A DNA stretch of 64,000 bases from Bryoerythrophyllum caledonicum. Lineage: Eukaryota > Streptophyta > Bryopsida > Pottiales > Pottiaceae. Positions within the stretch are counted from its first letter, which is position 1, and each line of letters begins with the position of its first letter. This document shows positions 1-64,000 of the stretch, piece by piece. Made by a program: the position numbers and the translations under genes. The notes under the pieces were generated by a model, which was not told the origin of the DNA, did no database searches, and worked only from the letters and a program-made list of their open reading frames with translations. Where the stretch lies: contig OZ020519.1 of the NCBI GenBank assembly GCA_963971425.1, positions 5,162,028 to 5,226,027 of the forward strand. Reading direction: 5' to 3'.

Positions 1-74
1 CAAAGCGACACCACGTGGAGCGAGCCCAACTCTTGATCCTCAACATACGAAGGCCAATCGGCAAGCTAGGTTGC

Positions 75-700
75 TAGAGTCTTCAAGATGGCGGCCACGA
101 TGTGTAAGCTGAATAGCTCCACGGGCGTCAATACTTTGAAGATGGAAGTGATTGAGGAAGAGGCGAATGACAGTCATGAGGGCAACATGGAGGGGCTGCT
201 TTTAGCAGCTATTTGTGTCAAGACCATGGCCGCCAGACGTGCAATCAAGAGGTCATCCATTACTTCTGGTGTTGTGATGGTTGACAACTCCTTGGGGGTT
301 TACTAATTTGTTAGGCCCAAGGGGAGGATTTTTGTACCTCAACGAGTGCTTTTGGATTCAAGAGCTCATCCGTTGATGCTGGGAGCATCTGCCATTGAGG
401 GATTGGGCTTGACTGGGGATACTTTGGAGAAGTGTTCATGGACAATTAGTACGTCTATGGAGGTTACGGAGCACACTACGGGCATCACAAAATCAGAGTT
501 GATGTTGCGACTCAATGAGGATGATGTCGAGGATGCGAGCTTCATGAAGGTAAATGCTATAGTCACGGAGGCCAAGTCATATAATGTCTTGGTGGGCTCA
601 GCAGTGCTATACCTCATGGGGTTCACCTTGGATTTCTAAGAAGAAACAAGTTATAAATCATAATGACAAGTTGGAGATGGGCGGAAGGCCCAGCTACCAG
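75..700 (+). pseudogene. Retroviral-type aspartic protease remnant (copy B)
   Basis: The block from 88 to 640 aligns by eye with the protease of copy A at 9,835-10,324 (shared text includes MEGLL, KTMAAR, PKG.I.VP and EGLGLTGDTLEKC). The active-site loop, LLDSGAQP in copy A, reads LLDSRAHP here, so the Gly of the Asp-Ser/Thr-Gly triad is lost. A stop near 304 splits the frame before the active site. In Ty3/gypsy elements this enzyme cleaves the Gag-Pol polyprotein. A downstream conserved tail (AVLYLMGFTLDF) is also present in copy A. Confidence 0.7.
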
Positions 701-738
701 CTCAATTTGTACTAGTTCTGACTCGTAACCTTGCGGAT

Positions 739-1044
739 GTGTTTGCTTTCTTGGGAGGTATGGATGTGAAACAATTATGGTTTCAAGAGGGTATTGAGGA
801 TTTCTCTATGACTACTCCTACACTTGATGAGGTGGATGCCCACGTGGGTGACACGAGTGGTGGAGATATGGAGATATATGAACCCGACATTGAAGCAGGT
901 AGGAGTACCACAACTCAGCTTCAGAAGGATGCTGAGCAAGTCATCAAAGATGTTTGGCAGCATTCAATGCTTTCATACATGGAAGATGACTCTAGAGGGG
1001 ACCATGAATTAGAACCACTTCTAGATACTTCCACCATTCACTAG
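739..1044 (+). pseudogene. Protease-methyltransferase linker segment (copy B)
   Basis: An acidic 101-codon open stretch sits between protease and methyltransferase. It matches the 9,521-9,748 minus-strand segment of copy A (W-F-Q-x-G-x-E-D-x-S-M near the start, then TTQL and WQ.SML). No known domain is recognised. Conservation in two copies suggests it was part of the polyprotein, possibly a spacer or an N-terminal extension of the methyltransferase. It ends at a stop (1,042-1,044) just before methyltransferase motif I. Confidence 0.5.
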
Positions 1045-1049
1045 AAGCC

Positions 1050-2111
1050 ACTAGAAGATGGTATTCTGTTGTTGGATTTATTTGGGAGGATTGAAAGTGG
1101 CTTGGTGGCAGTGCTGCAAGCGGGGATCAAAGTCAAATTGTACATTTATGTAGATGTTGATGAGCCAGTAAGGCATGTGACCAAGCGACATTCACGGCAA
1201 TTGAAGACCTAATTTTTGGACTTGTTGGCCACTGCTGCCATTAAGACTTCCTTTTCCACGTTGGTTGGTGATATTGCGTTGCTTTCAGTAGAGGACATTC
1301 ACCAAACTGTCCATGTGGACCTTGTGATTGCGGGTTGGCCATGTCAAGGTATGTCTATGGCTGGACATCAGTACGGGTTGAAAGATACTCGTTTTTTGCG
1401 GTTTCATGATATGATCCGCATATTACGTTTGTTTTAGACACCTCAGAAGCGACCACTAGGTTACATCGTAGAGAATGAACCAGTGGTGAGTAGCTCCAGG
1501 TCAAGGACCTTGGAAGGCATGCACCGCATACACCAAATTCTAGGCTTACTAGTGTTGTTGGATGTGGCTGCGATGGAATCGTGAGCACATTGCCCGCAAT
1601 TGTGGTGGACATATATGATACCTCAAGAGTTGCTACAGTCCGCCCTCAATCGTATCAGTCGGGTGTCTATGTGAGTGATATTTTCGATCCTCTCAGGGCA
1701 CCTTGGCGCATTTACCATGACAACCAAGCACCTTTGGCCGTGGTTTATCGCAAGGGAGAACCGCGTAGGGCATTGCCCATGTTGGTTAGTTTTGCTAGGT
1801 TGTATGCCTTTAAGGATAACGGTCCTGGTTTTGTTTGGGATTCTTTGTCTCAAGAAATGGTAGAGCCCAATGCTGATGAGTGGAAGAGAGCCATGGAATT
1901 TCCGACGGACACTATCAATGTATCCGGGATTCCAGAGCAACAACAACAGTTTTTACTTGGACAAACAATGGATCTAAATTGCTTGACTTGGATCGTTTTG
2001 TTGCTAGTGGTAGAACATAAGCGGCTAGCTTCTAGTTTCAACGGTTACATGGAATCTAATGAGTTACGAGCGGCCGGAGAACCACTTATCGCTGTCAGGG
2101 TGACAAATTAA
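1050..2111 (+). pseudogene. DNMT3-like C5-cytosine methyltransferase remnant (copy B)
   Basis: Class I methyltransferase motifs occur in C5-DNMT order: motif I region LLDLFGRIESGLVAVL near 1,070-1,120, motif II YVDVDE near 1,150, catalytic motif IV GWPCQGMS at about 1,336-1,360 with the Cys intact, motif VI written ENE instead of ENV near 1,475, a motif VIII relic QLWWT, and terminal blocks EFPTDTINV and LLGQTMDLN near 1,900-1,970. Motif I has lost one of its glycines. Stops lie near 1,210, 1,435 and 1,580, with frameshifts after. These enzymes methylate cytosine in DNA using S-adenosylmethionine. This copy is certainly dead but independently shows that the domain belongs to the retroelement family. 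Confidence 0.8.
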
Positions 2112-2177
2112 GTCGTTGACGGTGACAAGGTCTTAGCAACTCATACATGGATCATGTAGGGTACCGCAAATCTTTTC

Positions 2178-3660
2178 ATGACAATACTCAAGGATGAGGA
2201 TCTTCACCATGCAGGGGAGGATGGGAGCCAAAGTAGGGAATTGGTCCACCAGAGAAGGGACTTGGAGAAAGCTGTCGTGAAGATGTTTATGGAAGAACAC
2301 ACAACTCACCAAATGGAAGAGATTGGCAGATTAAGCCAATTGGAAGGACTTGGAAGCATAGTGGGGAATGATGAAGAAGAGCTTTCTCCATCCGGCATTC
2401 AGTAGCAACCAAGGAAGGAGAATCTCGCTCTAAAAGAACCGAAGGAGGTGGTGACCAATGATACTTGGAAACTGATAGTAGGCCTAGAAAATGGAGCAGT
2501 TGTGGTAGAGGAACATGAGTTTCTTAAGGACTGCATGGATTGTTTTGCCTTTAATCTAAAAGATCTTGGAGTGTTGAAGGGGCAAGAAGTACATATCAAC
2601 TTGATAGACAAACCACCAATATATCGAAAGTTGTACAAGTATAGCCACATTGAACGGAGGATGATACAATATCATATTCATTATTTTGGGAGATTTCCAA
2701 TCTCCAAATGTAATGATAGTTTAGGTTAAGTCGACCTAAACAATATTTTCCCAAAATCATGGAATTTTTCCATTATTACAAATATGGTGTTATACGCGCT
2801 CGTACGGAGGAGTTGGTGGCGGTAGGGCTAGTGGAGTTGGCTCGACCGGATTGTGAGTATGCAGTGGCGACGGTTATGCAATCCAAGAAAGATGTCTACG
2901 GTAATTGGAGTGAGAAAAGGAGGTACGGGGAAGTCTATAGGGGGATTAATAAATTCACCAAGTTGGATTGTTAAGCCATGCCAATGTCGGAGGAGAACTT
3001 TGTGGCCATTGGTCACAAAGTATTCAATACATTAGAGTTGCGCTCTGGGTACCACCACATTGGACTTTGAGAAGAAGACAAGGAGAAGATTGCGTTTTGA
3101 CCCATTGACAAATGTGGGAAGGACCGATTGTTCCAATGGAAGTTCTTACCATTTAAATTGAAGAATGCGCTTGCCGAATTCTAGAGTATTATGGACCAAG
3201 TATTCTGGGGCTTGAACTTTGTAAGATGCTACATTGACGACATCGTTGTCTTTAGCAAGAATTGAAGGCAACATAGGCTACACTTGATGGAAGTTGGACC
3301 CCGGTAAGTGAAAATTCTATTTTGATCACATCGAGTACTTAGGCCACATGATATATCTGGGATTGGGTGTGGTAGCTAGCAAAATTGAAGTAGTCATGTC
3401 TATTCCTAGACCAAGGGATGTTAGTGGGCTATGTGCATTCTTGGGGTTGTGTAACTACTATAGAAAGTTTGTGAAGACTTTCACTGCTATTGCCAAGCCA
3501 TTGACCATGTTGACAAGGAATGATTAAGCTTGGATATGGAGAGATGACCAAGAGGCGGCCTTTCAAGAGTTGAAGTTTTGCTTGGCTTCAACACTAATAC
3601 TTCAGAGGCCGATAGCAGGAAAGACATACTAGCTACATACGGACTAGAGAGCATTGGGAA
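2178..3660 (+). pseudogene. Ty3/gypsy reverse transcriptase remnant (copy B)
   Basis: The acidic pre-RT segment (2,178-2,405) and N-terminal RT segment (2,448-2,655) match copy A at 8,390-7,800. RT fingers and palm follow in broken frames: RARTEELVA, INKFTKLD, LELRSGYHH (motif A, with Glu where the catalytic Asp is expected), RCYIDDIVVFS at about 3,225-3,255 (YIDD intact), then EYLGHMI and the connection (NYYRKFVKTF). At least five stops and several small indels are visible, and a 128 bp insertion interrupts the region at 2,666. In a live element this enzyme copies the genomic RNA into cDNA. Confidence 0.8.
2666..2793 (+). mobile_element. Putative MITE inserted in the copy B RT
   Basis: Copy A reads straight through the codons equivalent to 2,661-2,665 and 2,794-2,800, whereas copy B carries 128 bp of AT-rich sequence between them. 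ATA occurs at both junctions, which fits a TA or TWA target duplication. The left end CAATATCATATTCAT and the reverse complement of the right end (AACACCATATTTGT) are imperfectly alike. A similar right end occurs near 38,587-38,603. No coding capacity. Stowaway-like or Harbinger-like MITE is possible; family not determined. Confidence 0.4.
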
Positions 3661-4004
3661 TTGGCACGGTATTGACGTAGATGGATGATGACGTGAAAGA
3701 GCTCGTAATCGCGCACGCCAACCACTCCAACAACAATGCGAAGGGTTAGTATAGCTCGTATGAAGAGGAATACTTGGCCGCTATATGGACAATTGCTCAT
3801 TTTTTGTGTTACATGTATGGAAACAAGTTTCTGATGGTTACAAATCATCAACCTTTAAAATGGTTAATGGAATATGAAAAATCAACAAGAAAACTAATGT
3901 GGTGGGCCTTGATGTTGATGGAGTACGACTTCAAGGTGGTGCACAAAGCGGGATTGGTGAACATGGATGTTGACGGCCTTAGGCGCAATCCAATTCCAAA
4001 TTAA
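3660..4004 (+). pseudogene. RNase H remnant (copy B)
   Basis: The Ty3/gypsy RNase H block includes SYEEEYLAAIWTI, a TNHQPLKWLMEY segment and the distal YDFKVVHKAG...DGL segment. The usual TDHQPL Asp is Asn here, and a stop lies near 3,750. Copy C has the matching block with TDHQPLKWLM intact. The domain would degrade RNA in the RNA-DNA hybrid made during reverse transcription. The reading stops at 4,004, after which sequence similarity to the pol region ends. Confidence 0.75.
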
Positions 4005-4077
4005 GCGGATATTACAGGCGCTAGGTGGCATGGAGAGGATGAGGCCAATCCGTTGCCAGGTTGGCATTTTTGGCCTT

Positions 4078-4333
4078 TGTCGTGCACAACCGCATCGTGC
4101 CAAGATAACATCGTGCTAATCAGGTGAGAACGCCCAGTCAGAGACAACTCGAGAGTAACGGTGACATAACCACCACCGTTACCTCTGTAAAACAATAATA
4201 CAATGCACACTTACACACTTTCAGCAATCCAGACTTGGGAAAAAGAAATAAATGACCCATGACCTCGTACACCAAGAAGTAGTAAGCGGTCTCCAAGTAC
4301 CCCTTTACTCGCCCCCTTCGCCCGTGCTAAAGC
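4078..4333. repeat. LTR-like segment, truncated by the CACTA insertion
   Basis: From the TGTCGTGCACAA start this stretch resembles the segment beginning at 48,393: both contain a repeated ATCGTGC word, a hairpin with ggtga/tcacc arms, a ggaaaaagaaataaat block and cccctttact. It lies just beyond the 3' end of element A (minus) and abuts copy B (plus). I infer it is part of the 3' LTR of element A or a nearby solo LTR. The CACTA-like element begins a few bases beyond its right edge. No gene is seen. Confidence 0.4.
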
Positions 4334-4336
4334 CTC

Positions 4337-5743
4337 CACTATAAGAAACCCGTGTTTTTTGTGACAAGGCAACTAACGTGCAATTATGTTTTGTGCAGCA
4401 TCCGGCACGTCAACGTTGACATCCAAAAAAATCCGTTATAATTGACATGCGAAAAACATGCCAAAATCTCAAAAAACAGGCCCACGTTTTTTAAAACGTC
4501 ACAAAAACTTGGGGGTTGAAGGTATTAAAAATCTGCCATGTGGCTGCCATGTCGCGTCCACGTCATCGCCACATGGACCGGCAGTGCCACATCCCCAAAT
4601 TTTTCATCCGGGCCCTTGGTAATGTGGCCCATAATGTGGCGCATGACGTGGCATACGATTGTGACTAGGCTTGCATGCGTGGACCCGCCATTTAATGACG
4701 TGGCACCTTTAAAATATGACGTGTCACTTTTAAAAATATGACGTGGCATGTCTAATCAGCATAGTTTAATGCAATAATTAATTGTGGACAGTGTAAATTG
4801 GGACGTCATTTCTAACACGGTATGTTTTCTGTGACGTTCGTTATGACGTTTTCTGTGACGTTCGTTAGACATTTTCTGTGACGTTCGTTATGACGTTTTC
4901 TATGACGTTCGTTGAGATGGAGGTCACCAAAATCAAGCACCAGGTCAGCAAAAGCAAGTGCCATGTCACCAAAAAGAAGCGCCATGTCATCAAAAAGTAC
5001 TGTATCACTTTAAGTTTCAAGGGTAATTCAAATTCATCCAAATAGATGGATGAAAGTGAATCACTCTTGATTCAAGTGTGATGAGATAGGAGAGAAGGCC
5101 TTACATATATATACAATGAGATGCACAAGTGGTGACAATCCATATGGGATTTTTGGATTTGTTATGGTGTTAGCATAAACATTCAAATGTCATAGTAGAC
5201 GTCCATCTAGACGTCTGTTCCAACATCCATTTTGCCTACGTGGCAGTTGATTTCAACCTTGCCTACGTGGCACAAACATTTTAAAAAGAATCCAATTTCT
5301 ACCTTGCCTACGTGGCTCAAACATGTTTTTTGTGATGTCAGTAAGGACATCCACGTTTTTTGTGACGTCAGTAATGACATCCACATTTTTATTTTTGTAG
5401 GGGTCAGCCCATCTCCATTGTGTTTTAACCGTTGGGCAGTGTTTTACGGGAGGTTGCAGTAACAATCTCGAAGTTACTCACAGTGAAGCTAAACCCCCCT
5501 GCCGACGTGGCATTGTCACCTTTCTGAGGACGTTGTCTAAAACATGACTATGTTCACTAGGACGTCCCGCAAAACAAATACGTTTATGCTAACATCTCTG
5601 TGTTTTTCCGCCAATTTTTCCATGTTTGGTGCAACATCCACCCGAATCCGAGAGCCCAAGGCTCGGCCCGTTCGCAAAAACATGTTTTGAAAAACACACT
5701 TGATCACAGCTAACGTCACAAAAATCACGGGTTTCTTATAGTG
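4337..5743. mobile_element. Non-autonomous CACTA-like (En/Spm) DNA transposon
   Basis: The 1,407 bp segment starts CACTATAAGAAACCCGTG at 4,337 and ends with the inverted match CACGGGTTTCTTATAGTG at 5,743, the classic CACTA-superfamily terminus. Flanking triplets are CTC and CCC, an imperfect 3 bp target duplication. Subterminal regions contain many short repeats in both orientations (gacgtggca, ctacgtggca, gacgtcag, tgtgacg), as expected of transposase-binding arrays. No transposase-like reading frame is present, so it would have depended on a full-length relative. It sits inside LTR-derived DNA, so it inserted after the retroelement. Confidence 0.75.
4825..4914 (+). repeat. Four tandem 23-24 bp repeats inside the CACTA-like element
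   Basis: Units begin at 4,825, 4,849, 4,872 and 4,896 with the consensus ttttctgtgacgttcgtta followed by a tgacg-type spacer. They lie 0.5 kb from the left terminus. Such arrays are common in CACTA elements; here the core word GTGACGTT also occurs near both ends of the element. Confidence 0.8.
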
Positions 5744-5954
5744 CCCTTTCACACCGGCGAACCACACAGTTTACATGTAAACTGAATGATCACCGTGAAT
5801 GAAAACCTCTCAAAACCATAGAATCAATGTCATCTACATGAAAAGACGCTAAAAGACTTAACACACAAAGGGTAGGCCGGGTGCAAGTAGAGCCCCATCG
5901 TTAATCGCCTCTAACATATTTTTAATGCTAGACTTTGTCCACTCAGACCCTCAA

Positions 5955-6230
5955 CGTGCTAAACACTCAGGATAAGACCATTGATCCACTGGTACTTCCA
6001 ACAGAGGTGGAGTTAAGCATTCTAAATGCCACCCCGTAGAACATAAGTCACAAATAACCATAGTGGCTGCCCTTTTGCACTACCACACAACCGACAACGT
6101 AATCCAGTAGAGATGTGAGAGAGACCAGGGTGTATTGTCCCATCAATGTGTGGCAAGTGGCAAGGTGCACAATTACGTGTGTGATCCTTCCACTTCTTGC
6201 CATCACGACCCTCCAACACTAACACTCATG
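5955..6230 (-). pseudogene. PHD finger at the integrase C-terminal side (copy A)
   Basis: After the integrase tail the frame reads GLRCRLCGSAKG at about 6,102-6,067, then shifts by one base and continues MVICDLCSTGWHLECLTPP and DQWSYPEC to about 5,963. Spacing is that of a C4HC3 PHD finger (C-x2-C, C-x2-C, W-H-x2-C, W-x-C-x2-C) except that the seventh ligand Cys is Tyr (WSYPEC). PHD fingers bind histone H3 tails or other chromatin proteins; in a retroelement this could tether the integration complex, replacing the chromodomain of chromoviruses. The same finger is intact in copy C at 61,057-61,380. Here the frameshift and lost ligand make it non-functional. Confidence 0.7.
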
Positions 6231-6933
6231 AGTCCTTCACCTCACGAACTCTTAAGATTACCCTTCCTGCTGTCACATCTAAGGTGGTGGACATTGCTTG
6301 CTGCAAATACACATAGTCTCCCAGTGTGAAACGCCGCACCTGCAGTCGATAACCACCGTCTCGTATTGTAGCATAGCGCAACGTAACCCGATGTTGAGCA
6401 ATGGAGAGGTTCTCCAATGCCATAGGCATCACCCTTTCGAACAACTCTGGACGTTGCTAACACACTTGAGCCCACGTATCTGGATTGTCCATGTTAGCCA
6501 ACACGGTGTCAGCATCTGCTTGAATGGCCTTCGATAAAACCGGGTGCCTTCCAAACAATAGATTGTAATGTGAAAAAGACGCCAAGGATGCTTGTTTGCT
6601 GAACCGATAGCCCATTGCTATCCATGGTAGCTGTAAATCCCAATCCTGGTGATGTCCTTTCTTGAAGCTGTACTTCCGGAGCCCCCTCTTGACGGTTTGT
6701 ACCATGCGCTCCGCCAATCCATCTGCTTCGGGGTGATCCCTCGAAGTAGTGCGATGATCAATCATCGCTTGCTCATACAATGTCTGAAACTCACCCAAGA
6801 ATTCTCTGCCTTGGTTTGTAAGTACCTCTGCTGGAGCTCCAAAGCAACTCAGAACACGGTCAAGAAACGAATAAATAGCTCCCTCACTGAACTTATCATC
6901 ATTCATTTGCGTCAATACTGCATCAATCCCCAA
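6226..6933 (-). pseudogene. Integrase, N-terminally deleted (copy A)
   Basis: The frame from 6,933 begins with RNase H text (GIDAVLTQMNDD) and at about 6,894 jumps into the integrase core (KFSEGAIYSFLDRVLSCFG), then LTNQGREFLGEF, the catalytic-Glu region ADGLAERMVQTV, and YNLLFGRHPVL. The zinc-binding H2C2 domain and first catalytic Asp are lost in the deletion, and the second catalytic Asp of the usual LTDQG is Asn. A second frame from 6,475 carries the C-terminal beta-barrel region (LRYATIRDGGYRLQVRRFTLGDYVYL). Integrase inserts cDNA into the host genome. The fragment at 15,900-16,380 and copy C show the segments missing here. Confidence 0.75.
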
Positions 6934-6935
6934 CG

Positions 6936-8078
6936 AGCTTCAATCTGTGTGTAGCTGGTACGTCCTTCCTGCTATAGGCCTCCGAAATATTGGTGCTGAT
7001 GCTAAACGGTCTTTCAATTGTTGAAAGGCCGCCTCTTGCTCATCTCCCCAGATCCAAGGTTGATCATTCCTTCTCAACATGGTTAATGGCTTGGCAATAG
7101 CACTGAAAGTTTTGACAAACTTTCTATAATAGTTACACAATCTCAGAAATGCTCTCAACCTACTAACATCTCGTGGTCTAGGAATAGACATCACTACTTC
7201 CACTTTGCTAGCTACCACACCTAATCCACTTGGATAAATCATGTGGCCCAAATACTCAATGCGATCAAAGTAGAATTTGCACTTACCAGGGTGTAACTTT
7301 AATCCATGGAGCCTCAAATTAGCAAAAACCTCCATCAAGTGTAGTCTATGTTGTTTTCGATTCCTGCTAAAGACAACGATGTCATCAATATAGCATTTCA
7401 CGAAATCCAACCCCGAGAATACTCTGTCCATGATCCTTTGAAATTCTGCTGGAGCATTCTTCAATCCAAACAGTAGAAACTTCCATTGAAACAACCGATC
7501 CTTCCCATCCCTGTCAATGCCCCAAAACGCGGTTTTCTCCTTGTCTTCGTCTCTCAATCCAATCTGATGGTATCCCGAGCATAAATTCAACGTACTAAAC
7601 ACCTTGGCATGGCGAATGGCCTCAAAGTTCTCCTCAAGAGTTGGCATTGCATAACGGTCTGACTTAGTGAATTTATTAATTCTCCTATAGTCACCACACA
7701 TCCTTTTCTCAGTCCAATTACCATAAATGTCTTCTTGGATGGCATAACCGTTGCTGATGCATACTCACAATCTGGAGGAGCCAACTCCACCAACCTTGCA
7801 GCCATCAATTCTTCAGTGCGAGCACGAATCATCTTCCGCTCCATGTCGCTATACTTGTATGGCTTTCGATAAATTGGTGCTTCGTCGGTTAAGTTAATAC
7901 GCACTTCTTGCCCCTTCAATACTCCCAAATCATGTAAACTGAAAGCAAAACAATCTAAATACTCCTTCAGGAACTCATGTTCCTCCACATCCACTACTCC
8001 ATCCGCCAGGCCTATTTTTGGTTTCCAAGTGTCCTTAGTCACCACCTCCTTCGGTTCCTTTGAAGCAGGGTTTTCCAC
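6936..8078 (-). pseudogene. Ty3/gypsy reverse transcriptase (copy A)
   Basis: Two overlapping frames (8,078-7,587 and 7,701-6,940) cover the whole RT: N-terminal FAFSLHDLGVLKGQ, YRKPYKYSDMERKMIRARTEEL, DYRRINKFT, LPFG-equivalent LLFGLKNAPAEFQ, the catalytic CYIDDIVVFS (about 7,395-7,366), the thumb EYLGHMI and the connection NYYRKFVKTFS. A frameshift follows MPSKK. Motif A reads STLNLCSGYHQ with Asn (codon 7,585-7,587) where the catalytic Asp belongs, a single G-to-A change. RNase H starts (TYQLHTD) but meets a stop at 6,940. The enzyme would have copied element RNA into cDNA; it is inactive as it stands. Confidence 0.85.
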
Positions 8079-8087
8079 CCTTGGTTG

Positions 8088-8390
8088 CTATTGAATCCCC
8101 TGTGGAGGAGACTCTCCTCCTTCCTCCTCAATAACACTCTCAAGTCCTTCCAATTGACCCAATTTGTCAATTTCTTCCATGTGAAGAGCTGTGTGTTCTT
8201 CCAAGAAGATCTTCTCCACAACATCCTCCAAATCCATCCTCTGGTGAGCCAATCTGTTCCCTTCACTCCAGTTCTCCCCTCCATAGTGAAGATTTGTTGT
8301 TGTGGTAGTCGCAAAATTATTTGCGGTATCCCACATGTTCCATAGATGAGGTGCAAAGGCCCTCTCGCCCCCAACCACCTTGCTTGTCAC
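8088..8390 (-). pseudogene. Acidic pre-RT linker (copy A)
   Basis: A 100-codon open stretch rich in Glu separates the methyltransferase from RT; the corresponding acidic stretch is at 2,178-2,405 in copy B (EEHT, H.EEI..L.QLEGL). No domain is recognised. It probably was a polyprotein spacer, perhaps carrying a protease cleavage site that releases the methyltransferase from RT. Confidence 0.5.
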
Positions 8391-8420
8391 CCTGATAGAG
8401 GCAAGTGGTTCTCCTGCCGC

Positions 8421-9499
8421 CTACAACTCATAATAACCCATGTAACTAGTTAAACTAGAAGCTAACCGCTTCTGTTCTGCAACCACTAATGAAACAATCC
8501 AAATCAGGCAATTTAAATCCATGGCCTGACCAAGTAAAAATCGTCTCTGTGGTTCTGAAATCCCAGGCACATCGGTGGTGCCAGTGGGAAATCCCATGGC
8601 TCTCTCTCGCTCATTTGCATTTGGCTCCACCATCTCCTGAGACAATGAATCCCATACAAGCCCAGGTCCATTATCCTTGAAGGCATACGATCGTGCAAAG
8701 CTAACCAACGTGGGTAAGCCCAACGTGGGTAAGCCCTACGTGGTTCTCCCTTGCGGTTAACCACCGCTAATGGTACCTGGTCATCGTGATACACGCGCCG
8801 TGGTGTCCTGTGAGAATCCAAAATGTCACTCACATATACAACTGGGCGCTTAATGCGACCCACCGTGGACTGTAGCAACTCTGCTGGTGCCAGGTTTGTC
8901 CACCACAAGTGTGGTCTATGTGCCTTCGATCCTACTGCAGCCGCATCAATTAACACTGGCAAACCCAGAGTCTGATGGATTCTGTGCATACTTTCGAGTG
9001 TTCTGGACCTTGAACTGCTCACCACGGGCACATTCTCTATAATATAACCAGGCGATTGCCTTTGAGAAGTCTGAAGCAACCGAAGCACTCGAATCATGTC
9101 AAAGAACCTTGAAGAACGGGAATCCTTTAACCCATTCTGATTGCCTGCTATAGACATGCCTTGGCAAGGCCATCCTGCAATGACAAGGTCCATATGACCC
9201 ACTCAGTGAATGTCATCGTCTGACAGCAAAGAATTATCACCCACAACTGTAGCGAAGGAGGTTTTGATGGCACTAGTGGCCAATAATTCTGGGAATTGAG
9301 TCCTCAGCCTCCGTGTGTGACGTTTGGCCACATGCCTTGCTGTTTCATCCACATCCACGTAAATGTAGCGCTTAACCTTGATCCCAGCTTGTAAAACAGC
9401 TGCCAAGCCTGTGCCAATTCCTCCAAAGAGCTCCAATAATACGATACCATCCATTGGTGCCGTCCAATGGATGGTAGCAGTGTCTAACGGAGGCCCCAT
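8421..9499 (-). pseudogene. DNMT3-like C5-cytosine DNA methyltransferase (copy A)
   Basis: The domain has C5-DNMT motifs in canonical order: I LLELFGGIGTGLAAVL (around 9,440-9,390), II YVDVDE, IV GWPCQGMS with catalytic Cys at 9,166-9,164, VI IIENVPVV (9,037-9,029), VIII AHRPHLWWTN (near 8,920), and C-terminal ERAMGFPTGTTDV (8,606-8,570) and FLLGQAMDLN (8,540-8,511). The AHRxxxWWxNL block, the GFPxxxTDV block and the LLGxxx block match the DNMT3/DRM style rather than DNMT1/CMT; order is not permuted, so it is not DRM. About 360 residues, a catalytic domain only. One stop separates motifs II and IV (9,203) and a 1 bp loss plus a 15 bp tandem duplication shift the frame near 8,720. It lies between protease and RT, within pol. 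Confidence 0.85.
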
Positions 9500-9520
9500 G
9501 TCTTGGTCAACTCCGGTCTC

Positions 9521-9748
9521 CTATTGCATCTGTGGTAGCATAGATTGTTGCCATGCTTCTTCCACTGCTAACTCCGCGGCCATCCTCAATTGGGTGGTGT
9601 TACTCCATGCCGCCTCAATCCCAGGTCTGTATCCTTCTTCCTCTCCACCACCCGTGTTGCCTATGTAGGCATCCACCTTCTCTGAAATGTGGTCAACCAT
9701 AGAAGGATCCTCAAAACCTGCCTGAAACCATGAAGGTTTCATATTCAT
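9521..9748 (-). pseudogene. Protease-methyltransferase linker (copy A)
   Basis: A 75-codon open stretch matches the copy B segment at 739-1,044 (WFQ.G.ED.SM, GGG.., IEA.....TTQL, WQ.SML). It ends in a stop about 20 bases before the methyltransferase frame begins. No known domain is visible. Shared spacing in two copies indicates an original single polyprotein. Confidence 0.5.
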
Positions 9749-9834
9749 ACCTCCAGAGAAGGCAAATACGTCAGCTAAGTTATCAGTAAGAACTCAAACA
9801 AATCGAGCTGGCAGCTGAGCCTTCCGCCCATCTC

Positions 9835-10324
9835 CTACTTGCCATCCTGGTCTATAGCTTGTTGACTCCTCCCAGAAATCCAAGGTAAATCCCATAGGGT
9901 ATAGCACCGCCGAGCCCACTTAGACATCATACGACTTGGCCTCCGTAACGATCGCCTTCACCTTCATAGAACTGGCATCTGCCACATCACTTTGGTTGAG
10001 TTGTAACATCAACTCAGCCCTTGTGATCCCTGTCGCGTGCTCTGTGCCCCCCATAGATGTGCTAATGGTCCAGGGACACTTCTCCAAAGTATCCCCCGTT
10101 AATCCCAACCCTTCCATAGCAGACGCTCCCAGCATCAAAGGTTGAGCTCCCGAATCGAGAAGCACACGTCGAGGTACAAATATCTTCCCCTTAGGCCCAA
10201 CGAGTTGAAAAATACCCTGGGAATTATCAACCACTACCACACCAGGGGTAATAGATGATCTCTCAATCGTAGGTCTAGCGGCCATTGTCTTCACACGCAT
10301 GGCTGCTGAAAGCAGCCCCTCCAC
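9835..10324 (-). pseudogene. Retroviral-type aspartic protease (copy A)
   Basis: The frame from 10,324 carries the catalytic loop VLLDSGAQPLMLG (around 10,180-10,140), the Asp-Ser-Gly form of the retropepsin active site, followed by EGLGLTGDTLEKC and a conserved hydrophobic tail VGSAVLYPMGFTLDF after a stop near 9,918. The protein would cut the Gag-Pol polyprotein. It follows gag and precedes the linker and methyltransferase. Copy B has the same domain with a mutated active site. The catalytic residues are intact here, but the stop before the tail suggests loss of function. Confidence 0.75.
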
Positions 10325-10684
10325 GTTGTCACTCTAGCTCTCCTCTGCTTGGATTATCTCTATCTTCAACACATTAACCCTTGTGGAGTTATCCAACTCA
10401 CACATTGAGGCCACACTTTTGAAAACCTCTGCCACACTGAAGCCATCCTGTGATATCTTAGAAGAAAATAACGAGGCTTCCCATACGGAAGTAGTTGCTC
10501 CCATAAGTGCTCTAGAACCTCTTGAGAGTCCTCCAGCTCGTGATCAGGCTCCTGTGGATGTCGCCACTGGTCGTGGTGGAGGCACCATGGACGACGTGGG
10601 TACCATCTCTTCTAACGTGAAGGATTGAGGCAACCTGGTTTGTCGATTATCCTTTCCATGGTGGGGATCCAGAGTTGGACTAGC

Positions 10685-10906
10685 TCAACGTGGAACATCC
10701 TTGGAACTTGGAGTATGGCTCCGTGTGAGGGCATAGACCTCCTGTGTGCCATCCCTGATGGCAAGTGTCATACCACTCAACATAAAATCTCCAAATTCAT
10801 CATCCATAGAGCTAAAACCGCCCCCAGTATGAAAACTGGGAGTAACCTGAGGCTTGCTACCTACCACATTGGTATTGGCACTCATAGCTTCCATCTTGGC
10901 CTCCAA
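10685..10906 (-). pseudogene. Gag-protease spacer segment (copy A)
   Basis: A 73-codon stretch downstream of the zinc knuckles begins with MEAKMEAM, a short charged heptad-like run, and continues with a Phe/Asp-rich segment. No domain is recognised. From position 10,685 to 10,330 the minus strand holds only broken frames before the protease, including a G/S/T-rich stretch. It is part of the element by position alone. Confidence 0.35.
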
Positions 10907-11020
10907 CTCGGCGAATTTGGCCTTCTAGCTCTTCTTCTCCCCTCTAGTGGTCTTGGACTCCTTGTCCTTGCCTCTTTTAGCTCCCTTGCTCCCCGTGGGC
11001 TTCAACTCTTGATGGAGCTT

Positions 11021-11365
11021 TCAGCAGCTGGCCTCTGCATGCCCCTTGGCACCACAACTTGAGCAAAAACCTCTAGTCTGAGGTGTGGAAGTCTTACCTT
11101 CCTTGCAATCTTTCCTCTGATGTCCTGGCTTCCCACATTTGAAACACAAGGCACTAGACTCTGCAGTATACGAAGGAATGGCCACCTTGGCCACCTTAAC
11201 CTTCTCTGGGACCTTCTCTTCACGTTTGAAAAAGCCCATGGCTGCCTTCTCTTCCAGTAAGTTTATCTCAATCCGCTCCGAAGTCTCAAAAACAAACCGT
11301 AGTGTCGTGGGTACTCCCAATCGTAACGCCTCATTGCGAACCAAGGTCTTCAACTCCTTGTCCAT
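11021..11365 (-). pseudogene. Gag nucleocapsid part with two CCHC zinc knuckles (copy A)
   Basis: Two zinc knuckles of the CX2CX4HX4C type are visible: CFKCGKPGHQRKDC (near 11,150-11,105) and CSSCGAKGHAEASC (near 11,065-11,021). A basic Lys/Val-rich segment precedes them. In retroelements these bind genomic RNA and assist packaging. Stops just upstream (near 11,393 and 11,375) separate this part from the capsid-like region, so the gag frame is broken. Two knuckles rather than one is common but not universal in plant gypsy elements. Confidence 0.8.
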
Positions 11366-11392
11366 GATACTATATCAATGTTGGACTGCCTG

Positions 11393-12106
11393 TTATTCTG
11401 TAACTCCGTGAGTGGCTGAGATTCGTCTCCTTAATCTCGCATGAGCCTCTCTTAGAGACTTGTCACCTCCACGTGTGAAAGAACAAAGGGCCTTCATCTT
11501 ATCCGCCCTCTGTCCTTGGTAATCTCTATGGAGTTGTACGAAAAATCCCATTGTAGGATTGAATGGAGGTGGATGATTTACCAGTACCTCTGGCTGCTCC
11601 ACATCCTCCGTTGAGCTCGTGCCTTCTTCCATCTTCCCCTTGGATAAGAGTGGAGGTATCACCCTAGGTGCTCCACCGAATACGTCCACGTAGTTCGGTG
11701 CATAGAAGTCTCTCCAGGCCAAGATTTCGGTGAAATGAGCCGCCTCGAACTCTCCGTAGTCCGCCAGTGGCACTCCCTCCAGACACTCAAACAAGGCTCT
11801 CCATACCATATACGGATTGAAGTTGGGGTTATGTGACTTCTGGAGTTCACACCACATGGTGAACTCCCTCTTGAAGTCATCGACTTCGATGGTGCCCGTG
11901 GCACCTGAAAATTTTCGTACCCCTCTTTCTCCACCTCTATATGGTGAAGTCATTTCCTCCCAATCAAAATATGATTGATGAGGCTTTATGGGTAAGACTG
12001 GAACCTGAACACTCACCTGTGCGCTTTCAAGAAATTCCCTCTCTTCTACCAGTGGCAAAACACTCTCCTCTGCCTCTTCTGGTTGACCACGATTTTCTGT
12101 CAGCAC
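11393..12106 (-). pseudogene. Gag capsid-like region (copy A)
   Basis: A 237-codon open frame contains retrotransposon-gag text: VRKFSGATGTIEVDDFKREF, then MVWRALFECLEGVPLADY, and a C-terminal FTRGGDKSLREAHARLRRRI segment with the usual sequence 'short, basic, Arg-rich' before the zinc knuckles. The family forms the virus-like particle in which reverse transcription occurs. It is the longest uninterrupted gag part. The first Met is arbitrary: the upstream frame continues with stops to 12,335, so the true start was probably further upstream. Confidence 0.7.
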
Positions 12107-12334
12107 TCTCTCACTAGCATCTACTGAGAAGGGGGTGTTTCTGCGTGTAAACCCGGGACCCTTCCAGTTCTCCAGATTGCTAATTGGGTGCTCCTACTCG
12201 AACAATCGCCAGGCCTCATGGGTTCCTCTCATCTCTGGGGCATAGATCGTAGATGTCACTTCCCAATCCAATAACTCTAAGGTAAGAATATCCCACACAC
12301 TCGAGGCACGCTCCTGCCACGTGTTAACCTCCCA

Positions 12335-12856
12335 CTACCAGGTAGTGTGGAATAAAAATCCTTCGCTCTCGAACTCGGTGAAAATGAGGGAGAAAGTGGA
12401 TAACTGGATGCCTGAAGAGAAGTCCTCAACCTCTAAACCATATCTGGATCCAGAATTTCGAAGAACCACGGCCTTACCTCCAGTTACCAAGTCTTCGACC
12501 CCCACTTGCCCACGAGCACGGCACAGCGGTGCTGGAATTCCCTCCTTTGTCCGAAGTGAACGAATCTTCTGGACCCCACCTAGTGAAGTCCAATACTTCA
12601 CTAATTCCGCACTCAACACCTTCGTGCCTGGTTTGTGCAAACTCTGAGGCCCCGTGCGAGATTTGGCTATGGGTGAAAGCTCAAAGTCCCCGTGGCTACC
12701 ACTTACTATGGCTGGGGAACCTTTCACTCGTAGGCTCTGCAAACAATCGATCAAGGTGTCCAACACCTCACCATCAATTTCCACCTTCAGCCCACTAGTC
12801 CTCTCGGGTTTCTTAGACTTACCTCTTCCGTCCATGGTCCATAACTTGAGTGCCAA
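12335..12856 (-). pseudogene. Upstream ORF / gag N-terminus (copy A)
   Basis: A 173-codon open frame starts MALKLWTMDGRGKSKK and lies between the repeat-rich leader and gag. It has no recognised domain. Its position suggests the original gag N-terminus or a separate small leader ORF; the 230 bp between it and the capsid region is broken by several stops. A GTAAGT word close to its start could act as a splice donor, which cannot be tested here. Confidence 0.4.
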
Positions 12857-13069
12857 CTAACCTTGAAACCCTCAAACCATGGTAATAGTGTTCATGCAAG
12901 CTTCCACGAATCCATTTTTCCCTCCACCAGGTGCTATGAGTATAAAATCATCTTTCAACCTCCTGGTAGTCAATGTTGGTACTCGGGTAATCTCATACGC
13001 AAACCCTACCTAAACCTCATATGGGTATGGCAACCGCTAATATGGTCCCCGTCTCGATTACCAACCCCC

Positions 13070-13812
13070 ACAGTCGGTCATCAACCCGACTGCTGGTTAT
13101 CAACACGACTGCAGGTCATCAACCCCACAACCGGTCAATTACCAAGGGGCCGGGTTTAAACCAAGCACCGGATATCAGTCGCATATACGAGTGTCACTAA
13201 TCCAGGTGGGTATCATCACAACACCGGGTTTCTACACCAGTATCAGGGTATCAAGTGTAAATGCGGATAAGGGTATCAATCACAACCGAGTATTAGCTCA
13301 AATCGGATATCGTACCACACCCGGGTATCAGCTCTTCCTTCCGGGTATCGCTCACTTGTCCGGGTATAAACCCACAGACCCGGGTATAAACACTGCCCCG
13401 GGTATAAACACCTGCCCGGTTATCGAACCCCAACACCGGATATCACTATAACCAACCGGATACCAGTAGCACAAACCGGGTATCGATTGGATCGGGTATT
13501 AGGCGGACAGGGTATTCCGACAAATGTTGGATATCAGACCCTCGCCCGGATATCAATCACACTGCAGGGCATCAACTCGAACCCGATTATCAGTCCAAAA
13601 CTAGGGTATCAATTGAACGGGCGGGTGTCAATCAGTAGGAGGGTACCAATAAGAAAGCGGGTATAAGTCGGAGCAACCGGGTATAAATAACATTTCAGGG
13701 TATCATGGACCAGCGGATATCAAAGACCAGGCGGATATCAACTACTACGAGGGTATCAGTCCAGGCGGGTGTACTGAAGCAGCCGAGTATACACTAGTAG
13801 TCCGGGTCCGAG
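13070..13812 (-). repeat. Degenerate ~19 bp tandem array, core CCGGGTATCA
   Basis: About 40 variants of the plus-strand core C(C/G)GG(G/A)TATCA recur every 17-21 bp over 740 bp, for example at 13,169, 13,206, 13,321, 13,341, 13,477, 13,546, 13,697, 13,731 and 13,750, with unrelated filler between cores. Adjacent units differ strongly, so this is an old or functionally constrained array rather than a fresh satellite. It lies directly 5' of the first ORF of element A, i.e. in its leader or promoter side. Neither strand has a frame keeping a repeated peptide. No equivalent is seen elsewhere in the window. Confidence 0.8.
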
Positions 13813-14829
13813 TACTGCGCAGACTGTGTCTGCGCCGTGTCTGTGGACGCCGAAGTGGCCCTGTCTACATGTCTGTACCCACACATCACTCGGTCCTCAC
13901 GTCGCTCACGTCCCGTGTGCATACTCTCGAGTCTCCATCCAAACCCCCTCCCGAACAGGCACCAAGCCCCCCCCGCATTATAACTAGCCCTCTCCTAATC
14001 TACACTCTCCATCCCGAAAACCAGCCAACTCACTCCAACATTAACCACCCCACGCTTCACGTATGCTACGCGAAGCCCGTGTCTACCAACGTACGACAGT
14101 TAGTGCGTCCTTACACCCTCACATTCAAGTATTGCTCACAAACACGGCTACTGTGAATGAGAAGACTTGGCACTATCCATGAGTGAAGCTGCTGCCAGTG
14201 CAATGCTCTCCCGGACTTCACACCCCGAGTTACTCCAAAGCCGTTCAAAACCTGTACAAACAATACAGCGCCCCAGCCCGGCGTAACCCCAAAAGCGTTC
14301 CGTCCATCGCGTAGGCGACCCACCTTCACAGTGCTCCGCCTTCACACTGTGGTCCATGATCAGATCCGACCCACCGCCCGGGCCCCAGTCCAATGCGCGC
14401 TCCGTGCACCAGCAGTACTAATGCGGAGTCTCGCCCTTCCACGCGAACACCACCACTGTAGTAGCAACGACTCGTTCGTGGAGTCTTCGGTACAAGCCGA
14501 GATTTACGATCACTACTCCCGCTCTCGACCTTGCGCGTTCGCGCTTCCTAGTCCACGTCCAGAGCCCCAATCGCAGTGAAGCGCACACCTGCGCTCCTGC
14601 TTGTACCAACTGTTGAATCCCGCCTCAAACCACCGCCAAGCTCATGTCGCAAACTCCCAGCATGCACAGCCGCCGCGGCTCCCAACGTCGAACCATGCAG
14701 GCCTCCTACGAAAGTGGATCTACTCTTTCATCCTCGGATGAGAGGTCAAGTCAACGGATCTTCATCCGTGGTGTAGTCGAAAGTCACTCTCCACCACCCC
14801 TCCTCTAACCTTATCTACAACATTCATCC
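13813..14829. other. GC-rich stretch with no supported gene
   Basis: This kilobase is richer in G+C than its surroundings and pyrimidine-rich on the plus strand. Short open frames on both strands have no recognisable domain and no splice-like structure. By position it may contain the 5' end (promoter or LTR) of element A, but no TG...CA boundary or primer-binding site was found. Otherwise I see nothing in it. Confidence 0.4.
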
Positions 14830-15351
14830 CTCCTCTTCTAAGTATGCTTGAGGGTTTTGCAACAAAAATTTCAGCACTAAAACCTTGCTCAAAAACACCC
14901 TAAACACAACATTTTGAGGGTTTTAAGTGTCACTAAATCACTAGGAATACACTCATATCTTAGTGATGATCTTTCTCAAGTAATAAACAAGTAGAAAATA
15001 CTCATAAACTACACATAGTCAAGCCAATGCCATTCTTAAAGAATGGTTGCATAATAACAATGAAGTTCAAGAAGTGCACGCACGTACGCACTCTCTCACT
15101 CCATCACGTGGGAGACTCAACTTGAGAAAGATGAGTCTCCCCACACTACACGTGGAGGTCATTTGGACTCCAAGTCCCAAATGAGGTGTCAAAAGACACC
15201 ACCAAGGCCCTAAAAGTCAAATAACACTAATACTAACTCTAATTAACAACTAAAGCTAGCATCTAGGGTTTCCTTGGGCCATTTAACCTCCTAGTTGGTT
15301 TACAACGCATAAACCAACCTCCACAAACCCTCCAACGCGTCGAACCTGACA
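14830..15351. repeat. LTR-like segment related to 48,393-48,983
   Basis: The right half (15,109-15,210) matches 48,741-48,840: a stem-loop ggagactcaa/tgagtctcc, then cgtggaggtcattt, then caaatgaggtgtcaaaagac. The right end ends CCTGACA at 15,351, as at 48,983. The left half is less clearly related. Repeated self-complementary words are consistent with an LTR transcript region, and the TGTC/GACA termini of the relative at 48,393 fit an LTR. Orientation is uncertain. Confidence 0.45.
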
Positions 15352-15362
15352 CCTTTCTAATT

Positions 15363-16380
15363 GTGTTGGCAGTGCGTAAAAATGACACCGGTGAAACTAC
15401 TATGGCCACAACAGATGAAGATGGCGGTGACAAATTTAGGAGCACCAAAGACATTTGTGAAGACTTCAACGTGATGCATTTTTTGAAGAATGGAGAAGTG
15501 ATGTCTATGCGGTCCGCTAAGGACAGAGATCGAGTCTCACAACGAGCAAAACGATTTGTGTCGGAGAGAACTCACCTTTTGAGAGTGTGGCCCTATGTAC
15601 CCGGAAGGTTGTGCCGCCTCCAATAGAGAGAGTTAAGCTTATTAAGGACACGTATGAAGACCTTGGGCACTTTGAGGTGCGGAGAACTTACAACTTGCTC
15701 TAACTTCACTATTGGTGGCGAGGAATGTAGCCACAAGTTCAAGCTTTGGTGGCCTGGTGCATGGTGTGTGATCGTGTGGGAGCATCTTTTAACTCTCCAA
15801 TGCCACAATTGCAACCATTACGAATTATGGGCTTAAGATACATGTGGAGCTTGGACTTTGCGAGTCCACTGCCAGTGACACTTTGACACAACAAGTATGT
15901 GTTAATGATGATTGAAGATTTTTCAAAGTAGATTGAGCTGGTAATCTTGCCTGAAAAGTTGAGTGATGTCGTCGCTTACTCTTTCCTTCATCGTATTCTA
16001 AGTCGTTTTGGAGCTTTAGAAAAAGTTCTCACAGACTAAGGACGTGAGTTCTTGGGTGAATTTCAAATATTGTGTGAGCAAGCAATGATAGAACACATCA
16101 CTATTTTGAGGGATCATTCCAAAGCGGATGAATAGGCGGAGTGCATGGTGCGAATTGTCAAGAAAAGGCTTTGGAAGTATAGTTTGAAGAAGGGACATCA
16201 CGAGGATTGGAACTTGCAACTACCATGAATAGCCATAGGCTACCGGTTTAATAAGCAAGCATCTTTGGCGTCCTTTTCTCCTTACGCCTTGTTGTTTGGA
16301 AGGCATCTGGTGTTACGAAATGCCATTCAGACATATGCTGACACCGTGTTGGCTAACATGGACAATCTAGACACATGGTT
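15363..16380 (+). pseudogene. Integrase fragment of the same Ty3/gypsy family (copy D)
   Basis: From about 15,620 broken frames give the zinc-binding region (YEDLGHFEVRRTY, then MVCDRV), the core (MWSLDFASPLPV, with the first catalytic Asp), then YSFLHRILSRFGAL, a stop in LTD.GREFLGEF, and YALLFGRHLVL to 16,380. It covers exactly the part deleted in copy A. The open frame at 15,363-15,626 upstream corresponds to the RNase H-integrase spacer. Integrase inserts element cDNA. The fragment stops abruptly at 16,380, where Harbinger-derived DNA may begin, so that insertion probably cut it. Confidence 0.75.
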
Positions 16381-16549
16381 TAGTATCCTTGTGTCCCTAA
16401 CACATATATGTGCCGTGTTTGTTCTTTACCACCAATTTTGAGCATATTGGCTCATTTTTTTGATGTTTTGGTTGTAGGAATTGACACATGGGTGAGACTC
16501 TATGCTAGGATGGTTGTAATGCTACCAAAATTCAACAAAATGGCCACGG

Positions 16550-16938
16550 CATGACGCAAGAGATTCACTTTATTTTGTTCGTCCTACAGAAAAGACAAAA
16601 TGGTGAATGGTATTTCCGGCATCAATCAACGAGAGAGTACATATTACGATGCCATGGACCAATGATACCATCAAGTTGGTCAAGTATTCAAGCATGTTTC
16701 TGCTACAACTACAGACAATTCATAATTTTTTACGATTTCTACTTCGGAAGTGGATAGTGTACGGTCATCAACACCATCATCAACATTAAAGGATAAGGAA
16801 GGTTTTCAGGAAAGATCCTTTGAGATTTTTGAGAGAATTGCAAAAACTAGTATAGGTTTGATGAACTTTTGAGAGAACAAATGAGCTACTAGAGAGAGTG
16901 GATCATCAATTTGATCGTCTACTCAATAAACTTTGAAT
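16550..16938 (+). pseudogene. Possible PIF/Harbinger accessory ORF tail
   Basis: Around 16,755-16,938 a plus-strand frame with one stop gives a Ser/Thr-rich stretch followed by FEIFERIAKTSIGLMNF and ELLERVDHQFDRLLNKL. Helical, charged tails of this sort end the Myb/SANT-type ORF1 that accompanies PIF/Harbinger transposases, and the transposase remnant lies just downstream on the opposite strand. The upstream part (16,550-16,750) is too decayed to show a Myb domain. The call rests mainly on position and composition. Confidence 0.3.
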
Positions 16939-17193
16939 TTGTAGATACTTTATCTTGATTCAAAATTGTAACCACTATAGGTACATTTCTCAAATTTGCG
17001 GTTTGAATATTTCTAAAATAGATGAACCTTGTGAAAGCTCTCGGCTTATTAAATGGACACGGGTTGTGTCAGTCAACATGTTCTTCATCTCTTCTTGTCG
17101 CTCTTTCTTTGGTTCTGCATGTCCACCATTAACTTCATGCAATTCTTCTTCTTCCAATTCTATGAAAGGTGTTTCTTCAGCTTTAGAATTCTC

Positions 17194-18284
17194 TTATTGC
17201 AATTTTCTCATTTCTCTAAGAAAAGAATCAAGGGCCTTGAACATGTCCACTTCCCGCATATTACCTAGAGATCTATTGGCTTCTTCTTGCAATTCTATTT
17301 GTGCATCCTTGGCCCAATCCATGCTAAATTCATTGTTTTCCATAATGCATAGATTGTAGAGACATAATGCTTTAGTAAGTATGTCCGGTATGTTTTGAAG
17401 TGGCATGTCAATTCTATTCAATAATATGCGACATTCTCCTTTCAGAATGTCAAATGCCCTTTCAACCGCCATACGAGTGATTAATTGAATGAAGTTCCAA
17501 TGCACTTTTCTTCTAGGCAAACCATGTTTCCGTCATTTGAATGGTGAATAAAACCACGGCCACATAGGATATGCAACATTACCAATAAATCTAAAGGATG
17601 AAAATGAACCTTTCATAGTCTTTGTTCTAATTTCTGAATATTGAAATAAAGCCCAGTCATGAATTTGTCCAGCCCATCCAAAGTCAAAGTCCCAAAATTT
17701 GCAATGTGCATCTACAATCCCATGAAGTAAACATGAATAAAAGCCTTTTCTACAATAGTATGCGATAGGATCATGAGATGGTGCTAGGATAGGAATATGG
17801 TTGACATCTATTGCTCCCAATATGAGTGGATTTTGGGACTTTGACTTTGAATGGGCTAAAATTATTTGGGTGAAATTATTTGGTCATGTCTCAAATCCAA
17901 AAGCAATTTCCTTCTTCTTTGTAAGTATTGATTTAAAAAAAACCACTGGTCATAAATGAATCCTAATTGCTTCACAACATTCTCTCTCAATCACTAAAGT
18001 TGTACTCAATTCTATCCCAAATAAATCACCAATCATGACTAATGAAATACCTTTTGCTAATCGAGAAAGTGTTACTGCAAGCCTACATTCAACAAAATGC
18101 TTTTTCTATCATTTGTATTTTTTCCCTTCAAAACAAGCCCCAAAAGATTACATAAATACTTAAATGTAGATGAACTCACCCTCGTTCGCTTTTGAAATTT
18201 GCTCTCCGAATAAGACTCCATAGAACTATACTCCAAAAACTCTCCACACCTTTGAAATTGCCAACAAGACCTTCTAATATCCAC
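17194..18284 (-). pseudogene. PIF/Harbinger transposase (DDE_Tnp_4) remnant
   Basis: Minus-strand frames give, in order, an N-terminal helical segment (18,284-18,072), GAIDVNHIPILAPS with the first catalytic Asp, YYCRKGFYSCLLHGIVDAH with the second Asp, DFGWAGQIHDWALF, NVAYPMWPWF (17,820-17,533) and MAVERAFDILKGECRILL with the third acidic residue (17,520-17,194). These are the hallmarks of the PIF/Harbinger DDE transposase, which cuts and pastes elements with 3 bp TWA/TAA targets. Stops and frameshifts between blocks make it inactive. It separates the retroelement cluster from the receptor-kinase gene. Confidence 0.8.
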
Positions 18285-18550
18285 CCTCTATCCTTGAGCG
18301 ATAAACACCGCCATCATCATCGTTTGGGCATTTGTTGAAATATTGCAAGTTTTTGCAATGCCAAAATGCCCACTATTGCATATTTCATTACTATGAAAAC
18401 CAAAAGTAGAACAAGGATACGTTTCCTCCCAGAATCCATAGTAAAAGAATGAGAGAGAGGAAAATTTCAAAAAATTGCTCCATTCATACAGTAAGAAATG
18501 ATTAGAATCTTTGCAAATGGTATGGGTTTGGCCTTTGGACTTGACATTTA

Positions 18551-18695
18551 GGGCTTCACACCATGACCAGCCAAAGGCTTTAATTTGTATATTTTAATAT
18601 ATTTTTTTATCCCAAAAGTTTGGCCTCTCGCCAATATTTGGGCTGAAATTTTGACGGTCGGCCTCTCGACTCGGCCCGGTGTGAACCAGCCCCAA
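18551..18695. mobile_element. Possible short TIR element or Harbinger end
   Basis: A left word GGGCTTCACACC at 18,552 and a right word GGTGTGAACCAGCCCC ending near 18,695 are near-inverted matches, enclosing about 120 bp that includes a poly-T/AT stretch and the doubled word ggcctctcg. It could be a tiny MITE or the right end of the Harbinger relic. No clear target duplication was found. A related word ttcacaccggcccct occurs at 59,256. Confidence 0.3.
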
Positions 18696-19282
18696 TGGCC
18701 TCCAAAAGTCGTCCATTTCTTTGTCTGTACGTACACAAAGTGTGTATCTTCACTTGCCTACGTGTATAGCGTGCATACCTTGACTTTTCTGCACGTGCAC
18801 GAACACAGCGTGCATCCTTTGTCTTGTTTTCTCAAGCTCTGAATACATGCACTGGTGGCCGAGGTGAATCTGCACAGGTCTGCGCTTCATGCCTTCAAAG
18901 CCATCGCTTGGTCATTTGTTTTGGCAGACTCTGTCGTATTACAGGTCAGGGTTTCTTTAGCTCTACTCGAAAGGGGTTTAGTTTCGACGTGAAGGGATGC
19001 ACTGTGCACGACGTTGAAGTCGTTGGAGAGTGTAGTGAGGTGGACTTGGCATGCATCTTGTAAACCTCTCAAGGGATAGGGAGTGTTCGGAATGTGTTCT
19101 AACCTTGCACGGATGAAATTTTTCCGTTGCAGCTTTCACAATTCCTTGAAGTATATCAATTTGTGGTCGATCGGAGCCTTGCGCCGCACGAGCTATGACC
19201 GAACCTTGCACGTCAAGAGGTTTTCGAAACATCAGGTGGTGAGCAACCAGCGAGCCGCACGAGCTGCTGGTTGGAAGGTCAC

Positions 19283-22200
19283 ATGGCCTCCGCTGCAGAT
19301 ATGAATCATGCACTGCCGAACAAGCTGATTGAGCTGCAGGGTTGGTCGCTTGTCCTATTGCTCTGCTTCTCCTGCCTGCTCGGTGGCGTGAATCCGCAGG
19401 AGCTCCCTGAGGAGGAGAGTAAGTTTTCCAGAGTCGTATAATATGTCGATGACCAGGTTCTGAGAGTCGTCATGTTCTGCATCGGAAGTTTGTGTTCTGA
19501 CTAGAAATTTGATGCATATGTGTGTATCTGGAAATATTTACCCGGCCTTGTCGGCATGCCATGCATGAACTTGAGGCATTGTCTCTGAGATGCAGTACTC
19601 CAAGCCCGGTAGAATTGTTTCCTTACTATATTGTGGGGGTGGAAGTAGTGGATGCATTGCAGGCCCTGAAGAGAGCATGGAATACCAGTACCCCCGACTT
19701 CCATACGACATTTGAAACCTGGAAAAGCTCTCGTCCTTGCGGAGATCTAAATTCCACTACTGATGGCGGCGGATGGCGAGGAGTTACCTGCGTTGTTAAC
19801 AGCACCTGGCCTTACGGAGCAACGGTCACGAAGCTGTAAGAACTTTAACTCTTTAGAGAGTAACCTCAGATGTAGTTGATGATTCTCAATGCTTATGTGA
19901 GAACTATGAATGGTGCCCAGATTGTTCTTCTTCCTGCCTTGATTGGTACACACTCGTCATCTCTGGTGTGCCAGGTAAAATGAACTCTGGACATGGTTAA
20001 TTTTGCATGTTCGCACCAAGGAGTCGGATTTCCTTGTCGATTCAAAAGCATGTTTGAATGGTGCAAATTTCAGGTCGTTGAAAGAGATGGGGATTGTGGG
20101 GGTACTTCCATCTGATGTTTCAAAGCTTATCAACGTTGAATACATGTGAGTTCTTAACCTTTAAAGGTCTGAGAAGCCACATTTGGGTTGCAACATGATG
20201 TTTTATGTGTATTTGACATACAAGGTGTAAGAATTGTAATATACAATAAAATTCACAAACATTTGTATTTGTGTTGTCAGGTTCTGAGCCCAATCTTATG
20301 ACACATGACATTTCAAATTTAGATCATTATTGCACCTACTATATATCTACATGTATGGTGTTGTATTTGAACATGATAAGGTTCAAATATTGAAATAACC
20401 TCCAAATAGAAGATGTTAGTTGAAGAATATGCAATCCATTTAAGGGGTATATCTAGCTAAATTTTAATACATTTTTCGTATTCCAAGAGTTAAATACATG
20501 ACCATATATATGGTCCCAGACAAATGTTTAAGGGTTAATCCAACGTGTATGTGCTGACCACTGATGACTAGAGTGACACGTGAAGTTCCATTACATACTA
20601 TAATGGCTAATTGGCATGTTCACAGATTGTGTGTGGTTTCCCTAATGAAAGCATGTGCATGTATTGTTGGTGTGCTCAGTGATTTGGCATCCAATCACGG
20701 TCTATTTGGACCCATTCCTATAGGTCTTGTGCAGCTTCGAAACCTGACTGAGTTGTAAGTTTAGCTTTATGTTGCTTGGAGTTTCCAACTAGCAAAGTTG
20801 TTTCAATTTTTGGTAGAAAAATGTTCATATATTTTGTTGATTTAGTTTGATGTTGACCATTGTACCTACTTTGATGTCGGATGTATTTTTTTGTACTAGA
20901 AATATGATGTTCTTTGAGAAGCTGCACATCACGGGTGCAAAGAAAAACCAGATGGACACATTAATGTGTTCCAATTTCATATGTTTTTTTTAATCATAAA
21001 CACTAATTGCTTTGGTTGCATCTTAATAGAGGTCTCGGCTACAACATGTTTAGTGGAGAGTTTCCTTTTAGATCCATCATCAATGGATCAAAATTACAAA
21101 AGCTTGATATCTCAAGTAATCAACTTAATGGAACAATCGGAGAAGATGCATTTCGGAACCTCAGACAACTCATTACAATGTGAGTCTTCTAGTCCCTCAT
21201 GTGAAGTTATACTTTCATCCGCTACTCGTTTAGAGTGGAGGACATGTCCCATGATATGCCATGTTCTAATTAAATATAGAATGTTGAATTGAATTGCAAT
21301 ATTGGCCTTTAAGAATGAACACGAGCAGGAATATCATATAGATCCATGGACTTTTTAAAGCCATTTGAACTTCTTTCCTTCAAGGTCTATGGACCTGGTA
21401 GTCATGAATGCATTGAGTGATGATATGGCATAATATTGTATTAATCAACAAGCTAATCTTGCTAATTTTTTAGATAATGTGCAAAAACATAATATTGGCC
21501 TAATTGCTAGATTCAACTATTTTTGGTGTAATATTTACATTCCTATAATCTCACGGGAAAAGTTCCTTTCATTTCTCCGTGCAAGTCAATTTGAAAGTAC
21601 TGTATGTAAAATTATTATTTCTACTGGTTGATGTCATTAAGAATTTCTTCCAATTGAGATTTTAATTACTGCTCACCATAATCTATGATTCATACGTTTG
21701 CTTATGAGGTGGATACTATCTTTTGCCCAATTATGGTCTTGGTGTAGAATTCACTCATTTGTATTGTCACATATCAGGGTCTTTCCAATAACTAATTCAA
21801 TGGTCTGGCACCAGATTTCTAAGTTCAATCTCACTACCATGTGAATGTGACTATACTAACATGTTCGTGTTGTACTTCATATTTGTCATTTAAATGAAGT
21901 CTAAATGTAGTGTTAAGTAAATACGGTTACCATTGGCATATGCAGTTTGTGCCCATCACATTACATAGCAAGTGCATTGCGATCCATAAGATTTGTGAGG
22001 CTTAATACCTTATACCGATACTAGGTCCACAAATGGCTTGTGACAAGATTTTTTTCTGCAGGGATCTATCCTGCAACAAGTTCACAGGCGAAACACTAGA
22101 TATTTCCGAGATTAAAAAGCTGCAGTCTTTGTGAGTGCCATCTTTCCCTGTATCAGCTAGTGTTAAGACTTACTTTTTTTTATTGACCTTAAACATCCAA

Positions 22201-25200
22201 ATATTTCATTGAGAGAGTTCAAGCCATTGATGTTCCTCAATAAACTTCATTGCACAGTTCATAATTGGCTATGTGGAATTATGTCGTGGAACAAGTTGCT
22301 AGGATTTCATCCATGTGCAGTGTAATATTTTGACTAATAATGAGTACTCATAGGAGCATTTTGCTATAGGGACCTATCTTAAAACACATTCACAGACCAA
22401 ATACCATATGTTTCCATGAAACTTGCATGTTATAGTCAGTACAATCAAATTACATGCTTGTATAACTATTTGTCTTTGAAAGTGTGAAATACGTGGAGTT
22501 TTCATTGCTGCAGGGATTTGGCTTCAAACAAATTCACAGGTCAAGCACCAAATCTATCCAATTTGATCACTTTAAAATACTTGTGAGTACTATGTTACTT
22601 CGCGTCCTATTGCCAAACAAATTCTTAATTAATGAGTTCTATGTTTTGAATCAAGTGAGCCTTGAGTGCATTTTTGCCAAGCCATGAACAACATAATTGC
22701 ATGTTTTGTCTTGCTCCAGACTACTGTATGCAGTATATTTTCTTAGCCTTGTTTCAAATAGGACCACAAATTCATTACAGAGAGACTCTTGATGCAAGAA
22801 TCTATGTTCGAATACATTCATAGGCCAAGCTGTAGATGTTTCTATGATGTCTCTATTAACATCTTTGTTTGTGCCCTCACTCCTTAAATCCTCTTCAATA
22901 CTTCACAAAATCACATTTCCACCATGTGATCACTAGCCCATCTCATTCTCAATCTTGCAATATATTTTCTTAGCCTTATGCACATCGAGTCATAAAATTG
23001 TTGTGCGCAGGAACATTTCCCGCAACAAGTTCGAAGGCCAAATACCAACTCTATCCAATTTGACAAGTATGAATAAATTGTAAGTGTTATCAAATTTTCT
23101 CTAACTCTGCACTTTTGCTAAGCCATGAGCCGGCTGTGAAACAACTGTTAGATCATATTATGCGTCCGATTGAGGTTAACTGACACTATTCCCAAGAGCA
23201 TTGCAAGCTGATGGCTGACACATTGAGTTTGTTGTAGGGATCTGTCCCAGAATAACTTCACTGGCCAAACACCAGATGTTTCTAAGATGAAATATTTGTA
23301 CACTTTGTGAGTGTCCTCTCTTACATCCTTCTAAAATACTCGAGAGATTCAACTTTGCACTAGCTCCTGCTTGATTAGAATGTTGTACAAATCTCATCCT
23401 CTGACTTGCATAATATTCTAAAGTTGCCTTGTCTTTTACTACAACAATACTCCTTGTCAAGAATTGTACTGTAACCAATTATGATGCTATACCTGCATAT
23501 TGATGTAGGAATCTGTCTCGAAATGGATTCACAGGCCAAACACCAGATGTTTCCAACCTGAACAAACTGAAATGGCTGTAAGTGCCATCATTCCATTACA
23601 GATTGTGACGAAAGGGCCGTGATTTATCAGTCAAGTGGTTTTCTTTCATATTGTTCAAATACAATTGATTACAGTCTAGTCATTAGGACGCACAATCTTC
23701 TTGCTTTGGCTGTTCTACATTGCAAATTGCGCTGATTTAACCAATTATCAATCATTCTTATTTTTATTTTGTGATGTCCATTTATATGGGATCTATGTAA
23801 GAATTAGATCGGATCTTAAAGGTTTCGTGAAACAAAGTGTCGATGTTAAAAACTGCCAATAATAAGAATAGGCTTCATTTCACAAAATGTGATGCATGAG
23901 TCTCACTTGCTGTAGAAATATGTCCCGGCACAAGTTTACAGGCCATGTGCCAAAGCTTTCAGACTTGTCCTGGTTGAACCATCTATAAGTATCTTCTATT
24001 CCTCCATTCTTGTGTTAATAGTCAATCGGAATGTTAGTGGTATGTTCAGTTTAATGGAAAAAGTGCAGACACAATTCAATTGTATCATTTGCACATGTTG
24101 CTTGCCGGAAATCTTGTGACATAATTGAAGTGCCATGAATTCTAATAGTATCAACATAAATTCTCAAATCTTTCAGTTTTTTGTGGTGCTAGTATCAACA
24201 TGATCTCTCGGTAACTCTGCGATTATTTTGTGTTGAGTAGTCTATTTAGGCTAATTTTAGTCGTCATGTCAAAACAATGGTTTGTGTAAATCCTGTGTGC
24301 AGGGATCTTTCACAGAACAACTTCACAGGCTACCTTCCAAAATTTTCTTCGAATGCCACTGACCTAACTCATATGTAAGTACAACATGCCTTACAAATTA
24401 AGATATTTGAATCAATTAGGGTCTGAGTCACAGTGGTATTGACCGTTGAAATAGCAAAATAAAAACAAGTGTTGCTTTGTACAGAGTTTTATCCAGCAAA
24501 AATATTCATACGTGCAGGCCGAGGCTAATCAGCTTAAGCTGCCTCATTTCATTGTCGTTTGATTGCAAATCCTTCCGTGTTTCCTTGAAATCAGAGTTCC
24601 AGCTCTCATATTAAGCTTGTTTCTGCATGAAGGTTTTGATCAAAATGCACTAATGAGCACTATTTGTTCTTTCATCCCATTTCTACTTCAGAAATTTGAG
24701 TTCAAACCACTTCGCGGAGTTCTCAAGTGACCTGTGGTCTTTCCTCAGCAATCTCCCAAAATACCTCACTGTACTCGATCTATCAAGCCTTCATTTTGGT
24801 GGTGGTAATGGCCTATACTCCACCAATTTGAGCTTTCCAGCGAGCCTTTCAGAAATGTAAGTGCCTCTAATTTGATGTTATACCACCCACGCCCAAGTGA
24901 ATCATGTGTCTATTCTCGCAAAATCCTGATAGTCGATTTCTCTCGTTTGACACGGTTTGCATTGGCAATCTTTGGACCTTTAGTTTGAGCTAGTGCACTT
25001 ATGTATATCCATTTAAAGCGCAATTTCATTATAACCTGTATATGTTTGTTGAGATCGTTACATGGACAAGCTTCCTTGGGTCTAGAGATTGTTATTGAGC
25101 GTTGTGATATTATGGTCAATATTGAAAGTTTGTACTCAATATTATGCATGCATGGGATTATTCAGATATCTCGACAAAAACAAGTTCATTGGCTCTCTAA

Positions 25201-28200
25201 ACGTTTCAGCAATTTTAGAGAGCAATTTGAGCCAAGCTCTGAAAGTTGCGAGCCTCAAAGACAACATGATCACCGAGGTTATTGGTCATGAGTCGGCTAT
25301 AATCAGCTTCGCAATTGGGTTAACTAGAATCGAGTAAGTTCTACCTCCTTTTTAATACTTCGTCGAGGTTCAGTTTGATAAATTGAGGAAGCTTTATTGG
25401 CTTGGTTGTATCTCATGTTCACAACTTTGCCAATTAGTGATATCAGGGTATTCTATATCGGCTACCGCGAGAGGTAATTTGCCAGGTCATTTTAGGTGCA
25501 TCTCTATTCCTCATAAAGTGACCTAGACCCATACCAGGTGAAACGGAGCTTCAACATTAGGCATATATGCCCCACACTTGGAAGCTGTTTAATATGAACA
25601 AATCAGTTCCAAGTACTTGTTTGCGGACTATTGAAGATTAATGCAGGAGTTACTTACATGATTTGGTGCTGATTGAGTTGTGGAAAATGTGCTCTACAGG
25701 CTGCGAGGCAATCCATATTGCAAGAGGACTTGGACTTCACAAGCTGAGACAACAGCTTGTAATTTTTACTGTGCAAATACCTGCTTCAAACCCAAAAAAC
25801 CAAGTAAGAGTAATCTGTGCAATATTATCTGATAGCACTACGACCACTTGATAGCACCATGACAACACTTGTCATTCTATTCAGTGTTATGCACATAATG
25901 TAGACAAACAAAAGGGCTATCATCACCATTCCTTCGTTGATTGATTTTACAGAGAAGGATCGGAGCATCTTAATAATGGCGAGTTCCATTAGTACTGCTG
26001 TTGTCGTGTTGGTTGTGTTCTTGGTGGTCGTGGGCTTTGTCTTTATCCTTCGCCGGAAGCAAAAGTACATACAAGATCTTCAGAAGAGTAAGTGTACAAT
26101 CACCCCTTTTCAATGTACAAAACGATTCTCCCTCTATTGTAGTTAACATCCGTGAACTTTGATGGACCTCCAAATCATGATTGGAGTTAGGATGTGAGCA
26201 TTTTCTGTTTGTGTCTTTCAATGTGATGATTATCGGCATATGATACCATCTCGCCATATTCATAGCTCTTTTTTGCATGCTGCTGCGATTAAGTTGGGGT
26301 TCATGTGCACTTGATTTCATGACCGGCCTCTAAGTCTTGCAGAAATTAAAGAAGCTGACGTCAGCGCCAAGAAGTTTGACTACCATAAGCTTCGAGTCGC
26401 CACTAAAAACTTTGCTCCAGAAATGAAATTGGGTGAAGGAGGCTTTGGGGCTGTGTACAAGGTTCAGTTCATCTCTTGCCGTAATTTCAGACTCACAAAA
26501 GTCTTTGTTAGACTGGCTCTACATTGCAAATATACTAGCATTGAACCGCGGCTCTTATTGAGCACTTCCATGGCAGTCTGGTCTGCAGGATTGATTGCAC
26601 CATGATTTCATGAATTTCTTTATTATGTATTAAACCATAGTAAGAAGTGGGAGTAGTAGTAATTGTTTATCTAAAATGACATGTTTCATTGCAGACTTGC
26701 CACTTTGTACGGTTATGTTCATGATTTCATTTACATAACAAATAGCTTTGGATTTGCAAATTATAGGTGACGTAGCTCTTATATGGTTCCCAGTGTATGT
26801 GCGTTGAAGAAAGGTCACAAATTAGTATTTATATTGTTCTTATTTATATACTCAAACCTTGTATGCAGGGCATCTTAGCAGGCAACGACGTGGTTGCAGT
26901 GAAGCAACTGCTTCTCAACACAGATGCGAGCAGGGAAGACTTTGTAAATGAAGTTTTGCTCATTTCCAATCTTCAGCATCAGAACCTTGTAGCCCTCAAA
27001 GGCTACTGCCTCCATGATAGACAAACATTCTTGGTCTACGAGTATGTGGACAATTGTGATCTAGACAAACTTCTTCTACGTAAGGCTGTTCAACCTCCTC
27101 TGTTAATTCTGGAATTTTGAGACATAAGAAGTGGGTTAAAGAGAGTGGGTTCAAGAGAGTTCTTCGAGTTGGACTTGCATTTAGTATTGGTGTAATTGGT
27201 GATTGGAAACCTGGAGTTGCACAGGCTGCCAAGCCACTACAAAGAGCACATCCCAAGGCTTGCAGCTTTGGAGGACGCGCTTGAAGATTTGTCAGGGAGT
27301 GGCACATGGCCTGAACTACCTCCACACATTTTCCCATTCCCGAATCATTCATCGAGATATCAAGGCTAGCAACATCTTGGTGAACGAGAATTTTGAGGCT
27401 AAAATTGCAGATTTCGGATTAGCCCGGCTGATTGCAGGGAGTGTCATCGAGACTGATCGATGTGCTGGAACGTTGTACGCAGTCCTCCCCCTTGCTTCTC
27501 TTGAATTCATAAATTTCCCCAGTTGAATCTTAGAATTCCGAAGTTGGACTTGAACAATATGATGCACATGAACTGCATTTGTAATTGTGATACACTACTC
27601 ATGTTAAGTGTGATTCTGTATTTGTGCAAATAGAGTTCAATCATGTTTCAGGTGGATGCGTCCCGGTGTGGTTTATTGTTTTTAGACTTTAACTGTTGCA
27701 GACATCCTAGAATCATGGGTACTATTTCAGAATAGATGGTATGTGATTTCACAAAGAGACATGGAGTTTCTTGGAAATGCATAATCGCCTTGGAATCCAT
27801 AACTTCAACTCTATTCACATCTCATACTACTCTTGAAAATGACATAGATAAGAGTCGATTTTCGTAATTGAGGAATGCAATGTATATTCAAAGAGCGGCA
27901 CTGCAGTAAAGTTTGCTTCTGATGTCATGTGCAGTGGATATTTAGCACCAGAGTATGCGACCCAGGGCCAATTGAGCGAGAAAGCGGACGTTTTCAGCTT
28001 CGGTGTTTTGCTTCTGGAGATTGTGAGTGGGATGAGAAATCGAGACCACAGATTACCCGACGATGAAACACATCTCGCCGCTTGGGTATGTCATCATCTA
28101 TTCTATGTTTTCATCTTTGCTTCGTTTGCGTGGTAACTCACACTTTGCTGGCGTCACGAGCACACCCTCAGCATGTCATAGGTAGTATTGGCATTAGTCT

Positions 28201-28718
28201 AGACTGAACTACATGGTCCACAGTCGCGACGTTTTACCCTGTGAAAGAGTTCGCGCAAACTATTGCGATATAGCGTCGATGTCCTGCAATCTTCAATCGT
28301 GGGTCGAAGCCCCCTGAGCCACATTCTAGCTTCTCATTTGCAGGCGTGCAATCTGCACAGAAAGAATCGGCTCTTCGATATGAAAGATCCAAGGATCATC
28401 GTGAGCGAGGACGAAGCTGAGGAGGTGCAACGAGTGCTGGAGACAGCCGTGTTGTGCGTGCAAAACGATCCCAAGAAGCGCCCCGCCATGATTCTGGTGG
28501 CAGCTTTGCTTGTGGGGACGGCGAATAGCGATGAGCTTCCCCAAATTGACGACTCGGAACTCAACTTTTTGCCTGGGAAGTTGGAATCGGAGGAGTCATA
28601 TTGTGATTCGAACCCCTTGTTCGTTTCATCTGCATCGGCTCCGGCATCACTCGCGAGCAGGCTCGCTTGCGATCCGCAGATTGAGCTGAGCTCGTCGAAG
28701 AATGGTCGGCTCATGTAG
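19283..28718 (+). CDS. LRR receptor-like kinase (21 exons)
   Basis: Membrane receptor kinase of about 927 aa: signal peptide ([14 protein letters not shown], exon 1), LRRNT_2-type cap (W...PCG...WRGVTC), about a dozen LRRs, NPYC motif, transmembrane helix ([16 protein letters not shown]), then a kinase with [22 protein letters not shown] (RD type), DFG and GYLAPEYA. Exons: 19283-19418, 19646-19835, 20074-20145, 20680-20754, 21030-21179, 22062-22130, 22514-22582, 23011-23079, 23238-23306, 23509-23577, 23916-23984, 24303-24374, 24692-24856, 25166-25333, 25700-25803, 25953-26087, 26343-26461, 26869-27079, 27225-27471, 27935-28085, 28344-28718. Phases agree throughout. Donor 11 is AT instead of GT. 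Ligand unknown; kinase text resembles LRR-VIII-type RLKs. Exon 2 could start 3 bases later. Confidence 0.88.
20361..20539 (+). repeat. Dispersed repeat copy in intron 3 of the receptor kinase
   Basis: About 180 bp (ttgtatttgaacatgataag through atgtttaagggttaa) matches 29,192-29,357 in the same orientation with many substitutions and small indels. It includes an ATATATA-gap-cccagac block in both copies. No terminal repeats are evident. It is either a short interspersed element or a local duplication flanking the gene. Confidence 0.7.
21778..21840 (+). pseudogene. Relic LRR exon in intron 5 of the receptor kinase
   Basis: An AG acceptor at 21,776-21,777 is followed by 63 bases resembling the 69-base LRR exons downstream (ggtctttccaataactaa, then ggcaccagatttctaag) and ends directly before GTGAAT at 21,841. 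It contains an in-frame stop and is 6 bases short. It looks like a duplicated LRR exon that has decayed and is presumably no longer spliced in. Confidence 0.6.
22370..22438 (+). pseudogene. Relic LRR exon in intron 6 of the receptor kinase
   Basis: After AG at 22,368-22,369 the sequence ggacctatcttaaaacac, cattcacagaccaaatacca and tatgtttccatgaaac follows the template of exons 6-10. A stop replaces the asparagine-ladder codons, and the donor is degraded to GTCAGT. It keeps nearly the 69-base length. It is best read as a dead copy of the repeated LRR exon. Confidence 0.6.
22799..22866 (+). pseudogene. Relic LRR exon in intron 7 of the receptor kinase
   Basis: After AG at 22,797-22,798 the 68 bases aatctatgttcgaataca, ttcataggccaagc and gtagatgtttctatgatg match exons 8-10 closely. 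One base is missing, which would shift the frame, and the donor reads GTTTGT. It is the best preserved of the three relic exons. Confidence 0.65.
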
Positions 28719-30014
28719 AGGCCAGGCTGACCTTCAGCACTACCTCCGGAGCTATGCTGGAGATACAATCTGTAACATTTGACAGGAACTATTATCGTCA
28801 GTGGATTTGTGGAACAGGTTGAGGAATGCAACACCCGCAAAATAATAGTATTATGATTAAGGCTCTATAAGTTCAGTTGTAGATCTGGAAGTTGTGAGTA
28901 TTTCGTTGATTTGTCACACACGATGTCTAGTCAGTAATTATTATATATACATAATCATTATCTTTCAAGTAATATTGTGCAGTGTATTCAAGATGGGACG
29001 TCACAAACGCACTCTTATGGAAATTCTAAAAAAGTGACTCTCGAGCAATGATTATTGTGGCATGCATTTACGATTTAATTGTAACTGGGCTTATTTGTTT
29101 GCCACCTCAAAGAAATAAGTGTCATTTTAATCGAAAGATGTACAAGTTCACCCTTAAACATCAGAAGGTGCCAGTGGTGGCCACAACATTCTTTGTATTT
29201 GAACATGATGAGGTTTAGATATTGAAATGGCCTCCAAATAAAAGATGTTAGTTGAAGACTCTTCAATCCAAAGATGTAAGTCTTGCGAAACTTTAGTACA
29301 TTTTCTGTACTAAGATGGGCCTATATATACAGTTCCCGACTAATGTTTAAGGATTAAAGTGAAAACAGTATCTTAATTACCCAAGTGTGGCGTGGAAGAT
29401 TTTGTCAAGCCTCTTTGAAACCTTGTAATTTGGCTCACCATTGAAGGGACTGGTTTGGACCTTCAAAGGTTGGACAAGCTGCTTCACTTATATCCCATGT
29501 TGACAAGGATGAAGAGCACGTAGAATGTATTTGTCGGGATATTGCAAGTCTGGCACCAATTTCAGGCTCTGTTCTTCTATTCTTTCAAGTTAATCAGGTG
29601 AAATTCAAATCCATGTAGAACATATTCATATTCTTGGTGAAAATAATTGGAGAGAAAACCTTTGATGAGCGATCAATAGGAGCAAGCATGTCACCCTGAA
29701 AATTGCAAACAAGGTCGACAAGATGCAATTGTGCTTGCCGATTACAATCTCAAGCACTTAAACCACTACACCGTTCCCTGAATATAGTGTAGACTAGACT
29801 ATTTGAAATTTCCTACACTAATTGAAAATTTACATGCAATTGTTGATTGACACACACTTGCTTGAGAACAAATACCCAATCAGAACTTGGCATGCACATG
29901 TTTTGATGGAAATTAGTGTGAGTGATCTACATCAATAATCCCTCTACACTATATTTAGTGTTTAGTGTACACTAAAGATGGCTTTTAGTGTAGTGGACAC
30001 TAAATACGAACCCA
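28719..30014. other. 3' flank of the receptor kinase, intergenic
   Basis: The first few hundred bases are probably 3' UTR; no classic AATAAA is obvious close to the stop. A dispersed repeat lies at 29,192-29,357. From about 29,780 the words tagtgtag/ctacact recur in both orientations. I see no coding potential. Confidence 0.5.
29192..29357 (+). repeat. Dispersed repeat copy downstream of the receptor kinase
   Basis: Partner of 20,361-20,539 in intron 3, same orientation. Shared blocks include tttgaacatgat, atattgaaat..cctccaaat, agatgttagttgaaga and aatgtttaagg. The two copies have diverged considerably. Confidence 0.7.
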
Positions 30015-30045
30015 TACACTAATTGTAAAGTTTACAATTAGTGTA
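30015..30045. repeat. 31 bp perfect palindrome
   Basis: tacactaattgtaaa and its exact reverse complement flank a single G, giving 15 bp arms. It lies in a 350 bp stretch where tagtgta words recur in both orientations (29,780-30,125), which resembles a small foldback element. Function unknown. Confidence 0.85.
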
Positions 30046-30379
30046 ATGATAGAACTATACAATAAATGTCAATTCTAGTAAATAGTGGAACATAAGGTTT
30101 TTTACTTGTGGACATTTAGTGTATGAAACCTAGAAAATGATTATGTGTACATTTTGAGCATCAAAGTAAAGAAGATTTTGAGTGCATATAGAAAAACAAG
30201 AATTTGCAAGAGAAATATTGGGAAAAATAGAACGTAGATATGGAACAATAGGAAAATCCCAAAAATTGGACAAAAAAGAATGTACACATGGAGGGAAAAT
30301 GAAACTGCAAGTACAAGATTGGATAAATAAGAACTTCGACAGTGAGAAAATAAAGGAATATTGGAAAAGGAAAAAAAAC

Positions 30380-30755
30380 ATAAATATACAATAAATAAAC
30401 AATAAATATGCAATAAATATACAATAAATATGGAAATGTACATCAAATATTCATTAGATATTCATTAAATGTGCATTAAATATGCATTGAATATGCATTA
30501 AATATACAAATATACATTAAACTGTCATAAAATATACATTTAAAACTCATCAAGATTGATTGAATATTCTTTAACTATTATTTAAATATACAATTATACA
30601 TTCATTTTTCTTTAAATATACAAACATTCTTTAAATATACAAACATTTTTTAAATATACAAGTATTCTTTAAATATTCTTTAAGTATTCTTTAAATATTC
30701 TTTAAATATACGAATATACATTAAATATACTATAAATATACAAATATACATTTGT
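30380..30755. repeat. AT-rich tandem array (about 10-12 bp units)
   Basis: Variants of aataaatatac, attaaatatgc and ctttaaatatac repeat for about 375 bp. The unit drifts along the array: caataaata on the left, cattaaata in the middle, ctttaaata on the right. Open frames over it are artefacts of low complexity. Confidence 0.85.
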
Positions 30756-30838
30756 CCGGAGCACGATGTTGTTTTTACATTCTTCAGGTTTCAGTGAACC
30801 ATTAGCGTGCCATTAAGATATTCACCACCTTTCTTTCC

Positions 30839-33800
30839 GTGGTGATGTTTTCAGATTCTTTTTTCAATGAGATGCCAGAGTCCACTCAACATGATCAGGA
30901 GAAAGAAGGTATTGGTAATGACATCGGACTTACTTTAGTTTTATTCAATATTATATCAAAATCTCATGTGGTTTTCCATGATATTGCAAAAGTCGTGCCG
31001 TTGATAGAGACGGCAGACCTTGATTTGTAGGATCCTGACGAAAGTTTGAAGCCAATGTCCGCCTAAGAGCTTGGAAAGGAGATGGATGAACTGGTCATCA
31101 AAGAGCTCGTGAGCACTAACCTTGTGTTGGAGAGGCTCTGATTTAAACGAAGGCACAAATCAATGTTATATATTTCTCTTTGTAGAATGATTTCATAACC
31201 GGTAGTTCAACCCACTTTGAAGAATGATGTGATGGGTTTGGGTGTGCATTTTGTAAGCACGGGATATATGGATGGCTACGGTGTGTTCTACGTGGCTATG
31301 GAGGACAACAAGGGCAAGATGGTATGTGTCACCCAAGCCATTTCAGATTCCTGGAGTCCATTGTAGACTAAAGCAAATGAGCAATTCGAGATTGAGTTGG
31401 AGATGGATGAGGATTTAAAGCAGTTTTTTGGAAAATGTTCCATGTTTGGGATGGGAACCACAGATTACAAGCATGGATGCCAATAATCAACCAAGACCAT
31501 CTCAACAATGCTAAGTGGCATTATGCCGTGAAATCTATTATCTTTAATGTGGAGGGTCAAGTGGCTCCTCTACTAACAGCTCTTCACCAGGTTAGCTGGT
31601 ATGATTACCATTTGCTTTCAGCTAATTGGTTTAATTAAATTCTAATTCATGAAATTAAGCTGGAAGGAGGAACCAGAAATCTCACGTCACCATGAACCTT
31701 GTCCTTAAATTATATTGCATTCACGGCATTACTGGATAGCCGCTTCGACATTTTGAGTTGCTGGCGAGCAAGAACAAAGTTTCAACCGCCGAGGCAAAGC
31801 AAAAGTCCAAGGATAGAACATGGTATACCTTGACATTTAAGTCTCTAATTGCAATTCTTTATCAGGTATTCTTGCTCTTTTATATCATCTACTCAATATA
31901 TTTGCATTTTTCATCGATGTTCTAGTGGATGCTATTTCCTATTTCAATTGTTGGTGCGTTGATCGGGATGTCATTGACGGGGCACCGTGCTTGGTTTTGG
32001 AGCAAGAATTGGGGGAAGCAGCTGCTCATGCTAATTGGAAATTCAATGAGAAGTTTTCAGACGACTCTTTGTGGACTTCCGCCAAGTTTCATGAGTTCGT
32101 TTTAGCTGCAGTTGAGAAAGTGAAGGTTCAGCTAACATCCGAGTTCAAAAAGAAATTGCCAATTGCAAACCCCAAGCACACTTCCGAGTTTCTTCAACAA
32201 GTTCAAATCCACTATGAGGACCGCGAAGATGGTCCTGAGATGTCTAAAGAGAAGCTCTACTACCTCGCCACATCCGCCATGGTCTTTAGCATGAAGGTGA
32301 AATGGTTGGAGAGGTGGAACAAGCCATCTTCCCTTCGTGAACAAGTTCGATCTCCGAAGTCTAAGTTCCCAGACCATGACTTTCAAGAATGGCTTCACAA
32401 GGCCACATCGTGGGCTCAGGTAGAATCTGAATCACCATTTTTGGAGAGTGTTATTTCTTGGTGCTTCTACTTCTTACTGTTGTTTGCATGGTGATTGCAG
32501 CTTTCAGGGGAAACTCAATCTTTGTTTCAAGGGATATTATTTGACATGAAGGTTTCTATTGACTACTTTCCTGAGCATGGTATGCCGATCCAATTAATAC
32601 TCAAATACGTTGAACACATGCGCGTACAGCTCTGGGATATTGCCTTCCACAACGAATTCAAGGGGAAGGGAGTTCATAAGAATAATCCGCCCGAGAAGCA
32701 AGTGGGACTTAAGCAAGCCATCAACCGGACTCTCTACGGGTACTTCATGTACATTCTATTTCCGAGGAAGGTAATTTCTCGGACTCCACCATCCTTCTCC
32801 AATTACTTGTAGAAGACTAGTGCTATGTTCATGTTCACTGACGATATAATGAAGCCATGGAGGCGGGAGCATTGGAAGCGATGCGGTTGGTATTTGGATT
32901 GTCCCATTGAGAGGTCTCCTTCATTTGAAATCAAACTCCGGAACAGTGTCTAACCAGATCTATTGGGTACGAAAATGGCACTTCCGTCTGTCTCTACACA
33001 AGTTGCTGCCAAGAAGACCCGCGTCTCCAAGAGAAAGGTTGTCGCTGATGCTAAAGTCGTTGCTAAAGCAAAAGCAGAGCCGAAGGCCACCGCAAAGGCT
33101 GAGTTGGAGGTTGCAGTAGCAGAAGTGGCCAAAGCACTTGCTGCCGGAAAGGCGGAATTGGCCTCACAGCATGCTCAGCTGATCATTTTGGCCTCCACCG
33201 CCCATATTGATGACATTGAGATGTTAGATTCAAAGTCCTTAGTGGCGCCGCTGCAGTCTTGGAGGAGATCAAAGCGATCAGCACCCGAAGCTTCAGAGGC
33301 TTCGAGTCCCCTTTCACATAACTCTAACATGTTTATCATGATGATGAAGGCTGGGAGAACCTCGCTACCTCCACCTGCGAGTGTCATTGTAGACAACTCA
33401 TCAATCTCTATGACCATGGATTCTTTTTCTGACCAACATTCCACGCTTCTTGCCATGAATAAGTTCGTCTTCCAGATACTTAAGCTCATTAACTATGTCT
33501 CAATTTCAAGATATATCTATTTCCTTTCATGTACTTATTCATTGTTGCCACCTGCAAATAATAGGGTTGTTTTACAACTACAACTATAAATTATCCACTT
33601 CATTGTACCGAAACACCCAATGCCTTCGTTTCAAAACACTATTACTGACTAGTGCTTGTCCAGACGAGGAAGGAGGCTTGCGGTACAGGTCGGTCAGCTC
33701 ACTGTCCTCACAATGGATTCGACTTGATCTTGGCAGACATCCCTGACGGGATGTCGGTTCCATCCATCTTCAAGCATACGAATGACATTTCAACCTGGAA

Positions 33801-34980
33801 CGAGTATTTGATTCCGGCCGTAGAGAGCTTATTCGAGTTTTCGGATAACTTCCTCCACAAAAAGGGCGGGATGCTGATATTTTTGCCCGAGGTCCCCTCT
33901 ATCCGATCGGATGTGTTGTCTTATGCGGCGGATACGGTTTCAAAATCCTTAGAGTCTGGTGGGCAATAAACGACCTTCCCTTCACCTCGCACATTAATGC
34001 TTCGTTGAAGGTGCACTTTTGGATCCTCCTTACATTTCACATGTTTCATTTGTTGCTTTCATTGTATTTCTCATTCTAACCGTTCTCTACTGGATTCGAC
34101 GTGCTCTGCAATCGCAGTCGCGTAGGTTCCGTGTTTTGTTCTTTGTTCGACAGAACGTGGATGTTGCAAACTTTACGTTCAATAAGAACGACGCCCTCCC
34201 TAAGGTGGAAATGGGCGTGGAAGAATCCGATGTTCTTTTCAATTTCACCTCTGCCAAATCTCAATCCATGCAAGGACCCATTCAATGGAGGGGGCCATGT
34301 GAGAAGGACGCTACCTTCTTTCAAATGTTGATTGAGGCTTTATCACAGCCTCAAGCGGTTGTTCTAGATGCGTTGACCTCTTTGGGTGAATCTTCTTCAT
34401 ATCTTAAGCAAGATAGATAACTGTGGTCATAACTAGTTTTGTTCTTCCTTTGCAGGAAGTTATGTGTGCGCATGCGAGATGTCCGGCCGTCATTTCGTTG
34501 CTTTGGAAAGTGACACCGTTGTCTTCAACGAGAAGTTGAAGGTCCTATCATCGCCATCAGCCCATCCGACCATCCCAAGTGAGGCGCCTCTAATGGCAAC
34601 TCTCCTAGATGAAGACATTCCTAGGCGCAAGATCGTGAAACAAAATAGAATGAGTACATAAGTCCAAAGTTTTTAAATTTGAAATTCTCTGCCATTCTCT
34701 ATGAAGAATTCCCTAATTTCATGGCCTAATTTCTTTGTGGACTCTGCAGTCTGATTGCTAGGGCAGCTTCCCAACCAAAGATTTTTTTGCTGCCACTTTG
34801 GGCCGCACATGTTACCTACTTAATGGCGACTATCTCATCTCCACAAATTAATACCCGCAATCGGCAATACAATTTCCATGTGCTCCGTTTTCAAGATGTA
34901 GAAACAGACATCGAATTTCATGTCCCGCCCTCCTCCTCGGCCTCTAGTTCGTCTGCATCTGCGTGAGCACGCATTTTATT
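30839..34980 (+). pseudogene. Decayed gene: ParB-like motif plus N4/N6-type DNA methylase-like half
   Basis: Plus-strand coding blocks appear exon-like: 30,839-31,028; 31,220-31,360; 31,430-31,593, with FHVWDGNHRLQAW (DGNHR at 31,450-31,464, as in ParB/Srx-type domains); 31,925-32,419 and 32,501-32,769, both with good GT/AG borders but no known domain; 32,963-33,490, a Lys/Ala-rich linker; 33,652-33,969, with FDLILADIP where amino-methylases have D-P-P-Y/W; 34,115-34,420, with ALSQPQAVVLDALTSLGE; and 34,464-34,661, with GRHFVALESD, matching the gR-igiE segment after D-P-F-x-G-S-G-T. A final exon may lie near 34,755-34,980. Stops at 31,029, 31,063 and 32,810 and a frameshift near 33,950 argue for a pseudogene, or a gene with introns I have misread. 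The catalytic tetrad is not canonical. Confidence 0.45.
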
Positions 34981-36582
34981 CTCTTTTGATTCTTCCTTTA
35001 CTTTGGCGTATAAGAGCCGGTCTCTTTGTGAACGACCCTCCTCTTTTAGAACTTCCATATTTTGTTTTTATGTTATCAATTTCAATTTAGTCTTCTATTT
35101 GGTCAAGTACTGAATTTCCGCTTTTCCATAATTTATCGCACGACTGTCTCATTGGCCGCTAACATAAGTGATTCCGCTCCACTCTGGCTTGCAAAATGTA
35201 TATTTCTTTCTATCATCCTCACAACCAAATTTCCTACTACACTTCTTAGCTGCTCCTTGAGTGCTATAGCCTAAGATATCTTCATTCTATTGCATGATTT
35301 TCTGTAATCTTCCTTCATTTGGTGATCTCCATATCTTGAATTGTTGGAACGTAAAAGACAAGTACAAAACAACATATTCGCATTGTGAAATTTTTACCTA
35401 ACTTGTTGTATCTTCCATTGACAAAATACATCAACATGCAATCTCCATCACATACTTACTTGAGTTTCCATCAGTACCTTTCATCACTTCATATCGTTAG
35501 TACAACTAATCCTTTCCTGATTGGGAGGATATAAGTTGGTCTCGAGTTATCCTTAATCTCTATTCGAATAATAACCATGAAGAGTGTCGTTGTGAAATTT
35601 GAAGCTCATATACACGCTTGCTAAAGTGTAAGCACCCATGAAATATCATAATCTGATTTACAGTTTTGAGACTCATCCAATAGTAAGGAATACAATGAAC
35701 AACCTATGAGAAACACTAAAGTACTATGAGTTTCATGCCTTATGCTCTGTTTGGTTTCATTCAAATGCAACAAGATTAAATTTTAATGTTTGGAATTTTG
35801 ATTGAACCATGCCTCCTTTGAGATTGCAAATTTGTTTCTCAATTTTAAATTTTTGTCAATGCATGAAGACCATTGTTTTAGGCCATTTAAATTTACTAAG
35901 TATATCATGTACCAACAAGTTGAGCAATGTAAAAAATCAACAATGCTCTAGAATGAAGTTTACTTTACATATAATATGTCGCTGCAAATTTGTTTACCTA
36001 GCTTTGAATTTGACCAGTAATTTAATATACAAAAATCCTTGCTATCATCTCTTCTTTCATGAGCACTCTATTCTCCCAAGTCCACATTTTCCACTATGTA
36101 TATGGGGTATCTTTAATCATTATAATTTGTATCCCAAACCATTGCATGCTTTCTACAAGTTTTCTGAAATTTAGGTATTCTATTTATTACTAATATTTAA
36201 GATCATGCAACAGAACTAGGCATTACATTTCCATGAATGCTGATAAAATGTAAAAATCAACACAAAAATGGTTTTATATAAACATGATGCTGAAAATAGG
36301 GTTATTTATGCAACATCACTTATTGAAGAGAGTTTTGGGAATCCACGGCCATAGGGTTCCTACAACCCTCACCAAACTCATTCAACACCCCCTTCTTAAA
36401 AAATACCTCCCTAGGTACTTTGATGTACAAACAAATAAATCACATAATACTAGGAATCCACGGCTATAGGCCCTCTACCGTCACCTTTGGCTTTAATTTT
36501 TACTTTTTCATTTACATTATTTCCAACTTTATCAAGAACTTTTTCCAAAAATTGCCCAACTTTTTTGCTCTAGGCTCATCGC
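34981..36582. other. AT-rich intergenic stretch, no gene supported
   Basis: Several open frames of 60-120 codons on the plus strand have compositions driven by AT-rich DNA and no recognisable domain. A near-duplicated phrase ggaatccacggc(c/t)atagg occurs at 36,339 and 36,452, about 113 bp apart. Otherwise nothing is seen. Confidence 0.4.
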
Positions 36583-38313
36583 TCACGCCTCACCGCTCAC
36601 CACTTTGGGCACGCAAAATAGCTTCGTCCGCGCCCAGGTTGTGCTGAATTCCTCACGAAGCTGTCTAAGTTTTCCATCATCACAATCTGGAGTTCGATGA
36701 TGGCATCTACAATCTTGCAGATATGTAAATATCTTTTTCAGCATTGTCCTATGTACCCTCTCAGGATCTTTGGTAAGGAGAATTGCAATAGGGTTCCCAA
36801 GCGTAGAGTTGGTACCAGAACAATCTACATGAAGGAATTTGGCACTTAGAAGGACGTCTTCTTGAAAACAATATTGAACCATCTCTTCAATAGGTTGGGT
36901 CGTGAATATACTCCAGCAAATATGCTTGTCATTGACGATAGCCCGATTAAGCACATGCTCAATTTTCCAGAAGACGTCCTTCTACTTCCATCATGGTCCC
37001 ACAATCAAGAAAGGATTTGGTACTAGTGGAGGAATTGTTGCCATATCTCTCTGACCTTCATCTATTTTCGGGTGGTCTAGTGCAGTACCGGGCCGAACAT
37101 CCCTCGGGTCGGGAGATGTTCTATAATGATCAGAAGAATTCTTGTCAATCTACGGTTAGCTGGAACGCAATCCAGGCCTCTAAGAATCTCCGCTCTTAAT
37201 ACCGTTGGGAATTCTAGATCTCTATTACACTTTAGATTGGATAGAGCTAAACTTTATTGATTGACCACAGCTTAATTTTGTAATATTTGTTGGATCATTT
37301 TTTGTGTATATATATTTTTTGATAATACATATCAAGATGTTTCACCGCTTTGTTTGTTGTGCGGATTGGAATTCTACTACTGATTGTTTTGAATTATTGG
37401 AATTCTCATCTATTGTTCTGAGGTATGTGAGCGTCACTTTGGTTGAAAATTCTATAGGACCGTGATTGTCGGGCATCCATGGATTCCTTGCTAGACCTAG
37501 AGGAGTTTGCTCTTTCCCTTCGAAGTAAAGGGCTTCTATTGCACTCTGCAGCAACTGCGTAGTCAACCATGGATTATTCGACCATGGCAGTGGACGAGGG
37601 AGTGGTTGAAAGCCCTGTTGTTTGGGAGTCAATTCATGATAGGATCAACTCCCCTTAGCCATAGCGGCCTAGTTTAGTTCTAGGGTCTCCGCGTCTGAAT
37701 TTGGATAATTGTACTCCTGCAAAGCATATTCTTTATGATGGTTTGAGGGATGCTCCTTACCCACGCTCGCTAACGGTGCGTTTTATGCTCACCTCCTAGT
37801 TATTGCACTATTGAGTCGTTTTTTGCCTAGGCAATCTTCATTCGTTGTTGAGTTTCATTGCAATCATGTAATTTAGCTTCATTCAAGCTCATTTTTATTT
37901 GGATGGATGATAAATGTGCTCTGTGAATGTACCCTTCAACATTTTAGCTCCATTCGACCTAATGTGCACTTCGATGGATCTTAATGTTACGGTTTTCATG
38001 TGTGCCGTATAGGAGTATTCGACCTAATGTGTATTTGTTTGGATTGTACGTGGCACCTGTTGTGCGGGAACCATTTGCAAAACGTCTCTGCCCCCACATT
38101 CTCTCAGAAAATACTCCTGGAAACAAATGGTCTCCTTTAGATCCCACCCGCTGCCACTCGCTGCCCAAATCAAACATTGATGAGGTGCATAGGCGGGGTT
38201 TGCAGCGTCTTCTAGACAGTCCATTAATGCAAGAGAATAGCGCAACATGGACTTGGCAACGTCAAAGGGCTTTTTTGAAGACGCGTATAGAGGCTTATGG
38301 AGGAACTCTCTAG
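36583..38313. other. Coding-looking fragments of unknown identity
   Basis: Three stretches look more coding-like than their AT-rich surroundings: minus 36,954-36,583 (123 codons, with a Cys/His-rich CRCHHRTPDCDD segment), plus 36,993-37,199 (68 codons), and plus 37,984-38,313 (110 codons, ending RAFLKTRIEAYGGTL). A plus frame near 37,480-37,660 (MDSLLDLEEFALSLRSKG) has one stop. No family is recognised. They could be exons of one or two decayed genes or unclassified transposon parts. The complementary pair gaaggacgtcttcttg at 36,849 and gaagacgtccttctac at 36,971 forms a 16 bp imperfect inverted repeat. Confidence 0.3.
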
Positions 38314-38694
38314 ACAATTTAATTAGAGATAGGACGATTGTGTTTTACCTAGGGATAAATGAGTGTTGTGCATGACTTTCTTTCATGAAGTTTTAAATAA
38401 AGCTTGGATTAATGGTATATGCCTCTATTACCATTACCAATTTTTTGGACATTTGGCTAATTAAGTCCCTCCATGGAATAAAATATAGTATTCTCAATAC
38501 ATTGTCTTTATGCTTTGCACCTACAAATGTCTATATATATATTGATATTTCAAAGAGCATATATCTTCAAAGTCATGGAAATCTCTCAATATAACAAATA
38601 TGGTGTTATGCACGCAAAGTCCCACAATGAAGGTCAAGGTTGTGGATCTAGCGCCGCCGCCGCCGTTGGTAACCCTAGTTGATGAATTTGGCAA

Positions 38695-39533
38695 GGGTGT
38701 GCAGCCGCACACCTTTAAGATTTTTTAGAAGATAAACGCACAAAAAACTTATTTGATACCCTATATCCCTACTCCGATATCGTCTCGTAGCACATACTTT
38801 GGGCACACACAATTGAGCACACCAAGCTTGATGTTTACACCAGATTGTGCACACCTCGATGTGCATAGACGTGAAGCTCACGTCTGCGAAGCTTACCTAT
38901 GAGTGATCTCGTCCCAAAGCTCACATGATCTTGTCCCAAAGCTCACGTGCGAGACGAGATGAGATCACATGAGACTCAAAGCGTCCTTTAGCGACCTCTA
39001 GCGAGCTTGCAAGCAAGCTTCGGGATCCTGAGAGGACCGAGCTTTAGTGCATAGACAAGATGAGATCATCTGCAAGTGATCTCGTTCGGAAGCTCAAGTC
39101 TGCGCCGTGGCGTGCACACCTGCAATGGTGAAGCTGACCTTTGCACAGATGTAAAGTTGCAATCTGTGAACTGGAGCTCAACCTGCGACTGAAGTATGTG
39201 AAGTGGGTGAAGTAGGGTTTGCAATCTCCGACCTCGACGTGTGACCTCGATCAGAGACTTCAACTGTCGCAGCTCCATCTCGGCGAAGTGCCTATTTGTT
39301 GCTTGATGGCGTCGTCATGGTCGCTTTAATCTGCTTGGCCGGATCTAAATTAACCATCATAAAGCATCCAGGGCGGGGGAGGGCAGCGTGAACAAAAGCT
39401 ACTATTGGGCTTCTGAGCGTCCTCTACCTACGACCTCAATCTGCAATCTGCGATCTGCAAAGTGAAGTACGTAAAGTACGGTTTGGTTTGGAAGGTAGGC
39501 TTGCTGCTCTAAGGATATGCGGCTGCACACTCC
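38695..39533. mobile_element. Putative non-autonomous DNA element with TIRs
   Basis: The left end GGGTGTGCAGCCGCACACC (38,695) and the right end TGCGGCTGCACACTCC (39,533) are inverted matches of about 16-24 bp, enclosing 839 bp without coding capacity. Each terminus is itself a palindrome (gtgtgc-agcc-gcacac). Internally there are repeated gcaatctgcgacct-like words and many gatctcgtc/gagatc words. No clear target duplication was found, so superfamily is unknown. Confidence 0.4.
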
Positions 39534-40787
39534 ATGGACACCCAATTTTGGCCTGATTTTGCACAATATACCCAGACTACGCCGTCTTCCGCATGGCGGT
39601 TTCAATTAAATGCTTACCTATCCTCTTTCCAAAGTGATGCTCACATATTTGAGCTTCAGCGTGGATCGATGAGAGCACCATGAACTTTGTCAAATAAAAA
39701 TTTCAGTGACTGAATCTGTGTATCAAGTAATCTTGTGAATTTTGGTGACTACTTCCAAATTTGTAGAAGCATGTACAATGATCTGACTTCACTTCTAAAG
39801 AATGTGCCACGAAGGGTAGTATGCATCAAATGCTCCACATAACACTACATGCATTGATAAAAGCAGCAAAGTTTTGGTTTTTGACAATCAAATCTTGAAG
39901 CCGTTAAGTTGTGCAACATTGAAAGCACCGTCTTTGTCACGATCACAACATATTAAAATCTTCTTATGATGATATGCATTTTAAATATTTACTAGGTTAA
40001 ATAACTTCTTTTGGAATCTACATGGTACGTTTTGATTACAATCACTTTCATATTGGCATTGCATTACAGTGGAATATTATGAAATCATATAATAATACAA
40101 AATGTGTATCTATAGAATGTAAATACATGATTGTTACAATCATAGAAGGAAAAAAAATCAAATTAGTAATTATGTCTTCTCTGTAAGCCCAAGGAGATAG
40201 AGAATATTTATAATTTATGTGCACATGAAGAAGCCAATGTTTAATGCAAGAGACATGGAAATCACATATTAGGTTATCACTCTAAGACATGTATTGTGCC
40301 TAGGTTCGGCTTCACAGGGTATCACTTGTTTTTTTTACATAGAGAGAATTTTGTCGGGGTTGTACTTCTAAATGTTGGAACCTAGCCTTAGGTAATTTAA
40401 ACCTTTAGGTGTGGTAACCAAAAATTAGTTCTTTATTGTATCTTTAGAACATCATTGAATGTCACTTATAAGTGTTGTAAGACTTTTTTCAAATTAGATA
40501 CGCACATCCTTTACTATAACAGAATATGAAGTTGAGATGTAAATTCAATTTGTCTTCTTTAATGAAACCCATTATGCTAGATTTATTTAGTCACTTCATT
40601 TCCCATTAAATCATCATCAAAGATTTAGAACTTTGCCTTGGTAAAGTAGTCAAATACATACCATCACTTTAACACCTTGTCTATCTATCATTTCAAATGC
40701 AAAGTGTACATCACAAAATCAATTTATCAATTTATGATTTAATTCATTCAATTTGAATTCAAATTAATTCAATATTACTCTAAAATT
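39534..40787. other. AT-rich intergenic stretch, no gene supported
   Basis: No open frame with recognisable content, no terminal repeats and no RNA gene are apparent between the inverted-repeat element and the 50 bp minisatellite. AT content rises from about 39,700 onwards. Confidence 0.4.
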
Positions 40788-41170
40788 GTGCCACATGTGC
40801 CACATGGCATCTACTGCCACTATGTCACATTCACCTTGTGCGGCATGTGCGACATGGCATTCACCCTGTGCCACATGAACGACATCACATCCACTGCAAC
40901 TATGTGACATTTGCCATGTGCCACATGTGCGACATCGCATCCACTGCCACTATGTGACATTTGCCATGTGCCACATGTGCGACATCGCATCCACTGCCAC
41001 TATGTGACATTTGCCAAGTGTCACATGTGCCACATCGCATCCACTGCAACTATGTGACATTTGCCATGTGCCACATGTGCGACATCGCATCCACTGCCAC
41101 TTTGTGACATTTGCCATGTGCCACATGTGCCACATTGCATCCACTACCACTATGTCACATTCACCCTCAC
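40788..41170. repeat. 50 bp minisatellite, about seven units
   Basis: The word tatgtgacat starts at 40,901, 40,951, 41,001, 41,051 and (as tttgtgacat) 41,101, an exact 50 bp period, with more diverged or truncated units on either side (tatgtcacat at 40,821 and 41,151). Each unit contains two to three copies of a (g/c)ccacatg(tg) sub-motif, so a shorter ancestral repeat is likely. Open frames rich in His/Cys/Met across it are artefacts. Confidence 0.9.
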
Positions 41171-43259
41171 TTCAACCATGTGCTTACGTAAAAAGTAATT
41201 AAAATGTCATAAATATGGTGGGGCAGGAAAGGTTCCCACACTTCTTACAAATCTTTAACATTTGAAAGGAATACTAAACAACATTTGCAAACCTTTACCG
41301 CCTTGTGTGGCAAATTTTTGCACCACAGACCATGATTTTGTAATTTTAATTTAGTAAAGATTATGTTCGGTATGTGCTCACCAAATTGAAGTAGAAGAGC
41401 ATTACAAGATTTCTCTTAAAATCTTGCAATGCAAGTATGTGTCAAAAGTCAACAATATACTAACAAATTTTGTATATAGCATATTCTTCTCATATTTTAA
41501 AAACTCCAAAATCCCCATGGTAGATGCAAAGATATCCATTTCCTTTCCAAGAGGGGAAAAAACTATAAAATTGGGCTAAACCTCTCATATCTATTGAATA
41601 TAGAGTTATTCAAAGTTTTGTTGCGCAATTTGTCACATGTCTCCAAAAATTGTTTGAAACTAAATTTGAACCGTATGCCGGATTTCTACAAAAAAATTAT
41701 GTTAAAGGGAAGCTATTAACAAAACTGTCCACTCATTAAATTCATGCCAAAATTTGAGATTGTAGGACTCTATCCAAAGTCAATTTGTTCCTTAAGGAGA
41801 CAATTGTCCTTTAGGAGTTAAGCGCCTCCATTTCCGCTCTATACACCGCTATTGCCATTATCTCTTACATTCACTTTCTAATAAAGATTGTACAAACAAA
41901 GAAAGCCAACTATCAGCAACCATTTCAATACTCACAAAATATAGAATAAAAGAAAAAATAAGCTACGGCACCAACCAAAACCTGTAACCGACCCCCATAA
42001 ATTTGAGGTACAATATGCTATTAGTCAAGACCCCTACTTTTGGTCGCCGTTGTAGGCGGTATCTAATGGCAAGGTAGAAGTCCACTAAGGTTACTCACTT
42101 TTGGGCAAAAAAATATATACTCTCTAGTATATTTAATTTGGATCCCTTTGTAAAATCGTTCTTGAATGTAAACCGTCCATTGAGAAAATCTAAAGAAATC
42201 GTGACAATCAAATTGTTAGATGAACATAAGATATTTTGGGCAAGGTTCTGATTTTTTGGACTTTGTGTTGTTCAGACCACATGTCATTCTGTAGGTGGCC
42301 CAACCCTTATCGAAGATCAATATATTGCATGTTGCGTAGGCTAATAATATACCAAAGCATATTGCGCAATATATATGTTCAATGAGGGCATAAAAAATTT
42401 AGGTTTTGAAGAAAATAATGGAAAAGAAAGTTTTTTTTGAAAATGACTTACATACCAACATAGATTTTTGTATGCTGGAGAAGTTGGGATAATAATTTGG
42501 ATCAAAAATCAACATTAATATCTAATTTAGACTTCATGAAAAAATAGCCTATTTTTCACCGATAAAAATCATATTAAGTTTCCAATCTAGAATTTTGATT
42601 CATAATGCATGAACACATTATGGTATAGATGTGTGCCAAAATTTTCAAAGTATTTTATCTCCTGAAACTCTCAATAAAAGTATATTTGTCCAATTTTATA
42701 TACCTATGAGAAGTATGTAGTAATGAAAGATATATTTCTCTTTGCCAAACCAAAAGCTGGAACTTTAAATTCTTAAGATTCTTGTATTGTTATTGAAGTT
42801 GCCAATCATGTTCTATTAGAAAAATTCCAAATTTAAACCCACATTGACACTAGGGAGCAAGAGAAGGTTTGTGACTCGTTCATACACCCTTCGTGACGGG
42901 CTTTTCATACTAGCTTAGTTGACTTACACCAAGCAGCCACCGACTAAAATGGCATCACACTTTGCAAATTCATAACTAATTCACATTTCATCGGAAAAAT
43001 ATGAAATCACTTGGGTTGAAATTGTGATTCTGTTGGCTGTGACTGAAAATAAATGTATACTTCTTTCCTCTCGGGTTACCTTATATTAACACTACAAGCA
43101 ACCTTGATGCTCCTCACTCAAAAAGTGTCGCCCTTCACTTACATAGAATGTGGAAAAGGGTGTTTTTTCTTGTTTTTTGTGACCCGACTGATTCACGAGC
43201 TTCTAAAATACTTGAAATTGTAAGTGAGGGGCGACAGGGTTGCTAGTTGAGCAACATGT
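41171..43259. other. AT-rich intergenic stretch, no gene supported
   Basis: Two kilobases of AT-rich DNA without a supported reading frame, tRNA or terminal repeat. Several phrases resemble other intergenic stretches of the window only in composition. From 43,200 the G+C content rises sharply toward the candidate gene at 43.5 kb. Confidence 0.4.
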
Positions 43260-43530
43260 TTGCAACTGACCAGGAACCTCAGAAGTGGTTCCAAGAATTT
43301 GCGGGTGAGGGAAGGGCCAGGCCACGCCATGCAGCACCATGATCGTTGCAGCAAGATTCCCTGCGCACATCACATCATCTTCAACACCAGTACCAGGCCC
43401 CCATCACACCACACCTCTCCCACACGATCTCTCATGATGAGCGCCGCGCGCGACATCGCAAGTCTGAGAGCGCTCCTCCAGCTGATCGCCTCCCAGTGCA
43501 GCCAGCTCGCGAGAGCTAGCTCGATCGGTC

Positions 43531-44064
43531 ATGGAGCGCCCCAACGGAGCCGGCAGTCCAGGCACAGCGTGCAATATGACTCACCATCTCGGGTACGTGA
43601 TCACGCTCGAGCCCGCGCGCACACCTTCTGCACTTGCGCCCGCGTGCCACATCCGGGCCCCGAAGTGGACCCCTCGCACCTCCGCTGCCTCCAAGTACGC
43701 GCCTTTCGTGTTCATCAAGAGGAAGTACACGAGCGAGGACGAAGAGAGCGGGGATGAGGACGCGCCTGGTCATGTGCCTGCTGCTGCGGCCACACCTGGT
43801 CTCTCCAAGGCTTTGCTCAGTGAGGTTCCGGCTGCAGCTGAAGTGGGAGGTGGGCGACGGGAGCAGGTCACGTCGCCTCCGCCTTTGGTCACCTACCAAC
43901 GTCGCATGGCCAGGCATCGACCGCGTTTCGAAGCCAGGCATCGACCGCGTTTCGAAGCCAGGCATCGACCGCGTTTCAAGTCACTTGTGAGTGGTGGCTT
44001 CCATAGCTTTGCTTGCCAGAGGTGGTGTAGGCTAAATGACTGGTTCTTGCTTAGGAAGCTCTGA
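43531..44064 (+). CDS. Hypothetical GC-rich ORF with RHRPRFEA repeats
   Basis: A 177-codon open frame in a G+C-rich island starting about 43,270. It contains a short basic-acidic segment (FVFIKRKYTSEDEESGDEDA), an Ala/Pro-rich stretch, and three tandem RHRPRFEA octapeptides near 43,909-43,980, followed by a Cys/Trp-rich tail. An overlapping open frame (43,260-43,757) in another phase could be an upstream exon or a shadow. No family is recognised. The ...EESGDEDAPGHV... text recurs in inverted orientation at 44,134-43,990, so part of the ORF has been copied. It could be a first exon of a gene continuing past 44,300. Confidence 0.3.
   Translation: MERPNGAGSPGTACNMTHHLGYVITLEPARTPSALAPACHIRAPKWTPRTSAASKYAPFVFIKRKYTSEDEESGDEDAPGHVPAAAATPGLSKALLSEVPAAAEVGGGRREQVTSPPPLVTYQRRMARHRPRFEARHRPRFEARHRPRFKSLVSGGFHSFACQRWCRLNDWFLLRKL
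43909..43980 (+). repeat. Three tandem 24 bp repeats
   Basis: Units at 43,909, 43,933 and 43,957 read gccaggcatcgaccgcgttt plus cgaa/cgaa/caag. The period is a multiple of three, so an open frame is kept on both strands. The near-identity of the units indicates recent expansion. Confidence 0.95.
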
Positions 44065-44094
44065 TTTCGCTTGAATAACTGGATCATTGGCAGC

Positions 44095-44134
44095 TGTCAC
44101 ATGACCAGGCGCGTCCTCATCCCTGCTCTCTTCT
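44095..44134 (-). repeat. Inverted copy of an internal segment of the 43.5 kb ORF
   Basis: The reverse complement of this segment matches 43,737-43,776 (gaagagagc.gggatgaggac and gcgcctggtcatgtg) with one or two mismatches. Weaker protein-level similarity continues leftward on the minus strand to about 43,990. A transcript spanning both arms could fold into a hairpin with a loop of about 320 bases. Confidence 0.8.
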
Positions 44135-45560
44135 TTGAAATAGGACATTTTACAGTTATCACATAAGGAGAGGAATAATAAATCGTTCGTGAAAGATAGA
44201 TGGCACAATTGCTAAAGTGAGAACCGCCAATATTCGGTAGCCCTACGTAATGATGTTTCCAAGAGTGCACTTCTCTGTGCACGTTCTACAGTACACTAAT
44301 TCTCTTCTCTTCTGGTTTCAGGAAAGTATTTTGCAGGAAACAGCGCCTGGTTACAAAAAAGATCAATTCAATCAAGCAGGACGTTATCCATCCATTGCAG
44401 GAGGGCTGTTCCAAGATCATGGGCATCCAAATTGACACCGTTTTTCCTTTTCATGCTGGTCTAGGCCATGTTAGCTCTTGAGTGTTACAGACAATGTCAA
44501 CTGTGAGGAGGAGCAGTATGATCTTGTTTCTTTTTTCTTTTTCTAAGGAGCTATTGTAGTACCTTCTTCCATTACCAAATGACACAAAGTGACTTGTGTA
44601 GTTTGTCACAGACACTGTATTAATGAATAATACATATTTCCATATTATTTGGTCAGAAGAATGCGAGCACTGATCAATGCTTTGAAACTACACAATAAAT
44701 AACTCACTGCACAGAACAAATGCACACGTCAACCAGCCTAGACAAGGCTCCATGATGTATGCGACAGTCTGTTCTTCCCACTAGACTTCAAGATGCGGTG
44801 AAGGTAGTACATTGGTAGACAAATTGAGCCTACCTACAGACGCCACAATTGATCTCAGGGCCATTGATATGCCAATCCACAAACTATTAACCCTTTAACG
44901 TCTGAGCCCTCTTTTTGAACGACTAGATTCTAAGAGAGTACTAGATCATGAAGAGCATCCTCTACGGAGTGGGTACATTTCATCGTGAATACGCTCCACG
45001 GAAACAAGGCTAGCGGTCGATCCTCAAGGCCGATTAGCACGCAAACGGCCTCATTGGAATCTCCATAACCTCTTGCACGTCCGTTGTGAAGGGTTAATGG
45101 CGAAAACAATTATCACCACGATACTCTAGATAAATAAAGACCCAGTTTACATATAATTGGCAGCTACAAACGCCCCGCATTACATACAATCTCGCTTGGA
45201 AATGAAGATCTCTCATAGTCAGTGCTCACCGAGTTAGCTCACTTAGCTCGGAAAGAAAACGTTGCAGAAATCCTCCTGTGTTCACTTGTTACAGGTTTCA
45301 ACAACTCAGGCTCCTACTGCCAATGCTTCAAATTCACAAAAAACAAGTCACATGATCAAGACAGCAAATTACTCAACCTGCTCCAACAATTCAGGCCACA
45401 TTCATGAGCTTGCAAGCCAACAACGCTAGCAAGCCCGCCATGAAAAACAAATTGTGCACCTACCATTTGTCAGCACCATTCTAGTTCTCCCAAACCTGCG
45501 ATTCTCCAGATAATCAAACCAGTAGTGCTACAAAATGACAAGCGCTACTACTCCATGTGA
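44135..45560. other. Intergenic, weak coding hints
   Basis: A possible acceptor at 44,320 (tggtttcag) is followed by a short open stretch to 44,435 that might be a downstream exon of the 43.5 kb candidate, but no domain supports it. The remainder holds short open frames without recognisable content. Confidence 0.3.
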
Positions 45561-46085
45561 TCAAGCAGATTCTTTGGTGAATTCAATAGAAATAAACACT
45601 GAGATGTCTTTGGGACACACCACGAAGGCCCGGGCGTCACGCTCGGTGGCGTTGTGGGAGTGCGCCAAGCACTCCGTTTCAATGGTCTTGCTAACGCGAT
45701 TCTTGTTCTCCGTGTACGACACATACATTACATAGTCCACTTCCTCTTCCCAGGACTTGGCCGTCAAATTGGTGACGAACAGCGACACCTCCCCTGAACT
45801 ACCACCACTCCTCACGCGGTTCACTAAGAAACACCTCATTCTCCGGAACAGGAAGAAATACCTGTCCCCTCCCTGCATTCGCAACGTCGCTTTGTGTCGC
45901 TCGAGGTCGCTCCAGTGGCGCGGCTGGCAGCTCTTGACGGTGTCCTTGAAGCGACTGAAAGTACCGAATATTTTCCAACCGAAACATGGGCATTGCACGG
46001 ATGAGCGTGGTAATTCTCCGGTGCAATCCAACAATCGGTTGGAGTGATACCGGCGCCTAAAGTTCAAATCCATCTTGCGTAACAC
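45561..46085 (-). CDS. Hypothetical protein, 174 codons
   Basis: An uninterrupted minus-strand frame starting MLRKMDLNFRRRYHSNRL with a balanced composition, aromatic-rich middle (GGDRYFFLFRRMRCFL) and a C-terminal part (EEEVDYVMYVSYTENKNR...). Neighbouring frames are also partly open, so shadowing cannot be excluded, but codon composition looks coding. No domain is recognised. It lies just downstream of another minus-strand coding candidate (46,112-46,737) and could be its 3' part or a separate gene. Confidence 0.35.
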   Translation of the reverse strand: MLRKMDLNFRRRYHSNRLLDCTGELPRSSVQCPCFGWKIFGTFSRFKDTVKSCQPRHWSDLERHKATLRMQGGDRYFFLFRRMRCFLVNRVRSGGSSGEVSLFVTNLTAKSWEEEVDYVMYVSYTENKNRVSKTIETECLAHSHNATERDARAFVVCPKDISVFISIEFTKESA

Positions 46086-46111
46086 TATAAGTGCACTGTG
46101 TACCTTGTTAA

Positions 46112-46737
46112 GCTACCCCCGCATCTCGAGCTTGAGCTCCGACCTTCTCCGCAACTTTCTCCGGTGTGACTGACTCAACTTTCAGTTTCTTCTCCAACAC
46201 TTTCTCTCCTCTGGCAACTGCTGCCTTCACCTCGCCAGTCTTGAGAAGAAGTACTCTTTCGACTTCCTGTTACAATCATGAGGGAAGAGCATCAGTCATG
46301 AAAACAGATTACTGAGCATACTTGATAGATCCAGACCAATACCAGCGGCGGCTGCGACTCCGACCGCCGTCGGCACAAGGTTAAAAGTATCCCGCAACCA
46401 ACAAAGAATCCATCAAAATCTCACAACAACTAACCATCAAAGTCTCACAACAGAAGATAACGGAAACCTAGTTTAAAACGATACCGAGCCATTGAGAAGG
46501 TCCTTCAGGCCATCGAATAAGCCTTTCCTCGGCATCAACCACGGCAACTCATTTTTCTGCCAGAATGATCAGAACGTCAGGATCGTCAACCAATTTGGCT
46601 CCGGATATGTGGAAATTCAAGCGAGGATTCATCAGATTGACCTGCCAAGCCTTCACGCCTCCTTTGATGGAAGCCGCTGTTCGCAACCGTAAGAGAACTT
46701 CCGTCCAATCTGCACATGCACACAGAATTAGGCACAA
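46112..46737 (-). CDS. Hypothetical multi-exon gene fragment
   Basis: Minus-strand exon-like blocks: 46,737-46,486 (KGGVKAWQVNLMNPRLNF, then GLKDLLNGS before a GTATCG donor), a short middle exon near 46,395-46,330 of uncertain phase, and 46,269-46,117 after an AACAG acceptor (EVERVLLLKTGEVKAAVARG, then a Lys/Glu/Val-rich helix ending DAGVA and a stop). The last exon reads as a charged amphipathic helix. I do not recognise the family. Joined length would be around 150-170 residues. Confidence 0.35.
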
Positions 46738-47079
46738 AACCGGTTCATAACTTCTCGTCTCTCATGCCACACATCTGAGCTTCTCACTCACGCATTCTTC
46801 CATTTTGAACTAGAACTTAAAGGCATGACGGCGAAGACTAATTTAAACTAGATTCCGTCCCGTTAACCCCCAAAGGACAGAGTCTACAACCGTGGCATCA
46901 ATTTTCATTCCGCTGTGTGCTCTATTTCTTCATTAAATATTGGTGGAATTTATTTCATTTTATTTTTCACACATGAGATCACATGTCTTACTTATGTCAC
47001 TAGAATTGCAGTTTATTTGGTGAAATTTTATAATTACTGTAATTTTCCAAAGAAAAAGTGAAGAAAAATCATATCAAAT

Positions 47080-48380
47080 ACAAAGTATGGTTTACCCCTA
47101 CATGCCCAAGGCATTTTCACTCCAAAAGCACATCAAACTGCTTGTTCTAGAGCAATGAGTTAGGAGGTAAACAAAAAAAACTATTTCTACCTCTAACCGT
47201 AGGACCTGAATTATGACTTGTTAACTGACGTCCTCACAAAATTTCAGAAACTTTGACCGCACAAATTGAAAGATTATAGTGTTAGAAGTAGAGATAATGG
47301 TTCGTTTCTTCCCTCCGTTGAGTGGATCTGCATACTTTGACTTCACTTGGTGTCAATTTTTGCACTACACAAGGTCTAAATTTATTTCCAATGTGTTAAG
47401 CATGATGTTAGTTTATTATATACCAATTTTATAGGTAGAAGAGGGGTGTAGCATATTCAAAATAAATGTGCAAGGAGTGGAGGTTCAAAATTGTCAATTC
47501 ATGTTTTAATTTTTGTGAACTTATATGTTTTAGATTAATAAATCCAAATGGCTAATAAGAAGGGTTATACCACGTTTTGTTGTGGAAAAAATTAAAAGTA
47601 AAAAATATGAAGATCTCTAAGTTCCATGTGGAAAGAAAGAAGTTTTTTTGATACTTTGCCCGCCAATGGGTGACACTAGAGTTTTTCTGAAAGTTCTTTT
47701 TGAAGAGGCAAGCCAGGAGGAATATGGTGCTAGATTGTATGAGATTTTTAAAATGAAAAGAAAGAGAGCATGAGGAATTTCATATCCCTTTTCTGCTCCA
47801 ATGACATGTTTGGCAATCAATGCTCTTAGGCCCTATCCCATGCAAGCTAAAGCTTCTTTGTAATACCCTAAGTTCTCAAAGAGTTGACCAATGGTTCCCC
47901 ACACCTTTCCCAAGCAAAGTCACCATGTGCAAGTGGTCCCAGTTACCAACATAAGACCCTAAGATTTGGGGTGAATATCTAGTGTATTTTGGTGACTTTC
48001 ATGAAAAATTTAATGTGTGAAAATGTTTGACTTGGATTAATTTTCTATTTTTCACTAAAGAAAAGACTTGACATTTCAATGTTAGATTTGGGAAATAATT
48101 GTTCGCCTACCGAGGTTTTACAAATGCCCTTCTACTATAAAATTTTCAAAAAAGAATATTAGAAATTAAAATTGACACCAGAGGAATTCACCAAGCTTTC
48201 AAAAAGCCCATTTTTGACACTCGGTTGTTTAACAAAATGAAATAATATTATTTGCTAGTATTGAAAATCTCACATTCAATAGAGTGTCCTAACAAAAGTA
48301 TTAGGAGGTGCCCAACATGCCCGCTCTCCACGTTTGAAATTCAAAACTCTATTACTTTTTCAATAAATGTTGGATTTAAA
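47080..48380 (+). repeat. Dispersed repeat family, copy 1
   Basis: Blocks shared in order with 59,025-59,865: a gagttaggaggtaaacaaaa block, gattatagtgttagaagtag, gacttcacttggtgtcaa, tttgcactacacaaggtcta, gggtgtagcatattcaaa and, at the right end, ctcacattcaatagagtgtc with a tgcccgctctccac-like block. This copy has about 450 bp extra in its middle part. No coding region or terminal repeat was identified, so its class is unknown. Confidence 0.75.
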
Positions 48381-48392
48381 TTGTTTTTGCAT

Positions 48393-48983
48393 TGTCGTGC
48401 ACAAATACATCGTGCAAAGATAACATCGTGCTAATAGGTGAGAGCGCACAATTAGAGACAAATTCGGAACAATGGTGATTAAATTATCACCGTTGTCTCC
48501 GTATACGACAAAAACAGTAGTTCACAAAAGAAACTATCCACCACTCAGCAACCTAGGCTAGGAAAAAAGAAATAAATACCCAAACCACAACATTTAGTAA
48601 TTGGTCTACAAGGACCCCTTTACTAACAAACAAGTACAAAACACTTGTAACTTACATAATAGTCAAGTCCATGCTACTCTTGAAGAGTTGAAGCATGATC
48701 ACGATAAGGTTGTGGTGTGCAACACCCTCACCTCATCACATAGAAGACTCAACTTGAGAAAGATGAGTCTCCCTCAACCACACACGTGGAGGTCATTTGG
48801 GCTCCAAGTTCCAAATGAGGTGTCAAAAGACACCACTATTGACCTAGCCGTCACACGGCACTAATCCTAACCCTAATCACCAATTACGGCTAAGTTGTAC
48901 GCCTTCCGGTAAGTCCACAACTTCCTAGGTGGTTTCTAACCGGAAACCACCTACACAAACACATCCATGTGTCAATCCTGACA
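48393..48983. repeat. LTR-like segment (possible solo LTR)
   Basis: The 591 bp segment starts TGTCGTGC and ends CCTGACA, giving the short TGTC...GACA inverted termini typical of LTRs. It contains three stem-loops (ggtgattaaattatcacc at 48,475; gactcaacttgagaaagatgagtc near 48,746; ggtgtcaaaagacacc near 48,816). Related segments are at 4,078, 14,830 and more distantly 60,172. A 5 bp target duplication is not convincing. It lies at the end of the dispersed repeat ending near 48,380. Confidence 0.5.
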
Positions 48984-49379
48984 ACCTGCAAATGTTGACC
49001 AAATACAGTTGCTTCTTCCCCGAGTTCCTAAAGATGGCACAACTATTGGAATTTTATTGAAAAGGAAAATAGAATATAAATCTCTTTACATATTTGGAAA
49101 TATTAGGCCAAACATGATAATGCTTGCTTTAAACGCGATAATCAATACTTCGCTCAGTAAGGAAATCAATGTCTAGATTTAGCCACAATGGAAAAGTTTA
49201 CTTGCATTACATATGCAATCTAGCATAACTATAGATGGCATAATCTGAACAAAATTCAAATGAAGATAAATTTGAAGAAGATGTTGAAGATCCTCCAAGT
49301 GAAACATTAATTTATAAATTTTTAGAGTCTAATACAATTAGAGAAATGAAAATATAATCTCCCTTGCCCCTCCACAAGC

Positions 49380-51190
49380 AAATTCTGCAATTGAAATCTT
49401 TAAAGACAAGCATAGCGAGGAATTAGATTTTCCAACCCTTTTCTATGGCCATCCTTGTGTTGATGACATGACTAAGAGATTTTTATATCACCAAATAGCC
49501 ACTTGGGAAATCATACATAAAAGTCATGATTTTGCTACAAATATTCAAAATATATTTTTTAAAGCTATCAAAGTCTGTATTGAAAGAGTTCGACATTCTA
49601 GTTAACTATATACACATTTGTAAAGGTAAATTTATTGGTAGAAAATTGACTGCCGGCCAAGTTGATAAAGAATCAAACTTACATAATTTAAATACTAGAT
49701 TCTCATATAGGTTTTCGTGACTTGGAAAAATTACAAACATCACCTAATTATGTTGAAGGATTACGTAAAGAATTTTTTTCCATGATCAGAAAATTGGGTC
49801 CTCCAAATTTTTTTATTACCAAAATAAGCTAGTTGAGCAATTATGGAAACACTTATTGAAAGTTTTATACAATTTAAATGCTACAAGATTGAACTTGCCA
49901 AATTTTGATTTTTTAGATTCTATTCACATTGCAAAGTTGATACAATCAGATCCTCTGACTTGTGCTTTATGTTACAATCATTGTATAAAGGCATTTCATA
50001 AACTATTACAAGAAGAATTATCAAGCTTGGATGAGGTTATAAATTTTTATTTTGTTACTGAATTCCGACATTGTGGAAGTGAACACAAACATGCATTGAT
50101 TTGAATAAAATATGCACCATTATATAAACAAAACTCTGACATAGACATTGAGAAATTTATAGACAAAAACATTACAGCTGACAAAACATTGTTACCAGCA
50201 GCTTTAATTGATGCTCAAACCCATAAACATTCATGTACTTGTAGGAAAAAAGCAACGCTATGTGTAGATTTCACTACCCTTTGCCTTCTATAAAGGAAAC
50301 AAAGATTTTAGAACCTTTAGATGATCTAGATGCTTCACACCTCTTGACTTCAAGAAGAAAGCCAAGAAATATTTTTGTATTTGAATGACTTGGAAATAAA
50401 TAATGAGATGACATTTGAGGAGTTTGTAAATAGATTCAAAATAATTGAAATAGAATATATTCTAGTATTATGTTGTCGATTAAAATGACCACAAATATTC
50501 TTAAAACAAACCGTATTACTTATACAAATAAATCTATTTAATAAAATAATTTCAAAAATGTGCCATGCAAATATAGATATTCAATTCATCTTAGATTCCT
50601 ACGCTGTAGATATATATTGTATGTCGTACATGACCAAAGTTGATAAGTCCATAACTATTGAATTAAATTAAATTTTACAGAGACGTATTTATGATAAAAC
50701 ATATGCAAATATTCACATTTTAAAACTTAGTAGTGCTTTTTTGAATGCACAACAAATGTCTGCTCAATTAGCAATTTTTCTTATTTTATCTATACCATTA
50801 TATCATTGTTCTTGTTCTTTTTCATTTATAAATACCTCCCCTTTCCAAGAACGTGCGTTTGTTCTAAAACCACATGAATAATTATTAAAGTTATATAAAG
50901 AATCTATTGATGTTATGTGTGCATCTATCATTGATATGTATCAAAATAGACCTTATGCTTCGAATGACATATGTTTTGTTGAATTTGTTGCAAATCATAA
51001 TATTATAAAAAATAAAATTACTCCTCGAAGGAAGTCTAAGATTATTAGGTTTGTAAATTATAACAAATTTATAGATTCCAAAAATTGAGCACGCGAACAA
51101 TTATTATTGTACTATCCATTTAATGCATCAGAAGAAAATCTAGAAGGTAATAAAAATAGTTGGAAAAAAACTTATGATGAGAAATCTTAC
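49380..51190 (+). pseudogene. Helitron Rep (HUH) domain remnant
   Basis: Text matches Helitron_like_N: LDFPTLFYGHP near the start, KLGPPNFFIT near 49,790, SDPLTCALCYNH (49,950), then the HUH-type motif EFRHCGSEHKHAL at about 50,060-50,100 and THKHSCTCRKK. The dual-tyrosine motif is preserved as IYCMSYMTK with Tyr codons at 50,615 and 50,627. The distal ..INTSPFQERAFVLKP segment (50,825-50,875) is the usual link to the helicase. Rep nicks and joins single-stranded DNA in rolling-circle transposition. At least fifteen stops interrupt the domain. Confidence 0.8.
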
Positions 51191-51229
51191 AAAAAAATAG
51201 AAAAAAAGGAATAAATATATCTTTTAAAT

Positions 51230-52770
51230 CCAAGTTTTGTCTAAAAATGGGTATGATGATGAATGGATAAGTTTGTAAGATTTTGCATCCCACTTACCTT
51301 TTGATGATACAAATATATGGAATGATTTGTTTATAAAAGATGAAGATTTTTTACCTACAAGTAAAAATACAGAAAAATATGATTTAGAAATAGATATTTT
51401 TGTTAAACCACAATCTTCTATTATGTATAGATCAACAACACAAGACAACAACAATGTCTTGGAGATGATGATAGACGAAGAATACTTCAAAATAGTGCAT
51501 TCTTTGAATGAAGAACGACGTGCTATCTATGACGATGTAATGTACAGAAAGATAGTACATGCTAATGTACCTATATATCTATTTCTAACAAGGGGTGCGG
51601 GCAATGGCAAAACATTTACCCTCCATGCAATAATTCAAGGTTTATTGCGCTTATACATTTTGCATTTAAATTTACATCCTTTGAAAACAAAGGCTTTGTT
51701 AATGGCATTCACAGGAAAGGCTGCTTATAATATAGGTGGAACAACTATACACTATGCTTTACATATTCCAATCAATCAATCGCTTTCAAATCATGTAAAA
51801 TATTCATCTAATTCCTTGATAAATTGTCACAACTGTATGAACAACTACAATTCATTGTAATAGATGAAATCTCTCTTGTAGGTGCTAGAATGTTAGATGC
51901 TATGGACCAAAGATTACGTTCGATCAAACATGTACATGGTAGTTTTTTTGGAGGTCTAGATGTCATATTCACAACAGACTCCTACCAAGCTCCACCTATA
52001 CGCGATAGATGGATTTTTCAACAACTTGACCATGGTTTAAATGCCTTGGCTCCTAGTTTTTGGCATAACCATATTAAATGCTATGAATCACAAAAAAATC
52101 ATGCATCGAAATGATCAACCTTTTTTTGACATACTAAATAGATTTAGAAATGCTAATCATATATCATAAGATAGTGACACCATAAATAATTTGTGCTTGC
52201 AAAATATTCCTAAAAATTCAAAAATTCCTTTTTTATTCTACACCAACAAACATACAATTTCTCATTATATGAAAGTATTTAATGATGCTATAGGACATAC
52301 ATTTCATTTAAAGCAATTGATATACAACATCAATCACTGACCTCAACATATATTGTTCCAGACGATCCAAATAAAATAGGTGATTCACATACGTTAATTA
52401 AAGTTAAATGTGACCTTTTGGTTGAACTTTGCAATATTTATGCTATTTCAGATGGACTTGTTAATGGAGCAAATGGTTTATTCAAAACATCAACTATTTA
52501 TAAAAACAAGTCTTATATTTAGATAGAATTCTTCAATAGTAAAGTAGGTGTTGCAACTAGACATTCAAATTTTCATTTATATATTAGTTTAAATGTTGAG
52601 TCTACATGGACTCTAATTGAACAAATATCTATAGAAGTAAGAATTGTAAAGAATCGAACGCATTTTTTTAACTCAAATTCAATTTCCAATTCAATTAGTT
52701 GATGCTCGTTCCATTCATCGTTCATAAGGATTGTCTTTGGATGATCTTGCTTTCAATCCTAGTGGTGTTC
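51230..52770 (+). pseudogene. PIF1-like helicase of the Helitron
   Basis: The open frame 51,327-51,860 holds LNEERRAIYDDVM, the Walker A region FLTRGAGNGKTFTL (about 51,586-51,627) and FTGKAAYNIGGTTIHYALHI. A frameshift leads to 51,824-52,114 with Walker B FIVIDEISLVGARML and the third motif written TTDSYQAPP instead of the usual GD.xQLPP. Later helicase motifs to 52,770 are broken by stops. Superfamily 1B helicases of this type unwind DNA during Helitron transposition. The lost GD in motif III fits a decayed copy. Confidence 0.85.
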
Positions 52771-52879
52771 ATTAACATGGTTTGGCTTGTACTACACTAT
52801 CTTGTATACGCACCAAAGAGAAATTATATTTACTTGCTCCATTTTTGACTTCTAATTTTCAGGTGGATAAATTAGAGGT

Positions 52880-53590
52880 TAATAAAATGGATAGACTAAC
52901 AACACTCGCAAAATGGGACTTGTTGGTTCTGAGATTGAATTTAAAACGAAAATCACATGTAATCATCCAAAGCCTAAATGTGAATTCATTACATAAACAT
53001 TATTTAGATTATAAAAGTGATCATAGTATACAATCAGCTCATATCTTATGTCTCCAAGAAACTAAAAAATACTCAAAGTATGATATAAATAAATACATTG
53101 ACACGTCAAGATATAAATACATTTATATTTATGATAAACATGGCATGCTAATGTTATATGAACATCAAATGATATGTGCATCACATCATACAAAGTTTCA
53201 TAATAGATCCAAATTTATAGTTGCATCTTTTAATTTGAATACTAAAAATTCTATATTCATCATCACTATTTATGGCTCTCATTCAACAAAAACTTAGACA
53301 TTTTTTGACATATTACTTCAATAGAATGTCCTATTCTTATACTTGGTGATTTTTATATTGATATTTCTGTAAATACAAATCAAAGATAGGAATGTGAACA
53401 ATTGTTCACTTTTATGAATTCTCTTGAACTAACTCAACATATAACGCCTAAAAAATTCTTTAATAGATCACATTTGGTCAAACATTCCTGGCATTGATTC
53501 TAAATATGGGGTAATAGATGCTTATTGGCGAGATTACCACAACCTATATTTTGTACATTTAAGCTAGCTAATAACGTACTCAAATATAGC
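52880..53590 (+). pseudogene. EEP-type endonuclease domain of the Helitron
   Basis: Directly after the helicase an open frame (52,782-53,297) reads SLNVNSLHKH, then ILCLQETK (53,043-53,066, the catalytic Glu of the EEP fold), FIVASFNL and IITIYGSHS. Beyond a stop, broken frames give a LGDF..DIS-like segment (about 53,341-53,365), SLIDHIWSN (53,463-53,490) and a degraded SDHxP-like motif (53,530). These are the ordered motifs of the endonuclease/exonuclease/phosphatase superfamily seen in LINE-type and Helentron-type elements. Its position at the helicase C-terminus excludes a separate LINE insertion unless one lacks its RT entirely. Confidence 0.7.
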
Positions 53591-53600
53591 AAATAATTGC

Positions 53601-54454
53601 AATCATTTCTCTTTACATTAATCCTTAGGAAATATTTAATTTACTTTAATAATGATAACAAAAAACATAAAATGATATTATCTGACATGTGGAAACTTTG
53701 TATTTGATAGCTTCACAATTAATAATATTTAAATAATCACAAATTTTGTGATTATTTAACCTTTTTTTGAATGTTCAATTTTGCTAAATGTTTGGAATGG
53801 CTATGATTAAATTGTCTAATTGTGTCTAAATCTAATGACCATAAATTCATAATACCAAAAATGATCAAATCAAAGTTACTAACAAATTGATTAAATCAGC
53901 ATGTCATTCTAAACTTATAATATCTAGATTAGTAATGATTAAATCAAATGACTATAAACCCATAATAATAAGATTTGATTAGCATATCCTTGCGTGAAAA
54001 AAATATCCAATCAAAACGTGACATACATGTGCAAGATGTCACATGCAAATTAAAAGAACATTGATCCAATGCTTAATCATTTTGATTTATAAAAGCAATC
54101 CTTTGAAAAATTGACAGATGTAAATTCACATGTAGATTAGTGAAAGCAATCCTTCCAAATAATCACATGTATGCATTCATGTACTTGGTAAATAGAAATT
54201 GGCACTATTAATGCTAATAACAACTTGAAAATCCAAGTATAACCGTTTTAACCAAATATTTAATTTAAAAATCAAAGAAGTCCATTTATGGAATGACACA
54301 TGTGGATTCATATGTTGATAGATTATCTTTTAAGGTTAAATATCTCCCTTGATACCAAAAGATTAGTATAAAGATGATAGTTGTGGAACTCACCACTACC
54401 CTTAGCCACAATCACACGCTTAGCAACCAACTCTAGTACGTTTTTTGTATCACT
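53601..54454. other. AT-rich stretch, no gene supported
   Basis: Very AT-rich DNA with no coherent frame. The phrases gattaaatca and taatgaccataaa recur. It may contain the 3' end of the Helitron, but no CTRR end with hairpin was identified. Confidence 0.4.
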
Positions 54455-55180
54455 ATGTCGAACACCATTTGGCTCTGCTCATGGGGATCTGACAACTCAG
54501 TAGATGTCAACACTCAACCTTCCAACAAGGAAATGATTCCTCCTATAATAGAACATATAGATTCACTAGTAGAACAAGAATTTTCTTTCGCATATCTCTC
54601 ATATCAAAACCTGCCCTTGACACAACCATCTTCTCTTTAAAGTAGACATTGTATATTACAACCTATAGAAGACTTTGTTTTAAAACTTCCTGCTCAACGA
54701 CCAAAGCTAGGAGCTGCACCAAATTTTGGTTGTTTGGAAATAACTCCTCTAAACCTTAGACCTCCAATCTATCCTCCTTCACCTACTCAAGTGCGGAGTG
54801 GACCCAAACCATCCAAAATGGATAGAGATCATGTTTGTTTCATAAGCGATCTCATTCAAGGTCAAGCCAAAGTGTTGGATCAATTTATATGAATGGGAAG
54901 GAATGAAGTCGAAGGACCTATTTGCTATTTTGAAGCAACATTCAAATGACCAAATCACGATCAACTATGAGGCCTCATTGTAAATCCGATACTACTACAA
55001 GATGGAGTAGTGAATTGGGGTCATTATCATTGGCTATTGGGGCATCAAAAGGAGTTGTCCAAAGATCAATTGACGGTCCATGTAGGCAACATGATGCAAT
55101 GAACGTTGCGGTTCTTCCATCTCCCTTGAATCATTATCTTTCAAAGTTTTTTTCCTCTGATATTCATTATTATCTTTAGT
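54455..55180 (+). pseudogene. Unidentified decayed coding segment
   Basis: A plus-strand frame from 54,455 continues with a single stop (54,638) to about 54,891. It reads SYQNLPLTQPSS, then KLPAQRPKLGAAPNFGCLE and MDRDHVCFISDLIQGQAKV; after a frameshift comes YEWEGMKSKDLFAILKQHSN. The composition is coding-like and Pro-rich in the middle. No family is recognised. Its location just upstream of eIF2-alpha and downstream of the Helitron suggests a captured gene fragment or an unrelated transposon piece. Confidence 0.35.
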
Positions 55181-55550
55181 CTTCTTTCAGTTTTTTTTTA
55201 GTCATAATCTAATTGACTTTGCAACAAACTCTTCCACTTGTGAGCTAATGTTGATCTAGTAGTTCAACCCAAAAAAAAACAAAAAAAACACTCATGTGTG
55301 TGAATGTTATTAGTTTTCTTTATAATATCCCTCAAGAAACCACTCTAAGATGATATGAATGCCCACAAAATTGGGATGATAGGACATTCTAAGTTTCTTT
55401 TTGTACTTTTCTTAATGTTTTCAATTAAATATGTTTTTATATACTTCTTTTAATATATATATATATTCACAATAAATATAAATAAATAAATAATTTCTAG
55501 CCTTAATGCATCAAATAACAACATTCCATATCTGTTGTTATAGAGAGAGC
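55181..55550. other. AT-rich intergenic stretch upstream of eIF2-alpha
   Basis: Contains poly-A and TA runs (for example tatatatatata near 55,454) and no supported frame. It forms the distal upstream region of the eIF2-alpha gene. Confidence 0.4.
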
Positions 55551-55610
55551 CTCACGGTTCCACCGTTCTTGTTCACTTTGGCCCCTCTCATGAGGACCGG
55601 AGTTCTTCCT

Positions 55611-55663
55611 ATTTGCCCTTCGCTTGCCCTTCGCTTTGGGGTAGTCAAAGGCGAAGGGCAAAT
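55611..55663. repeat. 13 bp inverted repeat in the eIF2-alpha upstream region
   Basis: atttgcccttcgc (55,611-55,623) and its exact reverse complement gcgaagggcaaat (55,651-55,663) flank 27 bases that include a second gcccttcgc copy. It lies about 260-310 bp before the ATG and upstream of the telo-box. Whether it is regulatory or the footprint of a small inserted element is unknown. Confidence 0.8.
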
Positions 55664-55729
55664 ATTGAGAACCGGACCATCAAGAATCGGACGGCTGCTG
55701 ACGGCCGGCAAGTTGAGAACCGGCAAGTG

Positions 55730-55745
55730 AAACCCTAAAGGCCCA
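55730..55745 (+). promoter_or_regulatory. Telo-box plus GGCCCA element
   Basis: AAACCCTAA (55,730-55,738) is followed at once by GGCCCA (55,740-55,745). This pair (telo-box with a site II/GGCCCA motif) is a known hallmark of plant genes for ribosomal proteins and translation factors, linking expression to growth and proliferation. It sits 176 bp before the eIF2-alpha start, with a pyrimidine-rich probable 5' UTR between, and a second partial copy (GCCCTAA) at about 55,793. The match is exact; function is inferred. Confidence 0.75.
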
Positions 55746-55920
55746 ACCTCCACGCATCGTCATCGAGTTTGGTCTCTCTTGTCCTCTGCGAAGCCCTAAT
55801 CGAGCTCCTCCTCCATCGTCAACGCCATTGCCGCTCCACGGATCGCTCCTCACCAGCGGTCTCTCCTTCTCTCTCCTTCTGCCACACGACTCGCCGTCCT
55901 GCCACGCCCCTCTCGCCACC

Positions 55921-58306
55921 ATGACGGTTACCGATTGCCGCATGTACGAGGCGCGCTACCCCGAGGTAGACGATGTCGTCATGGTCTCGGTACGTGAGAT
56001 TTCTCTCCGAGACGCCCTTACTTAGCTAGGGTTTTCAGTAAACGATGAAACTGTGTGCGTCTCTGTGGATAGGGAAATTAGTTTCTAAATAGCAGTTTGT
56101 TTTTCTCACTTCGCTAGGGTTTTCAATGACCTGCTTGTGAGATAGGTTGCGGATTGGAGGTTTCGTTTTGTATTGGTAGGGTTTGGTTGTGGAGAACTGC
56201 ATCTGAGGTTTAGTTTCTCGTGTTTATGTTTTTGTTCGTTGGAGTGATGGTTGAGCTAGGATTTTGTGAGAGAATTTAGGGGAATTTGGTGTTTGCTTCT
56301 TGATGGGATTGGATTTGCAGGTGAAAAATATCGCTGAGATGGGCGCGTATGTGGCCCTGCTGGAGTATAATAACATCGAGGGGATGATTTTGCTCTCGGA
56401 GCTGTCGCGGCGGCGTATTCGGAGTATCAGTAGCTTGATTAAGGTCGGGCGGCAGGAGCCGGTCATGGTGCTCAGAGTGGACAAGGAGAAAGGGTACATA
56501 GATCTTAGCAAGCGCAGGGTATCGGAGGAGGACGTTGCGGGGTGTGAGGAGCGCTACAATAAGAGCAAATTGGTACACTCCATCATGCGACATGTTGCAG
56601 ACACGATGGATGCTGATTTGGAGGTAATGTTTCCATCAGTGGCCAGGTTATACAGGGATCGTTTCCATGAGTCATTGAGCTATGCTTGAGGTCGAAATTT
56701 TTCTTGCAGGAGCTTACTGATTTTATCTTGATCCGGTCCAGTTTCTACGATGATTGTTGCACTTGCTTGTTTATTGCGCAATTGTGTGAATTTGGTTGAC
56801 TGAATCTCTCTTTTGTTGATACTCGTTACAGGATCTCTACACCCATGTCGCCTGGCCGTTGTACCGGAAATACGGACATGCATTTGAGGTGAGCAGTCAA
56901 GTCTAGTGCTGTACTCGCTGAAATTTTGCAGCCGTGTATATATTTCTTTGACGGTGGTCGTCCCTTAACGGGTTGACCAGGAGTTACTCCCCTTCCTTTT
57001 TTGCAATCTAGAAATCTTGTGTTGTACGGATTTGCGTTTTTAAGGGATGGTTGACTGAATGTGTGATGTTGTTGACAGGCCTTCAAGTTGATTGTTACCG
57101 ATCCAGATTCTGTACTGAGTGGGCTCACGAAGGAAGTGAAGGAAACGGAGGGTGACCAAGAGGTGAGTTATAACGATAGAGTGATGTCTAGTGTTTCTAG
57201 TGGAAGATGGTTGTCACATTCCGTTGGTCACAACGATTGATTATCGGTGGTTTGACATTGATCCGATGATACAGGTAACCAAGACCGTGCCAGCAATGAC
57301 TGAACCTGTTAAGGACGCTCTTATCAAGAACATCAGAAGGAGAATGACTCCCCAGCCATTGAAGATTCGTGCTGATATCGAGTTGAAGTGCTTTCAGTTT
57401 GATGGCGTTTTGCATATCAAGGTGACACAGTTGTTCACATTTCCTCGAGAATTTCAAATAACGGCTCTAAAAGCACGAGAATTGCATCAGTTTGGGATTA
57501 CTGTCACAGTGATTAATCGCTGTGCCTTGTTCATTCGTTTCAGGATGCGATGAGAAAGGCAGAAGCTGCTGGAACTGAAGAGTGCCCTGTGAAGATTAAG
57601 CTCGTGGCACCCCCACTTTACGTCATCACCACTCAGACTCTCGACAAGGTTTGTAAGCTTGTTTTTTTGCAAATGAAAGATTTTGGAAATGTGCTTCTGC
57701 ACGTCATTACATCAGCAGTAACTCACATGCAGCTTTAGCGGCTTATTTATGGGCTTTAGTGCTGTTATGTCCACTTTCAGCCAATGTATTTCAGTGGATT
57801 TCAAGTTGCTGCTTAGGTACACATCTTGATGGACATTTAGGTGATAATATTTTGTAGACCCGGTAATGTGCAACTCCTGATGAACCTGCTCCATGCTGGA
57901 TGCTAATGATGACCTGTTCATTGTACCTGTCAGGATCTTGGTATTGCAGTATTGGAAACAGCCATCAAAGCTTGTGCGAAGGAGATTGAGAAGCACAAAG
58001 GAAAGCTTCTCGTTAAGGAGGCGCCACGAGCGGTACTGCTCTTTCTGTTGTTTGTTTTTCTGTGGTACTTTCGTCACTGAAGGTGTTTTTACCTTCCCTG
58101 TCCAGCAAAAGTCAGCTGTTTGTGCGTTATTAAAATGCATCTTATTTGGTCTGTTGCAGGTGAGTGAGAGGGAAGAGCGGTTCCTTGCCGAGACAATTGC
58201 GAAGCTTGAGGACGCCAACCTGGAAGTGGACGGAGATGCCGACAGCGAGGAAGAAGATAATGGCATGGGTGACATTGACATCGAGGGCGGTGGTTTAGCG
58301 GAGTAG
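55921..58306 (+). CDS. eIF2-alpha: Eukaryotic translation initiation factor 2 subunit alpha
   Basis: Eight exons: 55921-55989, 56321-56623, 56832-56888, 57079-57162, 57275-57421, 57544-57648, 57934-58032, 58160-58306; all introns GT-AG, phase 0, giving 336 aa, the usual plant length. The protein starts [20 protein letters not shown]. An S1 RNA-binding domain covers roughly residues 15-90 and contains [13 protein letters not shown]; Ser52 counted from Met1 equals Ser51 of the mature protein, the target of GCN2-type kinases. The helical domain includes [19 protein letters not shown], and the C-terminal domain ends in an acidic EEED tail. eIF2 delivers Met-tRNAi to the 40S subunit. The ATG has a CGCCACC context. 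No lesion is visible. Confidence 0.97.
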
Positions 58307-59024
58307 GCTTTAGGTTCTCGTTTTTACTAAAATTTAGTTGTTCCAGTGAGTCAGATTTGATGGGTCTTATAGCATTTTTGACTTTGTTCCTAGTGTCAAA
58401 AATCAGCCTTGCGGAAGAATAGAAAGCGAGCGCCGTTTGACCACTTGATGGGGTTGCCGAAGGCTTTGCTCAGCTACTTATTACCCAGAAGGTTGGGATC
58501 ATGTATTAAACAAAACTACGAGTGAGTTGCAGTCGTACAGCAAATCAGTTCTGTTTGTGCTTCTCAATCCATATAATGCCATGGATACCCGCGTAACGCC
58601 TACGCGATACAGTCCTATCACAACATTGAATATTAATTCATTTAGTACATGAACTCGTAATCGTTGAACATTTGAACAAAATAATTTAAATGTTCTCAAA
58701 TGAAAATTCAAATTCTACAATATAAGATATTTCTAATTTTGGTAACATTTAATAGATACTCAAAGCAAATTTTGAGTTGCTTGAATTATTAAAATACTTA
58801 ATTGTCACATATTAAAAAAAATCTATTTTTTAAATTCTATTATTTATCAAACTTGTAATTTGTAATTTCTTCTATAAATATTTCTTTATTTATTTGTTTT
58901 TTATGTAACAAAACTCTCTAATCTTTGATAATTTATATAATTAATCTATATTAAATGTTCATAATAAACTTAATATGTAAAATATGTTTGTATTTATACA
59001 ATTCTTTAACCTCTAAATTTCTTT
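58307..59024. other. 3' flank of eIF2-alpha, AT-rich
   Basis: The 3' UTR probably lies in the first 200-300 bases; no strong AATAAA was found near the stop. Beyond 58,700 the DNA is very AT-rich with no supported frame, leading into the dispersed repeat at 59,025. Confidence 0.45.
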
Positions 59025-59865
59025 GACAATTTCACACCAAAAACACTTCAAAACTACTCTTCTTAGTGCAATGAGTAAGGAGGAAACAAAAAACTTTTAC
59101 TTCTAGTTTAAACAATAGGATCTCAATTAGGACTCATTGAGTAACTTACATAATTGTTTTCATAAAGTTAGACCGCATTGATTGTAAGATTACAGTGTTT
59201 GAAGTAGAGAAAAGGGTCCATTTTCTTCCCTACGTTTAGTAGATCAACAAACTTTATTCACACCGGCCCCTCTGCGGGGACCAGCGTTCTTCTTCTTCTT
59301 CAACAAACTTTGACTTCACTTAGTGTCAAGTTTTTGCACTACACAAGGTCTAAATCCATTTCCATCATGTCAAGCATGGTATTAGTTCCTTGTACTCCAA
59401 TTCTTAAAGGTAGAGAAAGGGTGTAGCATATTCAAAAAAATTGTGCAAGGAGTGGTTCAAAAATTGTACAATTATTGTTATTTTTTTATTGTGAACTTAG
59501 TATGTTTAAGAATGAGAATCCAGATGGTCAAGAAGAAGGTTTACACCACATAATGTTGCTGAAAAAATAAAAAATAAAAAATATGATGACATCAAAGTTT
59601 TATGTGATAAAGAAGTTTGTTTGCTAACTTGCCCGACAATGTGCAATAATGTGTGAAAAAGTTTAACTTGGATTTATATGTTTTTTTCACTAAAGACAAG
59701 AGATGTTTTTTGACAATATGAAAGGAAAAAATATTACTTTCTAGTATAGAAAATCTCACATTCAACAGAGTGTCCTAGCAATAGTTTTTGGAGTTGCCCG
59801 ACGTGCCTGTTCTCCCCATTTGAACTTCAAAATCCTATAACTTTTTCATTAAATGTCGGATTTAA
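59025..59865 (+). repeat. Dispersed repeat family, copy 2
   Basis: Same order of blocks as 47,080-48,380 and same orientation, but shorter in the middle. It carries a 44 bp insertion at 59,255. The right end (ctcacattcaacagagtgtc) is followed in both copies by sequence ending tggattta or cggattta. No coding capacity. Confidence 0.75.
59255..59298. mobile_element. 44 bp insertion with a 12 bp duplicated flank
   Basis: The insertion starts attcacaccggcccctctgc and ends in cttcttcttct; tcaacaaacttt flanks it on both sides (59,243-59,254 and 59,299-59,310). Copy 1 of the host repeat (near 47,330-47,345) lacks the insertion and has a single such site. A related word ttcactttggcccctctcat...ggaccgg..ttcttcc occurs at 55,572 upstream of eIF2-alpha. 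Class unknown: a very short element or templated filler DNA. Confidence 0.6.
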
Positions 59866-60171
59866 GAAAAAATTGGACTCACACAAAGCTTTTAGTAATG
59901 TCCATCTACATTGAAAATAATAAAAAATAATGTTATTAATTAACTCAAAGAGGTACCTATCCAAACCTTCTAGAGTCCCCCGAGGAACTCTTGGAAATTT
60001 AGGGATTAAAGCTTAGTATTTTAAGTAATGGATAATTTGATGATTCAATCAAAAAATCAACATTAAAAATAATATTTCTCACATGTAGGCGAATATCTCT
60101 TTAAAGGTTGATAATAACATTTTGGAAGTTTTTGATACAAATTTGGCAAGATTATTGAATATTTGCCATCT
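59866..60171. other. AT-rich stretch, nothing recognised
   Basis: About 300 bp of AT-rich DNA between the dispersed repeat and the LTR-like segment of copy C. No frame or repeat boundary is supported. Confidence 0.4.
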
Positions 60172-60738
60172 GTCGCATAAAGAAAGATTGGTAACCACAA
60201 TAGATTGAGTCTTAGCCAACATCAAATAAACAAAAAACATACACTAAAACAAGTATACATAGTACACCTTCAAGGAATAACTAGTAAATTACAAGAGTAG
60301 TTAGGCGTCTCACACTTCACAAAGGAAAAATCAACGAGTGCAAGTAGTATAAGAGAATATGGAGCCTTTACTAATGATAAACAATCACTTACAAGTAAAG
60401 GTAATCACTAACTTTCTCTAACTCACTCACAAAGCTTGACTTGACAAAAACGCCAAGTCAACAACGTGTGCAGCGCTATACGCACACACACACAACCCTA
60501 AGCGAATGAAAATCATCCACGGATGAATGTGGTGTGCCACAGTACGTCTCTAATCCCTGTAGATTAGTAACAAACTAATCTACGCTAAAATTCTACGATA
60601 CAAAGGGGCCCTCGACGCCACGTCTCATGACAGTTGTCGCATAAAGAAAGATTGATAACCACAATAGCTCGAGAGTCCTAACCAACATCAAATAAACGAA
60701 AAACATATACCAAAACAAGTATATGTAGTACACCCTCA
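60172..60738 (-). repeat. LTR-like segment at the 3' side of copy C, with a duplicated 102 bp end
   Basis: A ~102 bp unit starting tgtcgcataaagaaagattg and ending gtacacc(t/c)tca occurs at 60,172-60,272 and again at about 60,637-60,738 in the same orientation. Between them lies DNA like other LTR-like segments (ggagcctttactaa, hairpin gacttgac..gccaagtc, ending CATGACA at 60,634). The polypyrimidine run ccccccct at 60,743-60,750 would be the polypurine tract of the minus-strand element. Structure suggests an LTR joined to a truncated second LTR end, or a miniature terminal-repeat element. Confidence 0.5.
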
Positions 60739-61056
60739 AGTGCCCCCCCTAGCGAATAAAGAGACCCTCTATCCAGCTAGGACCAAACAACACTAACAAG
60801 ACTAAACTCCATGGTGATGTCGCTGCAACAACTGTACACATCCAACCGAAGATATCGCCTGTCGCCAAATCAATAAACATATGGAGATGTAATAAATAGA
60901 GGGTAGGCCGGGTGCAATGTAAGCCTCATCTATAATTGCTTTAGGCAACTTTGTTGTCAATCCCTTGGTCAATCTTCACGTCGCCTATCCCTGAATCGAA
61001 ACGAGGAATTCCAATTGGATGGAAAAGCACCACACAGTGACAAGCCCATGGTGAAT

Positions 61057-61380
61057 TTAAGCCGTTTCATTGGGTGAAACGTGGCTCAAAGACCTCCCAC
61101 AACGAGGGCAACTCCAATCTCCGGATCGTAGAGTAGGAAGAGGCGCTGTCAAACAAGCCATATGCCAACCACACTGGCAATGGCCACAAAACAACATGGT
61201 AGCGGCGCCCTTCTTCTCTCCACACACGAAACATAGACAGCTATCTAGCACAACAACCAACTTCAAATGGATGGAGCCATCAACAGGTAAATGATAGAGA
61301 ACACAATTCATAGTGCTCCGACACTCCCGGCTATCCTTGCCTTCCGACAACACGATACCACTAGGAAACACGTCCTTCAC
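61057..61380 (-). CDS. PHD finger domain of the Ty3/gypsy integrase C-terminus (copy C)
   Basis: An open frame holds a complete C4HC3 PHD finger: CFVCGEKKGAATMLFCGHC, then QCGWHMACLTAP and GDWSCPRCG. All eight ligands (C-x2-C, C-x2-C, H-x2-C, C-x2-C) and the Trp before the last pair are present. Upstream text (ILRVKDVFPSG, EGKDSRECRSTMNC) matches the region between integrase and PHD in copy A. PHD fingers typically read histone H3 N-terminal methylation state; here the likely role is chromatin targeting of integration. The frame is separated from the integrase by a stop near 61,390, so the copy is not an active polyprotein though the finger itself is intact. Function is inferred. Confidence 0.75.
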   Translation of the reverse strand: MKDVFPSGIVLSEGKDSRECRSTMNCVLYHLPVDGSIHLKLVVVLDSCLCFVCGEKKGAATMLFCGHCQCGWHMACLTAPLPTLRSGDWSCPRCGRSLSHVSPNETA

Positions 61381-61399
61381 GCGAAGAATAGTATGCTCC

Positions 61400-62391
61400 T
61401 CCTACACGACCAACGTCGTGGGCGCTTCATATTGTAGATAAACACAATCTCCCGTGGAGAAACGTTGCAACTGAGGTTAGTAAGCACCTCTACAAATACG
61501 AGCGTACCGTAAAGTGTCACGGTGCTGAACAAAGGAGAAATTCTCTATGGCCATGGGCATGGCCCGCTTGAAGAACTCCACTTGATCCCGTAGACATTGG
61601 GTCTACACTTCAAGATTGTCCAAATCCACAATTGGAGCCAACTTTCCTTGAGTGGAACTCGGTAAAATTAACTCCCGCCCGTACAACAACTGATACGGAC
61701 TGAAAGCAATCAATGAAGCCTACTGGCTAAATGGTAATCCATCCCGATCCATGGTATCATCAGATCCCAAGTATGGTGGCCATCGTGAAATAATCCATAC
61801 TTCCGTAGGCCCCGCTTTACGGTCTAAACCACGCGCTCCGCAAAACTGTTCGCTTCCAGGTGATTCCGAGAAGTGGTAAGGTGATCAATCAAAGCCTTGG
61901 TAAACAAGTTTCAAAAGCCCCAAGGAACTCACGCCCCTAGTTAGTCAAAACCTCAGCTGAGGCTCCAAAATGAGTCAACACTCAGTGGAGGAATGCCATG
62001 CCACCAACTCTAAAGACTTCTACAAAAGAGCCACAAGCTCAATCCACTTGCTGAAATGCCCCACCATCACCAAGACATACTTGGCTCCGCGTGGAGTCAC
62101 GACAAGTGGACCAACAAATTCCAAAGACCACCGATATCCTAGCCTCATAATGGGCAAAGGCTGCAACTAGGGTAATAAGGTGTTGAAGCTGGATTTAACC
62201 CGATCACATACTTGACACCGAGAAACATACGTGGCAACCTGTTGATACATGCCGGTCCACCAGTACTGGCCGCGCAACATCGAATGAATCCGTCGCACAC
62301 CAAAATGTCTTAGGTCTTCATATACTTGCCATATCAATAAAGCCCTCTGATCTGGCCTCGGAACTATGCGTCTAGTCTCATCTGGCCGCAC
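61400..62391 (-). pseudogene. Integrase remnant (copy C)
   Basis: The frame at 62,391-62,167 gives the zinc-binding N-terminal domain (LRHFGVRRIHSMLRGQYWW, then SRCQVCDRVKSS). Broken frames continue with RWSLEFVGPLVVTPRG (the first catalytic Asp is Glu), YVLVMVGHFSKWIELVALL, a stop in LTN.GREFLGA (second catalytic Asp lost), SPYQLLYGRELILP and a C-terminal block FFKRAMPMAIENFSFVQHRD. The order and spacing match copy A and copy D. Integrase joins element cDNA to host DNA; this copy is dead. Confidence 0.75.
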
Positions 62392-62591
62392 TTGGAATAG
62401 AAGCCCGTTCTCCTTACTATTTGGTGCCCAACACTATTCTGCTCCATAGCAGAAAGAGCTCGGGGAAGAGTCCCATGTTGGAGCTTGTGCCAGACTGGAC
62501 CGTCTTCCCACACATTGTTAACAACTTGGGCCTTATCTGGTTCGTCATCTGTTGCCAAATCAGGCAATGTTGATGCGGAGCCAGACATCAA
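62364..62591 (-). pseudogene. RNase H-integrase spacer (copy C)
   Basis: A 75-codon open stretch (SGSASTLPDLATDDEPDKA near the start) lies between RNase H and the integrase zinc domain. No domain is recognised. It overlaps the start of the integrase frame by a few codons, consistent with a frameshift in one original reading frame. Confidence 0.4.
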
Positions 62592-62648
62592 CGTGACGTA
62601 AGCAGCTGCATGCCACCCGGGGACTGACTCCCTGTCACAGTCCCCATG

Positions 62649-62843
62649 TCACCTAGCACCAGTCAAATCTTCCTCCAAAGGATTTGGATTGCGAGATAGA
62701 CCATCCGCATCCAAGTTCGTGATATCGGCCCGATGTACAACGTTAAAGTCATAATCCTGAAGCAACAAAGTCCACCTGGCGAGCTTGCCAGTAAGCTTGT
62801 CAAACTCCATGAGCCACTTCAAAGGCTGATGGTCGGTCACCAT
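62649..62843 (-). pseudogene. RNase H fragment (copy C)
   Basis: The frame reads MVTDHQPLKWLMEFDKLTGK, then LQDYDFNVVHRADITNLDADG, the C-terminal half of a Ty3/gypsy RNase H with the TDHQPL Asp intact (Asn in copy B). The N-terminal half is missing because non-homologous DNA begins near 62,860. RNase H removes the RNA strand during reverse transcription. Confidence 0.75.
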
Positions 62844-62859
62844 GAGCCACCGCTTCGGC

Positions 62860-63165
62860 TCACAACTTAGTTTTAAGTGAAGAAATACAAAACCTCAAGT
62901 ATTTAGGGCGTATCAAGTGATTGACGCTTAGTAATTTCACAAAGGTAGAGTTAATACATTTATTTTATAAGATCTATGTGTTGTAGATGGTCCATCTATG
63001 ATTATGAACGACCATGTATGTAATTGATGAAGTGGGATGAAATATAGTGGATGAAAGGTAGGAAGTGGTTAGGGTTTGAGGGTGGCTTGTAAGAGTAGGC
63101 CTCTCTCTTTTCATCGTCTCTCTCTCCCCCAAGTGTGTAGACGTGTGTGGAAGTGTGTATGCAAG
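62860..63165. other. Non-homologous segment replacing the RT core of copy C
   Basis: Where about 1 kb of RT should lie, there are about 300 bp unrelated to copies A and B, including a pyrimidine/purine run (ctctctcttttcatcgtctc) and short AT stretches. RT text stops at STKDLP (near 63,180) and RNase H resumes at 62,843. No clear target duplications. It may be filler DNA or a remnant of an insertion followed by deletion. Confidence 0.55.
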
Positions 63166-63603
63166 AAGATAGAAAGGTAGATCCTTCGTTGATGGCATAA
63201 CTATTGCACAAGTGTACTTGCCGTTAGAGAGCTCAGTAAAGCTGGCGGCCAACAACTCGTGACAAGGAGTTTTAACTACAACTTTCTTTGAAAAATTAAG
63301 CTTGTACGGTTGTCAGAAGATCAAGTCGTTGTCCTCCAATTGAATGTGAATGGGCTTGCCTCTATATCCTTCCAAATCATGGAGACTAAAAGCAAAACAA
63401 CTACGGTATGAATGTAGGAATGCTTGTACTCTTTGTGCCTTGGCACCTGTAAGATGTGGCTTCAAATCCAAAGGCCATTCATCAAACTCCGTGGTCTCCT
63501 TCTCCAGCGTAGATGATTTTCCGTGTACTGATAAGGCCGATGATTGCTGCTTAGTAGCATAGTCGGCATTGATGTCTCTAGACTCTTCACTCACGAGATC
63601 CAC
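63166..63603 (-). pseudogene. Pre-RT and RT N-terminus (copy C)
   Basis: The frame from 63,603 reads AFLHSYRSCFAFSLHDLEGY and a GKPIHIQLED segment, stops near 63,315, and continues with ELLAASFTELSNGKYTCAIV and MPSTKD before similarity ends. It corresponds to copy A 8,000-7,730. The N-terminal stretch (63,779-63,591) upstream has no recognised domain. RT core motifs are absent. Confidence 0.7.
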
Positions 63604-63780
63604 AAAGAAATCTCGTGTCGTGATGATAAAATTGGAAAAACGATATGCTCGGCATCCTCTTGACTAAAGTCCTCGACTAAGGCTGTAAAGACATGGTGAG
63701 CACATAGCTTCTGAGCCACGTGCCTCTTCGAATGTAAAAAGAGCTTCGCTGCCTCGATCTTTGTGAGATGTGGCACCACT

Positions 63781-64000
63781 ACCCCTAACCATTAGAGTTC
63801 GCCCTAATCACGCCTGGATAGCAACGAGAATGGCGCCGAACGGCAAATCGGAGGTGAAAAATCCAAATAAGAGTGATAAGGTCCATCGCTTGACTCAACA
63901 AGAGAGATCTTTTACGGCGGTGGTCCTATTACCCGCGTCTTGATATCGGTAGAAGGCTCCTTGTAAGTTTAGGTAGTAGAATCTCAAACCATGCCCGGAC
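63781..64000. other. Right edge of the window, element C upstream region
   Basis: About 220 bp with no convincing frame. It probably belongs to the upstream part of copy C (protease, linker or methyltransferase region), but nothing recognisable is present before the edge. Confidence 0.3.

What the first reader, a model, noticed from the sequence alone, without database searches (positions are those of the whole stretch)
8421..9499. DNMT3-like cytosine methyltransferase built into a Ty3/gypsy retrotransposon
Seen: motifs I (LFGGIGTG), IV (GWPCQGMS), VI (ENV), VIII (AHRPHLWWTN) and terminal GFPTGTTDV/LLGQAMD blocks lie between an aspartic protease and RT on one strand, and the same arrangement recurs in the separate copy at 1-4,077. 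Known: retrotransposon-borne DNMTs have been described in charophyte algae (Ty3/gypsy) and dinoflagellates. Inference: this plant's element family could methylate its own cDNA or host DNA de novo, a possible self-silencing or chromatin-shaping strategy.
Basis: partly seen in the sequence, partly recalled or inferred. Interest (0 to 1): 0.9.

Follow-up and report, generated by a model that had tools for sequence, protein, structure and literature searches.

The report
DNA methyltransferase inside moss retrotransposons
A high-copy jumping gene family in a moss carries its own DNA-methylating enzyme, closed by a stop signal of the leaky kind that plant viruses use; such jumping genes were already known from a related alga, but this form of them was not found in the papers searched.

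Summary
Window 8424-9439 (-) encodes a DNMT3-like cytosine methyltransferase between protease and reverse transcriptase of a gypsy-like retroelement; a second copy lies at 184-3644 (+), a third as a fragment at 61-64 kb. The window copies are broken, the family is not: in the assembly (437 Mb; a moss near Ceratodon purpureus by eIF2alpha) DNMT is present in 49 of 50 RT loci examined (of 141 scored), at least eight places have both long frames open, and dN/dS is 0.06-0.07 between two subfamilies. Anatomy of intact relatives: split repeats A1-[gag-CCHC-PR-DNMT3]-UAG-[RT-RNaseH-integrase-PHD]-B1-GC-A2-B2, TG..CA ends, 4-bp target duplications. The stop is UAG-CARYYA, the tobamovirus-type leaky stop: UAG in 46 and CARYYA in 48 of 48 aligned junctions, though flanking residues differ between deep lineages. 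So DNMT3 should be made at Gag level and RT only by readthrough (inferred). The kind is known (Klebsormidium, 2018, same repeat layout); the leaky stop, PHD finger, moss abundance and a second architecture with DNMT between RNase H and integrase were not met in the papers searched. What the enzyme methylates is untested. Verdict: new variant of a known kind.

The parts
4078..15351 (-). Element A as a whole (gypsy-like enzymes, split repeats), with a foreign insert at about 4337-5743; an internal deletion removes most of RNase H and the front of the integrase
   Evidence: A and B repeat parts match a nearly identical copy elsewhere at 97.8% and 97.9%; ends TGTC..GACA; 4-bp duplication CCTT (+ strand) at 4074-4077 and 15352-15355; deletion read
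14981..15351 (-). 5' terminal repeat part A1
11396..12193 (-). gag open frame; CCHC knuckles follow downstream
   Evidence: open frame, no Pfam hit; weak match to gag of L001 (25%, 3e-10); CCHC pattern read by eye
9923..10333 (-). aspartic protease (DSGA)
   Evidence: PF13650 4.5e-4, 21.3 bits against a cut-off of 24.3; copy in B
8424..9439 (-). DNMT3-like cytosine methyltransferase domain, motifs I, IV, VI, VIII, X in that order; broken by one stop and a frame change
8079..8099 (-). ORF1/ORF2 junction GIQ-stop-QPR: CAA TAG CAA CCA, same frame on both sides
   Evidence: conserved in other copies
6943..7764 (-). reverse transcriptase and start of RNase H
   Evidence: PF00078 1.9e-28
6460..6939 (-). 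integrase remainder
   Evidence: frame; 66.9% to the integrase of L001; Pfam only weak
5950..6099 (-). degenerate PHD finger after the integrase (approximate coordinates, frame-shifted)
   Evidence: Cys/His pattern read by eye, not tested by Pfam; PHD found by Pfam in element C and in L001
4078..4309 (-). 3' terminal repeat part B (the A2-B2 unit of intact copies is missing here)
4337..5743 (.). insert with 29-bp, 97% inverted ends CACTATAAGAAACCCGTG, in the 3' part of element A
   Evidence: absent from the copy read in L083
184..588 (+). element B protease
1069..2066 (+). element B DNMT domain, broken
   Evidence: PF00145 4.5e-10
2394..2414 (+). element B junction: CAG TAG CAA CCA
2885..3644 (+). 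element B RT
15953..16387 (+). integrase piece, read here as the rest of element B, which element A interrupts
   Evidence: duplication
61060..63913 (-). element C fragment: DNMT tail 63913-63833, junction CAG CAA TCA within 63538-63561, RNase H 62894-62652, H2C2 62433-62170, PHD 61401-61060
48393..48983 (-). solo A-B repeat unit of a related element (72%)

Best explanation
This is an old, broken copy of a high-copy retroelement family of a moss, gypsy-like in its enzymes but with split repeats, that has kept a DNMT3-type methyltransferase as a working part. Shown: relatives with open frames have the order gag-CCHC-protease-DNMT3, then an in-frame UAG followed by CARYYA, then RT-RNase H-integrase-PHD; two copies have the repeat layout A1...B1-GC-A2-B2 with 4-bp target duplications; the DNMT is under strong purifying selection. 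Inferred: ribosomes usually stop at the UAG and make Gag-protease-DNMT3 in bulk; a minority read through and make the RT-integrase-PHD part, so each particle holds many DNMT3 copies and few RT copies. Most likely the DNMT3 marks the element's own new DNA (cDNA or circle) with 5-methylcytosine before or at integration, so that new copies enter the genome looking like host chromatin, with the PHD finger helping to choose where they land. The methylation substrate is not shown.
For: DNMT3 class: a profile of 20 relatives scores DNMT3A 76 bits, DNMT3B 70, DRM2 37 (4onj, which I recall to be a DRM, 45), HaeIII 31, HhaI 28, DNMT2 21; motif order I-IV-VI-VIII-X; the catalytic Cys of motif IV and Glu of motif VI stand in 23 of the 23 rows I printed, of 59 aligned. 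Part of the element: DNMT in 49 of 50 RT loci examined, of 141 scored among 4643 candidates; at least eight places pair an open ORF1-type frame of 1358 aa or more with a stop-free 1041-aa ORF2 frame. Leaky stop: 48 of the 50 loci align at the junction, TAG 46, CAG 1, GAG 1; next six CAACCA 44, CAATCA 3, CAACTA 1, all CARYYA; in 23 further or overlapping copies picked by DNMT hits, TAG 23, CARYYA 22; the same motif in a deep second lineage and in L001 with unrelated flanking residues. UAG-CAR-YYA is the type I readthrough signal (PMC3542737, passages). Selection: dN/dS 0.06-0.07 at 85-86% aa identity and dS 1.28-1.45 between open copies of two subfamilies; 0.12 and 0.15 for L028 and L029 against L001; 0.11 (0.06-0.17) for window A against B. 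Termini: two copies with A1=A2 (370 of 370) and B1=B2 (233 of 233), duplications CCTC and TAGT. RT and DNMT trees separate the same two architectures apart from P0176.
Against: No expression, readthrough or methylation was measured. The tested KnitGypsy-Dnmt3 domain gave no methylation in yeast, called inconclusive by its authors (PMC5890265). One of 50 loci (L057) has protease joined to RT without DNMT, so loss is possible. Junction exceptions: CAG in L051 and in window element C, GAG in L070, CAACCT in L017, and a TAA directly before the TAG in L059. dN/dS of close pairs is unstable, 0.07 to 0.63, and 0.34 for L028 against L029. At least one metagenome protein (P0007) has Tyr for the catalytic Cys. 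The AlphaFold model is only moderate (mean pLDDT 71.7, residues 235-270 below 50) and could not be compared with solved structures (fold search busy each time). Most copies are similar, so 48 junctions are few independent events; two deep lineages, or three subfamilies, are the better count.
Confidence: 0.6

Rival explanations
1. The DNMT acts in trans on the host: it alters host methylation (for example gene bodies or competing silencing marks) to the element's advantage and does not act mainly on the element's own DNA.
For: SymbioDIRS-Dnmt3 domains methylated yeast chromosomes de novo (PMC5890265). A bulk product, as predicted from the leaky-type stop, could leave particles.
Against: Fusion to Gag-protease predicts confinement to particles. 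Klebsormidium with such elements has a land-plant-like methylome (PMC5890265).
Confidence: 0.2
2. The domain no longer methylates DNA; it is kept as a nucleic-acid-binding or RNA-methylating part of Gag.
For: Part of the stretch between motifs VIII and X is poorly predicted; the yeast assay of a Klebsormidium relative was negative (PMC5890265).
Against: Catalytic Cys and Glu stand in 23 of 23 printed rows, with dN/dS about 0.07.
Confidence: 0.15
3. The UAG is an ordinary end of ORF1 and ORF2 is translated by other means; CARYYA is inherited without function.
For: The bases after the stop also code for ORF2, so coding constraint could hold part of them.
Against: ORF2 has no need of a frame shared with ORF1, yet frame and motif persist in copies whose flanking residues are unrelated (GIQ-stop-QPRVEN against ATK-stop-QSPAVP); variation inside the six is Y for Y only in the 48, with one exception in the other set (L017). 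By base counting, a UAG stop with CARYYA arises at about 1 in 1500 stops (own estimate); the bare motif occurs six times in the window on both strands, two of them these junctions.
Confidence: 0.1
4. A host DNMT gene fell into one retroelement copy by chance.
For: The window copies alone are broken.
Against: Domain at the same site in 49 of 50 RT loci examined, in Marchantia and metagenome polyproteins and in L001; it lies in one open frame with protease in open copies; duplications flank the whole element.
Confidence: 0.01

Closest known systems
KnitGypsy-Dnmt3 of Klebsormidium nitens (de Mendoza et al. 2018, PMC5890265; abstract, first of seven parts, sections 9-11 and passages seen)
   Same: LTR Gypsy domain set, non-rearranged Dnmt3, purifying selection (Ka/Ks < 0.2), and repeats laid out as in DIRS elements (A-coding-B-A-B), according to the legends of its Figs 1e and 4c
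   Different: Here DNMT3 ends the Gag-protease frame and is cut from RT by a UAG-CARYYA stop; the paper puts it in the Pol ORF, and a word search of its main text finds no PHD, protease or readthrough. Sequences were not compared: no hit is named Klebsormidium
SymbioDIRS-Dnmt3 of dinoflagellates (same paper)
   Same: Dnmt3 in an element with split repeats
   Different: Tyrosine recombinase instead of DDE integrase
Tobamovirus replicase readthrough (type I, UAG-CAR-YYA; PMC3542737, passages)
   Same: Stop codon and six following bases
   Different: Here it separates Gag-PR-DNMT3 from RT in a retroelement
SIRE1 of soybean (named in PMC2194720, passages; copia class recalled)
   Same: Plant retroelement with an in-frame stop between frames, reported to be suppressed
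   Different: pol/env junction, no DNMT known to me
Streptophyte retrotransposon DNMT3s noted in PMC12344493 (section 5 and passages seen)
   Same: DNMT3 embedded in LTR elements of streptophytes
   Different: One sentence, naming Copia and DIRS; no moss family, junction or PHD described in that section

Membership tests
DNMT3 C5-cytosine methyltransferases | Closest by sequence to DNMT3 among solved C5 methyltransferases | tested here: met
DNMT3 C5-cytosine methyltransferases | Motif order I to X, not rearranged as in DRM | tested here: met
DNMT3 C5-cytosine methyltransferases | Catalytic Cys (motif IV) and Glu (motif VI) | tested here: met
   23 of 23 printed rows of 59; the neighbours vary (PCQ or ECQ; ENV, ENA or ENT); P0007 has lost the Cys; motif names recalled
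DNMT3 C5-cytosine methyltransferases | Places within the DNMT3 clade in a tree with plant host DNMT3, DRM, CMT, DNMT1 | not tested
   only a human DNMT3A fragment served as outside row; the search for a host DNMT3 did not complete (and repeats)
DNMT3 C5-cytosine methyltransferases | Methylates DNA de novo | not testable with these tools
   -
Ty3/gypsy LTR retroelements | Order PR-RT-RNase H-INT with DDE integrase and H2C2 finger | tested here: met
   L001 and P0148; protease under its cut-off in L001
Ty3/gypsy LTR retroelements | Two full direct LTRs | tested here: not met
   A at 5', B-A-B at 3' in both copies read
Ty3/gypsy LTR retroelements | TG..CA ends and short target duplication | tested here: met
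   three copies, 4 bp each
Ty3/gypsy LTR retroelements | tRNA primer-binding site after the 5' repeat | tested here: inconclusive
   four exact primer-site words not found in L082 and L001; other tRNAs not tried
Ty3/gypsy LTR retroelements | RT groups with Ty3/gypsy RTs in a tree with other classes | not tested
   the RT tree held only DNMT-bearing elements
KnitGypsy-Dnmt3 type | Gypsy domains with DIRS-like A-coding-B-A-B repeats and Dnmt3 | tested here: met
   for repeats, for domains; legend
KnitGypsy-Dnmt3 type | Common descent with the Klebsormidium elements | not tested
   no named Klebsormidium element in hand
DIRS order | Tyrosine recombinase | tested here: not met
   rve and H2C2 integrase instead
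Type I leaky stop | UAG followed by CARYYA with an open frame on both sides | tested here: met
Type I leaky stop | Measured readthrough | not testable with these tools

The most novel reading that the evidence does not exclude
An ancient streptophyte lineage of retroelements, with gypsy enzymes and DIRS-like split repeats, has turned DNMT3 into a Gag-level component of its particle by a leaky stop. The particle methylates the element's DNA, which passes through a B-GC-A circle-type junction, so that each new copy is born methylated; a PHD finger on the integrase reads host histones. Writer and reader in one mobile element would resemble the DNMT3-ADD pairing of animals (recalled).
Probability: 0.3. 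Interest if true: 0.9.

Novelty: new variant of a known kind. Interest (0 to 1): 0.72.

Why it matters
Methylation is a main weapon of plants against transposons, so an element that keeps its own methyltransferase under selection is a puzzle open since 2018, when the gypsy case described was one alga. A moss with over a hundred scored copies, recent insertions and a likely stoichiometry signal makes the puzzle testable in land plants. It also bears on how an element with split repeats and a DDE integrase copies itself.

Tried and rejected
Chance or host-gene insertion: rejected. Ordinary LTR pair around element A: looked for by self-comparison and not found; explained later by split repeats. 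My first reading of 4067-4309 and 15.0-15.4 kb as a separate 600-bp repeat was wrong: they are the B and A ends of element A. My first guess that the plant was a conifer or fern was wrong: eIF2alpha says moss. Viral contigs: two scans, no relative. Rfam: nothing at gathering threshold. The trees are limited: FastTree on 59 DNMT and 21 RT rows (window A stands twice in the RT set), with one DNMT3A fragment as the only outside row. P0176 has the class I order but falls next to class II on a long branch in both trees (0.88 and 0.93 with it, 0.97 and 0.997 without). P0159 and P0167 have no RT and were counted with class II by their DNMT. Rows dropped before the trees: DNMT matches under 270 profile positions, RT matches under 260, and 113 of the 120 proteins. 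The dN/dS covers DNMT and protease only; RT of the window copies was not computed. The nine loci were picked by me for open frames, and the 20 stretches and the two copies read for repeats were picked mostly for long open frames, so they are not a random sample.

Full report
What is there. A profile of 20 relatives gives DNMT3A 76 bits, DNMT3B 70, DRM2 37 (4onj, a DRM as I recall, 45), HaeIII 31, HhaI 28 and DNMT2 21. Motifs run in the order I, IV, VI, VIII, X, so it is not a rearranged DRM. Protease lies upstream and RT downstream. The second copy on the + strand has the same order. A third, diverged fragment lies at 61.1-63.9 kb with the DNMT tail, RNase H, H2C2, integrase and a PHD finger.

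State of the window copies. Both are broken. In 330 aligned DNMT codons copy A has one stop and copy B three, with frame changes in both. Copy A also lacks most of RNase H and the front of the integrase (read). Copy A interrupts copy B: it spans 4078-15351 with the 4-base duplication CCTT at 4074-4077 and 15352-15355, and carries an insert with 29-bp inverted ends at 4337-5743.

Host. A gene for eIF2alpha at about 55.9-58.3 kb, spliced by me, matches the moss Ceratodon purpureus at 97% by the tool's count, and Sphagnum and liverworts at 85-87%. The first row by E-value is a Capsicum protein, but at 76% identity. Compared exon by exon, it differs from the Ceratodon protein at a handful of residues. 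The window is G000:C7:5162028-5226027 of a 437-Mb assembly. I take the host to be a moss near Ceratodon; the species is not settled.

Family in its genome. PF00145 gave 1055 candidates of which 123 were scored; all 123 passed the cut-off, one of them (L002) a separate bacterial-type gene; I did not check each of the rest to be an element. RT of copy A gave 4643 candidates, 141 scored, all at 88% identity or more; many of the unscored candidates may be other families. I examined 50 of the 141: the best 30, of which one (L032) is window copy A itself, and the 20 lowest-scoring. DNMT is present in 49; in the exception, L057, protease is followed directly by RT. Pairing coordinates of the two lists by eye, at least eight places have an ORF1-type frame of 1358 aa or more and a stop-free 1041-aa ORF2 frame. 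No copy is put forward for use.

Leaky-type stop. In copies A and B the DNMT frame ends in GIQ-TAG and the next codons, CAA CCA, continue in the same frame into RT. UAG-CAR-YYA is the type I readthrough signal of tobamoviruses (PMC3542737, passages; also PMC2194720, passages). Of the 50 loci, 48 align at the junction: TAG 46, CAG 1, GAG 1; next six bases CAACCA 44, CAATCA 3, CAACTA 1, that is CARYYA in 48 of 48. The loci picked by DNMT hits (L003-L031, 25 distinct copies, some of them also among the 50) align at the junction in 23: TAG 23, CARYYA 22, the exception being CAACCT in L017. A second deep lineage in the moss (L028, L029) and the contig L001 have ATK-TAG CAA TCA, although their residues around the stop share almost nothing with GIQ-stop-QPRVEN. 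L001 is close to that lineage (93% in the DNMT). Six proteins of the first search (P0013, P0070, P0100, P0103, P0104, P0117) end in the same GIQ. Window element C has CAG CAA TCA at this place, a sense codon. The step from motif to actual readthrough is inference.

Intact anatomy. L001 is a 9285-base contig filed under a cyanobacterial MAG; by its likeness to the moss copies I take it for plant DNA. It carries ORF1 (gag with two CCHC by eye, protease under its Pfam cut-off, DNMT), open at the contig's start and ending at 3491, and ORF2 (RT, RNase H, H2C2, integrase, PHD) 3492-6635 in the same frame. In the moss, ORF2 frames align to it up to residue 1016 (L014) and 1035 (L024), that is into the PHD. 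Two moss copies, fetched in parts, have A1 (370), coding part, B1 (233), GC, A2 (370), B2 (233), with A1 identical to A2 and B1 to B2, ends TGTC...GACA, and duplications CCTC and TAGT. They were chosen because both frames are open, so their youth is not a family average. L001 has the same junction ACGACA-GC-TGTCA. Copy A of the window has A and B but no A2-B2; deletion between B1 and B2 would give this. The unit 48393-48983 is a solo A-B, as recombination between A1 and A2 would leave. The published legend for KnitGypsy-Dnmt3 describes the same layout (PMC5890265).

Selection. Between two moss subfamilies (three loci each) the DNMT domain is 85-86% identical with dN 0.08-0.09 and dS 1.28-1.45, dN/dS 0.06-0.07; L028 and L029 against L001 give 0.12 and 0.15. 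Close pairs are unstable, 0.07 to 0.63, and L028 against L029 gives 0.34. Window A against B gives 0.11 (0.06-0.17), protease 0.12. Synonymous sites are near saturation or beyond it in deeper pairs, for which no ratio or only a rough one came out.

Spread. The first protein search gave 250 hits, 120 listed; the second, for long proteins, gave 57. Named hosts are Calypogeia fissa, Marchantia polymorpha, Sphagnum fallax and two Closterium strains; the rest come without a host name. Of 26 proteins with both a DNMT and an RT match, 13 have DNMT before RT (class I, as here) and 13 after it (class II, before the integrase where one follows); some class I RT matches are short. Pfam finds a PHD after the integrase in 11 of the 13 class II proteins (not P0170; P0172 stops before the integrase). 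In class I it is found in P0148 and L001, and under the cut-off in P0176, but not in P0147, P0162 or P0163. Class II forms one group in the DNMT tree (15 of 15, support 0.97) and in the RT tree (12 of 12, 0.997); P0176 is the outlier told above. So DNMT and RT have travelled together; whether the two positions are one capture moved or two captures is open.

How it most likely works. Inferred chain: most ribosomes stop at UAG and make Gag-PR-DNMT3; a few make the full chain. DNMT3 would be packed at Gag level and act on the element's DNA in the particle or nucleus. The PHD may guide integration. Catalytic residues and selection favour an active enzyme; no activity was measured, and the one gypsy relative tested in yeast was inconclusive (PMC5890265).

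Novelty. Ten paper searches, and passages or sections of six papers (PMC5890265, PMC12344493, PMC9033089, PMC8616336, PMC3542737, PMC2194720), showed DNMT3 in gypsy elements only for Klebsormidium, plus one sentence on streptophytes in PMC12344493. Supplements, most subscription papers and preprints were not searched, so the claim of novelty is limited to that.

Noticed in passing
L001 (CADCWO010000201.1): A contig filed under an uncultured Synechococcales MAG is a whole plant-type retroelement, 93% like a moss lineage in the DNMT: probably plant DNA in a bacterial genome bin; its ends share 127 identical bases.
   Followed up: partly
L002 (G000:C14:16016358-16017317): A 370-aa open frame with a full-length bacterial-type cytosine methyltransferase (PF00145 2.4e-62) in the moss assembly: transfer, contaminant or mis-join.
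   Followed up: no
L057: A copy in which protease is followed directly by RT, without DNMT and junction.
   Followed up: partly
P0154, P0156, P0158, P0161, P0164-P0166, P0168-P0173: Second architecture with DNMT after RNase H; P0156 and P0169 also have a G-patch, P0154 a Tudor-like domain.
   Followed up: partly
P0121, P0123, P0130, P0133 and other Marchantia proteins: Retroelement-type DNMT polyproteins stand in public annotation as hypothetical proteins.
   Followed up: no
window 4337-5743: Insert with near-perfect inverted ends CACTATAAGAAACCCGTG and internal TGTGACGTT repeats, like a non-autonomous DNA transposon.
   Followed up: no
window 17197-17883 (-) and 49769-53294 (+): Harbinger-like DDE_Tnp_4 pieces, and Helitron-like plus PIF1-like pieces.
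   Followed up: no
window 12856-14980 (-): About 2 kb leader of element A with many short GGGTATAAACC-type repeats; no primer-site word found in L082, which holds the matching leader of another copy.
   Followed up: no
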